DNA of 41,502 nt from NCBI GenBank assembly GCA_016208255.1, contig JACQYK010000087.1:1-41502 (forward strand). Reading direction: 5' to 3'. The notes beneath the pieces are model-generated. The model was not told the origin of the DNA, did not search any database, and saw only the letters and a program-made list of their open reading frames with translations. This stretch comes from Deltaproteobacteria bacterium (lineage in GTDB: Bacteria; Desulfobacterota; RBG-13-43-22). Position numbers and translations under genes: made by a program. Within the stretch, counting starts at the first letter, position 1. The number at the start of each line of letters is the position of its first letter. Shown here one piece after another: positions 1-41,502 of this stretch.

Positions 1-62
1 ACGCTTAGGCGGACTTCCCCCGATGATAAGCCAGAAACCGGGTCCCGCCTCGAAGGGGTGGG
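1..62 (+). promoter_or_regulatory. possible 3' part of a cobalamin (B12) riboswitch, truncated by window edge
   Basis: The stretch contains GATGATAAGCCAGAAACC, which resembles the 3' conserved block of cobalamin riboswitches (a GAtGA element, then the B12 box AGYCMGgAgaCC). The bases GGCGGAC near position 8 can pair, with one bulge, to GTCCCGCC near position 44. The 5' half of an aptamer would lie before position 1 and is not visible, so this is a partial call from memory of the consensus. The nearest downstream gene has its own promoter at 289-317, so the regulated gene is unclear. From about 63 to 288 I see nothing else I can support. Confidence 0.35.
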
Positions 63-288
63 AGTAAGCAGTGTTTGTTGCGAACAAAAAAACGGCACCC
101 TCCCGCCAATGGCTCCGGAAAAAACTCCCTGCCGTGCAACGGTGCTATCTTTACTATTTTGCTCTTATTAATAAGTGCAATGCCTGATCTTAAAACCCCA
201 GGTGATCCTTATCCGGATGAAAAAAAGGGGGGCGCCTTGGGGGGGGTTGTCTAATGAAGAACTTTCGACGAAAATTGTCATTTATTCC

Positions 289-317
289 TTGACTTGTCTT
301 ATCATTGGGTTTATATT
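289..317 (+). promoter_or_regulatory. sigma-70 promoter of the outer-membrane protein gene
   Basis: TTGACT (289-294) and TATATT (312-317) are separated by 17 bp, close to the housekeeping consensus. The predicted start point near 324 gives a 90-nt AT-rich leader ending in the ribosome binding site AAAGGAGG at 401-408. Confidence 0.6.
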
Positions 318-413
318 TATGAATATTTGTAAGTATCTTATTGATTTATAAGTATTTTTCAAAACAAGAGAAATAATAAGTTATTTATTATTAAATACAT
401 AAAGGAGGATAAA

Positions 414-1445
414 ATGAAAGTTAAAACAATTTGGTTGACCCTGCTGCTCTTTTTTACTATTGGAATTTTTCCGCTTTATGTCGAAGGGGCTCAAAAAATC
501 AAAAGGCTTGGAGTAACCCCGGTCTGTAAGATAAAAAACCTCCAGGCCGACAAGGTCTATGCTGCGGTAAAAAAGAATGAACGGGATTTGAGGACTGGAT
601 TCCGAAAGGCCGGAGCAGCCGACCTCTTTGATCCTTTTATGGATCAGCTCAAGACCTCCAAACCGGAAACGGTTCAAATCCAGCCGGGGGAAACCCTCGA
701 ATGGATGATTTTTAAGAAACAGAAATTGGTCGGTGTGGCCAAAGACGCGGTCTGGGCCGGGAAAAAACCCTTTAAGGCCTTCCGAACCGTGGTCCGTCAT
801 CAGGACAAAAATTACGAATTTATTATTCCGGCGATTTGTCTGAATGTCGCCCTGAAGAGTATAACCGATATCCCTAAACCGCCTCCTCCTCCGCCGCCGC
901 CGCCTAAGAAGGAAGCCCCGGCACCGCCGCCGCCGCCGCCGCCAAAGGCCGAAGAAGCTAAACCGGCGCCGCCGCCGCCGCCTCCGCCGCCGCCCCCGCC
1001 TGCCCCGGCGAAAGTTGAGGAACCCAAAAAAGGATTCGTGGTGGTTGACGTTGGACCGGTGATCAGACTGGATCCCTCGGCTTCGGGGATGATACGAGCC
1101 GGTTATATGTACCGGTTCACGAAAAGAATGGCCTTAACCGGCCTCTTGGGCTTTTCAATGATCTTGAGTGACGACGCTCACTATAAAGATTATAACGCCT
1201 TTGTTGCAGATGTCCTTTTCTCCTACTACCCCGCTAAAAGATTCTTCCTGGGGGTAGGCGTCGGGGGCTGGTTCAATGACCATGATAACACTTTTGATGC
1301 CATCGGAGAAGTAGGCTATCATTTAACGGATCAGGAAAAAGGACCTAATGTTATCATTTTCGTAGAAGGGAGGGCCGCCTTCAATCGGGATAATGGAGCC
1401 GCTCCAACCGAAAGAATCGGGGCCGGACTTAGATTTCTTTTTTAA
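414..1445 (+). CDS. outer-membrane beta-barrel protein with polyproline linker
   Basis: This 343-residue protein starts with a Sec signal peptide (Lys at 2 and 4, hydrophobic core about 6-20, likely cleavage after VEGA). Residues about 27-150 form a soluble periplasmic domain I do not recognise. Residues about 155-203 are a low-complexity tract of proline runs broken by Lys/Ala/Glu segments. The remainder has alternating hydrophobic/polar strands rich in Gly and aromatic residues and ends in Phe (RFLF), the usual C-terminal signature of an OmpA-like or OmpW-like 8-stranded barrel. The start is supported by AAAGGAGG five bases upstream. It stands alone between its own promoter and terminator. 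Inference: the barrel anchors in the outer membrane and the proline tract spans periplasm towards the N-terminal domain. Ligand or function is unknown. Confidence 0.85.
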   Translation: MKVKTIWLTLLLFFTIGIFPLYVEGAQKIKRLGVTPVCKIKNLQADKVYAAVKKNERDLRTGFRKAGAADLFDPFMDQLKTSKPETVQIQPGETLEWMIFKKQKLVGVAKDAVWAGKKPFKAFRTVVRHQDKNYEFIIPAICLNVALKSITDIPKPPPPPPPPPKKEAPAPPPPPPPKAEEAKPAPPPPPPPPPPPAPAKVEEPKKGFVVVDVGPVIRLDPSASGMIRAGYMYRFTKRMALTGLLGFSMILSDDAHYKDYNAFVADVLFSYYPAKRFFLGVGVGGWFNDHDNTFDAIGEVGYHLTDQEKGPNVIIFVEGRAAFNRDNGAAPTERIGAGLRFLF

Positions 1446-1466
1446 CAAGACGTGTTAATTCTTTTC

Positions 1467-1513
1467 CTGAGGAGGGGGAGGATCTGATCCTCCCTCTCCT
1501 CGGCATTTTATTT
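1467..1513 (+). terminator. Rho-independent terminator
   Basis: A 17-bp stem (arms 1467-1483 and 1487-1503, loop CTG, two G-U pairs) begins 22 bp after the stop codon and is followed by the T-rich run ATTTTATTTT. It ends the outer-membrane protein transcript. On the opposite strand the hairpin is not followed by a T run. Confidence 0.85.
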
Positions 1514-1596
1514 TACCTGCCCCCAAAAAACTTTTATTTTTCCGCCTTTTCCACCTTCAGATCGGCCCCTATGAGACCTGTAAAAAATGTTCAATT

Positions 1597-2391
1597 TTAA
1601 AGTCTGCCGCTGACAACCACCCCTAAACCCAAGCCCAAACGCATATAAAGCATGGCCAGGAGAAGAAAGACAAAAAATATCAGGACCCCGTAATCAACTC
1701 GTTTCATCCTGGGTTCATAATAAAAAGTCCTTTTGGCCTGGGGATTGAATCCTTTGGACTCCAGGGCCATGGCCAGGGTGTTGGCGTGATGGATGGCGTA
1801 AATAAAGAGGGGGACGGCCTGGGGGATGAATTTGCCCAGGCGTTTAAAGATGCTCCCCGATTCCAGATCAAGCCCCCTTGAGACCTGGGCCTGGATGATC
1901 GTCGCCCCGGCCCCGGCAAAGGTCGGCACCAACCGCAGGGCCGTGGAAAAGGCAAAGGCCAGCGGATAGGGAACTCCCATACGGATCAAGCCGTTGGTCA
2001 GTTCCTCATTGCGGGTCGTAGAAAGAAAGATCAATCCGATCCCGACAAAGGTGGCCAACCGCAGTCCCATGGCCAGACCGTAAAGAACGGATTCCCGGCT
2101 GAGCTGAAAAGGACCCCAGACCCACCACTGGGTCGGCCCGGAAACAAAAAAAGGCCATAAAACGAAGCTGAATAATAGGAGCAGCAAAAGGATAAAGCGG
2201 AGCTTCCAGAAATTGGGAAGGGCTTTGGCCCAGAGGGCCGTCAGGAACACTCCCCCGCTGATGAAAACCATATAGAAGGGATGGTTAAAACACAAACAGA
2301 GGAGGAAAAGGATCAGGGCTGAAACCAGCTTGGTTCGCGGGTCCAAACGGTGTATCCGGGTATTCTCGTCCAGAAAAAGGAATATATTCAT
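1597..2391 (-). CDS. ecfT: ECF transporter transmembrane (T) component
   Basis: The 264-residue membrane protein has about five hydrophobic segments. Its N-terminus LDENTRIHRLDPRTK is typical of EcfT/CbiQ proteins. It carries both coupling motifs that contact the ATPases: SRG within AQVSRGLDLESG (about 170) and the second, SKG, within ALESKGF (about 211, usually A-R-G). It would couple ATP hydrolysis by the gene upstream (2799-4478) to the S component (4631-5377). It is last in a minus-strand series larA, S, A, T. No Shine-Dalgarno sequence precedes the start: repeat R2a ends 14 bp upstream. The start itself is supported by family alignment at the N-terminus. Confidence 0.9.
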   Translation of the reverse strand: MNIFLFLDENTRIHRLDPRTKLVSALILFLLCLCFNHPFYMVFISGGVFLTALWAKALPNFWKLRFILLLLLLFSFVLWPFFVSGPTQWWVWGPFQLSRESVLYGLAMGLRLATFVGIGLIFLSTTRNEELTNGLIRMGVPYPLAFAFSTALRLVPTFAGAGATIIQAQVSRGLDLESGSIFKRLGKFIPQAVPLFIYAIHHANTLAMALESKGFNPQAKRTFYYEPRMKRVDYGVLIFFVFLLLAMLYMRLGLGLGVVVSGRL

Positions 2392-2404
2392 TGTTTGATA
2401 GGTT

Positions 2405-2521
2405 CGTAAAAAGTCGCCAGAACTCCAAAAACGTCATTCCGGCGAAAGCCGGAATCCAGGAACTTCAATAAGTTAAAAAACCCCTGGACCCCGGTTTTCA
2501 CCGGGGTGACGACTTTTTACG
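2405..2521 (-). repeat. R2a: 117-bp inverted-repeat element (MITE-like)
   Basis: The terminal arms CGTAAAAAGTCG and CGACTTTTTACG are exact inverted repeats. Inside are two hairpins, one around TCATTCCGGCGAAAGCCGGAA and one around CCCCGGTTTTCACCGGGG. A second copy in the opposite orientation lies at 37815-37927. No ORF of its own is visible. Such elements are non-autonomous or extragenic palindromic repeats; the mobilising enzyme is not in the window. Confidence 0.8.
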
Positions 2522-2560
2522 AGTTCATCATTATTTGTATCTGTTGCTTTTTGAGATTCG

Positions 2561-2790
2561 AATGTTTTTATTACAGGATTTACCGGATTACCTTGATTTT
2601 TGTGCCTTTCGACCTGTCGGCATGATGCAAGCACGCTGACAGGCATGGGGAAGAAAGGCACAAACCAAATCGTCCTGCAGACCAAGGCCCTATTTCCAGA
2701 TAGAGTGGAACAAGGTTGCTCAGGATCACCAGAGCCTGAGCAACGAATATTAAATCCTGTTAATCCTGTCAAGAAATATAGTTTCATTAT
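2561..2790. repeat. cluster of nested palindromes inside the ECF operon
   Basis: Together with R2a this fills the 407-bp gap between ecfT and the ATPase gene. Perfect 10-bp arms occur at 2601-2610/2653-2662 (TGTGCCTTTC) and 2715-2724/2735-2744 (GTTGCTCAGG). CCTGTC/GACAGG (2613-2618/2638-2643) nests inside the first. Outer arms built from ACAGGATTTACCGGATTA and TAAATCCTGTTAATCCTGT enclose the whole. No gene is supported here. Confidence 0.7.
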
Positions 2791-2798
2791 CTGACCGG

Positions 2799-4478
2799 TT
2801 ATCGTGTGTTCAATTCCTGTACCATTTGTTCCAGAGTGAGGGCCTGGAGGCCCAGCCGGTTGCTGATTTGTACCAGAGGAGGCGGGGAGAGAGAAGCCCC
2901 GGCCAGCTTGGCTTCCTGGGCAAAAACATGGCGGGTCGGGCCATCCAGTATTATTTCCCCTTCTCTTAAGACAACGGTTCGCCGGGCGTACTCGGCCGCT
3001 ACCCACATGGAATGGGTGATGATAATGATCGTATGCCCCTTTTCATTCAAACGTTTGAGAAGCTCCATCATGCGACGTTGCTGGATGTAATCCAGGCCGG
3101 TGGTCGGTTCATCAAGGATAATGACCTGGGGCTGTACGGCCAGTACGGAGGCTACGGCCACCCGCTGTCTTTCCCCCTTGGTCAAGGTAAAAGGGAGCTG
3201 CTTTTCATAACCCTGCAGTTCAACGACTTCCAGGGCCTCGGCCATCCGTTCTCGAACTGTTTTAGGATCTCGGCCCAGAACCTTCAAACCGAAAGAAATT
3301 TCTTCTTCAACCGTCTTGGCGAAAATCTGATGATCCGGGTTTTGAAAAATGTATCCCACCTCCTGGGCCAGATCCTTATGGCTGAAGTCCTTAGTGGGTT
3401 TCCCCCGGACCAGCATCCGGCCCGCCGTGGATTTCAAAAGACCGTTACAGTGTTTGGCCAGGGTAGTCTTTCCGGAACCGTTTTGACCCAGGAGGGCAAT
3501 AAATTCGCCTTCCCTGACATTCCAGTTGACCCCCCGTAAAGCCTTGACCCCCTGAAAGGCATAGGAATATTCCAAACCCTCAGCCTGCAGGATATAAGGG
3601 CCTTCCGTCCGGATAAGGTTTTCCGGGGGCTGTTTATTCTCTTGTTTTTGAACCAGAGCATGGAGATCAATCAGGTCCATGGCTTCCGTCGCGGTCAAGG
3701 GCCGGCCGGGCCAGTTCATGGCTTGAAAAAGTTCCATCAGGGCCGGAGGCTTGATTCCGGAAGAAGACAATTTTGACAAATCCCTGAGAATCTCTTGGGG
3801 GGAGCCCTGGACCACCAGTTCCCCTTCACGCATCAGCCAGACCTCCTCGGCCTCCAGGGCCATTTCCGGCTCCGGGGCCACCATCACCAGGGTACGGCCC
3901 TCCCGTCTAAGATGGCGGGCTACGGCCAGCACCTCTTCCGCCCCCTGCGGATCCAGGTCGGTGGTCGGTTCATCCAGAACCAGGATATCGGCTTCCATGG
4001 TCAAGACCGACCCAATGGCCAAACGTTGTTTCTGCCCGCCGGAAAGGGTGGCCGGCTGACGTCCTCGGCAATGTTCCAGATTAACGGCCTTCAAGTAACG
4101 CTGAATCCGCTTTTCTATTTCAGAAGGCGGCAAGCCGTGATTCTCCGGGCCAAAAGCCATTTCCAGTTCCACATTGGTGGAGAATAATTGGGACTCAAAA
4201 TCCTGAAAGACCAGGCCGACCCGGCGTGAAAGACCGGCCACATTCGAGCCGGCCGTTTCTATCCCCTTAACCACAACCCGGCCCTGATATAAGCCGCGAA
4301 AAAATTTCGGAATCAGGCCATTGAGGGAATAGCATAAGGAAGATTTGCCGGCTCCGCCGTGCCCCATGATGCAGACAAAAGAACCTTCATCAATCCGGGC
4401 CTGAATATTTTTTAAAGCCGGAATTCCTTTTCCGGAATAGGTAAAAGAGAGCTTTTCGATGGAAATGGCGGAATTCAT
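2799..4478 (-). CDS. ECF transporter ATPase, two ABC domains in one chain
   Basis: A 559-residue fusion of two ABC ATPase domains. Domain 1 has Walker A GHGGAGKSS, signature LSGGQKQR and Walker B ILVLDEPTTD. Domain 2 has Walker A GQNGSGKTT, an altered signature LTKGERQR and Walker B VIILDEPTTG. Fused EcfA1/EcfA2 pairs are known in ECF systems and would form the complete motor. I chose the start at 4478 (MNSAISIEKLSFTY) because ABC homology begins there. An open frame extends to 4559, but that part is encoded by a palindromic repeat. Neither start has a convincing Shine-Dalgarno sequence. The LTKGE signature suggests that one of the two ATP sites is asymmetric. Confidence 0.9.
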   Translation of the reverse strand: MNSAISIEKLSFTYSGKGIPALKNIQARIDEGSFVCIMGHGGAGKSSLCYSLNGLIPKFFRGLYQGRVVVKGIETAGSNVAGLSRRVGLVFQDFESQLFSTNVELEMAFGPENHGLPPSEIEKRIQRYLKAVNLEHCRGRQPATLSGGQKQRLAIGSVLTMEADILVLDEPTTDLDPQGAEEVLAVARHLRREGRTLVMVAPEPEMALEAEEVWLMREGELVVQGSPQEILRDLSKLSSSGIKPPALMELFQAMNWPGRPLTATEAMDLIDLHALVQKQENKQPPENLIRTEGPYILQAEGLEYSYAFQGVKALRGVNWNVREGEFIALLGQNGSGKTTLAKHCNGLLKSTAGRMLVRGKPTKDFSHKDLAQEVGYIFQNPDHQIFAKTVEEEISFGLKVLGRDPKTVRERMAEALEVVELQGYEKQLPFTLTKGERQRVAVASVLAVQPQVIILDEPTTGLDYIQQRRMMELLKRLNEKGHTIIIITHSMWVAAEYARRTVVLREGEIILDGPTRHVFAQEAKLAGASLSPPPLVQISNRLGLQALTLEQMVQELNTR

Positions 4479-4544
4479 GATAAAGATAAGGAGGACCGAT
4501 GACCTGTGACCAGTTAAAAGGTTTTTCTCCGCTAAGCCGACGCT

Positions 4545-4625
4545 TTGGGCATAGCGCATAGCGTTAAGTCTATTAAATCCTTCCTTATGTTCGCTCTGCG
4601 CCTTGCGCTATGCGCTCTGCGCTCC
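4545..4625. repeat. R4-type palindromic heptanucleotide array (GCATAGC family)
   Basis: The array lies in the gap between the S-component and ATPase genes. Units such as GCATAGCGCATAGCG on one side face CGCTATGCGCTCTGCGC on the other, giving a degenerate 7-bp periodicity and an imperfect long hairpin. Confidence 0.65.
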
Positions 4626-4630
4626 GCCTG

Positions 4631-5377
4631 TCAAAGCATAAAACTTCCAATCAGAATGGCTATCGTGGAACCCCATCCCAAGATACTTACCGGCCAATCG
4701 GCTACCAACCCACCGAAAAGACCTAACAACGAGGCTATGGCAACCACCCAGGCCCCAAGCGGTCCGACCAGGGGTTTCCCTTGATCGGCTTCGTCCATGA
4801 CATCAACCCAATACAATTGCAGGTGATCCTTGACCAACTTAAAAACCGAAGTCAGCAGAATAACCCCGATAAAGCTGCCTATCGTATTATTCAGGGTGAT
4901 AATTTTGACCAGGACCCTGTAAGGGACGACCCCCATGAAGTCGACGAAGATACTGATGACCACAGCACAGGCCGTTGAGGAGATAAAAGCGATTATGAAA
5001 TAGGATACCCAATTGGCCCAGGTCCGGACCTCCCAATAAAATCTTTTCTGATGAAAGGGGATCAGGGTGGTCCAGAGGGTGTAAGGCAGATAACCGACAA
5101 GAAAATTGCCCACAAACCCGGCCAGTGAAGAGGGGGTCAAGGTGCCGCCGAAGATGTCACCGATCAGGTTCCCGATGGCTGAACCCCAGGCCCCGGCCGG
5201 ACCGAACATCAGCCCGAAGGGCATGGGAAAAATATTGCCCACCCGGACTTCGGTGATGCCGGGGATCAGGGGAATGGCCGTTTTAAAGGCAATCAGGGCG
5301 GCGCTGTAGATGGCCGCACAGACCGCGGTCAGGATGATCATCCGGGTATTCTTCCACATGGTGAAAATCTCTTTCAT
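4631..5377 (-). CDS. ECF transporter substrate-binding (S) component
   Basis: A 248-residue integral membrane protein with about six hydrophobic segments. It has a Gly/Pro-rich stretch after the first helix (RVGNIFPMPFGLMFGPAGA, about 46-64), typical of S components whose first loop caps the substrate. The start at 5377 is set by AGGAGGG eight bases upstream; the frame is open back to 5455 but that part overlaps repeats. It precedes the ATPase and T genes, giving a complete group I ECF transporter. It does not resemble CbiM/NikM (no His-rich metal-binding N-terminus), so the substrate cannot be read from sequence. Adjacency to larA suggests a cofactor precursor such as nicotinate or the racemase substrate, but this is inference. 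Confidence 0.8.
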   Translation of the reverse strand: MKEIFTMWKNTRMIILTAVCAAIYSAALIAFKTAIPLIPGITEVRVGNIFPMPFGLMFGPAGAWGSAIGNLIGDIFGGTLTPSSLAGFVGNFLVGYLPYTLWTTLIPFHQKRFYWEVRTWANWVSYFIIAFISSTACAVVISIFVDFMGVVPYRVLVKIITLNNTIGSFIGVILLTSVFKLVKDHLQLYWVDVMDEADQGKPLVGPLGAWVVAIASLLGLFGGLVADWPVSILGWGSTIAILIGSFML

Positions 5378-5404
5378 GGAACCCTCCTGTCTTATAAAAA
5401 CCGG

Positions 5405-5506
5405 TCCAAGGTCTAAGGTACAGGGTGTAGGGTTTAAAAACCTGAAAAACCTCACACCTCACACCTTTTACCTTTTACCTTAGACCTTAGACCTTACACC
5501 TTAGAC
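5405..5506. repeat. R4-type palindromic heptanucleotide array (CCTTAGA family)
   Basis: Tandem 7-bp units (CCTTAGA, CCTTACA, CCTTTTA) lie between about 5450 and 5506. Reverse-complement units (AAGGTCTAAGGTACA) lie from 5405. They fill the 129-bp gap between larA and the S-component gene and abut the larA stop codon. Confidence 0.7.
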
Positions 5507-6742
5507 CTATTTTTTAAAATACTGCATGGTTCCATCCTGAAGAACCGCTACCCGGGCTTCTCCAGGAAAATCCTTCTCCAGCATTTCCAAGCACTCCGGC
5601 CAGGTTTTGATAAAAAGGGCATCGTCCACATGGCAAATCATATCCAGACCGGTACGGTCGGGATAAGGGGCCAGAACAATCAATTTTTTAATCAGGCGGG
5701 GAATGAAGCCGGGAACTCTCGGGGAATACTGGCGTCCCCCGTAATCCGATCCCCAGGCCCGAAACACGTAATGGGGGACCTGACCCTCCGGGGCATCGGA
5801 GATCAAGACCGCCACCCCCTCATTGGGTTTCAGAGTCTGCAGCCCCAGCCCCAGGGCGATGGCCGATTCGTTGGCTTTACCATAGGCATTACAAATCGTC
5901 AGATCAAATCCGGGGGAGGCAGGAATTCCATAGTGTTCTTTGCCCTCCTCGGCTCCCGCGGTATGAGTAGCGCAGAAGGGACCGGCATAAAGGTTGGTGA
6001 TCTCTCCCCGGCGGTTCACCAGACAATCCACCTTAAAATCGAGACCCACTAGATTTCCGGCGGCGTCACACTCGGCCCTCATGATGTTATTTTCGAAGTT
6101 GCCCAAGCCGGTACGGGACGGATCCCGGGAAAGCTGGTTATGAAACTGGTTGATGGTTTCGATCCCGGCTACTCCGGGAAGGATCAGTTTGGCTCCTCCC
6201 CCGAATCCCACATGGACATGGGGAGTGATACAACCGATGCCGATCTTCAGGTCACAGGACATAAATTCCCGGTTGTACCAAAGTTCCACCCCGGTCGGAG
6301 TCCTTCCCACCCGGACGGTGTTCTGGAAGGGATCGTGGTTGAATACCGCATAGTTCTCCACGATCATCTCCCCCAGTTTCTTGCGGGCATTGATCATGTC
6401 GTAGGCCCCATGTCCGCCCAGGGCCCACATAAACCGGATCTGGTCTTTCTTCAGGCCGGCCTGATGGAGGGCGGCGGTGACAGGGGGGGCAATGTCCTTG
6501 ACCGGTGTCGGACGGGTCATGTCGTCAAAAACAATAATCGCCTGTTTTTTCCCACGGGCTATTTCTTCCAAGGTCGGCCCTTCCACCGGGTGGCTGATCT
6601 TTTCTTTTATCTGGTCGGCAGTCAGGCCGGGCTTTTCAAAACCGGGAGAATTGAGATTGGTAATTTGCCAGCGATCCGGAAAGGTCAATTCCCGTTCTTG
6701 ATTCTCATACCAAAGTCCGGAAGGGACTGAAATTTTTTGCAT
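5507..6742 (-). CDS. larA: LarA-family nickel-pincer racemase/epimerase
   Basis: A 411-residue protein of the LarA (DUF2088) family. In Lactobacillus LarA the nickel-pincer nucleotide cofactor is bound at Lys184, with His174, His200, His108 and Asp72/Arg75 in the active site. Here the same pattern is visible at almost the same numbers: DDMTRP (Asp74, Arg77), GGHG (His111), TPHVHVGFGGGAK (His175, Lys185) and INQFH (His201). The family racemises 2-hydroxy acids; the substrate here is unknown. The start is set by AGGAGG at spacing nine. It heads the operon with the ECF transporter downstream. No larB, larC or larE cofactor genes are in the window, so the cofactor must be made elsewhere. Confidence 0.88.
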   Translation of the reverse strand: MQKISVPSGLWYENQERELTFPDRWQITNLNSPGFEKPGLTADQIKEKISHPVEGPTLEEIARGKKQAIIVFDDMTRPTPVKDIAPPVTAALHQAGLKKDQIRFMWALGGHGAYDMINARKKLGEMIVENYAVFNHDPFQNTVRVGRTPTGVELWYNREFMSCDLKIGIGCITPHVHVGFGGGAKLILPGVAGIETINQFHNQLSRDPSRTGLGNFENNIMRAECDAAGNLVGLDFKVDCLVNRRGEITNLYAGPFCATHTAGAEEGKEHYGIPASPGFDLTICNAYGKANESAIALGLGLQTLKPNEGVAVLISDAPEGQVPHYVFRAWGSDYGGRQYSPRVPGFIPRLIKKLIVLAPYPDRTGLDMICHVDDALFIKTWPECLEMLEKDFPGEARVAVLQDGTMQYFKK

Positions 6743-6803
6743 AACCGGGGCCTCCTGGGCGTGAAAGATTAGCAATAAGCAGGTTCTCCATCTTACTGGA
6801 CCG

Positions 6804-6833
6804 AGTATAGGGTATAGAGGTTTGGGGTGTCAA
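6804..6833 (-). promoter_or_regulatory. sigma-70 promoter of larA-ECF operon
   Basis: On the minus strand TTGACA (6833-6828) and TATACT (6809-6804) are 18 bp apart. The predicted start near 6797 gives a 55-nt leader before larA. The -35 box faces the marR -35 box 46 bp away, so one bound regulator could cover both. Confidence 0.65.
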
Positions 6834-6879
6834 TGAAAAGGTAATTCCTTCCCTCTTTCATCCACTGAATTAATTTTTC

Positions 6880-6908
6880 TTGACAAGGAGGACCTTAAGG
6901 CTTATATT
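6880..6908 (+). promoter_or_regulatory. consensus sigma-70 promoter of the marR-type gene
   Basis: TTGACA (6880-6885) and TATATT (6903-6908) are separated by 17 bp. The expected start point (about 6914-6916) falls only 3-5 nt before the ATG at 6919, over a GTTAAC dyad at 6910-6915 that could be an operator. Confidence 0.65.
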
Positions 6909-6918
6909 TGTTAACACT

Positions 6919-7401
6919 ATGAACGATAAAGCCAAAAAACCTTTTGAAAAATTAGCCGCCTACCAGGGGGAAAAACTCAAAGAGTTGATCGAGGGCATTA
7001 TCCATTGCTGTCAGGAAAGAATCCTGTTTCAATCGCAAAAATTCGATCTTACCCCGGCGGAATTACGATGCATCCTTCTTTTTAAAAGTGAAAAATATTT
7101 GACCGTCAAAGGAATTGCCCAAAAATTGGAGGTGGCCAGGAGCCGGGTGACCAAAATCATGGAGGGGTTGATCCTAAAAAAGCTGGTTCAGTGTATTGAT
7201 GACCCCGAGGATGGCCGGGTTAAATTATTCAGCCTGACGCCGGCCGGGCAGAAAAAAACCGGTGAAATTGACGGTTTTATTAAAGAAATCCATCACCAGT
7301 TAGTGGTTAATCTTAAAATCGGGGACCGGAAACCGGTACTCCATTCGCTGGAAATTCTCCGATCTTCCATGGAAATCGTAAAAGAAAGATTACTCTATTA
7401 A
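6919..7401 (+). CDS. MarR-family transcriptional regulator
   Basis: A 160-residue winged-helix protein. The recognition region is visible as LTPAELRCILLF (about 44-55), then LTVKGIAQKLEVARSRVTKIMEGLI (helix-turn-helix, about 61-85) and the wing DPEDGRVKLFSLTPAG. N- and C-terminal helices would form the MarR dimer. I chose ATG 6919; a longer TTG frame from 6880 would begin inside the -35 box. It is divergent from larA and upstream of the DsrE/TusA operon, so it could control either side. Dyads with a TTAAC/GTTAA core occur at its own promoter and at 7410-7424. The ligand is unknown. Confidence 0.9.
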   Translation: MNDKAKKPFEKLAAYQGEKLKELIEGIIHCCQERILFQSQKFDLTPAELRCILLFKSEKYLTVKGIAQKLEVARSRVTKIMEGLILKKLVQCIDDPEDGRVKLFSLTPAGQKKTGEIDGFIKEIHHQLVVNLKIGDRKPVLHSLEILRSSMEIVKERLLY

Positions 7402-7405
7402 CCCG

Positions 7406-7444
7406 GGTCATTAACAATGTTAATGATAATTATGATGAATGACC
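7406..7444 (+). promoter_or_regulatory. candidate operator before the DsrE/TusA operon
   Basis: ATTAACAATGTTAAT (7410-7424) is a perfect 6+3+6 palindrome of the size MarR dimers bind. A larger dyad, GGTCATT/AATGACC (7406-7412/7438-7444), encloses it. It lies 55 bp before the DsrE-like gene and shares its core with the GTTAAC at the regulator's own promoter. Confidence 0.45.
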
Positions 7445-7478
7445 TTTAACCCATTCTCACAAAAATAGGGAGGAAACC

Positions 7479-8027
7479 ATGCAGGAAGATTTTGAAAGAC
7501 AATTGTCGGAACTAAAAAGTAAGGTAGAGGCCCTGGCCGCCGGTCAACCGGAGAACAAATTATCCATGATCGTTTTTAGTGGTGATCTGGACAAGGCCCT
7601 GGCCGCCTTTGTCATCGCCACCGGGGCCGTGGCCATGGGCCTGGAAGTGGTTATGTTTTTTACCTTCTGGGGCACCCCGTTATTGAGAGATAAACTCAAA
7701 AAAGTCGGGGGAAAAGATCTGATGGGAACCATGTTCGGGACCATGCTGCCTAAAGGAACCGGCCAGGTCAAATTATCCAAGATGAATATGGCCGGCATGG
7801 GAACGGCTATGATGAAATCGTTGATGAAAAAGAAAAACGTGGCCTCCCTGGATCAGATGCTGGAGATGGCCGGGGAGTTGGGGGTTAAGATTTTTGTCTG
7901 TGAAATGTCCATGGACCTGATGGGTTTTAAACGGGAAGAGATGATCAGTTATCCCGATTTGACCTATTGCGGGGTGGCCAAGTTCCTGGAAGAGGCCATG
8001 CACAGTAAAATTCAATTATTTATATAA
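7479..8027 (+). CDS. DsrE/DsrF/DrsH-like sulfur-carrier protein
   Basis: A 182-residue protein of the DsrE2-like (COG2210) type. A short N-terminal coiled region (about 1-20) precedes the Rossmann-like fold, which starts at KLSMIVFSGDLDKALAAF. There is a hydrophobic helix around ATGAVAMGLEVVMFFTFWG, a Met/Lys-rich middle, and two candidate persulfide cysteines, in FVCEMSMDLMG (about 140) and YCGVAKFLEEA (about 165). The family passes sulfane sulfur between TusA and Hdr- or Dsr-type enzymes. GGAGG precedes the start. It begins the run DsrE, TusA, NarI-like, HdrD-like, with a 133-bp gap before tusA in which I see no structure. Confidence 0.85.
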   Translation: MQEDFERQLSELKSKVEALAAGQPENKLSMIVFSGDLDKALAAFVIATGAVAMGLEVVMFFTFWGTPLLRDKLKKVGGKDLMGTMFGTMLPKGTGQVKLSKMNMAGMGTAMMKSLMKKKNVASLDQMLEMAGELGVKIFVCEMSMDLMGFKREEMISYPDLTYCGVAKFLEEAMHSKIQLFI

Positions 8028-8160
8028 TGCGAAAATAAATTTGGGGTCGGCGAAAACAATTTTGTTATACCTGACCTAATTTTAACCGAGTCGAACATTT
8101 GCAGCAGGCCCAGACGGGAAACTAGATAAAAAACAGACAAACAATAAAAGGAGAAATAAA

Positions 8161-8400
8161 ATGGAAGAACTAAAAGTCGATAAAACAATGGACCTGAAAG
8201 GATTGCCTTGCCCCATGCCGGTGGTCAAGGTCAGTAAAGGGATCAAAGATATCCAGGTGGGTCAGATCCTGGAGGCGATCACCACCGACCCGGGGGCCTT
8301 GTCCGATTTTCCGGCCTGGGCCAGGACCAGCGGAAACGAGATCGTGAAAACCGATCAAGGTCAAGGGGTCATAAAGATTTACATTAAAAGAAACAAATAG
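8161..8400 (+). CDS. tusA: TusA-family sulfur carrier
   Basis: A 79-residue SirA/TusA-like protein. The family motif appears as LKGLPCPMPVV, with the sulfur-binding Cys at residue 17. The two-layer alpha/beta fold ends in GVIKIYIKRN. A GGAG-type ribosome binding site precedes the ATG. Next to a DsrE-like carrier and a membrane Fe-S/cytochrome pair, it most likely moves persulfide sulfur in sulfur metabolism rather than tRNA thiolation; that is inference from context. Confidence 0.9.
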   Translation: MEELKVDKTMDLKGLPCPMPVVKVSKGIKDIQVGQILEAITTDPGALSDFPAWARTSGNEIVKTDQGQGVIKIYIKRNK

Positions 8401-8459
8401 CCCAATACTATCCGAATCCGGATCCCGACTTTTTTCAAAGCGGGATCAAGGAGGATTAC

Positions 8460-9170
8460 ATGCCAACCATTACCTATCTTATATTGGTCCCCATGGTTTA
8501 TCTGGCCTTTCTGGTTTTTATCGTCGGGACGGTCATTCAAATTGCCCGGATCCGTCGGGCTCCTAAAAATCCGGCCACCCTGCAGATCTTTCCGGAAAGG
8601 AAACCGAAATGGCTCTGGGCCCTCCACGACAGCTTTCTGATGCCCACCCTCCGCCGCCACTACCCGCTGCGCTGGGTTATTCTGATGAGCTTTCATATCG
8701 CTTTGCTGCTTCTGATCATCGGCCACCTGGAGCTCTTTAAGGGTTTTACCTTTTTTCAATTCTGGGAGCATGAGATCTTTCTGGGAAAAGGTTTTGTCGG
8801 TCTGGCCCTGTCTTTGGCCCTGCTTTACCTCCTCTTCCGGCGGTTTCACTCCCCGGCCCGGGATCTTTCCGTGCCCGAAGATTATTACCTGCTCATCCTG
8901 CTTTTTCTGACCGTGCTCTTTGGCGCTGAAATGGACTGGGCCAGGCGCTGGTACGGCTATGCTGAATTGTCTCCAGGAGACTATCAAACCTATATGACCG
9001 GCCTGCTGCTTTTCCGGCCCGAGCTGCCCGTGGCTGTTTATCAGACCGGCCATTCCTTTATGCTGGTCTTGCACGTCTTTTTTGCCAATCTCTTTATTAT
9101 GCTGTTCCCCTTCAGCAAGATCATGCATTCCATTTTCAGCATTTCTTTGAACAAATTAAGGAGGGGTTAA
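8460..9170 (+). CDS. NarI/DsrM-like membrane cytochrome b subunit
   Basis: A 236-residue membrane protein with about five to six hydrophobic segments, similar to the gamma subunit of respiratory nitrate reductase and to DsrM/HdrE. Candidate haem-ligand histidines are in FHIALLLLIIGH (about 76-87), and in QTGHSFMLVLHVFF and KIMHS near the C-terminus. It would move electrons between the menaquinone pool and the iron-sulfur protein encoded 2 bp downstream. GGAGG at 8450-8454 supports the start. Confidence 0.85.
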   Translation: MPTITYLILVPMVYLAFLVFIVGTVIQIARIRRAPKNPATLQIFPERKPKWLWALHDSFLMPTLRRHYPLRWVILMSFHIALLLLIIGHLELFKGFTFFQFWEHEIFLGKGFVGLALSLALLYLLFRRFHSPARDLSVPEDYYLLILLFLTVLFGAEMDWARRWYGYAELSPGDYQTYMTGLLLFRPELPVAVYQTGHSFMLVLHVFFANLFIMLFPFSKIMHSIFSISLNKLRRG

Positions 9171-9172
9171 TC

Positions 9173-10426
9173 ATGGATGCCCAAACCGGAAACGATCTGT
9201 TGAATCTTTTTCAATCCAAATTGAACCAGGCCATGAGGTTCTATCTGGAGACCTGCACCCGCTGCGGGACCTGCACCGAGGCCTGCCACGTCTATGCCTC
9301 CCTGGGCCAGAAAAAATACATCGCCTACTACCGGCATGAAATCGTCCGCCGGCTCTATAAAAAATATTTCAAGGGCCGGATGAATCCCTCGACCTTTCTG
9401 GGGGAACCCAAGGAATTGACCGACCTGACCATGGAGGAACTCTATGAAGCCGCCTATTCCTGCACGGGCTGCCGTCGCTGCATGGTCTTTTGTCCTTACG
9501 GCATCGATACCCAGATGCTGATGTCCATTGCCAAGCTCTTATTGGTCGGCAACAAATCGGAACCGGAAATCCTGTCTATGCTGGCTGACCTTTCTATTGA
9601 AAAGGGCAAGTCCTTGGAGATGTTTAAAGAAGGTTTTCTCACGGCCATAAAGAACCTGGAATCCCAGGTCGTAGAAAAATGGAAAAGCGAGGCCGGTCAA
9701 ACCCCTATCCCGGTGGATCAGCAGGGGGCCGATATGCTCTACGTGGCCCTGGCCGGGGCCCATTCGATTGTCCCGGCAGCGGCCGTTTTTAATGCCGCCA
9801 AAGAGAACTGGACCTTGAGTTTTTTTGAGGCGGTCAACTTCGGGGCTTTTCTCGGAGACCCATCCCGGACCAAACTGATCTTAGATCGGATCATCAAAGA
9901 AGCAACCCGTCTCCGGGTCAAAGAGGTCTGTATTTGCGAATGCGGAACGGCCTTCCGGGTCATGAAGCAGTTATCCGGGAAGCAGCCCTTCCAGGTCACT
10001 TCCATCACCGAGGTCCATGCCCGTTATCTGAAGGAGGGAAGAATCAAACTGGACAAGAATAAATTCAAAGATCCTATCACCTATCACGATCCCTGCCAGA
10101 TCGCCCGGAATGCCGGAGTGATTGATGAACCCCGGTATATTTTACGGCACTTGACCCATGATTTTCGGGAGATGATCGATGACGTCCGCTATAATTGGTG
10201 TTGCGGCGGGGGAGGCGGATTGGTGGCCCTGGGTGAGGACAACCTGGATTTTCGCATGAAATCAGCCAAAGTCAAGGTGGATCAGGTCAAAAAAACCGGG
10301 GCCAGGATTCTGGCTACGGCCTGTGAAAACTGCCACACCCAGCTCAGTAATTTAAACGACCATTATCAAATGGGAATGAATGTTCAGTTTCTTTCCTCCA
10401 TGATAGCCGAGGCCCTGGTGGCTTAA
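9173..10426 (+). CDS. HdrD/DsrK-like iron-sulfur oxidoreductase subunit
   Basis: A 417-residue cytoplasmic protein with a ferredoxin-type N-terminal half. Cluster one is CTRCGTCTEAC followed by H (Cys 28, 31, 34, 38) and cluster two CTGCRRCMVFCP. The C-terminal half has two CCG-type domains. The first is reduced (CICECGTAF); the second is complete (YHDPCQIARN, WCCGGGGG, CENCHTQL) and would hold the non-cubane [4Fe-4S] site of HdrD/DsrK. With the NarI-like partner it forms a two-subunit DsrMK/HdrDE-type complex. Coexpression with DsrE and TusA suggests that a protein-bound persulfide or trisulfide is the redox partner; this is inference. GGAGG precedes the start. Confidence 0.88.
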   Translation: MDAQTGNDLLNLFQSKLNQAMRFYLETCTRCGTCTEACHVYASLGQKKYIAYYRHEIVRRLYKKYFKGRMNPSTFLGEPKELTDLTMEELYEAAYSCTGCRRCMVFCPYGIDTQMLMSIAKLLLVGNKSEPEILSMLADLSIEKGKSLEMFKEGFLTAIKNLESQVVEKWKSEAGQTPIPVDQQGADMLYVALAGAHSIVPAAAVFNAAKENWTLSFFEAVNFGAFLGDPSRTKLILDRIIKEATRLRVKEVCICECGTAFRVMKQLSGKQPFQVTSITEVHARYLKEGRIKLDKNKFKDPITYHDPCQIARNAGVIDEPRYILRHLTHDFREMIDDVRYNWCCGGGGGLVALGEDNLDFRMKSAKVKVDQVKKTGARILATACENCHTQLSNLNDHYQMGMNVQFLSSMIAEALVA

Positions 10427-10450
10427 GTCAGGAAAAAGGGAAAGATTATA

Positions 10451-10639
10451 TTACGATTCGTTTTCTCCTTTAGAGGGGGTTTTTCTCCGGTTACGGACAG
10501 TGACAAAAATATAATAGACCATCAGAAATGGAAGTGCCCCCAAGGCCAGATCAAAACGGCCCCGGAAAAGCTGATAAGTGCTGAATCCCACGACCAGGAG
10601 AATAATAAACAGTTGAAAAACCGCCGCAGTCTTTAACAT
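10451..10639 (-). CDS. small two-helix membrane protein, unknown
   Basis: 62 residues with two hydrophobic segments (about 5-23 and 32-48) and a basic C-terminus (RNRRKTPSK), so probably N-in/C-in by the positive-inside rule. AGGAAAGGG about ten bases before the ATG supports translation. It converges with the HdrD-like gene 24 bp away. I do not recognise a family. Confidence 0.55.
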   Translation of the reverse strand: MLKTAAVFQLFIILLVVGFSTYQLFRGRFDLALGALPFLMVYYIFVTVRNRRKTPSKGENES

Positions 10640-10762
10640 AATTCATCGCCCTTTCCTATTGCCGATGGATTGATTATACTTTCGTGCCTGATGAGAACAA
10701 GGGTTCAGGAAGAACGGTAAATCCTTCTCGTTGGGCCGTTTTAGTCATATTAATATGACTTG

Positions 10763-11887
10763 TCAAAACAATTTTTTATAGTCGCCATACCCTTCCTTTT
10801 CCAGGCCCTCTTTGGGGATAAAGCGCAGGGCCGCGGAATTAAGACAATAACGCAATCCGGTCGGTTTCGGTCCGTCGGGGAAGACATGGCCCAGATGGGA
10901 ATCACCGTGCTTGCTGCGGACTTCCGTGCGGTTCATAAAGTGGCTGGAATCATTCTTTTCCATAATATTATCCGGCTCCAGGGGTTTTGTGAAACTCGGC
11001 CACCCGGTCCCGGAATCATATTTGTCCTGGGAACTGAACAGGGGCTCTCCGGAGGCGATATCCACATAAATCCCTTCTTTTTTATTGTCCCAGAATTCGT
11101 TTTTAAATGCGGGCTCAGTGCCGTTGCCCCGGGTCACTTCAAACTGCAGGGGGGTCAGTCTCTTTCTTAAATCGGTTTCCTCCGGTTTTCGATATTCTTT
11201 TTTCGCCTCAGCCGGAGGATCGGGATTCTTTTCACCCCAGTGATTGATAATGAACTGATCCCTGCCCGACCCCCACCGATAGTTCCGGTAGCGCAAGGGA
11301 TTTTTCCGGGAATAATCCTGATGATATTCTTCGGCCGGATAAAAGATACCGGCCGGTTTTATCTCGGTGGCGACCGGCTTGGAGAATTTTCCGGAGCGGT
11401 TTAAGGCTTCTTTCGATTTTTCTGCCAGGTTTTTTTGTTCTGCATCATGATAAAAGATAACGGTCCGGTATTGAGACCCCCGATCGGCGAACTGGCCGCC
11501 GGGATCGGTCGGATCGATATGTCTCCAGAAGACATTCAGAAGCCCCTCATAGGATATTCGGGTCGGGTCGTAATGGACCTGAATCGCTTCCACATGGCCG
11601 GTTGAACCTTCCGAGACCTCCTGGTAGGTCGGATTTTTCTTGTCTCCACCGGTGTAACCGGAGAGCACCTTGATCACCCCCGGCAATTTATTGAAATCCG
11701 ATTCACTGCACCAGAAACAACCGCCGGCAAAGGTGGCTGTTTTTGGGGTTGAACTTGGTGTGCTCATTTCTTTTTTCACCTCATGGTTTGATTCTGCGGA
11801 GGGTTGACAGGCGGCGGTCAAAGTCACTACCAGAGCAAAAAACGACCAGGCCCCTACCCTCTTTATTCCTGTTAGGATTTTTTGCAT
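10763..11887 (-). CDS. msrAB: lipoprotein MsrA-MsrB fusion, methionine sulfoxide reductase
   Basis: A 374-residue envelope repair enzyme. The N-terminus has a signal helix ending in a lipobox (LTAAC, Cys about 27). The MsrA domain (about 50-205) shows GGCFWC with the catalytic Cys, then [11 protein letters not shown] and [10 protein letters not shown]. The MsrB domain (about 230-374) shows [18 protein letters not shown] and [11 protein letters not shown] with its catalytic Cys. The MsrB zinc-binding CxxC pairs are absent (SGEPLF and KHGDSHLGH instead), so this is the zinc-free type. Together the domains reduce both S- and R-methionine sulfoxide. GAGGAG precedes the start. It is monocistronic; in an anaerobe it would serve oxidative-stress survival. 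Confidence 0.95.
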
Positions 11888-12117
11888 TCTTTTAAAAAGG
11901 TTCTCCTCTTTTCCTTTGAATTCCCGGAACCGATAATACCTTCCCCCGAATTCTTAAAAGGATCGGTTCAAATTCGCCTGTTCCATAAGATAAGAACTTC
12001 CTGAAGAAGTTGCAAGGGAGGATGAACGGCTGACCGATACTTCCGCCGGAGTCAGTTTTTTCGGTTTAGATTCTAAAATCATAAGTCTGAGAATTTATCT
12101 CTCACTTTCGATACTAA
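11888..12117. other. gene-free stretch, no feature recognised
   Basis: Upstream of msrAB and before repeat R3a. I see no ORF with a ribosome binding site, no clear promoter and no strong dyad here. Confidence 0.5.
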
Positions 12118-12255
12118 GGACCAAGTGGGATCTTATTTTTGGGATTGTCCAAAGGGTGACTTATCGCCCAATCCCGGCCAGTCCAGCAAACTTTGACAAC
12201 CCCAAAAATAAGATCCCACTTGGTCCGTCCCGCAATTTCAAATAGGTTTGGTTAG
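12118..12255 (-). repeat. R3a: conserved 37-bp core joined to a long hairpin
   Basis: Positions 12219-12255 (read on the minus strand as CTAACCAAACCTATTTGAAA, then TTGCGGGACGGACCAAG) match 30398-30434 almost exactly. The core overlaps one arm of a palindrome, 12118-12226. Its arms share 26 perfect bp starting GGACCAAGTGGGATC, one mismatch, then TTGTC. The loop carries an inner GGGTGACTTATCGCCC hairpin. Downstream (minus strand) of the luciferase-like gene it might also act as a terminator. Confidence 0.75.
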
Positions 12256-12316
12256 GAATTTCCTTAAATAAGGAGGAGGCGTCAAAGATGATTCCTTCCG
12301 GAACAAAACCTTGAAG

Positions 12317-13096
12317 TTATCTTCTTTCAAACTCCCGGGCCACCAGTTCCAGATCCTTCATCCCCTCATAAGCGACGATGACTTCATCGAAACCCGCCTT
12401 TTCCAGGTCCGTTATCAGTTCGGTCAATCCATCCGGGGATCGAACCGTATTAGGGAAAAAATCCGGTTTGGCCAGGGAGAAGGGAACCAGGACCGCTACC
12501 GGAAGAGGGTGGTCTCCAAGATACCGATGCCGCAATTCGTCGGTTTTTTCGCCCCGGATTGTAGAAACCCCGTCGGCAATCCGGGCAGCCGTTTCCCAGC
12601 CCGAAGGACCCATGGCCGCCACATAAAGGGGAATTTTCTTTTTCGGCGGTTCCGTCCTCAAGCGGACGGCATCCAATCGAAAAGCCTCTCCTTCAAAACT
12701 GGTTCGTTCTCCATTGGTCAGGCGGCGGAGGATGGTCAAGCATTCCTCCAGGGCCTTTTCCTGCTGTTTTATCCCGGCTTTTTCCAAAAAACGGGCGATT
12801 CCTTTGCCGAGGGAAAGTGTCAATCTCCCATTGCTTAGAAGCTGAAGCGTGCAGGCCATTTGGGCCATAACCACCGGGTGCCGCGTATAAGGGTTGGTCA
12901 CACCGAGACCGATATTCAGCCTGGAAGTATGGTGGGTGATCAGGGAAGCCACCAGCCAGGCTTCCCAGGGGGAAACCACCGTATCCGGGACCCAGACCCG
13001 GTAAAATCCCTTATCTTCAAGAAGGCTGGCCTGTTCGATGACCTCTGCCAGGGGACAGAGATGGGATAATTCAGCACTGATTTTTATTTTGGACAT
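12317..13096 (-). CDS. luciferase-like (F420/FMN-dependent) oxidoreductase
   Basis: A 259-residue TIM-barrel protein of the bacterial-luciferase superfamily. Recognisable parts are ASLLEDKGFYRVWVPDT (strand/helix 1-2), LVASLITHHTSRLNIGLGVTNPYTRHP (about 48-74, the phosphate/cofactor loop), LSLGKG and IPLYVAAMGPSGWETAARIADG. The pattern resembles F420-dependent methylene-tetrahydromethanopterin-reductase-like members more than two-component luciferases. It is about 60 residues shorter than typical Mer-like proteins. AAGGAAG precedes the start. It is isolated from pathway partners, so neither substrate nor flavin type can be assigned. Confidence 0.82.
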   Translation of the reverse strand: MSKIKISAELSHLCPLAEVIEQASLLEDKGFYRVWVPDTVVSPWEAWLVASLITHHTSRLNIGLGVTNPYTRHPVVMAQMACTLQLLSNGRLTLSLGKGIARFLEKAGIKQQEKALEECLTILRRLTNGERTSFEGEAFRLDAVRLRTEPPKKKIPLYVAAMGPSGWETAARIADGVSTIRGEKTDELRHRYLGDHPLPVAVLVPFSLAKPDFFPNTVRSPDGLTELITDLEKAGFDEVIVAYEGMKDLELVAREFERR

Positions 13097-13323
13097 GTTC
13101 TTCCTTTAGACTTACCGCAGACTACTCGCAATCCCTTAGACTTACAATATTTGTTTCCCAGAAATTTTCATGGTCTTTGCTCACCCTCCGGGAAAGCTGG
13201 AGGATTATCCGTCCAAAGGGGGTCTCAACTTTTAAGTAACCAAAAAATTTAAATAATTATACTATGGGAAAAAGATAGAAATCAAGCCATGAGACTATCA
13301 CGAATTCAATCGGATCATCGTTG
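13097..13323. other. gene-free stretch, no feature recognised
   Basis: This is the AT-rich gap between the luciferase-like gene and the kinase promoter. Apart from the short near-repeat TTTAGACTTAC/TTAGACTTACA near 13107-13145 I see nothing supportable. A minus-strand frame at 13257-13601 is a shadow of the kinase gene. Confidence 0.5.
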
Positions 13324-13351
13324 TTGACAGACCCAAAATTCCAAGTAATAT
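13324..13351 (+). promoter_or_regulatory. sigma-70 promoter of the kinase block
   Basis: TTGACA (13324-13329) and TAATAT (13346-13351) are 16 bp apart. The predicted start near 13358 gives a leader of roughly 85-100 nt that contains the small ORF at 13444. Confidence 0.55.
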
Positions 13352-13443
13352 TAGAATTGGGATCATGGGGGGTCAGGAGAACCATTTTCCCTCTCTCCGT
13401 CCACCCCAAACCCGCTTCCCGAGATGAAAGGTGGAAATCAACC

Positions 13444-13464
13444 ATGAATAAGGGAACCCCATGA
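13444..13464 (+). other. possible six-codon leader ORF coupled to the kinase gene
   Basis: AAAGGTGG (13427-13434) lies nine bases before an ATG that opens MNKGTP and stops at a TGA overlapping the kinase ATG (ATGA at 13461-13464). The kinase ATG has only a weak site of its own (AAGGGAA), so translation may be coupled. It is too short to prove by composition. Confidence 0.3.
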
Positions 13465-14978
13465 ACCGGTCTTTTTCTCTCCTGATCGTCGATGATGAAA
13501 GAGTCATCCGCGAAGGGATACAACGGATTCTTTCCAGGGAGAATCTTCGGATTAGCCTGGCTGAAGACGGCCTGCAGGCTTGGGAGGCGATGCAGAAACA
13601 ACCCTATGATCTGGTTTTGTTAGATCTGATAATGCCCCAGATGGGCGGTATGGAGCTCCTGGAACGCATTAAGAATCGATATCCGGACCAGATCGTCGTT
13701 ATAATCACCGGACACGCCACCATTGAAGCGGCCGTGGAGGCCATGAAATCCGGGGCCTATGATTTCATCACCAAACCCTTCCTTCCGGATCAACTAAGGC
13801 TCTCGCTACGTCGTGCCCTGGAGAAACGAACCCTGGAAATGGAAGCCGTTCAGCTCAGGGAGGAACGGGAAAAAAGCCTCAAAGACATAGCCATGGAAAA
13901 AAGCCGGATCCAAACCATCATCCACTGCATGGCCAGCGGGGTCTTAGTCACCGATCGGGACCAGATCGTGGTCCTCCATAATCCGGCCCTGGCTCACCTG
14001 TTAAAGATATCAGGGGACCCCCTGGTCGGAAAACCCCTTCCCGACAACCCTTTATTGAAAACCTTGACCGGGTCTATTGCCCAGGTGTTAACCGAGGAAG
14101 GCCCCCGGACCATTTCTCTGGAAACGGCTTTGGAGGGTCCGGATCCTGTTTATCTCCGGGCCCACACCGCAGCCGTTACCGGCGACCAGGGAGAAATCCT
14201 GGGCTCGGTCTCGGTCATCGAGGACATCACTTATTTAAAAGCTGTGGATCGGATGAAAAATGAATTTGTGGCTATGGTCTCCCACGAACTGAGATCCCCT
14301 TTATCGGCAATCCAGCAGCAAATTTCGGTCATCCGGCAGGGGCTGGCGGGTGCCGTAACCGAAAAGCAGCAGGAGCTATTGGGCCGATCCCAGGAACGGG
14401 TCGACGGGTTACTGGACATGATTCGAGATCTGCTGGATATTTCAAAAATGGAAACCGGCCGCTCCTTTCAGCAGAAAGAACTCCTGAATCTCTTTCCCCT
14501 GGCGGAAAAAACGGTCGCCTTTTTACAACCCCAGGCCGAAGCTAAAAACCAGACCCTAACGCTGCGGACCCAACCGGATCTCCCCCTGATTAACGCCGAT
14601 CCCCGGGCCATGGAGGAAATACTAACCAATTTGATCTCCAATGCCATCAAATTCACACCGGAGGGCGGGGCCATCCAGGTTCTGTTAAAGCCGGAATTCA
14701 ACTACCTCCTCATCCAGATTTCCGATAACGGGATAGGCCTTGCTCCGGAAGATCTTCACCGCATCTTTGATAAATTTTATCGGGTGAAGAGCGAAAAAAC
14801 CCGAAAAATCGTCGGGACCGGACTGGGTTTGCCTATTGTCAAACAACTGGTCGAAGCCCACCTGGGTTATATTCAGGCGGAAAGCCAACTGGATCAGGGA
14901 ACCGTTTTCAAGGTTCTGATCCCGTCTATTCCCGGAGAAAGGATTCCCGATGGTTCTATCACTGTTGAAACAAAGTGA
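13461..14978 (+). CDS. REC-PAS-histidine kinase
   Basis: A 505-residue cytoplasmic signalling protein with a receiver domain first: acidic pair DD at 11-12, phosphoacceptor Asp55 in LLDLIMP, Lys105 in TKPF. A coiled segment (about 112-148) leads to a PAS domain (about 149-260). HisKA follows with His275 in VSHELRSPLS, then HATPase with N box NLISNAIKF, G1 DNGIGL and G2 GTGLGLPI. No membrane helix is present. The N-terminal REC suggests that another kinase's phosphoryl group controls this one. It overlaps the cyclic-nucleotide-domain gene by 29 bp. The kinase at 17047 is a paralogue of the same design. Confidence 0.92.
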   Translation: MNRSFSLLIVDDERVIREGIQRILSRENLRISLAEDGLQAWEAMQKQPYDLVLLDLIMPQMGGMELLERIKNRYPDQIVVIITGHATIEAAVEAMKSGAYDFITKPFLPDQLRLSLRRALEKRTLEMEAVQLREEREKSLKDIAMEKSRIQTIIHCMASGVLVTDRDQIVVLHNPALAHLLKISGDPLVGKPLPDNPLLKTLTGSIAQVLTEEGPRTISLETALEGPDPVYLRAHTAAVTGDQGEILGSVSVIEDITYLKAVDRMKNEFVAMVSHELRSPLSAIQQQISVIRQGLAGAVTEKQQELLGRSQERVDGLLDMIRDLLDISKMETGRSFQQKELLNLFPLAEKTVAFLQPQAEAKNQTLTLRTQPDLPLINADPRAMEEILTNLISNAIKFTPEGGAIQVLLKPEFNYLLIQISDNGIGLAPEDLHRIFDKFYRVKSEKTRKIVGTGLGLPIVKQLVEAHLGYIQAESQLDQGTVFKVLIPSIPGERIPDGSITVETK

Positions 14979-15396
14979 CTTGTTTAAGAAAATCCCAGGG
15001 GAAGCGTTGAAGGCCTTGATCCCCCTGGTCCGCGAAAAAACCTTTACCGCCGGGTCTGTTATTTTTTCTCAAAACTCCAAGGCGGAAAAGGTCTACCTTT
15101 TGGAAAAAGGGCAGGTAGCCCTGAAAACCTCCCTGACCAACGGACTGGAAATCACCTATGAAATGATTACCCAACGGGGGGATCCTTTCGGTTGGTCGGC
15201 CCTGATCGAACCTTATCGTCATATGACCACAGCCCTTTGTCTGGAGGATACCGGGGCCGTCTTTTTCAACCGGAAGGACTTGAGCCGGCTTTTTCCGCAA
15301 CATCCCCTTCTGGGATTTAAAGTTATGCAGAACTTGTCCGTTCTGATCGCCAATCGACTGGAACGTACCCGGAGATTGCTGGTAGGGCAGATATAG
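14950..15396 (+). CDS. stand-alone cyclic-nucleotide-binding domain protein
   Basis: 148 residues that match a Crp/Fnr-type cNMP-binding domain: LLKQSDLFKKIPGEAL at the start, IFSQNSKAEKVYLLEKGQVAL, then a beta-roll with GDPFGWSALIEP in the phosphate-binding position, and a C-helix (about 125-145). The Arg that contacts the cAMP phosphate is not evident, and no helix-turn-helix follows, so it is not a classical Crp regulator. It overlaps the preceding kinase gene and is probably a regulatory partner in the same signalling unit. Confidence 0.85.
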   Translation: MVLSLLKQSDLFKKIPGEALKALIPLVREKTFTAGSVIFSQNSKAEKVYLLEKGQVALKTSLTNGLEITYEMITQRGDPFGWSALIEPYRHMTTALCLEDTGAVFFNRKDLSRLFPQHPLLGFKVMQNLSVLIANRLERTRRLLVGQI

Positions 15397-15557
15397 AGTA
15401 ACGGGGGAAAGGGTCCCACCCGTGGATCCGGCTACAGCCTTCCCTTTTTCCCCTTGACCCGGTTTTCTTCTTATTTTATACTCATTCCTGCTTCGAAGAG
15501 CGAGTCCTACCAATCAATCCGCCGTATTCGATTTTTTTTGCAAAAGGAGCTTGGCGA

Positions 15558-17054
15558 ATGGGTTCGGAAACGGAAAACCAGTACTTCTTAAAAGCCGTTG
15601 AGGCCTTTAAACGACGATTCGTCGTAATTTCCCCGGAGCATATAATTTTGGCGGTCAACGACCCCGGAGAGGGATTGGATCATTCCAGTGTTATCGGAAA
15701 GATTTGTCACCAGGTTTTTTATAATCGCCCGGAACCCTGCCTCCCTTGTCCTATTCAAAAATCAAAAGAAACAGGTCGCCCGGCCCTGCAGCCAAAAACG
15801 GGAGATTATACCGACCCGGCGGAAATCCCTTGCCTTTATGTCTACCCGATTTTCAATCAGAACAGCCAGGATAACAGCATTGAAGCCTTCGTCAGCCTGG
15901 ACTTCGACCTCTCCACTCGTGGTGAGTTCGAAGACAAGGCCCAGAGTTCAAATGCCTTTCTTCGCAACCTGATCCTCAGTGCCGTGGATGGGGTCATAGC
16001 CGCCGATAAAAAGGGCCGAATCCTGATTTTCAACGACATGGCCGCTGAACTTTTCGGTTATAGTGTAGAAGAGGCCATGGAAAGCCTGGACATCCGGGAC
16101 ATCTATCCCGATCACAAGGAACTGGAGGTCATGAAGGCCCTGCGCAGCGATGACTACGGGGGCCGGGGTAAACTCCGCTCCTACGAAGTGGAAGTTCTCC
16201 ACAAGAACGGTGAACACATCCCCATCAATTTGAACGCCTCCATCGTCTATGAAGGGGATCGGGAAGTGGCCACCATCGGTTTTTTTCATGACCAGCGCGG
16301 AATCAATCGCATGAAGGCGGAACTGGAGAAAACCCAGATGCAGCTGCTGCAATCGGAAAAGATGGCCTCCCTGGGCAAGCTGGCGGCCGGCGTGGCCCAT
16401 CAGCTGAATAACCCCTTATCCGGCATCACCCTGTTCACCAAATTGGTCCTGGAAGAATACAACCTGGAAGAGGGTGCCCAAAAAGACCTTTTTCGGGTGA
16501 TGGAGGATGCCGAACGCTGTCGGGACACCGTTAAGGAATTACTGGAATTCGCCCGCCAGACCAAGCATATCAGACGGCCTCATGATATTAACCGGGCCAT
16601 TTCCCGGACCCTTTTTTTGTTGGAAAATCAGTCGCTGTTCCAGAACATTATCATCGAAAAAGAACTGGACCCGACTTTGCCGCCCGTCCACAGCGACATC
16701 CAGCAACTGAACCATATGTTTATGAACATTATTTTAAACGCCGCCCAGGCTATGGAGGGGAAGGGCCGATTGCAGATTAAAACCCTCTTCCTTCCGGAAA
16801 AGGAACAGGTCCGCATCGAAATTTCAGATACCGGCCCGGGTATTCCCGATGAAATCCTGTCGCATATCTTTGACCCCTTTTTCACCACTAAGCAGGAGGG
16901 GGAGGGCACCGGACTGGGATTGAGCCTGGTTTACGGGATCGTCCAAAATCAGGGGGGGGAAATTAAAGCCCGGAACCTCCCGGGTGAAGGAGCGACCTTC
17001 ATCATCGACCTGCCCATTATGCCGAAGGACGACGGAGGAAGCCGAAGTGAATAG
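15558..17054 (+). CDS. PAS-PAS histidine kinase with N-terminal cysteine motif
   Basis: 498 residues, soluble. The N-terminal PAS-like domain (about 15-115) carries [19 protein letters not shown] with Cys50, Cys61 and Cys64, a motif common in PAS sensors of anaerobes that may bind a metal, haem or Fe-S cofactor. A second PAS lies at about 132-252 and a coiled linker at 252-270. HisKA has His281 in [12 protein letters not shown], followed by HATPase with DTGPGIP and [15 protein letters not shown] precedes the start. A 161-bp gap separates it from the upstream gene, but it overlaps the next kinase by eight bases. Its partner response regulator is unknown; the receiver-bearing kinase downstream is the obvious candidate. 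Confidence 0.92.
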
Positions 17055-18540
17055 AGAGGTCGAGAGAATAAAGATTCTGGTGGTGGACGACGAACGGGAC
17101 ATCCGGGAAGCTTCGGAACGTATCTTAAGCCGCCTTGGTTTTCAATTGGTTACAGCTAAACGCGGGGAAGAGGCCCTCCAGATCTTCGAAGAAGCCCACC
17201 CGGCCATCGTCCTTCTTGATTTAAAGATGCCGGGGATGGATGGGATGGAGGTTCTCAAACGACTCCGGGAAAAGGACCCTTCCCTGCTGGTGATTGTAAT
17301 CACCGGCTATGCCACGGTTGAAACGGCCATTGAGGCCATGAAACAGGGGGCTTATGATTTTATTTCCAAGCCCTTTGAGCCGGACCAACTGCGCATCGTC
17401 GTTAACCGGGCGGCCGAAAAAATCCGCCTGACCAGGGAGGCCCAAAAGCTGGAACAGGAAAAAACAAGAACCTTATCCGATTTGGATACCGAAAAGAGCC
17501 GCCTTCGCACCATCATTGAATCCTTGCCGGACGGCGTCATGGTCACCAACACCGGCGGTCAGGTGGTGCTGATCAACCCCTCCTGCAAACATATGCTGAG
17601 GTTGTCCCCGGAAACGGTGGCCGGCCGGCCTATCCAGGACTATGTCCTGGATGAATCCCTGTGCAAACTGGGCCTGGATATTTCCAAAGGGAAATACGTG
17701 GATTATGGGGATATCCCCGAACACGAGTTCACCCTGACCGATGGGACCTACCTGCGGGCCATAGCCCAGCCGGTATTGGGTGAAAGAAAGGAGTGTCTGG
17801 GGGCCATTATCAATTTCATCGATATCACCTCCATGAAGACCCTGGACCGGCTAAAGTCTGAATTTGTGGCCAAGGTTTCCCATGAATTGCGGTCTCCTCT
17901 TTCCACCATTCACGAACAGATCGCCCTGGTCGTCGGCGACCTGGTGACCAGTCATCCCCAACAGCACCAGCACCTGCTGTCCCGGGCTAAGGAGAAAACC
18001 CAGGGGTTGATTTCTTTGATCGGTGATTTGCTCGACTTATCGCGCATCGAAGAAGGGATCACCGGCCGGAAACCGGAACCGGTTCGGGTGGAAGAATTGT
18101 TAAAAGGCATCGTTGATTTCCTATCGACCAGGGCCTCGGCCAAAAACCAGACCCTTTCCCTCCAGGTCTTGTCACCCAACTTGCCGGAAATCAATGCCGA
18201 CCCCTTGGCGCTGGAAAGCATTTTCGGAAACCTGATCACCAACGCCATCACCTATACCCAAGAAGAGGGCCGCATTCGGGTTGAATTGGACCGGGCCGGA
18301 ATCAATCTCAGGGTTAAAGTGGTGGACAACGGCTTCGGCATCGACGAAAAATACATCGACAAAATTTTCGATCGCTTTTACCGGGTCAAAGATGAAAGAA
18401 CCCGTTATATCACCGGGACCGGGCTTGGACTACCCATCGTCAAGGGATTGGTGGATTCTCTGGGGGGGATCATAGAGGTTAGCAGCACGCTGGGGGAGGG
18501 ATCAACCTTCACCGTCCTGCTTCCGGTCCAACAGAGTTAA
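17047..18540 (+). CDS. REC-PAS-histidine kinase (paralogue)
   Basis: 497 residues with the same order as the kinase at 13461: REC (phosphoacceptor Asp58 in LLDLKMPGMDG; TGYATVE; SKPF), coil, PAS (about 145-265), HisKA with VSHELRSPLS, HATPase with DNGFGID and GTGLGLPI. I chose the GTG at 17047: it has GGAGGA seven bases upstream and overlaps the previous gene by eight bases. The longer frame from 16984 would start inside the previous HATPase domain. Its TAA stop is the first triplet of repeat R1a. Inference: the three kinases form a relay in which REC domains receive phosphate from partners. Confidence 0.92.
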   Translation: MNREVERIKILVVDDERDIREASERILSRLGFQLVTAKRGEEALQIFEEAHPAIVLLDLKMPGMDGMEVLKRLREKDPSLLVIVITGYATVETAIEAMKQGAYDFISKPFEPDQLRIVVNRAAEKIRLTREAQKLEQEKTRTLSDLDTEKSRLRTIIESLPDGVMVTNTGGQVVLINPSCKHMLRLSPETVAGRPIQDYVLDESLCKLGLDISKGKYVDYGDIPEHEFTLTDGTYLRAIAQPVLGERKECLGAIINFIDITSMKTLDRLKSEFVAKVSHELRSPLSTIHEQIALVVGDLVTSHPQQHQHLLSRAKEKTQGLISLIGDLLDLSRIEEGITGRKPEPVRVEELLKGIVDFLSTRASAKNQTLSLQVLSPNLPEINADPLALESIFGNLITNAITYTQEEGRIRVELDRAGINLRVKVVDNGFGIDEKYIDKIFDRFYRVKDERTRYITGTGLGLPIVKGLVDSLGGIIEVSSTLGEGSTFTVLLPVQQS

Positions 18541-18628
18541 ACCGTCATGTCCCGTCAGGGACGTGACACCACGAATCATGGAAATAGATAGGATCAAAGA
18601 GTAGCCTCGAATCCTATTTTCGTATCAA
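18538..18628 (+). repeat. R1a: two-hairpin TAAACCG element
   Basis: It begins with TAAACCGTCA, whose TAA is the kinase stop codon, and ends in CGTATCAAA, whose TCA is the minus-strand TGA stop of the AroE-like gene. Hairpin 1 arms are GTCATGTCCC/GGGACGTGAC. The spacer ACACCACGAATC follows, and hairpin 2 arms are ATGGAAATAG/CTATTTTCGT. Other copies lie at 27519, 31858 and 34100. Confidence 0.85.
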
Positions 18629-19464
18629 ATAGGGTCTTGACCTTCTCCCCCGTTCTCGTGTAAAGCGTTTAGAAACTCCTCCGGGGGGACCTGTAATCCG
18701 GTCCACAAGGCAAAGGCCCTTCGGGCCTGGTAAGCCAAAGCCGACAAACCGTCCATGAAACGAATGCCTTTGGCCCGGGCCAGCTCTTCCCAAAAATTTC
18801 TGGGGCGTCCATAATTAAGGTCAAAAACCAGCTCACACCCTGGAATTTCGAGTTGGCTCACCAGATCAGCCATTTCCGGGGATTCGTCACTGCTGGAAAC
18901 AGCGGTGGCATTGACGACAATATCCACGGGTAGCGGACGCTCGGAAAAAGAGGAAAGGTCCAGCGGTTCTCCCCCCAAGGTGTTAATGAGGCTTCTGGCC
19001 TTTTCCATTTGACGCCCGGCGACAAAAATGGTGGCGGCCCGCAACCAGTTTAAAATAAACACTACCGCCCTGGCCGCGCCACCGGTTCCGAATACCAGCG
19101 CCGACTTTCCATCCACCTCAAATCCCGCCTCCGTCAGGGCATCCATGACACCGATGGCGTTGGTATTATACCCCTTCAAACGATCCCCGTCCCGAACGAT
19201 GGTATTGACCGCCCCGATGATATTGGCCCCCTCGGAAAGGACATCCAACAAAGGGATAACGGCTTCCTTATAGGGAACGGTAATGTTGGCCCCCGCCATA
19301 TGTAATATCCGGATACTCTGAATCGCCTGTCCGAGATCCTGGGGTTTGACGACGAAGGGGACGTAGGTCCCGTTAATCCCCTGTCTCTTCAAAACCCTGG
19401 AAAACATGATCGGGGATTTTGATTGTCCCGCCCGTTCGTCGCTGAGGATACAGAAGACCTTCAT
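18625..19464 (-). CDS. AroE-like (shikimate/quinate dehydrogenase family) protein with altered active site
   Basis: 279 residues. The N-terminal substrate domain has SKSPIMF, ANITVPYKE (the catalytic Lys is present) and GAVNTIV. The C-terminal Rossmann domain has FGTGGAARAVVF, a basic residue after strand 2 (AGRQMEKA) suited to NADP, and the closing YQARRAF motif. The family's catalytic Asp, normally in NTDG, is Asn here (GYNTNAIG, codon AAC), so normal shikimate dehydrogenase activity is doubtful. It lies beside the MetF/Hdr cluster, not other aromatic-pathway genes. It may be an AroE paralogue acting on another substrate. The start has no strong ribosome binding site. Confidence 0.8.
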   Translation of the reverse strand: MKVFCILSDERAGQSKSPIMFSRVLKRQGINGTYVPFVVKPQDLGQAIQSIRILHMAGANITVPYKEAVIPLLDVLSEGANIIGAVNTIVRDGDRLKGYNTNAIGVMDALTEAGFEVDGKSALVFGTGGAARAVVFILNWLRAATIFVAGRQMEKARSLINTLGGEPLDLSSFSERPLPVDIVVNATAVSSSDESPEMADLVSQLEIPGCELVFDLNYGRPRNFWEELARAKGIRFMDGLSALAYQARRAFALWTGLQVPPEEFLNALHENGGEGQDPI

Positions 19465-19477
19465 GATAGGAATCCAA

Positions 19478-19555
19478 AAGAGGGTTCAAAGTTCAAGGTT
19501 CAAGGTTCAAGGTAAAACCTGCCCCTTAGACCTCGCACCTTACACCTTATACCCG
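19478..19555. repeat. R4-type heptanucleotide array (GGTTCAA and CCTTACA units)
   Basis: Tandem GTTCAAG/GTTCAAA units are followed by CCTTAGACCTCGCACCTTACA units. They lie between the AroE-like start and the stop of the response-regulator gene. Confidence 0.6.
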
Positions 19556-19558
19556 TCG

Positions 19559-19948
19559 TTAAAGCCCCAGCAATCTCTTCAGACTTTTGCTGATTTCTTC
19601 GGCGGAAGCCGGTTTACTGATATAATCATCGGCTTCCGTAGCCATGCCGTCGTAGTGGGAATAGCGGGTGGAGGTCACATGAGAGGCCACGGCTGTCAGC
19701 AGGATAATAGGGATATCCCTATATTGGTCATCCTTTTTGAGTTCTTTGCAGACGGCATATCCGTCTTTTTCAGGCATCATCACATCCAACACAATGGCAT
19801 CGGGCGGATTGGAACGAACCTTTTCCAGACCTTCCACTCCATTGTAAGCCACCTCGACTTTGAAACCCTCTTTTTCCAAATTACCCTGGACGATGGTTGC
19901 GAAATCCGGTTCATCGTCCACGACTAAAATTCTCTTTGGCTGATTCAT
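19559..19948 (-). CDS. single-domain response regulator
   Basis: 129 residues, receiver only. It shows ILVVDDEPDF with the acidic pair, phosphoacceptor Asp in VLDVMMPEKDG (about 54), Thr in LLTA and Lys in SKPA. The loop after LLTA is longer than usual (ASHVTSTRYSHYDGM) and is shared with the regulator at 30004. No DNA-binding domain follows. I prefer the second of two adjacent ATGs because GGGAGGG touches the first. It is probably a phosphate shuttle or protein-binding output for nearby kinases. Confidence 0.9.
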   Translation of the reverse strand: MNQPKRILVVDDEPDFATIVQGNLEKEGFKVEVAYNGVEGLEKVRSNPPDAIVLDVMMPEKDGYAVCKELKKDDQYRDIPIILLTAVASHVTSTRYSHYDGMATEADDYISKPASAEEISKSLKRLLGL

Positions 19949-20057
19949 CATGCCCTCCCTGTCTAGCTCCCATTAAGTTACAAAAATTGTTAACGATTCA
20001 ACGTCATTTTTGAAGACCGGTTTAAGGTGCAAAGCGGGTATGAATTTTCTGCCTGTA

Positions 20058-20096
20058 TTTTGAACTTTGAACCTTGAACTTTGAACTTTGAACTAT
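20058..20096. repeat. R4-type heptanucleotide array (TTTGAAC units)
   Basis: Five consecutive near-identical 7-bp units (TTTGAAC, CTTGAAC) end just before the metF stop codon. Confidence 0.7.
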
Positions 20097-20099
20097 TTT

Positions 20100-21032
20100 T
20101 TATTCCACCTTCGGTCTCGGATATAGACCCGCCCGTTCTACGATTTCAGGGACCATCTCCTCCCATTCAATGGCCATGATGTGAAATCCGGCCACTCCTT
20201 TAACTTCTTTCAGACGTTGGATGGATTCAATACAGATTTTGATCCCCTCTTCGGCCTGTTTTTCTTTGGGGGTATCCGCCAGACGCTTGACGACCGCATC
20301 CGGCACATCCATACCGGGCACCCGGTTCTTCATGTAGCGGGCCATCCCGGCTGATTTCATCGGGGTCAACCCGGCCAAAATATAAACCTGTTCGGTTAAT
20401 CCCCGGTCCCGGGCCTTGCCCAGCCAATCTTCGAATTTGTCGAGATTATAGATGCATTGGGTTTGGATAAACTCGGCCCCGGCGGCCACCTTCTTGGCCA
20501 GCCTCGGCACACGGATTTCATAAGGATCGGCAAAAGGATTGGCCGCCGCTCCGACGAACATCCGTGGAGGACGTTGGATCGGGTCCCCCCCCAGAAACTT
20601 GCCCTCGTCCCGCATATGTCTGACCGTCTGGATGAGCTGCATCGAATCGAGGTCATGAACATTCTGTCCCTGGGCACAGTCTCCGAAACTTTGATGATCG
20701 CCGGAAAGGCAGAGCAGGTTATGGATGTCGAATGAGGCCGCTCCCAAAATATCGCTTTGAAGGGCGATTCGGTTGCGATCCCGGGTCACCATCTGCAAAA
20801 CCGGTTCGAGGCCCATCAGCTTAAGGCGAATACAGGCGGCCAGACTGCACAAACGGGTCATGGAGGTCTGGTTATCAGTTACATTGATGGCGTCGACATG
20901 ATTTTTTATCATTTCGGCCTTACGGACAATCACTTCTGGATCACTGCCGCGGGGGGGGCCGCATTCGGAAGTGACAGCCATTTGTCCGGAAGCCAAAATT
21001 TTTTCCAGTTTACTCGGGGTTTTGGCCTTCAT
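20100..21032 (-). CDS. metF: methylene-tetrahydrofolate reductase, MetF
   Basis: A 310-residue TIM-barrel protein with MetF signatures: TSECGPPRGSDPE at the N-terminus (substrate-side Glu), INVTDNQTS, LQMVTRDRNR (flavin-binding region), LCLSGDH, and FIQTQCIYNLDKF. It reduces methylene-THF to methyl-THF, the methyl branch of the Wood-Ljungdahl pathway. Its ATG overlaps the metV stop by four bases (ATGA), so the two are coupled and probably form a MetFV heteromer. A second MetF paralogue heads the same cluster at 26572-27441. Confidence 0.93.
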   Translation of the reverse strand: MKAKTPSKLEKILASGQMAVTSECGPPRGSDPEVIVRKAEMIKNHVDAINVTDNQTSMTRLCSLAACIRLKLMGLEPVLQMVTRDRNRIALQSDILGAASFDIHNLLCLSGDHQSFGDCAQGQNVHDLDSMQLIQTVRHMRDEGKFLGGDPIQRPPRMFVGAAANPFADPYEIRVPRLAKKVAAGAEFIQTQCIYNLDKFEDWLGKARDRGLTEQVYILAGLTPMKSAGMARYMKNRVPGMDVPDAVVKRLADTPKEKQAEEGIKICIESIQRLKEVKGVAGFHIMAIEWEEMVPEIVERAGLYPRPKVE

Positions 21033-21697
21033 AGCTTCAAATCCTCCCTGATCACTTTTCGAGGTCCGCCGGCCCGTTCGCTGGACCAGTCTTTAATAGG
21101 GGTTATTTTTTCATAGTCGTCCATACGACCCAAAGCCTTCAGCCGGTCGATGATCAATTGCCAGCCGCAGGGGACCTCCTTACTGATCTCACATTTGCCG
21201 GCCGTCGATCCGCCGCAAGGTCCGTTCAGGATCCGCTTGGCGCAACGGGAAACCGGACAGATGCCCCCCGAAATGGCCAGCAGGCACTGGCCACAACCCT
21301 GGCAGCGTTCGGACCAGATCCCCCGGGCTTCGTTGGCCCCCATGAACAGAGTGTTCACCCCGGGATAAACCGGTTTGGTCTGATACTTCTCGGCGGTAAA
21401 TTGGACTCCGACCCCGCAGGCGATTGACACCACCGACTCGTAGTGATCGATGCTGTCCCGGATCTCCTCCAGGTACTCATGATCGCACTGGCGCTCCAGG
21501 GTCCTTTCTCCGATATTGACCTCCCGCCCTTGCTGCAAAAAATGCATACGGAGAGCGGAGGCCAGAAGTCCCACCTCCTTCTTCCCTCCCACCTCACAAA
21601 CCGTGACACATTCATTGCAACCTAAGACGAGAATGCTTTGACAGTCTTTGACGTAATCAATGATCTCTTCTATCGGCTTTTTATCAGCTACAATCAT
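21029..21697 (-). CDS. metV: MetV, iron-sulfur/zinc partner of MetF
   Basis: 222 residues of the MetV (methylene-THF reductase C-terminal-like) family. Cysteine motifs are GCNECVTVCEVGG (about 26-38), CQGCGQCLLAISGGICP (about 131-147) and GPCGGSTAGKCE (about 158-169). In Moorella, MetV holds Fe-S clusters and links MetF to HdrABC/MvhD. GGAGG at spacing eight supports the start. It is downstream of mvhD by 49 bp and coupled to metF. It is the clearest sign that the neighbouring Hdr proteins serve methylene-THF reduction. Confidence 0.9.
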   Translation of the reverse strand: MIVADKKPIEEIIDYVKDCQSILVLGCNECVTVCEVGGKKEVGLLASALRMHFLQQGREVNIGERTLERQCDHEYLEEIRDSIDHYESVVSIACGVGVQFTAEKYQTKPVYPGVNTLFMGANEARGIWSERCQGCGQCLLAISGGICPVSRCAKRILNGPCGGSTAGKCEISKEVPCGWQLIIDRLKALGRMDDYEKITPIKDWSSERAGGPRKVIREDLKL

Positions 21698-21746
21698 CGC
21701 TATGAACCTCCATTTCCGCGGATCGGCAGACCGGCCTGGAATGCGG

Positions 21747-22220
21747 CTAATGAGCCGTACCGGCGGTTTGGTTCTGACCCGGCTGGGCTTTTTTCTGCTT
21801 TCTTAAAACCTCTCGGATCGGATTCGGCCCGGCTTCGAGAACCCGGGCATGCATTTCCTCGGCAAAACGGGCAAACATGGGGCCATCGCTGGAAGACAGG
21901 TTGTACATCTGCAACCGCTGGCCTCCGATTCCTATAGAGTCCAATATTTTCCGGATTTGTTCCACCCGGGCTTTGGCCCTGAAATTCCCCTTTTCGTAAT
22001 GACAGTCTCCCTCCCGGCATCCCACCAAATACACCCCGTCGGCGCCCTTTTCAAAAGACCGCATGATATGTAAGGCGTCGACTTTGCCAGTGCAGGGAAC
22101 CCGAATGATCTTGATGCTCGTCGGATAAACCAAGCGCATCGAACCTGCCAGGTCCGCGGCTGTGTACCCTCAGAAATTACAACAAAAGGCTATGATGATC
22201 GGTTTAAAATCTTGACTCAT
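21747..22220 (-). CDS. mvhD: MvhD-like [2Fe-2S] subunit with selenocysteine at residue 17
   Basis: 157 residues if the UGA at 22172-22170 is read as Sec. The N-terminus is MSQDFKPIIIAFCCNF-U-GY, then TAADLAGSMRLVYP and KIIRVPCTGKVD. MvhD proteins normally read CNWC-SY..ADLAG here, so Sec replaces the second Cys and makes a CxxU motif. The downstream half (VGCREGDCHYEKGN and so on) is ordinary MvhD. The start at 22220 overlaps the upstream stop as ATGA. Conventional calling would start at 22139 and lose the redox motif. MvhD passes electrons to HdrA. Sec in this family is known from methanogens and some deltaproteobacteria. Confidence 0.9.
22140..22156 (-). promoter_or_regulatory. candidate bacterial SECIS hairpin of mvhD
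   Basis: It begins 14 nt after the UGA. A seven-pair stem CGGACCT/AGGTTCG (one G-U pair) has a GGC loop about 21-23 nt from the UGA and a G at the first loop position, as bacterial SECIS elements usually require. Confidence 0.55.
22170..22172 (-). other. in-frame UGA read as selenocysteine (MvhD)
   Basis: The codon replaces the second Cys of the family's CxxC motif. Homology continues on both sides in the same frame. Confidence 0.88.
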
Positions 22221-23788
22221 AAAGCCCCCTCCAACAAAGTGTCGATCTTGCATAAAAGCTGATCGTCTTCATACCAGTTAAGTTCGATAGCCTTGGCCGG
22301 GCATTCAGCCGCACAGATACCGCAGCCGTGGCACAGGGCCTCGTCAATCTCGCTGAAGCCTTGGGCATTGATCCGGGGCACCCCGTAAGGACAGGACCGG
22401 ACACAGATGAGGCAGGCCGCGCATAAATCGCCCTTGACCTGGGCGATTACGGCCGAAAGGGTCAATTGTTTTCGGGACAGGAAGGTTGTCGCCCGGGAAG
22501 CCGCGGCTTGCGCCTGGGCGATGGTTTCCTTTATCAGTTTCGGACTGTGGGCGCTTCCGCAGACGAAAATCCCTTCCGTGGCCATATCCACCGGACGCAG
22601 TTTGACATGGGCCTCCATAAAGTAACCCTCGGCGGTTTGAGCCAACTTGACGATGGAAGCCAGTTCTTCGTTTTCGTTGGCCACCATTCCGGCACTCAGA
22701 GCCAAAAGATCGACCTTCAACTGCAGGTCCCGATCCAGGATCAAATCCCTGAAAGTCAAAACCAGTCCGTCTTCCGCCTGCGCCACTTGGGGAGGTGATT
22801 CCGGATCGAATCGGAAGAAGACCACCCCTTGCTCCCGGGCTTCTTTGTAATAGGTTTCCAGCAATCCATAGGTCCGGATATCGCGATAAAATATGAATAC
22901 CTCGGCCTCGGGATTCAGTTTTTTTATCTTAAGCGCATTTTTAATGGCACTTTGACAGCAGATGCGTGAGCAATTGGGGTTTTCCTCGTTCCTGGAGCCG
23001 ATGCACTGGATCATGGCCACCCGGTTTAAATTTTGAGCGCCCTGTTCTTTCAGATGCCTGGCCAGCTCCACCTGGGTCATTACTTTTTCGCTCTGATCGT
23101 AATCATATTCACGCGGCCGGTATTCGGAAGCGCCGGTGGCGACAATGGTTACCCCGTGATTGATCTTGCGCTGGTAGGGACCCGGTCCGACCAGCACTTC
23201 GGTGGTGAAGTTGCCCTGGAAACCGGAAAAGCCGACCACTAAAGCCTGGGTCAGCACCTGAATCAGAGGATGGGTCGTCACCCGCTCCATCAGTCCCTTC
23301 AGATAGGTCTGGACATCATCTCCCTCGATGGTGAAAGTCAACCGGTTGGCCATGCCTCCCAACTGTTTTTCTTTTTCAACCAACACCACTTCATACCCCT
23401 GATCAGCCAGGCCCAGGGCCGCGTTCATCCCGGCTACCCCGCCGCCGAGAACCAGGGCCCGCTGGTTGACGGTGATGACTTTCTCTTGCAGCGGATTAAG
23501 GGTTCCGGCCCGCGAGACGGCCATGCGGATCAGTTCCCGGGCCTTATCGGTCGCCTGGCCGGGATCTTCGGAGTGGACCCAGGAATCCTGGTTGCGGATA
23601 TTGGCCATTTCCAGGAGATATTTGTTTAAACCGCAACTCTGAAGGGTATCCATGAAGATGCCTTCATGGGTCTTCGGGGTACAGGCGGCCACCACCACCC
23701 GGTTGAGCCGGTGCTCCCGGATGCTTTCTTTCATGATTTCCAAAGAATCCTGGCTGCAGGAAAACAGGTTTTGTCGGGCGTAAACCAC
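22217..23788 (-). CDS. hdrA: HdrA-like flavoprotein, second copy
   Basis: 523 residues from a GTG. The region [15 protein letters not shown], then NRVVVAACTPKTHEG, matches the HdrA segment that follows the N-terminal Fe-S motif. The FAD Rossmann motif is RALVLGGGVAGMNAALGLA (about 110-128). IQCIGSRNEENPNCSRICC and the FAD-closing region around IFVCGSAHSPKLI follow. Two C-terminal [4Fe-4S] sites are CAACLICVRSCP and CHGCGICAAECP. The usual N-terminal segment with its VCxCG motif is missing, and the gene begins inside the 3' end of the preceding hdrA in the -1 frame (58-bp overlap). It may be the detached second half of a longer fused HdrA. It is coupled to mvhD by ATGA. Confidence 0.82.
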   Translation of the reverse strand: MVYARQNLFSCSQDSLEIMKESIREHRLNRVVVAACTPKTHEGIFMDTLQSCGLNKYLLEMANIRNQDSWVHSEDPGQATDKARELIRMAVSRAGTLNPLQEKVITVNQRALVLGGGVAGMNAALGLADQGYEVVLVEKEKQLGGMANRLTFTIEGDDVQTYLKGLMERVTTHPLIQVLTQALVVGFSGFQGNFTTEVLVGPGPYQRKINHGVTIVATGASEYRPREYDYDQSEKVMTQVELARHLKEQGAQNLNRVAMIQCIGSRNEENPNCSRICCQSAIKNALKIKKLNPEAEVFIFYRDIRTYGLLETYYKEAREQGVVFFRFDPESPPQVAQAEDGLVLTFRDLILDRDLQLKVDLLALSAGMVANENEELASIVKLAQTAEGYFMEAHVKLRPVDMATEGIFVCGSAHSPKLIKETIAQAQAAASRATTFLSRKQLTLSAVIAQVKGDLCAACLICVRSCPYGVPRINAQGFSEIDEALCHGCGICAAECPAKAIELNWYEDDQLLCKIDTLLEGAL

Positions 23789-26559
23789 ATGGGGCAGCCC
23801 CCGTTCCGGACATCGGCCAGTTTAATCCCGGCCAGGCAAGCTGCGGCACTGGCTTCGGTAACCGAACCGGGGATATCCTTAGGTCCCTGAAAGACGCCGC
23901 AGGCATAGACGCCGGGACGGGAAGTTTCAATAGGCGCAAAGGTCGGCGTCTTGACAAAGCCGTATTGATCCAGATCCAAGCTGAGCCGACGGGCCAGTTC
24001 TTTGGATGATTCCGGCACCTGGAGCCCCACGGAGAGGATAATTAGATCAAAGGATTCTTCATGAATCTGGCCGTTTTCATCCGCATAGCGGAGATACAGA
24101 TCCCCTTCTTCAGCAATTTCATCAAGGGAATGAACCCGGGCTTTGATAAAACGCACCCCGGCTTTGTCCCTGGCCCGCAAATAATACTTCTCGTAATCTT
24201 TTCCGAAGGTACGAATATCCATATTGAAAATGGTGCAGTCCAAATCACCCTTGGCATGCTCCTTGGCCATCATGGCATCCTTGATGGCGTACATACAGCA
24301 AACGGAAGAACAATAGCTGTTCCCGCAGTGGTCGGTGTCTCTGGACCCGATGCATTGAAGCCAGGCAATTTTTTGCGGCTCTTTTCCGTCGGAGGGGCGG
24401 ATCAGGTGCCCCTGGGTCGGGCCGGAGGCACTTAGTATCCTCTCAAATTCAAGGCTGGTCAGGACATTGGGATTCCTGCGATATTGATAGAGCCCTTCCA
24501 GAGGGGAAGGGTCGTAGGGCCGGCTGCCCGTGGCCAAGACCACCGATCCGACCTCGATTTCCCTTTCTACCACCGTCTGATTATGGTCAATGGCTTGGGC
24601 CAGACAGACTTCCAGGCATTGGTAGCATTCGGAGCAGACACCGCATTTCAGGCAGCGACTGGCTTCCTGCCGGGTGTCGCTTTCCCGATAACCCAGCTGG
24701 ACCTCGTTAAAATTTTGGATCCGCTGGTCGGCCGGGGCATGGGACACCCTGGCCCGGGCCTGAGGGATCACCCCCTCGAGGGGGACGTCCATGACACCCT
24801 CCCACTGAGCCGGTCGACCCTGCCGGAGATCGAGCCCTTGCAGAAAGCGATCCATAGATAGGGCCGCTTCTTTCCCGGCCCCGATGGCCTCGACCACGGT
24901 TCGCGGACCGCTGACGGCATCCCCACCGGCGAAGATATCCGGATCGTTGGACTGGAGGGTCAGCGGATCGACCTGGAGAGTACCCCAGGCCGTGAGAGCG
25001 CAGGCGCATTCTTCGGTCAGACAGGCCCAGTCGGATTCCTGTCCGATGGCCGGTATGACGGCATCGACTTCAATAAGGAATTCACTCCCGGCGATCGGTT
25101 CCGGACGGCGCCGGCCGCTTTGGTCCGGTGCTCCAAGGGCCATCCGGATACACTCAATGGCCTTGACCCGGCCGGCTTCGGCAATCACCCGTACCGGGTT
25201 GGTCAGGGTCATAATCTCAATCCCCTCGGCCTGACATTCTTCAATCTCTTCGGCATTAGCCGGCATCTCTTCCAGGCTTCGCCGGTAGATAATAAAAGGA
25301 TGGGCGCTGCCGGTACGCCGGGCGGTCCGGACCGCGTCCATGGCCACATTACCGCCACCGACGACAGCCACCCGGTCTCCCAGCTTGATTTTATGGCCGA
25401 GATTAACTTCCCGGAGAAAATCCAGACCCGGATAGACCCCTTCCAGCTCCTCCCCTTCAATACCCAGGGCCTTACAAACCTGGGAACCGATCCCCAGAAA
25501 AAAGGCTTTATATCCCTGCCGCCGCAGTTGCCCGATGGTAAAATCCTTGCCAATCTCCACACCGGTCTTAAATTCCACGCCCAGGTCACGAATGGTCTGG
25601 ATTTCAGCTTCAATGATGGTACGGGGCAACCGGTAGGCAGGAATGCCGACCGTCAGCATCCCTCCCAGAACCGGCAGTTTTTCAAATACGGTGACCGGAT
25701 ACCCTTCCATGGCCAGAAAGTAGGCGCAAGTCAGCCCGGCAGGCCCGGCTCCGATGATGGCCACCTTCTCCGGCTTGGATTCTTTTTTCCGGGGTATAAA
25801 GGGCCGGCCGCTTTTTCGATCCCAGTCGGCCAGAAAGCGGTGAAGATTCATGATGGCCAGGGGATCGTCGACCGACTGGCGGGTACAGGCCGCTTCACAG
25901 GGGTGGTGGCAAACCCGGCCGCAGACCCCGGGGAAAGGATGGTCCTTTTTAAACAACTCCACGGCTTCAGAATATTTTTGGGCATTGATGAGAGCGATAT
26001 ATCCCTGAACGCTCACATGGGCCGGGCAGGTGACCCGGCAGGGAGCGTTTCCCCGCTTGGTGATGGCATACCCGCCGGGGATAGCCTGGGGGTATCTCTT
26101 ATAAGCGGCCTTGCGGCTGGCCAAACCTTCATCATATTCGTTGGGCAGCTCTATGGGACAGACCTTGCTGCATTCACCCCAGCTGGTGCACTTGGATAAA
26201 TCCACAAAGCGGGGTTGCTGCCGGAGCCGGGCCTTGAAAATTCCCGGCTCTCCATCCAGTCCAAGGACTTCGGTATTAGTCAAAATTTCGATGTTCAGGT
26301 GCCGGCCGACCTCGACCAGTTTGGGCGAGATAATTCACATGGCACAGTCATTGGTGGGAAAGGTCTTATCCAACTGGGACATCAATCCACCGATAGCCGA
26401 AGATTGCTCCACCAGATAGACATAGTAGCCGGAATTGGCCAGGTCCAGGGCCGATTGCATTCCGGCGATCCCGCCCCCGACTACCATCACCGAACCGATG
26501 ACCCCTTGACCTTCGTTTCCCACAGGAGGTTTGAAGCCTTTTTCAGTTTTCGATTCCAT
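23731..26559 (-). CDS. hdrA: selenocysteine HdrA with inserted GltD/NfnB-like module
   Basis: 942 residues reading the UGA at 26337-26335 as Sec75. Residues 1-75: FAD motif [16 protein letters not shown], then [16 protein letters not shown], where HdrA proteins normally have Cys. Residues about 124-135: Fe-S site [12 protein letters not shown]. About 165-560: a GltD/NfnB-like insert with [16 protein letters not shown] motif [11 protein letters not shown] and nucleotide motif [18 protein letters not shown], suggesting NAD(P)H. About 650 to the end: the HdrA Fe-S site [24 protein letters not shown] and [17 protein letters not shown]. The last ~20 residues look non-homologous. GGGAAGGA precedes the ATG; metF ends 12 bp upstream. 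It is probably the bifurcating flavin subunit. Confidence 0.9.
26302..26319 (-). promoter_or_regulatory. candidate bacterial SECIS hairpin of hdrA
   Basis: It begins 16 nt after the UGA. The stem CUGGUC/GGCCGG (six pairs, two G-U) carries the loop GAGGUC, which contains the GGUC seen in the E. coli fdhF SECIS loop at a similar distance (about 22-27 nt) from the UGA. Confidence 0.65.
26335..26337 (-). other. in-frame UGA read as selenocysteine (HdrA)
   Basis: The flanking residues DCAM and [12 protein letters not shown] are the conserved HdrA context of a Cys. The frame is open for 74 codons before and 867 after. Confidence 0.92.
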
Positions 26560-26571
26560 TGGTCCTTCCCT

Positions 26572-27441
26572 CTAAATTCCTTCGATGATTTCCGGCAGCT
26601 TATGTTCCCATCCGATCGTGGAAAGATAAACGCCGCTGTATCCCTGATTCTTGAGCTCTCTGGCCATATCGCCTGCGATTTGGACACACTCGCGCACTTT
26701 ATCCGGTGCCCTGCCAATCCGGTCGATAACGGCCTCCGGGATGTGGATATGCGGCAGGTTTCGGACCATATATCGGGCCATCCCCAACGATTTGAGAAGC
26801 ATCACGGTTGGAATGACGGCTACTTTGCCGAAATCAATGCGTTTTTTATAAGGTTCAAGCAAAGTGAGGTCGAAGACAGGAGAAGTGACCAAAAACCGGG
26901 CCCCGGCCTCAACCCTTTTCATCATCTCTTCCACTTCCATCTCCGTTGATTTTCCTTTGGCACCGGCTTCGGTGGTTGAACCGATTAAGAAGTCCGGTGC
27001 ACCGGCCAGTTCAATCCCCGCCATATCCTTCCCCTGGTTAAGACGATTAACCGTTTTGATCAACTCGAAAAGATCGAGGTCGTAGACTGAACGGGCCTGG
27101 TGATGGTCTCCAAAGCTGGGATCTTCTCCACCCACGGCCATGACGGTATTGATTCCCAAAGCATGAGCCGCCAGCAAATCCCCCTGGATCGCCAGACGGT
27201 TTCTGTCCCGGCAGCAAACCTGAAATACCGTCGGCAGATCCTCGTTCTGTAAGACCATGGCCCCTCCCAGGGAACTCATGCGCATTACGGCATTACTCAT
27301 TTCCGGCACGACGTAGGCATCGACTCCTTCTTTAACCCGTTTGGCATTAGAGAGCATCTCAGAGACATCTACCCCTTTGGGCGGCTCCATTTCTGCCAAA
27401 ACAACAAATTCTCCTGTCTCGATTTTGTCCTTTAACCCCAT
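26572..27441 (-). CDS. MetF-like methylene-THF reductase paralogue
   Basis: A 289-residue TIM-barrel protein of the MetF family: VVLAEMEPPKGVDVSE at the N-terminus, VFQVCCRDRNRLAIQ (flavin loop), MAVGGEDPSFGDH, and FLVTSPVFDLTLLEPYKK. It is clearly related to, but diverged from, the MetF at 20100 (for example VTSPVFDL where the other has IQTQCIYNL). It heads the minus-strand Hdr operon with CGGAGG before the ATG. Possible roles are the catalytic MetF paired with the NAD(P)H-type HdrA, or a reductase for another pterin or folate form. Confidence 0.88.
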   Translation of the reverse strand: MGLKDKIETGEFVVLAEMEPPKGVDVSEMLSNAKRVKEGVDAYVVPEMSNAVMRMSSLGGAMVLQNEDLPTVFQVCCRDRNRLAIQGDLLAAHALGINTVMAVGGEDPSFGDHHQARSVYDLDLFELIKTVNRLNQGKDMAGIELAGAPDFLIGSTTEAGAKGKSTEMEVEEMMKRVEAGARFLVTSPVFDLTLLEPYKKRIDFGKVAVIPTVMLLKSLGMARYMVRNLPHIHIPEAVIDRIGRAPDKVRECVQIAGDMARELKNQGYSGVYLSTIGWEHKLPEIIEGI

Positions 27442-27518
27442 GGCTTGCCTCCGATTTTATTGAAAAAATCCCCCTGATAGGGAAAATTTTGTAAGACTGA
27501 TGAGTTGGGTCGTCAGAC

Positions 27519-27607
27519 TAAACCGCCATGCCCCGTCTTTTGGGCGTGGCACCACGAATCATGAAAACAGAGTTAATTCGACTCCGAACTCTAATTTCGT
27601 ATTAGAT
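27519..27607 (+). repeat. R1b: two-hairpin TAAACCG element
   Basis: It begins TAAACCGCCA. Hairpin 1 arms GCCATGCCC/GGGCGTGGC show compensatory T-A to C-G changes relative to R1a. ACCACGAATC is conserved. Hairpin 2 arms ATGAAAACAGAGTT/AACTCTAATTTCGT differ in sequence but keep pairing. It lies upstream of the metF-hdr operon and the ntrC-type gene, not at a stop codon. Confidence 0.85.
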
Positions 27608-27732
27608 GATTTATCTAACAAAAAGTGTGCCACAAGGAAGAAAAAGGCTGACAGTTATTTTATTAATGTAATTTCAATTAGTTATATTGAAGAGAGTGGA
27701 AGGGTGAATGGATGTTGCAATATTTTTAAAAC

Positions 27733-27820
27733 TATGCCATTATGGCCTATCCATTGTTATTTTATTTGATATCAAAATGTTATTTTACTATGCCATTTAG
27801 GCATAGGCCATAATGGCATA
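27733..27820 (+). promoter_or_regulatory. three dyad operators upstream of the NtrC-type gene
   Basis: Three palindromes of one consensus (about TATGCCATWAKGCMTA) lie at 27733-27750, 27790-27806 and 27803-27820. The first and third are exact 18-bp inverted copies of each other (TATGCCATTATGGCCTAT). They end four bases before the ribosome binding site at 27824. They could be activator sites or an autoregulatory operator; no clear sigma-54 -24/-12 box was found next to them. Confidence 0.6.
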
Positions 27821-27835
27821 ACTAAGGAGGCAGTT

Positions 27836-29206
27836 ATTTCAGCTCGAATACTCATTGTTGATGACGACTGGGATTTTCTCGAATTGATGAAAGCCAGATT
27901 GGCCGGAGCCGGCTTTCATCAGGTCCGGATCGAGGATGACCCCTTAAAAGCGGCAGCTATGATCCAGGCCGAAGAGATTTTCGACATAGCTCTGATTGAT
28001 ATAACCATGCCGGAAATGGACGGGCTTCAGTTGCTGGATATTGTAAAAAACAACAGCCCGAGAACCGAATGCATCATGGTTACCGCGGTAAACGATGTGC
28101 GGGTGGCTGTCCAGTGCATCAGAAAGGGGGCTTACGACTACCTGGTTAAACCGATCAGCGAAGAGGACCTTGTCTTTTCACTCAGGCGGACCCTGGAAAA
28201 AAAGCGGCTTCTTGAGATACTGGACCTTGAAAAAAGAACCGCCCTGCCGGTCCTGTCTAATCCCGAGGCTTTTCAATCCATCCTCACCCGATCACCGTCT
28301 ATGATGCGGTTGCTCAAAGAAGCCGAACTCCATGCCGGCAGCGAGGTGCCAATTCTGATAACCGGTGAAAGCGGCACCGGCAAAGAGCTTCTGGCCCGGG
28401 CGATTCATGCGGTAAGCTCCCGCGCCCGTTACCCCTTCATGCCGGTCAACATGGCGGCAGTCAATGCCGGTCTCTTTGAGGCCGAGTTTTTCGGCCATAC
28501 CCGGGGGGCCTTTACCGGTGCGGAAAAAGAGCGGGTCGGATATTTGAAGCATGCCAATCATGGAACCCTGTTTCTGGATGAGATCGGAAATCTTCCTTTG
28601 GAAATGCAGGGGAAACTTTTGAGGGTTCTGCAGGATGGGGAATATACTCCCCTGGGCTCCAACATCAGCCAGAAGGTTGATGTGCGGTTTATAGCTGCCA
28701 CCAATGAAAACCTGGAGCTGCTGATATCTGGGAAAAATTTTCGCAAGGACCTCTACTATCGTATCAAAGGGGGATGGCTGCATCTGCCGCCTCTCAGGGA
28801 GAGACCGGAAGACCTCCCTCTGCTGGTGGACCATTTTCTGGACGAATACCGGAACGGAGGGACAGGCTGTCACCTTGACGAAGAAGCCTTTGGACTTCTC
28901 CGGCATTACAAATTTCCCGGTAACATCCGGGAATTGAGATCGATCATCCAGTCTGCCGTCAATCTCGCCCAAGGGGGTCCCATTACCAAAGCCATGTTTC
29001 CGGCCCCCCTGCGGGAGATACAACCCGTCACCAGCTATTCAGCAGAAGGAGATTCCCAGGTCATCGTCTCTCTGCCCGAGTATGAAAAGGCCTATATTCT
29101 AAAGGTCTACCGGCAGTTGAATAACAATAAATCCCGTACTTCCCGCCTTCTGGGAATAGGTATGAACACCCTGAGGCGAAAACTGAAATATTATAATATT
29201 CCCTGA
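27836..29206 (+). CDS. NtrC-family sigma-54-dependent response regulator
   Basis: 456 residues if initiated at the AUU at 27836, five bases after a perfect AAGGAGG. The receiver domain needs this start: ILIVDDDWDF holds the acidic pocket and is lost if translation begins at the first ordinary start (TTG 27884). The phosphoacceptor Asp is in LIDITMPEMDG. The AAA+ domain has Walker A GESGTGKE, the sigma-54 loop GAFTGAEKER and Walker B GTLFLDEIG. A C-terminal Fis-type helix-turn-helix (NNNKSRTSRLLGIGMNTLRR) binds DNA. Three dyads precede it. No membrane kinase is adjacent; the soluble kinases in this window are candidate partners. Confidence 0.9.
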   Translation: MSARILIVDDDWDFLELMKARLAGAGFHQVRIEDDPLKAAAMIQAEEIFDIALIDITMPEMDGLQLLDIVKNNSPRTECIMVTAVNDVRVAVQCIRKGAYDYLVKPISEEDLVFSLRRTLEKKRLLEILDLEKRTALPVLSNPEAFQSILTRSPSMMRLLKEAELHAGSEVPILITGESGTGKELLARAIHAVSSRARYPFMPVNMAAVNAGLFEAEFFGHTRGAFTGAEKERVGYLKHANHGTLFLDEIGNLPLEMQGKLLRVLQDGEYTPLGSNISQKVDVRFIAATNENLELLISGKNFRKDLYYRIKGGWLHLPPLRERPEDLPLLVDHFLDEYRNGGTGCHLDEEAFGLLRHYKFPGNIRELRSIIQSAVNLAQGGPITKAMFPAPLREIQPVTSYSAEGDSQVIVSLPEYEKAYILKVYRQLNNNKSRTSRLLGIGMNTLRRKLKYYNIP

Positions 29207-29297
29207 TCGAATGTGCTATTAAGGTTCCTAGGCCTCGGCCGGAGTTCCCCCGGAGGCTCGGAATGTAGAAATCCCCTCTCTTAAGAAGGACCCCAAA

Positions 29298-29783
29298 ATG
29301 AAAAAAATAAAACTGGGTGGGATCATTGAGCATACGGGTCTAAGTCTGATCAGCATAGAGAATATTCCGGCCCACCATCCAGGTATAGCCGGCCTGACCT
29401 TCCAGTCCCTGAGCCGCCGGGGTATCAATGTTGAATTTATTATCCAGGGACAAAATCGGAAGGGTATAAGCCAAATCCTTTTCTGCGTATCCCGGACTAA
29501 AAGTGAAGAAGTCATGGTTATTCTGAACCAAATCAAGTCCCGGATCGGGGACCCGGAATTTATGGTTGATTCCGAGATAGCGGTCGTTTCCATTTTCGGA
29601 CCCCATTTTCGAGAGACCCCGGGTATCGCCGCTACCTTCTTCACAGCGCTAAATTCAAAAGGTATTAATTGCCTGGCTATCAGCACCTCCATTTCCACCG
29701 TTTCCTGCGTTATCCCATCCTCAAGATTGTCCGATGCCATAAAAGCCATTGGAGAGGTCTTCGATGTCCCGGGAGAAGAGTAA
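29298..29783 (+). CDS. tandem ACT-domain protein
   Basis: 161 residues with two ACT domains like the regulatory end of aspartokinase. The first has NIPAHHPGIAGLTFQSLSRR and GINVEFIIQG (about 23-53); the second has IFGPHFRETPGIAATFFTAL and GINCLAISTSISTVSCVI (about 98-140). No catalytic domain is present. It probably binds a small ligand such as an amino acid and acts as a sensor. AAGGA precedes the ATG. It follows the NtrC-type regulator by 91 bp in the same direction and may tune it. Confidence 0.85.
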   Translation: MKKIKLGGIIEHTGLSLISIENIPAHHPGIAGLTFQSLSRRGINVEFIIQGQNRKGISQILFCVSRTKSEEVMVILNQIKSRIGDPEFMVDSEIAVVSIFGPHFRETPGIAATFFTALNSKGINCLAISTSISTVSCVIPSSRLSDAIKAIGEVFDVPGEE

Positions 29784-29787
29784 TGAA

Positions 29788-29890
29788 TTAAAAATTCAAA
29801 AGGCAAATTTCAAAATGCAGAATGCAAAATTGCTGGTCCAGGTTATGGTTGACTTTGCACTTTGCTTTTTACATTTTAAACTTTAAATTC
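29788..29890. repeat. R4-type inverted array (TTTGCA/TTTAAA heptads)
   Basis: Units such as AATTCAAAAGGCAAATTTC and AATGCAGAATGCAAA on one side face TTTGCACTTTGCTTTTTACA and TTAAACTTTAAATTC on the other, around a GC-richer centre. Together they make an imperfect long hairpin. Confidence 0.6.
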
Positions 29891-30003
29891 GGAAAGCGGA
29901 AATAAGGGTTTTCAACTTGTCTTTTGAGATAAAAAGTGGTAGGATTTGGCCAAAATTTAAAATTACCAATTTGGAAATCATGGGTCAGCTACAAGGAGGT
30001 TGA

Positions 30004-30387
30004 ATGGATAAAAAGAGAATTTTAATTGTTGATGACGATCCGGATCTGGTGGAAACCGTCAGTATGATGCTCGAATCCAAGGGATTTGCCACCCTTCCGG
30101 CCTATGGTGGAATCGAGGGCTTGGATAAAGCCCGAAAGGAAACACCCGATTTGATCGTTTTAGATGTCATGATGCCTGATAAGGATGGCTATACCGTCTG
30201 TAACGAGCTAAAAAAAGATCCAGTTTTAAAGGAAATCCCGATTATCCTGTTGACCGCCATCGGAGATCATATCACTTCCACCACCTATACCTTACGCGGG
30301 GGAATGGAGACCTTTGCCGATGATTTCTTTCAGAAGCCTGTCAATACCCAATCTTTGGTCAATCGAATCGAACAATTATTAAAATAA
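30004..30387 (+). CDS. single-domain response regulator (paralogue)
   Basis: 127 residues, receiver only: ILIVDDDPDL, phosphoacceptor Asp in VLDVMMPDKDG (about 52), LLTA, and QKPV with the conserved Lys. Like the regulator at 19559 it has the long loop after LLTA (GDHITSTTYTLRGGM) and an ADD just before the Lys. The pair flank the Hdr/MetF cluster. AAGGAGG precedes the start. Confidence 0.9.
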   Translation: MDKKRILIVDDDPDLVETVSMMLESKGFATLPAYGGIEGLDKARKETPDLIVLDVMMPDKDGYTVCNELKKDPVLKEIPIILLTAIGDHITSTTYTLRGGMETFADDFFQKPVNTQSLVNRIEQLLK

Positions 30388-30397
30388 TAAATAAAAT

Positions 30398-30492
30398 CTA
30401 ACCAAACCTATTTGAAATTGCGGGATGGACCAAGGGGGAGATGGAAGGAAGGTTTCATTAATTCCTATGGATCGTTATTCCATTTCTCCCCC
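30398..30492 (+). repeat. R3b: conserved 37-bp core joined to a hairpin
   Basis: The core at 30398-30434 matches R3a with one substitution (GGGATGGACC versus GGGACGGACC). It is followed by a different hairpin with arms GGGGGAGATGGAA (30434-30446) and TTCCATTTCTCCCCC (30478-30492). It sits 10 bp after the response-regulator stop and may also terminate that transcript. The rest of the gap to 30644 holds nothing I recognise. Confidence 0.75.
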
Positions 30493-30644
30493 ACCTCCCG
30501 TGGAATTATAAAATCTCTCGTTTGAAACCCCCCAGGTTAGTCTGTTCCTTCCCAAGCTCAATATTTTCCTAAACTTTTTCATAGATAATCCCGATAAATA
30601 TATTGAGAAAGCCCAAAATTTCTTTATTTCTATGGACGCCCCTG

Positions 30645-30992
30645 ATGAAAATCTCTGTTCCCTTCGAAAACCTTGAACCGGGAATGGTATTAGCCGAACC
30701 GGTTTTAAACCGGTTGGGACAAATATTATTAGGTAAAGGGAGTACCTTATCCCCCCGCCATATGACTGTATTAAAAACCTGGGGAATTCGGATGGTTGAC
30801 ATCAAAATTGGGGGAGACCAGAACAAGGCCCCCCTCTTGGACAGGGATATTCAAAAACGTGCTTTAGCCCGGATAAAAAAACGCCTGCTTTGGCATCCTC
30901 ACAGTCCCATAGAAGAAGAAATCATCAATCAAGCTATTCAGCAGGTTATTAAACGTTCCCTTACCGGAAGTTCTTCCGACCAGGGCATTTAA
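30645..30992 (+). CDS. small protein resembling the N-terminal module of HD-GYP/HDOD regulators
   Basis: 115 residues from ATG 30645 (an open frame runs back to a TTG at 30603). Residues about 6-50, FENLEPGMVLAEPVLNRLG, then ILLGKGSTLSPRHMTVLKTWG, match the short all-beta module found in front of HD-GYP and HDOD output domains. The C-terminal half is a basic helix (RDIQKRALARIKKR) of unknown role. It is 25 bp upstream of the HDOD gene, so the two halves of a usual fusion may here be separate proteins. The start site is weak. Confidence 0.7.
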   Translation: MKISVPFENLEPGMVLAEPVLNRLGQILLGKGSTLSPRHMTVLKTWGIRMVDIKIGGDQNKAPLLDRDIQKRALARIKKRLLWHPHSPIEEEIINQAIQQVIKRSLTGSSSDQGI

Positions 30993-31017
30993 TGAATTTA
31001 AAGAGGATATCATTATC

Positions 31018-31860
31018 ATGGAGCTGGTAAGCAACCTCATAAAAAACATTAAGGAGTTTTCAACCCTACCCACTGTCTACTCTTCCTTGGTGGATATCCT
31101 GGCCGATCCCAAATCAACAGCTCATGACGTTTCCAATATCATAGCTTGCGATCAAGCCTCCACCACCAAAATCTTAAAAGTCGTCAATTCTCCATTTTAT
31201 GGCTTTTCAGGGCAGATCGATACGGTCTCTCGGGCCATTTTTATTCTTGGCTTCAATGAAATTTATAATCTGATCCTAGCTTCCTATCTCATGGATTTCT
31301 TTGTTAAAAAAGAGGCTGTCTTGGATTTCCGGCCTGTTGATTTCTGGGGCCACTCAATCGCCGTTGGGATTGCCTCCAGGCTGATCGGCCAAAAGCTGGG
31401 CCTGCCTAACCAAGAGAACTATTTCGTAACCGGGGTATTGCATGATATCGGCAAGCTGGTCTTTTTTGAATTTTTAGAAGATCAATTTGCCGCCGCCCTG
31501 GCCCTTTCTAAAAAAACCCAACAATCTCTTCAAGCCGCCGAGATGACGGTTTTTGGAATAGATCACTCCGAGACAGGAGCCCTCCTTGCTGAAAGATGGC
31601 GGTTCCCCTCTTCCATAGTTCAGGCTATCCGCCATCACCAGACCGGAATCGTCCCGGGGAAAACCGATGAACTGACCGCTGTCATTCATCTGGGTAATAT
31701 CTTTTGCCGGGCCTTGGAATTAGGTTATCCGGGGGATGATTTCATCCCTCAGCCCAATCCTTACGCCCTGGATATTATAAATGCTCAGCCGGATTTGCTG
31801 AAAGAAATAACCCCTTCTCTACTGACTAATTATAAGGAAACCACTCAATTCCTGTTATAA
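31018..31860 (+). CDS. HDOD-domain signalling protein
   Basis: 280 residues covering one HDOD domain. Visible are FSTLPTVYSSLVDILADP, IIACDQASTTKILKVVNSPFYGF, RAIFILGFNEIYNLILAS, then GVLHDIGKLVFF with the HD pair and AIRHHQTG. Unlike most HDOD proteins it keeps HD and HHQ residues, so metal or phosphodiesterase activity cannot be excluded. Such proteins relay signals to kinases or c-di-GMP pathways. AGAGGA precedes the ATG. Its TAA stop is the first triplet of repeat R1c. Confidence 0.88.
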   Translation: MELVSNLIKNIKEFSTLPTVYSSLVDILADPKSTAHDVSNIIACDQASTTKILKVVNSPFYGFSGQIDTVSRAIFILGFNEIYNLILASYLMDFFVKKEAVLDFRPVDFWGHSIAVGIASRLIGQKLGLPNQENYFVTGVLHDIGKLVFFEFLEDQFAAALALSKKTQQSLQAAEMTVFGIDHSETGALLAERWRFPSSIVQAIRHHQTGIVPGKTDELTAVIHLGNIFCRALELGYPGDDFIPQPNPYALDIINAQPDLLKEITPSLLTNYKETTQFLL

Positions 31861-31994
31861 ACCGTCATTCCCCGCAGGGGCGTGACACCACGATCCGCTC
31901 GACTTCGTCGAGCTTTAGAAGAGGCTTCCTGTGGAAGCCGGGACATGAAAATAGGACTGGGCGAGAGAAGGATAGAATCCTATTTTCATATTAA
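31858..31994 (+). repeat. R1c: two-hairpin TAAACCG element with 47-bp insertion
   Basis: It begins TAAACCGTCA at the HDOD stop codon. Hairpin 1 arms are GTCATTCCCC/GGGGCGTGAC. Hairpin 2 is a perfect 12-bp stem, ATGAAAATAGGA/TCCTATTTTCAT. Between them, after CACGA, are about 47 extra bases forming two small hairpins, GCTCGACTTCGTCGAGC and GGCTTCCTGTGGAAGCC. Confidence 0.82.
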
Positions 31995-32015
31995 ACCGAT
32001 AAACGGCCGGAGAAG

Positions 32016-34127
32016 ATGATTCCAAGCAAGGCGGTTTCCATCACTAAAAAGAGTGAAGAAATAAATAAGGACTGGGAAAGTTTTCTTCAAGTCCTGGTCA
32101 CTTATCTGGGTCATGGGTCCGAATCCGAGTTCGAAGCCAACGATATCCGCTCCGAATTAGAGGTTTTTTTAAATTTACCCTTCAGCCAGGCGGTCTCTCT
32201 TTTTTTACATAATGAAGGGACCTTTGAATTTAACCACCACCTTTCCTGTCCCGACTGGATTGACGCTTTAGCCCAAAAACAATTTGCCGCCCTGGTTTAT
32301 CAGGGGAAAATAGCCCAGGCCCTGAATTCCGATCAGGGATATGTGACCTTTCCCCACCCGGATTTGATGGGTGGAAATCATATTCTCATCCTGCCTTTAA
32401 CCGTTCCCTCCGAAATCCTGGGCCTGCTTCTGATCTCCCTCAAACGGCCGATCGGAACTTGGGGGCAGGGCTTGTTGAAACTTGGTCTGCTTCAGGCCCG
32501 ACAATTAGCCTTCTCCTTAAGTCAAAAGACCATGACTCGGCGCTTAAACAACCATCAGGCCCTGCTGAAACAGAAAATAGCCGAGAGAACTCAGGGTCTG
32601 GAGCAGTCTCAAAGGGAGTTAAAAACCGTTTTGGATTCCATTAAAACGGGCGTCATTATCATTGACCAGGAAACGCACCAAATTATCAACGCCAATAAAA
32701 CAGCCCTGGAGATGATGGGCCACCCTAAAGAGGCTGTCCTGGATTCTTCCTGTCATTCCTTCTGTTCCTTGGAAAATACTCAATGCCCTATCGGATCTAA
32801 TCCAAACCGCGGACTGGAGCATTCCGAAACTCTTCTGCCCAAATCCAATGGATTATCCATCCCGATTCTGAAATCGGCGGTGCCTGTGATCTTGGGTGGT
32901 CGGACTTGCCTGATTGAAAGTTTTGTTGATCTGTCGGAACATAAACACCTGGAAGGGCAATTTTATCAATCACAGAAAATGGAAGCCATCGGGAGGTTGG
33001 CCGGGGGAGTGGCCCACGATTTTAACAATTTCTTGATGGCCATCATGGGCTATTGTGATCTGACCCTGACCGGGATGGGGCGAGGCACTCCGACCCGGCA
33101 CTTCGTTGAAGAGATTAATAGGGCGGCGGACCGGGCCGCGTCATTGACCCGTCAGTTATTGGCCTTAAGCCGCAAACAGGTGCTCCAACCTTTGCTGCTG
33201 GACCTAAACTCCGTACTTTCCGATATCAAGAAGATGCTCCTGCGTATTATGGGAGAGGATATCGAATTGATTACCCGATTGGAAGAAAATCTGGGGCCTA
33301 TCAAGGCCGATAAAGGACAAATCGAGCAGGTGATCATGAACTTGGCCATCAACGCCCGGGATGCCTTGCCGAAGGGCGGAAAACTGATCATTGAAACGTC
33401 CAATTGCGACTTGGATTTTCTCCACCAGGAATGTCACCCGGTGGTCTCCCCCGGGGCCTACGTCGTCCTGACGGTCAGTGATACCGGAGAGGGCATGGAT
33501 AAAGAAACCCAGTCTCAAATCTTTGAACCCTTCTTCACTACGAAGGGGGTTGGCCTGGGAACAGGCCTGGGCCTTTCCACCGTTTATGGAATTGTTAAAC
33601 AAAGCGGTGGAACCATATGGGTCTATAGCGAATTGGGACAGGGAACAACCATAAAAATATATCTCCCCCGGGCTTCAGGGCCTTTGGGAAATGCCGAAAC
33701 GGTCTCTGCGCCATTAACCATCCCCCGGGGATCGGAAACAATTTTATTGATTGAAGATGAAGTCATGGTTCGAAATTCTATAAAAGAGGGGCTGGAGATG
33801 ACCGGCTATCAAGTCCTGGATGCCTCCAACGGACAGGAAGCCTTAAGGATGGCCCAAAGTTTTCAAGATCCTATCCATCTGGTGTTAACCGATGTGGTTA
33901 TGCCCGGCCTGAATGGACTGCAGGTGGCCGAATCTTTAACGGCTTGGCATCCTGAAACCAGGGTCCTCTATATGTCCGGATATCCGGACGACGCCTTTCT
34001 CCGAAAAGGTCTGATTCAAGAAAAAACCGACTTCCTTCAAAAACCTTTCACGCCCAAAGCCCTGGCTTTCAAAGTCCGGGAAATATTGGACGCCCCGGCT
34101 AAACCGTCACGTCCTGACAGGGACTGA
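32016..34127 (+). CDS. GAF-PAS hybrid histidine kinase with C-terminal receiver
   Basis: 703 residues, soluble. An N-terminal GAF-like domain (about 30-170) is followed by a coiled segment (170-205) and a PAS domain (about 203-310, with Cys residues in CHSFCSLENTQCPIG). HisKA has His334 in GVAHDFNNFLMAI, HATPase has DTGEGMD and GTGLGLSTVYG, and a receiver domain has Asp626 in LTDVVMPGLNG and Lys in LQKPF. The last eight residues, KPSRPDRD, and the stop codon are encoded by repeat R1d. GGAG lies three bases before the ATG. It is likely a phosphorelay hub whose downstream partner is not adjacent. Confidence 0.9.
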   Translation: MIPSKAVSITKKSEEINKDWESFLQVLVTYLGHGSESEFEANDIRSELEVFLNLPFSQAVSLFLHNEGTFEFNHHLSCPDWIDALAQKQFAALVYQGKIAQALNSDQGYVTFPHPDLMGGNHILILPLTVPSEILGLLLISLKRPIGTWGQGLLKLGLLQARQLAFSLSQKTMTRRLNNHQALLKQKIAERTQGLEQSQRELKTVLDSIKTGVIIIDQETHQIINANKTALEMMGHPKEAVLDSSCHSFCSLENTQCPIGSNPNRGLEHSETLLPKSNGLSIPILKSAVPVILGGRTCLIESFVDLSEHKHLEGQFYQSQKMEAIGRLAGGVAHDFNNFLMAIMGYCDLTLTGMGRGTPTRHFVEEINRAADRAASLTRQLLALSRKQVLQPLLLDLNSVLSDIKKMLLRIMGEDIELITRLEENLGPIKADKGQIEQVIMNLAINARDALPKGGKLIIETSNCDLDFLHQECHPVVSPGAYVVLTVSDTGEGMDKETQSQIFEPFFTTKGVGLGTGLGLSTVYGIVKQSGGTIWVYSELGQGTTIKIYLPRASGPLGNAETVSAPLTIPRGSETILLIEDEVMVRNSIKEGLEMTGYQVLDASNGQEALRMAQSFQDPIHLVLTDVVMPGLNGLQVAESLTAWHPETRVLYMSGYPDDAFLRKGLIQEKTDFLQKPFTPKALAFKVREILDAPAKPSRPDRD

Positions 34128-34181
34128 CACCACCAAATATTGAAATAGGCACATTGAGTGAAGCCCCCTATTTTCGTGTTG
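34100..34181 (+). repeat. R1d: two-hairpin TAAACCG element overlapping a coding end
   Basis: It begins TAAACCGTCACG, here read in another frame as part of the kinase gene. Hairpin 1 is imperfect (GTCACGTCCT/AGGGACTGAC). ACACCAC is conserved. Hairpin 2 arms are GAAATAGG/CCTATTTTC, ending in CGTGTTGAC. Confidence 0.8.
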
Positions 34182-34193
34182 ACGATAAGAGCC

Positions 34194-34240
34194 GGCCTTT
34201 TACCTTTTTCCCTTTTACCTTTTGCCTTTTACCTTTTGCC
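34194..34240. repeat. R4-type heptanucleotide array (CCTTTTA/CCTTTTG units)
   Basis: About six 7-bp units in direct tandem end one base before the pckA stop codon. They resemble the array that abuts larA at 5450-5506. Confidence 0.7.
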
Positions 34241-35851
34241 TTAATAGCTGTCCCCCGGCCCGGCATTCTTAATCCTGGCGGAAACCTTGGATGAAAATTG
34301 CTTAAAATTTTCCCTGAACCTGGCGGCCAAATCACGAGCCTTGACGTCATATTCGCGGGGTAGGCGCCAGGTGGATCGGGGTTCGAGGATTTCCTCGGGC
34401 ACCCCGTTGCAGTATTGAGGGATATCCAGCCTGAAAATAGGATCGGTCTGGGTAGGCACATCGTCCAGCTTCCCCGCCAGGGCCTGGTGGATCATTGCCC
34501 GGGTATAGGCAATCTTGATCCGCCCTCCGACCCCGAAAGGCCCGCCGGATAGTCCGGTATTGACCAGCCAGCATTTCACCTTATGACTTTTAATTCGTTC
34601 CCCTAAAAGTCCGGCGTAAACCGTTGGGGGCAGGGCCATAAAGGGGGCGCCGAAACAGGTGCTGAAGGTGGCCTGAGGTTCTTTCCCCAATCCTTTTTCC
34701 GTCCCGGCTACCTTGGCGGTATACCCGGAAAGGAACTGATACATGGCTTGCTCCGGGGATAACTTGGCGATGGGGGGCAAAACGCCAAAGGCATCATAAG
34801 TGAGCATGATGATATTCCGGGGATGACCGGCCACTCCGGAACGAACCGCTCGGGCGATATGACTGATGGGATAAGCGGCCCGGGTATTTTCCGTCAAGGA
34901 GCCGTCATTCAGATCGATCCGGCGGGTCTCCGTGTCAATGCCCACATTTTCCAGAATCGTCCCGAACCTCCGGGTGCATTCATAAATTTCAGGTTCGGCT
35001 TCAGGAGAAAGTCGAATGACTTTGGCGTAACATCCCCCCTCAAAGTTAAAAATCCCCTTATCGCTCCAGCCGTGTTCGTCGTCCCCGATCAAAAGCCTTT
35101 CCACATCGGCGGAAAGGGTAGTCTTTCCGGTCCCGGACAGACCGAAAAAGATGGCCACATCTCCTTTCTCCCCCACATTGGCCGAGCAGTGCATGGAAAG
35201 GACTTTCTCCTGGGGATAGAGATAGTTTAAGACGGTAAAGACGGATTTCTTAATCTCTCCGGCATAGCTGGTCCCGCCGATCAGGATCAACCTTTTTCCA
35301 AAATTGACAATAATGAAGGACTCGGAATTCGTCCCGTCCATTTCCGGCATGGCATGAAATTTAGGGACGTTAATGATGGTAAATTTAGGGAGATGATGAG
35401 CCAATTCCGACCGGTTTTTGGCCTGAACAAACATGTTCCGGGAGAAGAGATTATGCCAGGCGCTTTCGGTGATAATCCGGATCGGCACCTGATACTTGGG
35501 ATCGGCCCCGGCAAAGCAATCCTGAACAAAAACATCCTTCCCCTGAAGATAGGCCAGCATCCTGAAATAGAGGACCTCAAACTTTTCCGGCTCCATGGGC
35601 ACGTTGACCGGACTCCACCAGATCTTTTTTTCGCTGGTCTTTTCCCGAACGATCCGTTTATCGTTGGGAGAGCGCCCGGTATGGTGCCCGGTTCGCACGA
35701 CCATGGGCCCCAGATGGGCCATGACCCCTTCCCGGCGCCGGACGATCTCTTCATAGAGGATGGGGGTTGGCGGATTCCAGTAGATAGTCCCTACGTTTTT
35801 TATCCCTTGATGCTCCAGCCTGTAATGGGATGGTAGGTTTTTTAAATTCAT
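34241..35851 (-). CDS. pckA: phosphoenolpyruvate carboxykinase (ATP)
   Basis: 536 residues, the usual length for the ATP-dependent enzyme. Motifs: RTGHHTGRSPNDKR (substrate Arg), FVQDCFAGADP, kinase-1a P-loop GLSGTGKTTLSAD, the metal-binding DDEHGWSD, NFEGGCYAK, and LVNTGLSGGPFGVGGRI. It interconverts oxaloacetate and PEP, linking C4 acids to gluconeogenesis. I chose ATG 35851 (MNLKNLPSHYRLEHQGI), where homology begins; the frame is open to 35899 but the extra Cys-rich residues look non-homologous. It appears monocistronic. Confidence 0.95.
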   Translation of the reverse strand: MNLKNLPSHYRLEHQGIKNVGTIYWNPPTPILYEEIVRRREGVMAHLGPMVVRTGHHTGRSPNDKRIVREKTSEKKIWWSPVNVPMEPEKFEVLYFRMLAYLQGKDVFVQDCFAGADPKYQVPIRIITESAWHNLFSRNMFVQAKNRSELAHHLPKFTIINVPKFHAMPEMDGTNSESFIIVNFGKRLILIGGTSYAGEIKKSVFTVLNYLYPQEKVLSMHCSANVGEKGDVAIFFGLSGTGKTTLSADVERLLIGDDEHGWSDKGIFNFEGGCYAKVIRLSPEAEPEIYECTRRFGTILENVGIDTETRRIDLNDGSLTENTRAAYPISHIARAVRSGVAGHPRNIIMLTYDAFGVLPPIAKLSPEQAMYQFLSGYTAKVAGTEKGLGKEPQATFSTCFGAPFMALPPTVYAGLLGERIKSHKVKCWLVNTGLSGGPFGVGGRIKIAYTRAMIHQALAGKLDDVPTQTDPIFRLDIPQYCNGVPEEILEPRSTWRLPREYDVKARDLAARFRENFKQFSSKVSARIKNAGPGDSY

Positions 35852-36009
35852 GCTTTTCTCTCTTTCCCTTTTTATTTCCGAGCAGAAGGGGGAGCACAAG
35901 ACCCGGACCGATCCGATTCAAATATTTTCTATTGTAGCATTTCTTAGAGGTATTTTCAACAGGATCCGTTCCCGGGTAGTGTCCTAATTGAGGGAGACCC
36001 TTCCCGTTC

Positions 36010-37740
36010 TCAGACCAAGCTTTGGGTCAGAGACTGAATTCCTTTTTTCATGACCCACCCACCGGTAAAAAGATGAAGGATAAGCACCCCTCCAAAAGAA
36101 GAGAGCATCCACCATCGGTCCAGGGTTGCCAGGGGGGCCGATCGGATTTCGGACATCAGCAGTCGATAAACCGGTCCGGCTTCCAGGCCGATGGTCAAGC
36201 CGATCAAGACCAGGGAAAAAATCATGTAAAGGAATCCGCCGAAACCGGTGGACATCTGGCCCAAATTTTCCGAGCCGTACCGGGGATAGAGGGCACCCAG
36301 ACCGATAGCCAGCCCTACCAGCCCGAAATCCAGGCTGATCATGGTCAGGGAGGAGATCCATAGCATGGAGGGTGAGACCTGCAATTGCCGGTTGGTAAAA
36401 TAAATTAAAACCTCGGAAAGGATCATGAGAGGAATGAAGTAAATGATAAATTTATACCAAAGAAACTTTTTTAAGGAAAGGGGAGAACTCCGGATCATCC
36501 AGAAGGCATATCCTTCGCTGCTCACGGCGGGAAAAACAAAGCGCACAGCTACCGAAGCCAAAACAAATCCGGCCAGTCCCAAATTGAGGAAGGCGATAAA
36601 ATTTTTCAGATACAGGGTGGGCAAGGGTGATTTATGAAGGGGCAGGACACTGAAATTATAGACGTAGATAACGATCAGGACTGACAAGATGAAAAGCTGA
36701 GACCATTGAGTCTTGTCCCGGTAAAAGGCCTTCACATCCTTGAGAATCATCCCGGTCGTTCCGGAAGAAAAAGGGAGCAACCGCCACAACCGGGTATCGA
36801 ACCGGTTCTTAATCCGGCCCCCCTTGTAGGTCCCTTCCTGGGCCCGGGAATAGGAGGAAAAATAATAGTGCCCGGCTAAAAGGAGGTTAGAAGTAAAAAC
36901 AAACCAGGCACTGCTCCAGAGCACCAGCAAGGGCAGCAGACCCGGGAGATAATTCCCTTTCAGAAAGGCCCAGAAAGTTTCTTTGGCCCAGGAACTGGGA
37001 AGGTAGGGAGACTCCTGGGCGGTCAGACCCCCTAAATATTCGACGAGGGTGGTAAGCTGATCAGGGTTGACCAATTGCTCCGGTCGCATAAGGCGAAAGA
37101 CCATGAACAGTAAAGTGACCAGTAGGATACTTAAAATCACCAGCAGGTCACGGGTTCGACGGACGGGCAAAAAGGCGGTCAACAGAAGGGTGATCAGGAT
37201 TCCCAGGCTGCCGGCCAGAAAGACAAAGGGCAGAAATATCAAAGGCAGACAAAAATAAAATCCGACCGGGGCCTGAAAAATGATTCCATAACAGAGGAAG
37301 ATGGGCAAACCCATCAGGGCCACCATCCAGGAGGCATCTAATAGGCTTTCCAGATACCGGGAGGAAAAGAGGGTCAGCCTGGAGACCGGAGCTTCATGGA
37401 TCAGGGGAAGATCCCTGGAAAGAAAAAAATTGGAGAGGGAGGTAATCAAATGGCTGTATATCAGGATGGTGAAAAAGGTCAGGAGGATCATGGATAAGAC
37501 CTTCTGGGAAAGGACTTCGCCAAAACCGGGGATCCCGTTAAAGTAATGAAGGATGCGGAAAAAGGCATAGAAAATCCCGCCCCAGAAAGCCAGGCCGATG
37601 AAACCAAAAAGCAGAAGTTTCCAACCGGTCCCCGGTATTCGCTTAAGACGGTTTCTGAATCCCAGAATACGGGGTTGGAGCAGAAAAAAGATATCCTTTA
37701 TATTTTTCCAAACTTTCATCCGGAATTTTATCTCCAACAT
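36010..37740 (-). CDS. ABC-type exporter permease
   Basis: 576 residues with roughly twelve hydrophobic segments and no Walker motifs. After a short basic N-terminus the first helix is LLLFGFIGLAFWGGIFYAFF. The layout resembles the large 'putative ABC exporter' permeases (ABC-2-like) that pair with a single ATPase. It is the last gene of the series transglutaminase-like, ATPase, permease, 280 bp after the ATPase gene because R2b sits between them. An in-frame ATG at 37719 is an alternative start; neither has a strong ribosome binding site. The substrate is unknown. Confidence 0.82.
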   Translation of the reverse strand: MLEIKFRMKVWKNIKDIFFLLQPRILGFRNRLKRIPGTGWKLLLFGFIGLAFWGGIFYAFFRILHYFNGIPGFGEVLSQKVLSMILLTFFTILIYSHLITSLSNFFLSRDLPLIHEAPVSRLTLFSSRYLESLLDASWMVALMGLPIFLCYGIIFQAPVGFYFCLPLIFLPFVFLAGSLGILITLLLTAFLPVRRTRDLLVILSILLVTLLFMVFRLMRPEQLVNPDQLTTLVEYLGGLTAQESPYLPSSWAKETFWAFLKGNYLPGLLPLLVLWSSAWFVFTSNLLLAGHYYFSSYSRAQEGTYKGGRIKNRFDTRLWRLLPFSSGTTGMILKDVKAFYRDKTQWSQLFILSVLIVIYVYNFSVLPLHKSPLPTLYLKNFIAFLNLGLAGFVLASVAVRFVFPAVSSEGYAFWMIRSSPLSLKKFLWYKFIIYFIPLMILSEVLIYFTNRQLQVSPSMLWISSLTMISLDFGLVGLAIGLGALYPRYGSENLGQMSTGFGGFLYMIFSLVLIGLTIGLEAGPVYRLLMSEIRSAPLATLDRWWMLSSFGGVLILHLFTGGWVMKKGIQSLTQSLV

Positions 37741-37769
37741 TTTTCGTGATCAAGCTTTGCTTTAATACT

Positions 37770-37992
37770 TAGAATCCAGAATTCAGAATAAAACCTGTAA
37801 AACTAATGGCTTCCTAAAAAGTCGTCACCCCGGTGAAAACCGGGGTCCAGAGATTTTTAAGTTGTTAAAATTCCTGGATTCCGACTTTTGTCGGAATGAC
37901 GGAAATGGGCTTTGGGCGACTTTTTACAAACTTGTCAAACTTGTTAACAATTCATCCTCCTTCTGAATTCTGACTCCTGGATTCTGGATTCA
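37770..37992. repeat. R4-type inverted array (GAATTCA/GGATTCT units) split by R2b
   Basis: AGAATCCAGAATTCAGAA at about 37771-37788 faces CTGAATTCTGACTCCTGGA and TTCTGGATTC at about 37965-37992. The two halves would pair if R2b (37815-37927) were removed. Confidence 0.6.
37815..37927 (+). repeat. R2b: 113-bp inverted-repeat element (MITE-like)
   Basis: The ends TAAAAAGTCG and CGACTTTTTA are inverted repeats. Internal hairpins CCCCGGTGAAAACCGGGG and TTCCGACTTTTGTCGGAA correspond to those of R2a, with pairing conserved despite base changes. It separates the ABC ATPase gene from the permease gene. Confidence 0.8.
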
Positions 37993-38020
37993 AGAATTTC
38001 AAATAGATTTTTTTAGGGAT

Positions 38021-38764
38021 TCAGTCAAGAAACTCCTCTTCCATATCTCCGGTCAGTTTCAAGAAAAGGGCTTCCAGTCCTTTGGCCTTCCAGTCCGCCT
38101 CTTTAGAAAAGGCCTCCATGGAACCGAGGGCGATCAAGGACCCTTTTTGGATGATTCCGATCCGTCCGCAAATCTCCTGGGCCGTGGACAGGGTGTGGGT
38201 TGAAAGAAAAATCGTCGTTCCTTGGGCGCTTTCTTTCTGAAACAGGCGTTTCACAATCCGGACCCCTTTGGGGTCCAAACCGACCATCGGTTCATCAACG
38301 ATCAGGACCCGGGGGTGGTGAATCAGGGCCGAGCAGATGATCAGTCGCTGTTTCATCCCGTGGGAATAGCTCTCGATCAACTCATTTCGCCAGTCCCAGA
38401 GATCAAACAAGTTCAACCGTTCCTCTATTTCCCGGTCCGTCTCATTGGGCAAGAGTCCATAAAGACCTCCGATAAAGTGAAGGAATTCCAAGCCGCTGAG
38501 TTTGTCATACAGGAAGGGCCGGTCAGGGATATAGCCGGTCAGGGCTTTGGCCTGGGAGGGTTCTCTAAGAAGGGAAAAACTCAATATTTCCACATCCCCG
38601 CCGGTGGGGACCAGGACGCCGGCCATGATCTTCAGGGTCGTGGTCTTGCCGGCCCCGTTGGGTCCCAGAAATCCGAAGATTTCTCCCGGAGACACTTCCA
38701 GAGAAAGATCGTTGACCGCGGTCAGGGTGCCGAATTTTTTAGTCAGGTTTTTAATCTGTATCAT
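38021..38764 (-). CDS. ABC transporter ATPase (CcmA-like)
   Basis: 247 residues with Walker A GPNGAGKTT, Q-loop near YIPDRPFLY, signature YSHGMKQRL, Walker B VLIVDEPMVGLDP and the switch His in LSTHTLSTA. This is the ABC-2 exporter type. The start codon overlaps the stop of the transglutaminase-like gene by four bases (ATGA), so the two are translationally coupled. It would power the permease at 36010. Confidence 0.93.
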   Translation of the reverse strand: MIQIKNLTKKFGTLTAVNDLSLEVSPGEIFGFLGPNGAGKTTTLKIMAGVLVPTGGDVEILSFSLLREPSQAKALTGYIPDRPFLYDKLSGLEFLHFIGGLYGLLPNETDREIEERLNLFDLWDWRNELIESYSHGMKQRLIICSALIHHPRVLIVDEPMVGLDPKGVRIVKRLFQKESAQGTTIFLSTHTLSTAQEICGRIGIIQKGSLIALGSMEAFSKEADWKAKGLEALFLKLTGDMEEEFLD

Positions 38765-40266
38765 AGCCTTGACTCAATCTCAATTTTTAATTTTCCGATG
38801 ACCGGCCATAGAGAGGCCATGCCTTCCTCCAGTCCTTCAGCCAGTTTCAGATGGGTAACATCAGCCGGAACCTGATTAAAAGTCGGGTCCAGGGTGATCC
38901 ACTTGGTACCCATAAAGGCCTCTACCCAGGCATGATAAAAAAACCGATCCCGCAACAGGGTGAGTCCCAGGACCATCCGGGAAGGAATCCCCGCGGCCCG
39001 AAGCAGGGCCAAGAGTAAGGTGGCATGTTCATTACAATCTCCTTCCCGTCGCTCCAGAATTTCAACGGCTCGGGGCAGAGACAGGGTGGGGGTCTTCTTT
39101 AATTGATGAAAGACCCAGGTGTTTAAACGGATAACGGCCCGGTAGGCCTCATTTTCACCACCCTTGGCTTCTTTCAAAGCTTTTTGAATACGGGGATCTT
39201 TGAAGGTCAACAGCGGATGATCGGCCAGGTACCGGTCCTGATCCCCCCGGCTATAAGGCAGCCCATAGGAATCCCGGGAATTAACGCTCTCTTGTTCAAG
39301 CCTGACCCGGCTTCCCGAACCGCTTTGCCGGCCTACGGTTTGAGGAATATCCCTGAGAGCCGGAGAAAGCTTGAGTATCATTTTCTTAATACTTTTGGGA
39401 TCCGGGGGATTTTGGACCGGAATGGACATCTCCGCGGCCAAATCTGGGCCTGAACCTTGCTCCATCTTCCGGGCCTTTTCCCGAGCGGAGCGAATCAGAC
39501 GAAATCCCAGGAAACCTTCTTCTTTCAAGACCCGGCCTTTATAATCGATCCAGACGGTCATCTTGGCCCCTCGAAAATTCATTGTATAACGTTGTCCCGA
39601 ACGGACTCCCTCATCCAGGGTCAAAACTTCCGTGGGACCGGCCTGGATGGTGACCGGCTGGGGGGCCATGAGGACCGGGTCAAAAAGGGAAAAAGAGGTC
39701 TGTTCTCCCGGTTTCATCTGGGCTCTATAGACCTGGTAAGGCAAGGTCAGAGGAAGCTGCGCTGGCCCCTTTAAAACCAGGGTCTGGGTTTGGGATTGGC
39801 CCATCAGATCGCTGGTCAATTTTAAATTGGATTTTTCCAGAGTACCTTTGATGACATAATTCAGGTAACCGGAACTCATTTTAAAATCGAAATCTTTCAA
39901 TATAAATTCGGAAGTAAGGGAGGCGGTATAGGCCAGATGCATTTGGCGGGGAAACCCCAGGACCATCAGCTTCATAAAAAGGTCCTGTCGGATGGTGTAT
40001 CCCTCGACCGAACGCTGCTTGACCGTCTGGGAATAACCGATTTTTTGGCTGTTGAAGTAGATGGACATCCAGTCTTCGGAATCCTGGAGAAGGATCTGGG
40101 GAGGGGCCATACCGTCGGGGACCCGGCTGACTGGGGGATGAGAGGCTTGATAGGTCCACAACCCCAAAAAAAGAAGCCACGAACCCAGGGAAAGAAAGAA
40201 AACGATTTTCAGTTTCTTGGGGATGGGACCCTGTCGAGAAGAGGGGACCTTGGTTCTAAGTTGCAT
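38761..40266 (-). CDS. membrane-anchored transglutaminase-like protein
   Basis: 501 residues. One transmembrane helix (about 20-41, IVFFLSLGSWLLFLGLW) anchors an extracytoplasmic protein. Residues about 60-290 are a beta-rich domain I do not recognise. The C-terminal transglutaminase-like fold has the full triad: Cys in RREGDCNEHATLL (about 412), His in FYHAWVEAF and Asp in ITLDPTFNQ. In bacteria these domains act as cysteine proteases or amide-bond enzymes on the cell surface. Coupling to an ABC exporter suggests processing of an exported or envelope substrate; this is inference. Confidence 0.88.
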   Translation of the reverse strand: MQLRTKVPSSRQGPIPKKLKIVFFLSLGSWLLFLGLWTYQASHPPVSRVPDGMAPPQILLQDSEDWMSIYFNSQKIGYSQTVKQRSVEGYTIRQDLFMKLMVLGFPRQMHLAYTASLTSEFILKDFDFKMSSGYLNYVIKGTLEKSNLKLTSDLMGQSQTQTLVLKGPAQLPLTLPYQVYRAQMKPGEQTSFSLFDPVLMAPQPVTIQAGPTEVLTLDEGVRSGQRYTMNFRGAKMTVWIDYKGRVLKEEGFLGFRLIRSAREKARKMEQGSGPDLAAEMSIPVQNPPDPKSIKKMILKLSPALRDIPQTVGRQSGSGSRVRLEQESVNSRDSYGLPYSRGDQDRYLADHPLLTFKDPRIQKALKEAKGGENEAYRAVIRLNTWVFHQLKKTPTLSLPRAVEILERREGDCNEHATLLLALLRAAGIPSRMVLGLTLLRDRFFYHAWVEAFMGTKWITLDPTFNQVPADVTHLKLAEGLEEGMASLWPVIGKLKIEIESRL

Positions 40267-40335
40267 ATTCAGGCTGCCAGTGCTCGGATATCTTCAAATA
40301 GAGGATCCATGATTATTTTTGAACAGCCCTTTTCT

Positions 40336-40375
40336 TTAAATTTGCAATTTTCAATTTGCATTTTCAAATTCCGGC
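40336..40375. repeat. R4-type array (TTTGCAA/TTTCAAA units)
   Basis: AATTTGCAATTTTCAATTTGC and related units with 6-7 bp spacing lie between the nucleotidyltransferase stop and the transglutaminase-like start. Confidence 0.5.
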
Positions 40376-40384
40376 TTGTCCGGG

Positions 40385-41197
40385 TTATGTTTGGAAAGAC
40401 TCTTTCTCTCTTTGAGAATAGTCCTGAAACTCATCCAGCACATTCATATTTAAGCAAATGCTCCTGTCCTCGACCGGAACAAAAGCGGTTCGCTTAACAG
40501 GAAGGGCTTGAATCTGAAGGTCAAGCCGGGCCAGAGGGGATGGGAGAGGGACTTTAGTCAGGCGGCCGAGAAACTCGCCGCCCAGCAAAACAGGATGGCC
40601 GCCTCTGGATTGATATCGGGGAATAGCCGCGTCCATCGAATGGCTGAAGGCCTCAGCCAGTTTTTCAAAGACCTCTTTCCCCGGACAGGGCACATCGATG
40701 GGCAGGATAAAAGCCCCGCCCCCTTCTCGATCCCTGCCGGCCCGCAGTCCCTCCCAGGGGAAGGCAGGAATTCTGTTCCCCTCTCCCCTGGTGGGAGAGG
40801 GTTGGGGTGAGGGGGATGGGTAATTAGCCTGCAAAAAAGTAATAGCCCGCTGCAGGGAAGAGAACTGGCCCTGTTCCGGCATCGGATTGACAGCCACCAA
40901 CATTTCCAGTCCGAGTTGCGCAATTGGTTGGTTTACGGCTTTTTCCAGCCAGGGAATCTTTGCGAAATATTGTTCCTGATGGAACCCCAGGACCACGACC
41001 GCCCTCTTTCCGGAAGCGGCCTTAAATCGCCTGAGTTGTTCTATCAGCCAGGGTTGTCCCTGATAATCCAAAAGGCCTTTGGGACTTCCCATCCGGGAGG
41101 ACCGGCCCCCGGCCAGAAGAATCAAGGGAAGGTCTTTAATGGGATCTTTGAATTCTGTACGCTGCATATTGTTTACGAAAAATGATAAAAACGGCAC
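40385..41197 (-). CDS. MobA/MocA-like nucleotidyltransferase with repeat-encoded insertion
   Basis: 270 residues from a GTG at 41197; an ATG at 41167 is equally possible and neither has a good ribosome binding site. The Rossmann-like NTP-transferase motif LLAGGRSSRMGSPKG (about 27-41) and ILPIDVPCPG (about 164-173, metal site) fit the molybdenum-cofactor guanylyl/cytidylyl-transferase family. GGHPVLLG near 205 matches the family's GHP motif. Between QANY and AFILPIDVP about 35 residues are encoded by a palindromic repeat (PSPQPSPTRGEG and following). Related enzymes lack it, but the frame stays open, so the protein may still fold with an enlarged loop. Likely substrate: CTP or GTP and molybdopterin. 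Confidence 0.82.
   Translation of the reverse strand: MPFLSFFVNNMQRTEFKDPIKDLPLILLAGGRSSRMGSPKGLLDYQGQPWLIEQLRRFKAASGKRAVVVLGFHQEQYFAKIPWLEKAVNQPIAQLGLEMLVAVNPMPEQGQFSSLQRAITFLQANYPSPSPQPSPTRGEGNRIPAFPWEGLRAGRDREGGGAFILPIDVPCPGKEVFEKLAEAFSHSMDAAIPRYQSRGGHPVLLGGEFLGRLTKVPLPSPLARLDLQIQALPVKRTAFVPVEDRSICLNMNVLDEFQDYSQREKESFQT
40716..40820. repeat. palindromic repeat inserted in the nucleotidyltransferase coding sequence
   Basis: CCTCTCCC and GGGAGAGG arms (about 40780-40800) form a hairpin followed by GTTGGGGTGAGGGGGA, the dispersed repeat that yields PSPQPSPTRGEG peptides in many Gram-negative genomes. A second part (TCCCTGCCGGCCCGCAGTCC and onward) extends it to about 105 bp, a multiple of three. 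Confidence 0.7.
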
Positions 41198-41238
41198 TGA
41201 AACGCCTGGGCACCTATCTTTCCGGTAATTTTAGCGGG

Positions 41239-41502
41239 TTATTGATCAACTTTAGCGATGAATGACCTCAGCAGTTTCACATCGGGCTCTGACCACCCGA
41301 GTGATTTATAGAATTCCTCGGCATCATGCCATACGTCGGAAATCAGTACAGCACAGCCTAAGACTGCGAGTTCCTTTTGGACTCTTTCAATGAGTTTCGT
41401 TCCAACCCCATGGCTCCGTTCGGAACTCTTCACGATGAGTTCACTCAGGTAGGCGCGGAATCCGAGATCGTGAGCGCAAACAAAGCCGAGAACCTGCCCG
41501 GC
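41239..41502 (-). CDS. GNAT-family N-acetyltransferase, C-terminal part
   Basis: The 87 visible codons run off the window edge, so the N-terminus is missing. LGFVCAHDLGFRAYLSELIV is the central beta-strand region. SHGVGTKLIERVQKE holds the acetyl-CoA pyrophosphate-binding loop (R/Q-x-x-G-x-G/A). DAEEFYKSLGW is the usual C-terminal GNAT motif. The reading frame is open to the edge; a GTG at 41433 is internal, not the start. The substrate is unknown. Confidence 0.85.
   Translation of the reverse strand, partial: AGQVLGFVCAHDLGFRAYLSELIVKSSERSHGVGTKLIERVQKELAVLGCAVLISDVWHDAEEFYKSLGWSEPDVKLLRSFIAKVDQ

Follow-up and report, generated by a model that had tools for sequence, protein, structure and literature searches.

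The HdrCBA-MvhD-MetVF system of Moorella thermoacetica was reportedly described by Mock et al. in 2014. According to the available portion of PMC9430772, it comprises a long HdrA with a GltD insert and two TrxR-like domains, together with MvhD, MetV and MetF. In the same portion, Sporomusa ovata is described with an HdrCBA-MvhD-MetVF gene set in which the E/K pair is confined to one of the two flavin domains of HdrA, HdrBC is present and the GltD insert is absent. Pulldowns showed that MetF, MetV, MvhD, HdrA and HdrB of Sporomusa interact, but a tight complex with MetVF could not be purified, which counts against the complex proposed below (PMC9430772, in part). For Desulfobacterium autotrophicum the accessible part of PMC2702500 describes HdrL as an HdrA/glutamate-synthase fusion with MvhD encoded next, Sec in HdrL1 and HdrL3, and several Sec MvhDs; dsr genes follow HdrL1-MvhD, and no MetVF is named there beside an HdrL. 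MetFV, HdrA and MvhD lie in a single cluster in Ca. Syntrophoarchaeum, and in the HdrA/NfnB fusions of ANME-1 the NfnB part is inserted into the ferredoxin domain of HdrA (excerpts of PMC9012536). Within the Desulfobacterota, Hdr genes including HdrBC adjoin metF in Seep-SRB1g (excerpts of PMC10553843).

Here we describe a related locus of a Deltaproteobacteria bacterium. The window, meaning the whole stretch of DNA that was analysed, is 41,502 nt long (contig JACQYK010000087.1) and contains the following features.

27884..29206, plus strand: NtrC-type sigma-54 activator, divergent from MetF1
26572..27441, minus strand: MetF1, MTHFR-fold paralogue of 289 aa, first gene of the operon
23731..26559, minus strand: N-terminal half of HdrA, HdrL type, with GltD/NfnB-like insert, 942 aa including Sec
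26335..26337, minus strand: in-frame TGA of HdrA, interpreted as Sec, in a CxxU motif; it occupies the site of Cys197 in archaeal HdrA (5odc chain A)
24637-26049: GltD insert within the N-terminal half of HdrA
23802..23803, minus strand: join at which about 136 nt are missing relative to the related protein P0126, with a frame shift (size estimated from the 46 linker residues of P0126)
22217..23788, minus strand: C-terminal half of HdrA, a separate ORF in the window, start GTG 23788
22170-22172, minus strand: Sec TGA in MvhD, aligned to X in 9sfi_K
21747..22220, minus strand: MvhD (PF02662, 158 bits)
21029..21697, minus strand: MetV (PF12225, 125.4 bits)
20100..21032, minus strand: MetF, MetV-partnered catalytic subunit of methylene-THF reductase (PF02219, 125.3 bits)
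19559..19951, minus strand: stand-alone response-regulator receiver (PF00072, 90.2 bits)
18625..19464, minus strand: shikimate-dehydrogenase-like protein, Asn at the catalytic Asp position (PF08501, 85 bits)
16984..18540, plus strand: receiver-PAS-histidine kinase, convergent neighbour, recurring in many MetF1 loci
15558..17054, plus strand: PAS-histidine kinase, recurring near many MetF1 loci

An earlier note on this DNA had listed six genes in minus-strand order with ATGA couplings and short gaps, which is borne out by the open reading frames and Pfam matches. The MTHFR, FlpD and DUF5981 matches all exceed the Pfam cut-off, ATGA overlaps join HdrA to MvhD and MetV to MetF, and 12 nt separate MetF1 from HdrA. 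The receiver gene had been missed: the conserved unit extends beyond position 20100 to this gene and in many loci also to the shikimate-dehydrogenase-like gene. The proposed search for the same order in relatives yielded 80 related loci; among the 50 reaching MetF, 47 keep MetF1–HdrA(with GltD)–MvhD–MetV–MetF. Therefore, the gene order is not chance, and the cluster is common to many relatives of sulfate-reducing bacteria. As in a Moorella-type reductase, MvhD, MetV and MetF are adjacent and run in the same direction as HdrA; as in HdrL, a GltD/NfnB domain interrupts HdrA and MvhD is encoded next. Unlike that of Moorella thermoacetica, the window operon is without HdrC-HdrB and adds MetF1 and the receiver; its HdrA and MvhD carry predicted Sec sites. 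Neither MetF1 nor the receiver is mentioned in the available portions of the sources on Sporomusa ovata (PMC9430772), Ca. Syntrophoarchaeum and ANME-1 (PMC9012536) or Seep-SRB1g (PMC10553843). An Rfam scan of the window gave no match at gathering score, tRNA genes were not found in it, and MetV had no match to solved structures at E 0.001.

Selenocysteine is predicted in both HdrA and MvhD, as the earlier note had supposed: each in-frame TGA stands at a known selenocysteine site with a conserved Cys, the frame is open beyond it, and Cys homologues exist. Among the 120 HdrLn copies scored, the HdrA position is U in 94, C in 15 and not readable in 11, and it is Cys in 6 database homologues; for MvhD the numbers are 78, 18 and 2 (98 copies). 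Folding z-scores of -0.38 and 0.16 gave no signal for a bacterial SECIS hairpin after the TGA. SelA, SelB, SelD and tRNA-Sec were all found in the genome above the cut-off, so that this is not a genome lacking selA/selB/selC/selD, which had been named as a refutation. SelA, SelB and SelD occur in two over-cut-off copies each in the bin, for which contamination is 7.5%; genome-wide statements may therefore mix organisms. The earlier note knew of no description of two MetF paralogues on one HdrA with Sec in both electron carriers; Sec HdrL proteins with MvhD encoded next, and several Sec MvhDs, are already on record for Desulfobacterium autotrophicum in the part of PMC2702500 at hand.

What had been taken for a second HdrA is not a separate gene in the relatives examined; it corresponds to the C-terminal half of a long HdrA of the Moorella kind. 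Across the join, all 68 HdrLc-A2n pairs listed share a single frame free of stops, and P0126 is one continuous chain there, 98.5% and 97.5% identical to the window halves (683 and 523 residues). These unbroken relatives and P0126 rule out two separate HdrA genes. The first half has the Cys197/Sec position and no N-terminal domain, the second an N-terminal domain and no Cys197 loop; the same complementarity is reported, in the excerpts of PMC9012536, for fused HdrAs including that of Moorella. All 114 first halves keep the bifurcating-flavin residues E356 and K409; of 107 second halves, 15 keep E and 96 keep K. Since the window protein has E and K in its first half and Ala and Lys in its second, the bifurcating Glu/Lys pair is present in one half only.

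MetF1 belongs to the MTHFR fold, and of its 86 distinct sequences 84 retain the catalytic Glu. The flavin/folate-contacting Asp and Gln (Asp120 and Gln183 in E. coli) are lost in 83 of the 86 each; the window MetF1 has Glu and Ser there. Both are kept in all 62 MetV-partnered MetF counted, and Glu, Asp and Gln are all present in the window MetF. The loss is not uniform, as Asp is kept in three of four diverged MetF1-like rows outside the count (Gln in none). The two MetF paralogues of the earlier note thus stand as two genes and are weakened as two methylene-THF sites: judged from these residues, a second such site in MetF1 is unlikely, because MetF1 has mostly lost the Asp and Gln invariant in the counted MetFs. 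At 119 distinct MetF1 loci over 200 bits, the downstream gene is HdrA (98), the receiver (9), HdrC-HdrB-HdrA (2), a histidine kinase (2), HdrB (1) or none recognised (7). MetV was recognised as the downstream neighbour at none of these 119 loci, in contrast to MetVF enzymes; three more distant MetF1-like proteins adjoin MetV (L178-L180).

MetF1 and the receiver are associated. Of 69 testable MetF1-led HdrA clusters, 66 have the receiver behind MetF, the exceptions being L069, L203 and L208; the same holds for 2 of 34 MetV-MetF pairs without MetF1 from 40 comparison loci chosen by eye (2 of 32 when the same 700-nt tail was demanded); a receiver without MetF1 occurs at L233 and L247. Its phospho-Asp is kept in 59 of 60 homologues, one being not readable by pattern. 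In 9 genomes the receiver comes directly after MetF1, HdrA not intervening, and a full-length pseudo-receiver–MetF–MetV fusion is present at 7 of the 9 loci. The N-terminal domain of the fusion matches the stand-alone receiver (hhalign 99.1%), with its phospho-Asp replaced by Gly in 118 of 119 cases. Pfam did not report PF00072 in the two fusion proteins scanned; by phmmer the receiver-like N-terminus scored 41 bits (L193) and 40 bits (L207), and the fusion model has a beta-alpha repeat from E9-13 to H122-129 (pLDDT 56-91 in those blocks, 73.2 for the whole model).

From these genes, their order and their residues we infer a Moorella-like bifurcating or confurcating MetVF complex, with MetF1 and the receiver predicted as its regulators, a reading to which we give a probability of about one half. 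Of the bifurcating or confurcating MetF complex suggested before, the chassis of Moorella-like HdrA-MvhD-MetVF, the GltD-type module and the two Sec sites hold, and the complex itself remains a prediction. MetF and MetV would exchange electrons with CH2-THF/CH3-THF, MvhD would connect MetV with HdrA at its C-terminal ferredoxin domain, and the flavin of the first HdrA half, with its E and K kept, would split or merge electron pairs. NAD(P)H would be the exchange partner of the GltD insert, and ferredoxin that of the ferredoxin domains. The Sec of the first half would replace Cys197, which one HdrA contributes as a ligand to the N-terminal [4Fe-4S] cluster of its counterpart. Physiologically, the complex would probably run in the oxidative direction, with CH3-THF and reduced ferredoxin yielding NAD(P)H in the course of acetyl-CoA oxidation, because the organism has DsrA (611.7 bits) and ACS-type genes, the latter with PF03598 matches over the cut-off but low (43.7 and 30.9 bits). 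MetF1, with fold and catalytic Glu kept and the folate-contact Asp and Gln lost, is best read as a paralogue with a regulatory or docking role that would let the receiver tune MetVF. Since histidine kinases and NtrC adjoin the cluster, MetF1 and the receiver could also be linked only via shared expression control.

The model put forward at first, in which one HdrA bears two methylene-THF reductase subunits, both active, and GltD replaces HdrBC, now appears very doubtful. The fold and catalytic Glu of MetF1 speak for it, as does HdrB lying between MetF1 and MetF in just 1 of 71 MetF1 clusters; against it stands the loss of the Asp and Gln. A GltD module without HdrB or HdrC in the operon was indeed found, but its role as a substitute, be it for external input or for HdrBC, was not upheld: Moorella HdrA combines the insert with HdrBC (PMC9430772, available portion), HdrB and GltD occur together upstream of MetV in 6 of the 40 comparison loci, and both are lacking in the closest relative (L047) and in 7 lower-scoring MetF1 clusters. 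GltD is therefore no stand-in for HdrBC. The proposed look for HdrBC elsewhere in the genome returned 42 CCG-domain matches, not all of which need be HdrB, one of them in the order HdrB-HdrA-MvhD-MetV-MetF (contig C264). Somewhat unlikely, yet deserving more weight, is that MetF1 works as a redox subunit on another substrate (a different pterin, a C1 carrier or a flavin electron relay), with the receiver controlling expression only. The changed positions of MetF1 are themselves conserved (Glu 75/86, Pro 73/86), and mean column identity is 79% in alignment A1, which leans towards high identity because it was picked from the best 120 matches. However, MetF1 tracks the receiver more closely than it tracks HdrA, as the 9 of 119 loci with the receiver directly behind it illustrate.

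As HdrA is broken in this assembly, the complex may not form. That the missing 136 nt are a true lesion, leaving HdrA dead and the cluster no longer working in this genome, is rather unlikely in our view. The frame shift, the loss of the segment with the CNCG motif of the second half, and the GTG at 23788, before which no clear ribosome-binding site was found, would fit such a lesion. Yet the sequence comes from a metagenome assembly. Apart from the Sec TGA both halves have open frames, and they otherwise closely resemble a relative unbroken across the join. It is improbable, too, that receiver, kinases, NtrC and MetF1 form one inherited genomic island with no functional contact to the reductase. 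Kinases, the AroE-like gene and NtrC do recur around many loci, and two-component genes flank a metF in a Chloroflexi genome (PMC5736913, in part). Against mere co-inheritance, the receiver lies on the same strand right after MetF, with 18-286 nt between matched regions, it is present at lower MetF1 scores too (7/7), and the pseudo-receiver fusion family exists.

Under the preferred reading of a regulated MetVF complex, the cluster bears on how the methyl-THF step, awkward in its thermodynamics, is driven both ways in sulfate reducers, a step for which we know of no control in these organisms. If the link between MetF1 and receiver is physical, it would place a bifurcating enzyme of a carbon pathway under direct signal control. 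The cluster also names a concrete candidate complex in strains with culture names that carry it, Desulfonema magnum 4be13 (L074) and Desulfatibacillum alkenivorans DSM 16219 (L101).

The NtrC-type activator is the nearest upstream match, in divergent orientation, in 39 of the 80 related loci. The Asn of the shikimate-dehydrogenase-like protein is found in 38 of 39 sequences.

Direct reading of the genes, with start, stop and Sec codons taken straight from the sequence, confirmed the minus-strand gene set listed in the earlier note:

26572–27441, minus strand, MetF1, an MTHFR-fold paralogue (PF02219, 99.6 bits)
23731–26559, minus strand, HdrA (PF07992, PF14691 and related domains)
22217–23788, minus strand, C-terminal half of HdrA (Pfam scan)
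21747–22220, minus strand, MvhD (PF02662, 158 bits)
21029–21697, minus strand, MetV (PF12225, 125.4 bits)
20100–21032, minus strand, MetF, the MetV-partnered catalytic subunit (PF02219, 125.3 bits)

Purine-rich, ribosome-binding-like stretches precede MetF1, HdrA, MvhD, MetV, MetF and a receiver gene; the sequence upstream of GTG 23788, at the C-terminal half of HdrA, holds no clear one. This half had been taken for a second HdrA gene, which is not borne out, as the relatives and the database protein P0126 (1256 aa, its N-terminus already within the GltD part) show one HdrA. In all 68 pairs listed on the match strand of 80 related loci, the parts HdrLc of the first half and A2n of the second lie 138–156 nt apart in frame 0, without a stop. 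P0126 runs from the first half into the second in a single chain, with 98.5% identity to the first half in the window (683 residues) and 97.5% to the second (523 residues). Between the two it has a linker of 46 residues, CNCG motif included, that the window lacks. Since only 2 bases of the linker segment appear to be left, about 136 nt are gone near 23802 and the frame is shifted, which may be a lesion or an assembly error.

The related loci are the best 80 of 368 relatives. Fifty extend to MetF, and in 45 of these MetF1 is followed by HdrLn-GltD-HdrLc (first HdrA half), A2n-A2core-A2fd (second half), MvhD, MetV and MetF; two more show the identical order with HdrLn in two pieces. The other three, L047, L091 and L112, have no GltD; L091 has HdrC-HdrB and L112 two HdrA-MvhD sets. 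Of the remainder, 23 end early with HdrA next and 7 have no recognised next gene. L047 is the closest relative, and L048 and the window have the GltD insert; a whole NAD(P)H module would have been gained or lost among close kin. Among 297 genomes drawn evenly from the phylum, 84 had a match at E <= 1e-62, 32 of them at E <= 4e-95 with at least 51% identity. The two sets overlap; after removal of identical MetF1 DNA, 119 MetF1 loci above 200 bits were left, in which the next gene downstream is HdrA (98), a receiver (9), HdrC-HdrB-HdrA (2), a kinase (2), HdrB (1) or none recognised (7). As all were picked by MetF1 similarity, they are not a sample of HdrA-MetVF clusters at large.

A stand-alone receiver gene lies on the same strand, 18–286 nt past the MetF match, in 66 of 69 testable MetF1-led HdrA clusters (missing in L069, L203 and L208; two further clusters were too short). 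MetF1 clusters at or below 300 bits have the receiver in 7/7 and GltD in 0/7. For comparison, 40 MetV loci were picked by eye from contigs without a listed MetF1. One, L241, turned out to carry MetF1, with a receiver. MetF adjoins MetV in 34 of the other 39, and a receiver was found in two of these pairs (L233, L247), or 2/32 when the loci had to extend 700 nt at the end, as in the main set. Since the receiver is so rare there despite HdrA upstream in 26 of the 34, it therefore associates with MetF1 rather than with MetVF-HdrA in general. These counts are stated without a p-value, as the genomes are related and hence not independent.

In nine genomes (L185, L189, L192, L193, L206, L207, L209, L211, L212) the receiver directly follows MetF1. 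Seven of these loci go on to a full-length protein of about 670 aa, whereas L207 shows a fragment and the L206 contig stops. A Pfam scan of two full-length ones found PF02219 and PF12225, and a database search gave 2087 relatives, with both domains in all 120 listed. The N-terminal domain resembles the stand-alone receiver (profile probability 99.1%, 28% identity), with Gly at the phospho-Asp position in 118 of 119 database members. Further MetF-MetV fusions in L207 and L192 match from residue 150 onward only. The MetF part of the full-length fusions keeps the Asp and Gln mostly lost in MetF1 (D255 and Q341 invariant), so that there too one MetF1 is paired with one catalytic MetF. Such pseudo-receiver-MetF-MetV fusions (L193:11506-13515, L189:2783-4810, P0241–P0360) are widespread, beside MetF1 and receiver.

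The HdrA TGA falls at Cys197 of 5odc chain A, counted on alignments, and forms CxxU, a listed Sec HdrA motif (PMC9312934). Cys197 of one HdrA serves the N-terminal cluster of its partner HdrA, to which it is lent; tandem or fused HdrAs, that of Moorella included, have lost Cys197 and the N-terminal domain in complementary fashion (PMC9012536). The window HdrA fits this pattern: the N-terminal domain is absent from its first half, which has the Sec, and present in its second, which lacks the Cys197 loop. In MvhD, the TGA is aligned to an X of 9sfi_K, taken as Sec. With paralogous copies counted, the HdrLn site reads U in 94, C in 15 and is unreadable in 11 of 120 copies, and the MvhD site U in 78, C in 18 and unreadable in 2 of 98. 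Among 120 listed database homologues, the HdrA site pattern has Cys in 6 and is unmatched in 114, many of them predicted from after the TGA. Folding gave no SECIS signal. The genome has tRNA-Sec (78.5 bits), SelA (634.3 and 492.6), SelB (389.7 and 278.4) and SelD (385 and 336), all over cut-off. The doubled SelA, SelB and SelD (contigs C31, C163, C215 and C101; bin contamination 7.5%) would mean duplicate Sec machinery or a mixed bin.

That the GltD module stands in place of HdrBC, as had been proposed, does not hold, as both are present in Moorella (PMC9430772) and, upstream of MetV, in 6 of the 40 comparison loci (HdrB and GltD-bearing HdrA in L236, L241, L244, L248, L249, L251); three have HdrB without GltD and eight the reverse. 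The search for HdrB elsewhere in the genome, suggested earlier, found an HdrB-HdrA-MvhD-MetV-MetF set on contig C264, cut upstream by the contig end; the genome holds 42 CCG-domain and 9 MTHFR-family matches. Its contig C7 (L128) carries HdrL(GltD)-HdrA-MvhD(Sec)-MetV-diverged MetF1-like-HdrA-MvhD-HdrC-HdrB.

Pulldowns in Sporomusa showed MetF, MetV, MvhD, HdrA and HdrB to interact, though a tight complex could not be purified (PMC9430772); the Moorella complex is regarded as bifurcating, its second acceptor still to be identified (PMC6085437). The pair E356/K409, used to recognise bifurcating HdrA flavins (PMC9430772), is kept in 114/114 first halves, whereas second halves keep E in 15/107 and K in 96/107. 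The cluster resembles Sporomusa, with the pair in one of two flavin domains, and differs from Moorella, with it in both (PMC9430772). Given DsrA (611.7 bits) and ACS-type matches that score low but over cut-off, the host could plausibly couple the oxidation of acetyl-CoA to sulfite reduction; methylene-THF reductase would presumably run in the direction of acetyl-CoA oxidation.

Already in print are the HdrA-MvhD-MetVF clusters of Moorella and Sporomusa (PMC9430772), HdrL Sec fusions and MvhD (PMC2702500), one Sec HdrA and one Sec MvhD in Desulfococcus multivorans (PMC5109826), MetFV-HdrA-MvhD of Syntrophoarchaeum and HdrA/NfnB fusions (PMC9012536), metF adjoining HdrABC in Seep-SRB1g (PMC10553843) and metF_1 flanked by two-component genes in a Chloroflexi single-cell genome (PMC5736913). 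The main-text passages of open-licence papers covered by the searches describe neither MetF1 as a class nor its receiver, nor the fusion of pseudo-receiver, MetF and MetV.

Elsewhere in the window, 8460–10426 encodes a NarI-like membrane protein and then a 4Fe-4S/CCG protein, resembling an HdrDE/DsrMK pair, and 12317–13096 a luciferase-like protein (PF00296), of the superfamily that includes F420-dependent Mer. The shikimate-dehydrogenase-like protein of 18625–19464 and its homologues in the related loci have Asn (38/39) or His (1/39) at the position expected for the catalytic Asp and retain the Lys in 34/39; the product is perhaps not a shikimate enzyme.
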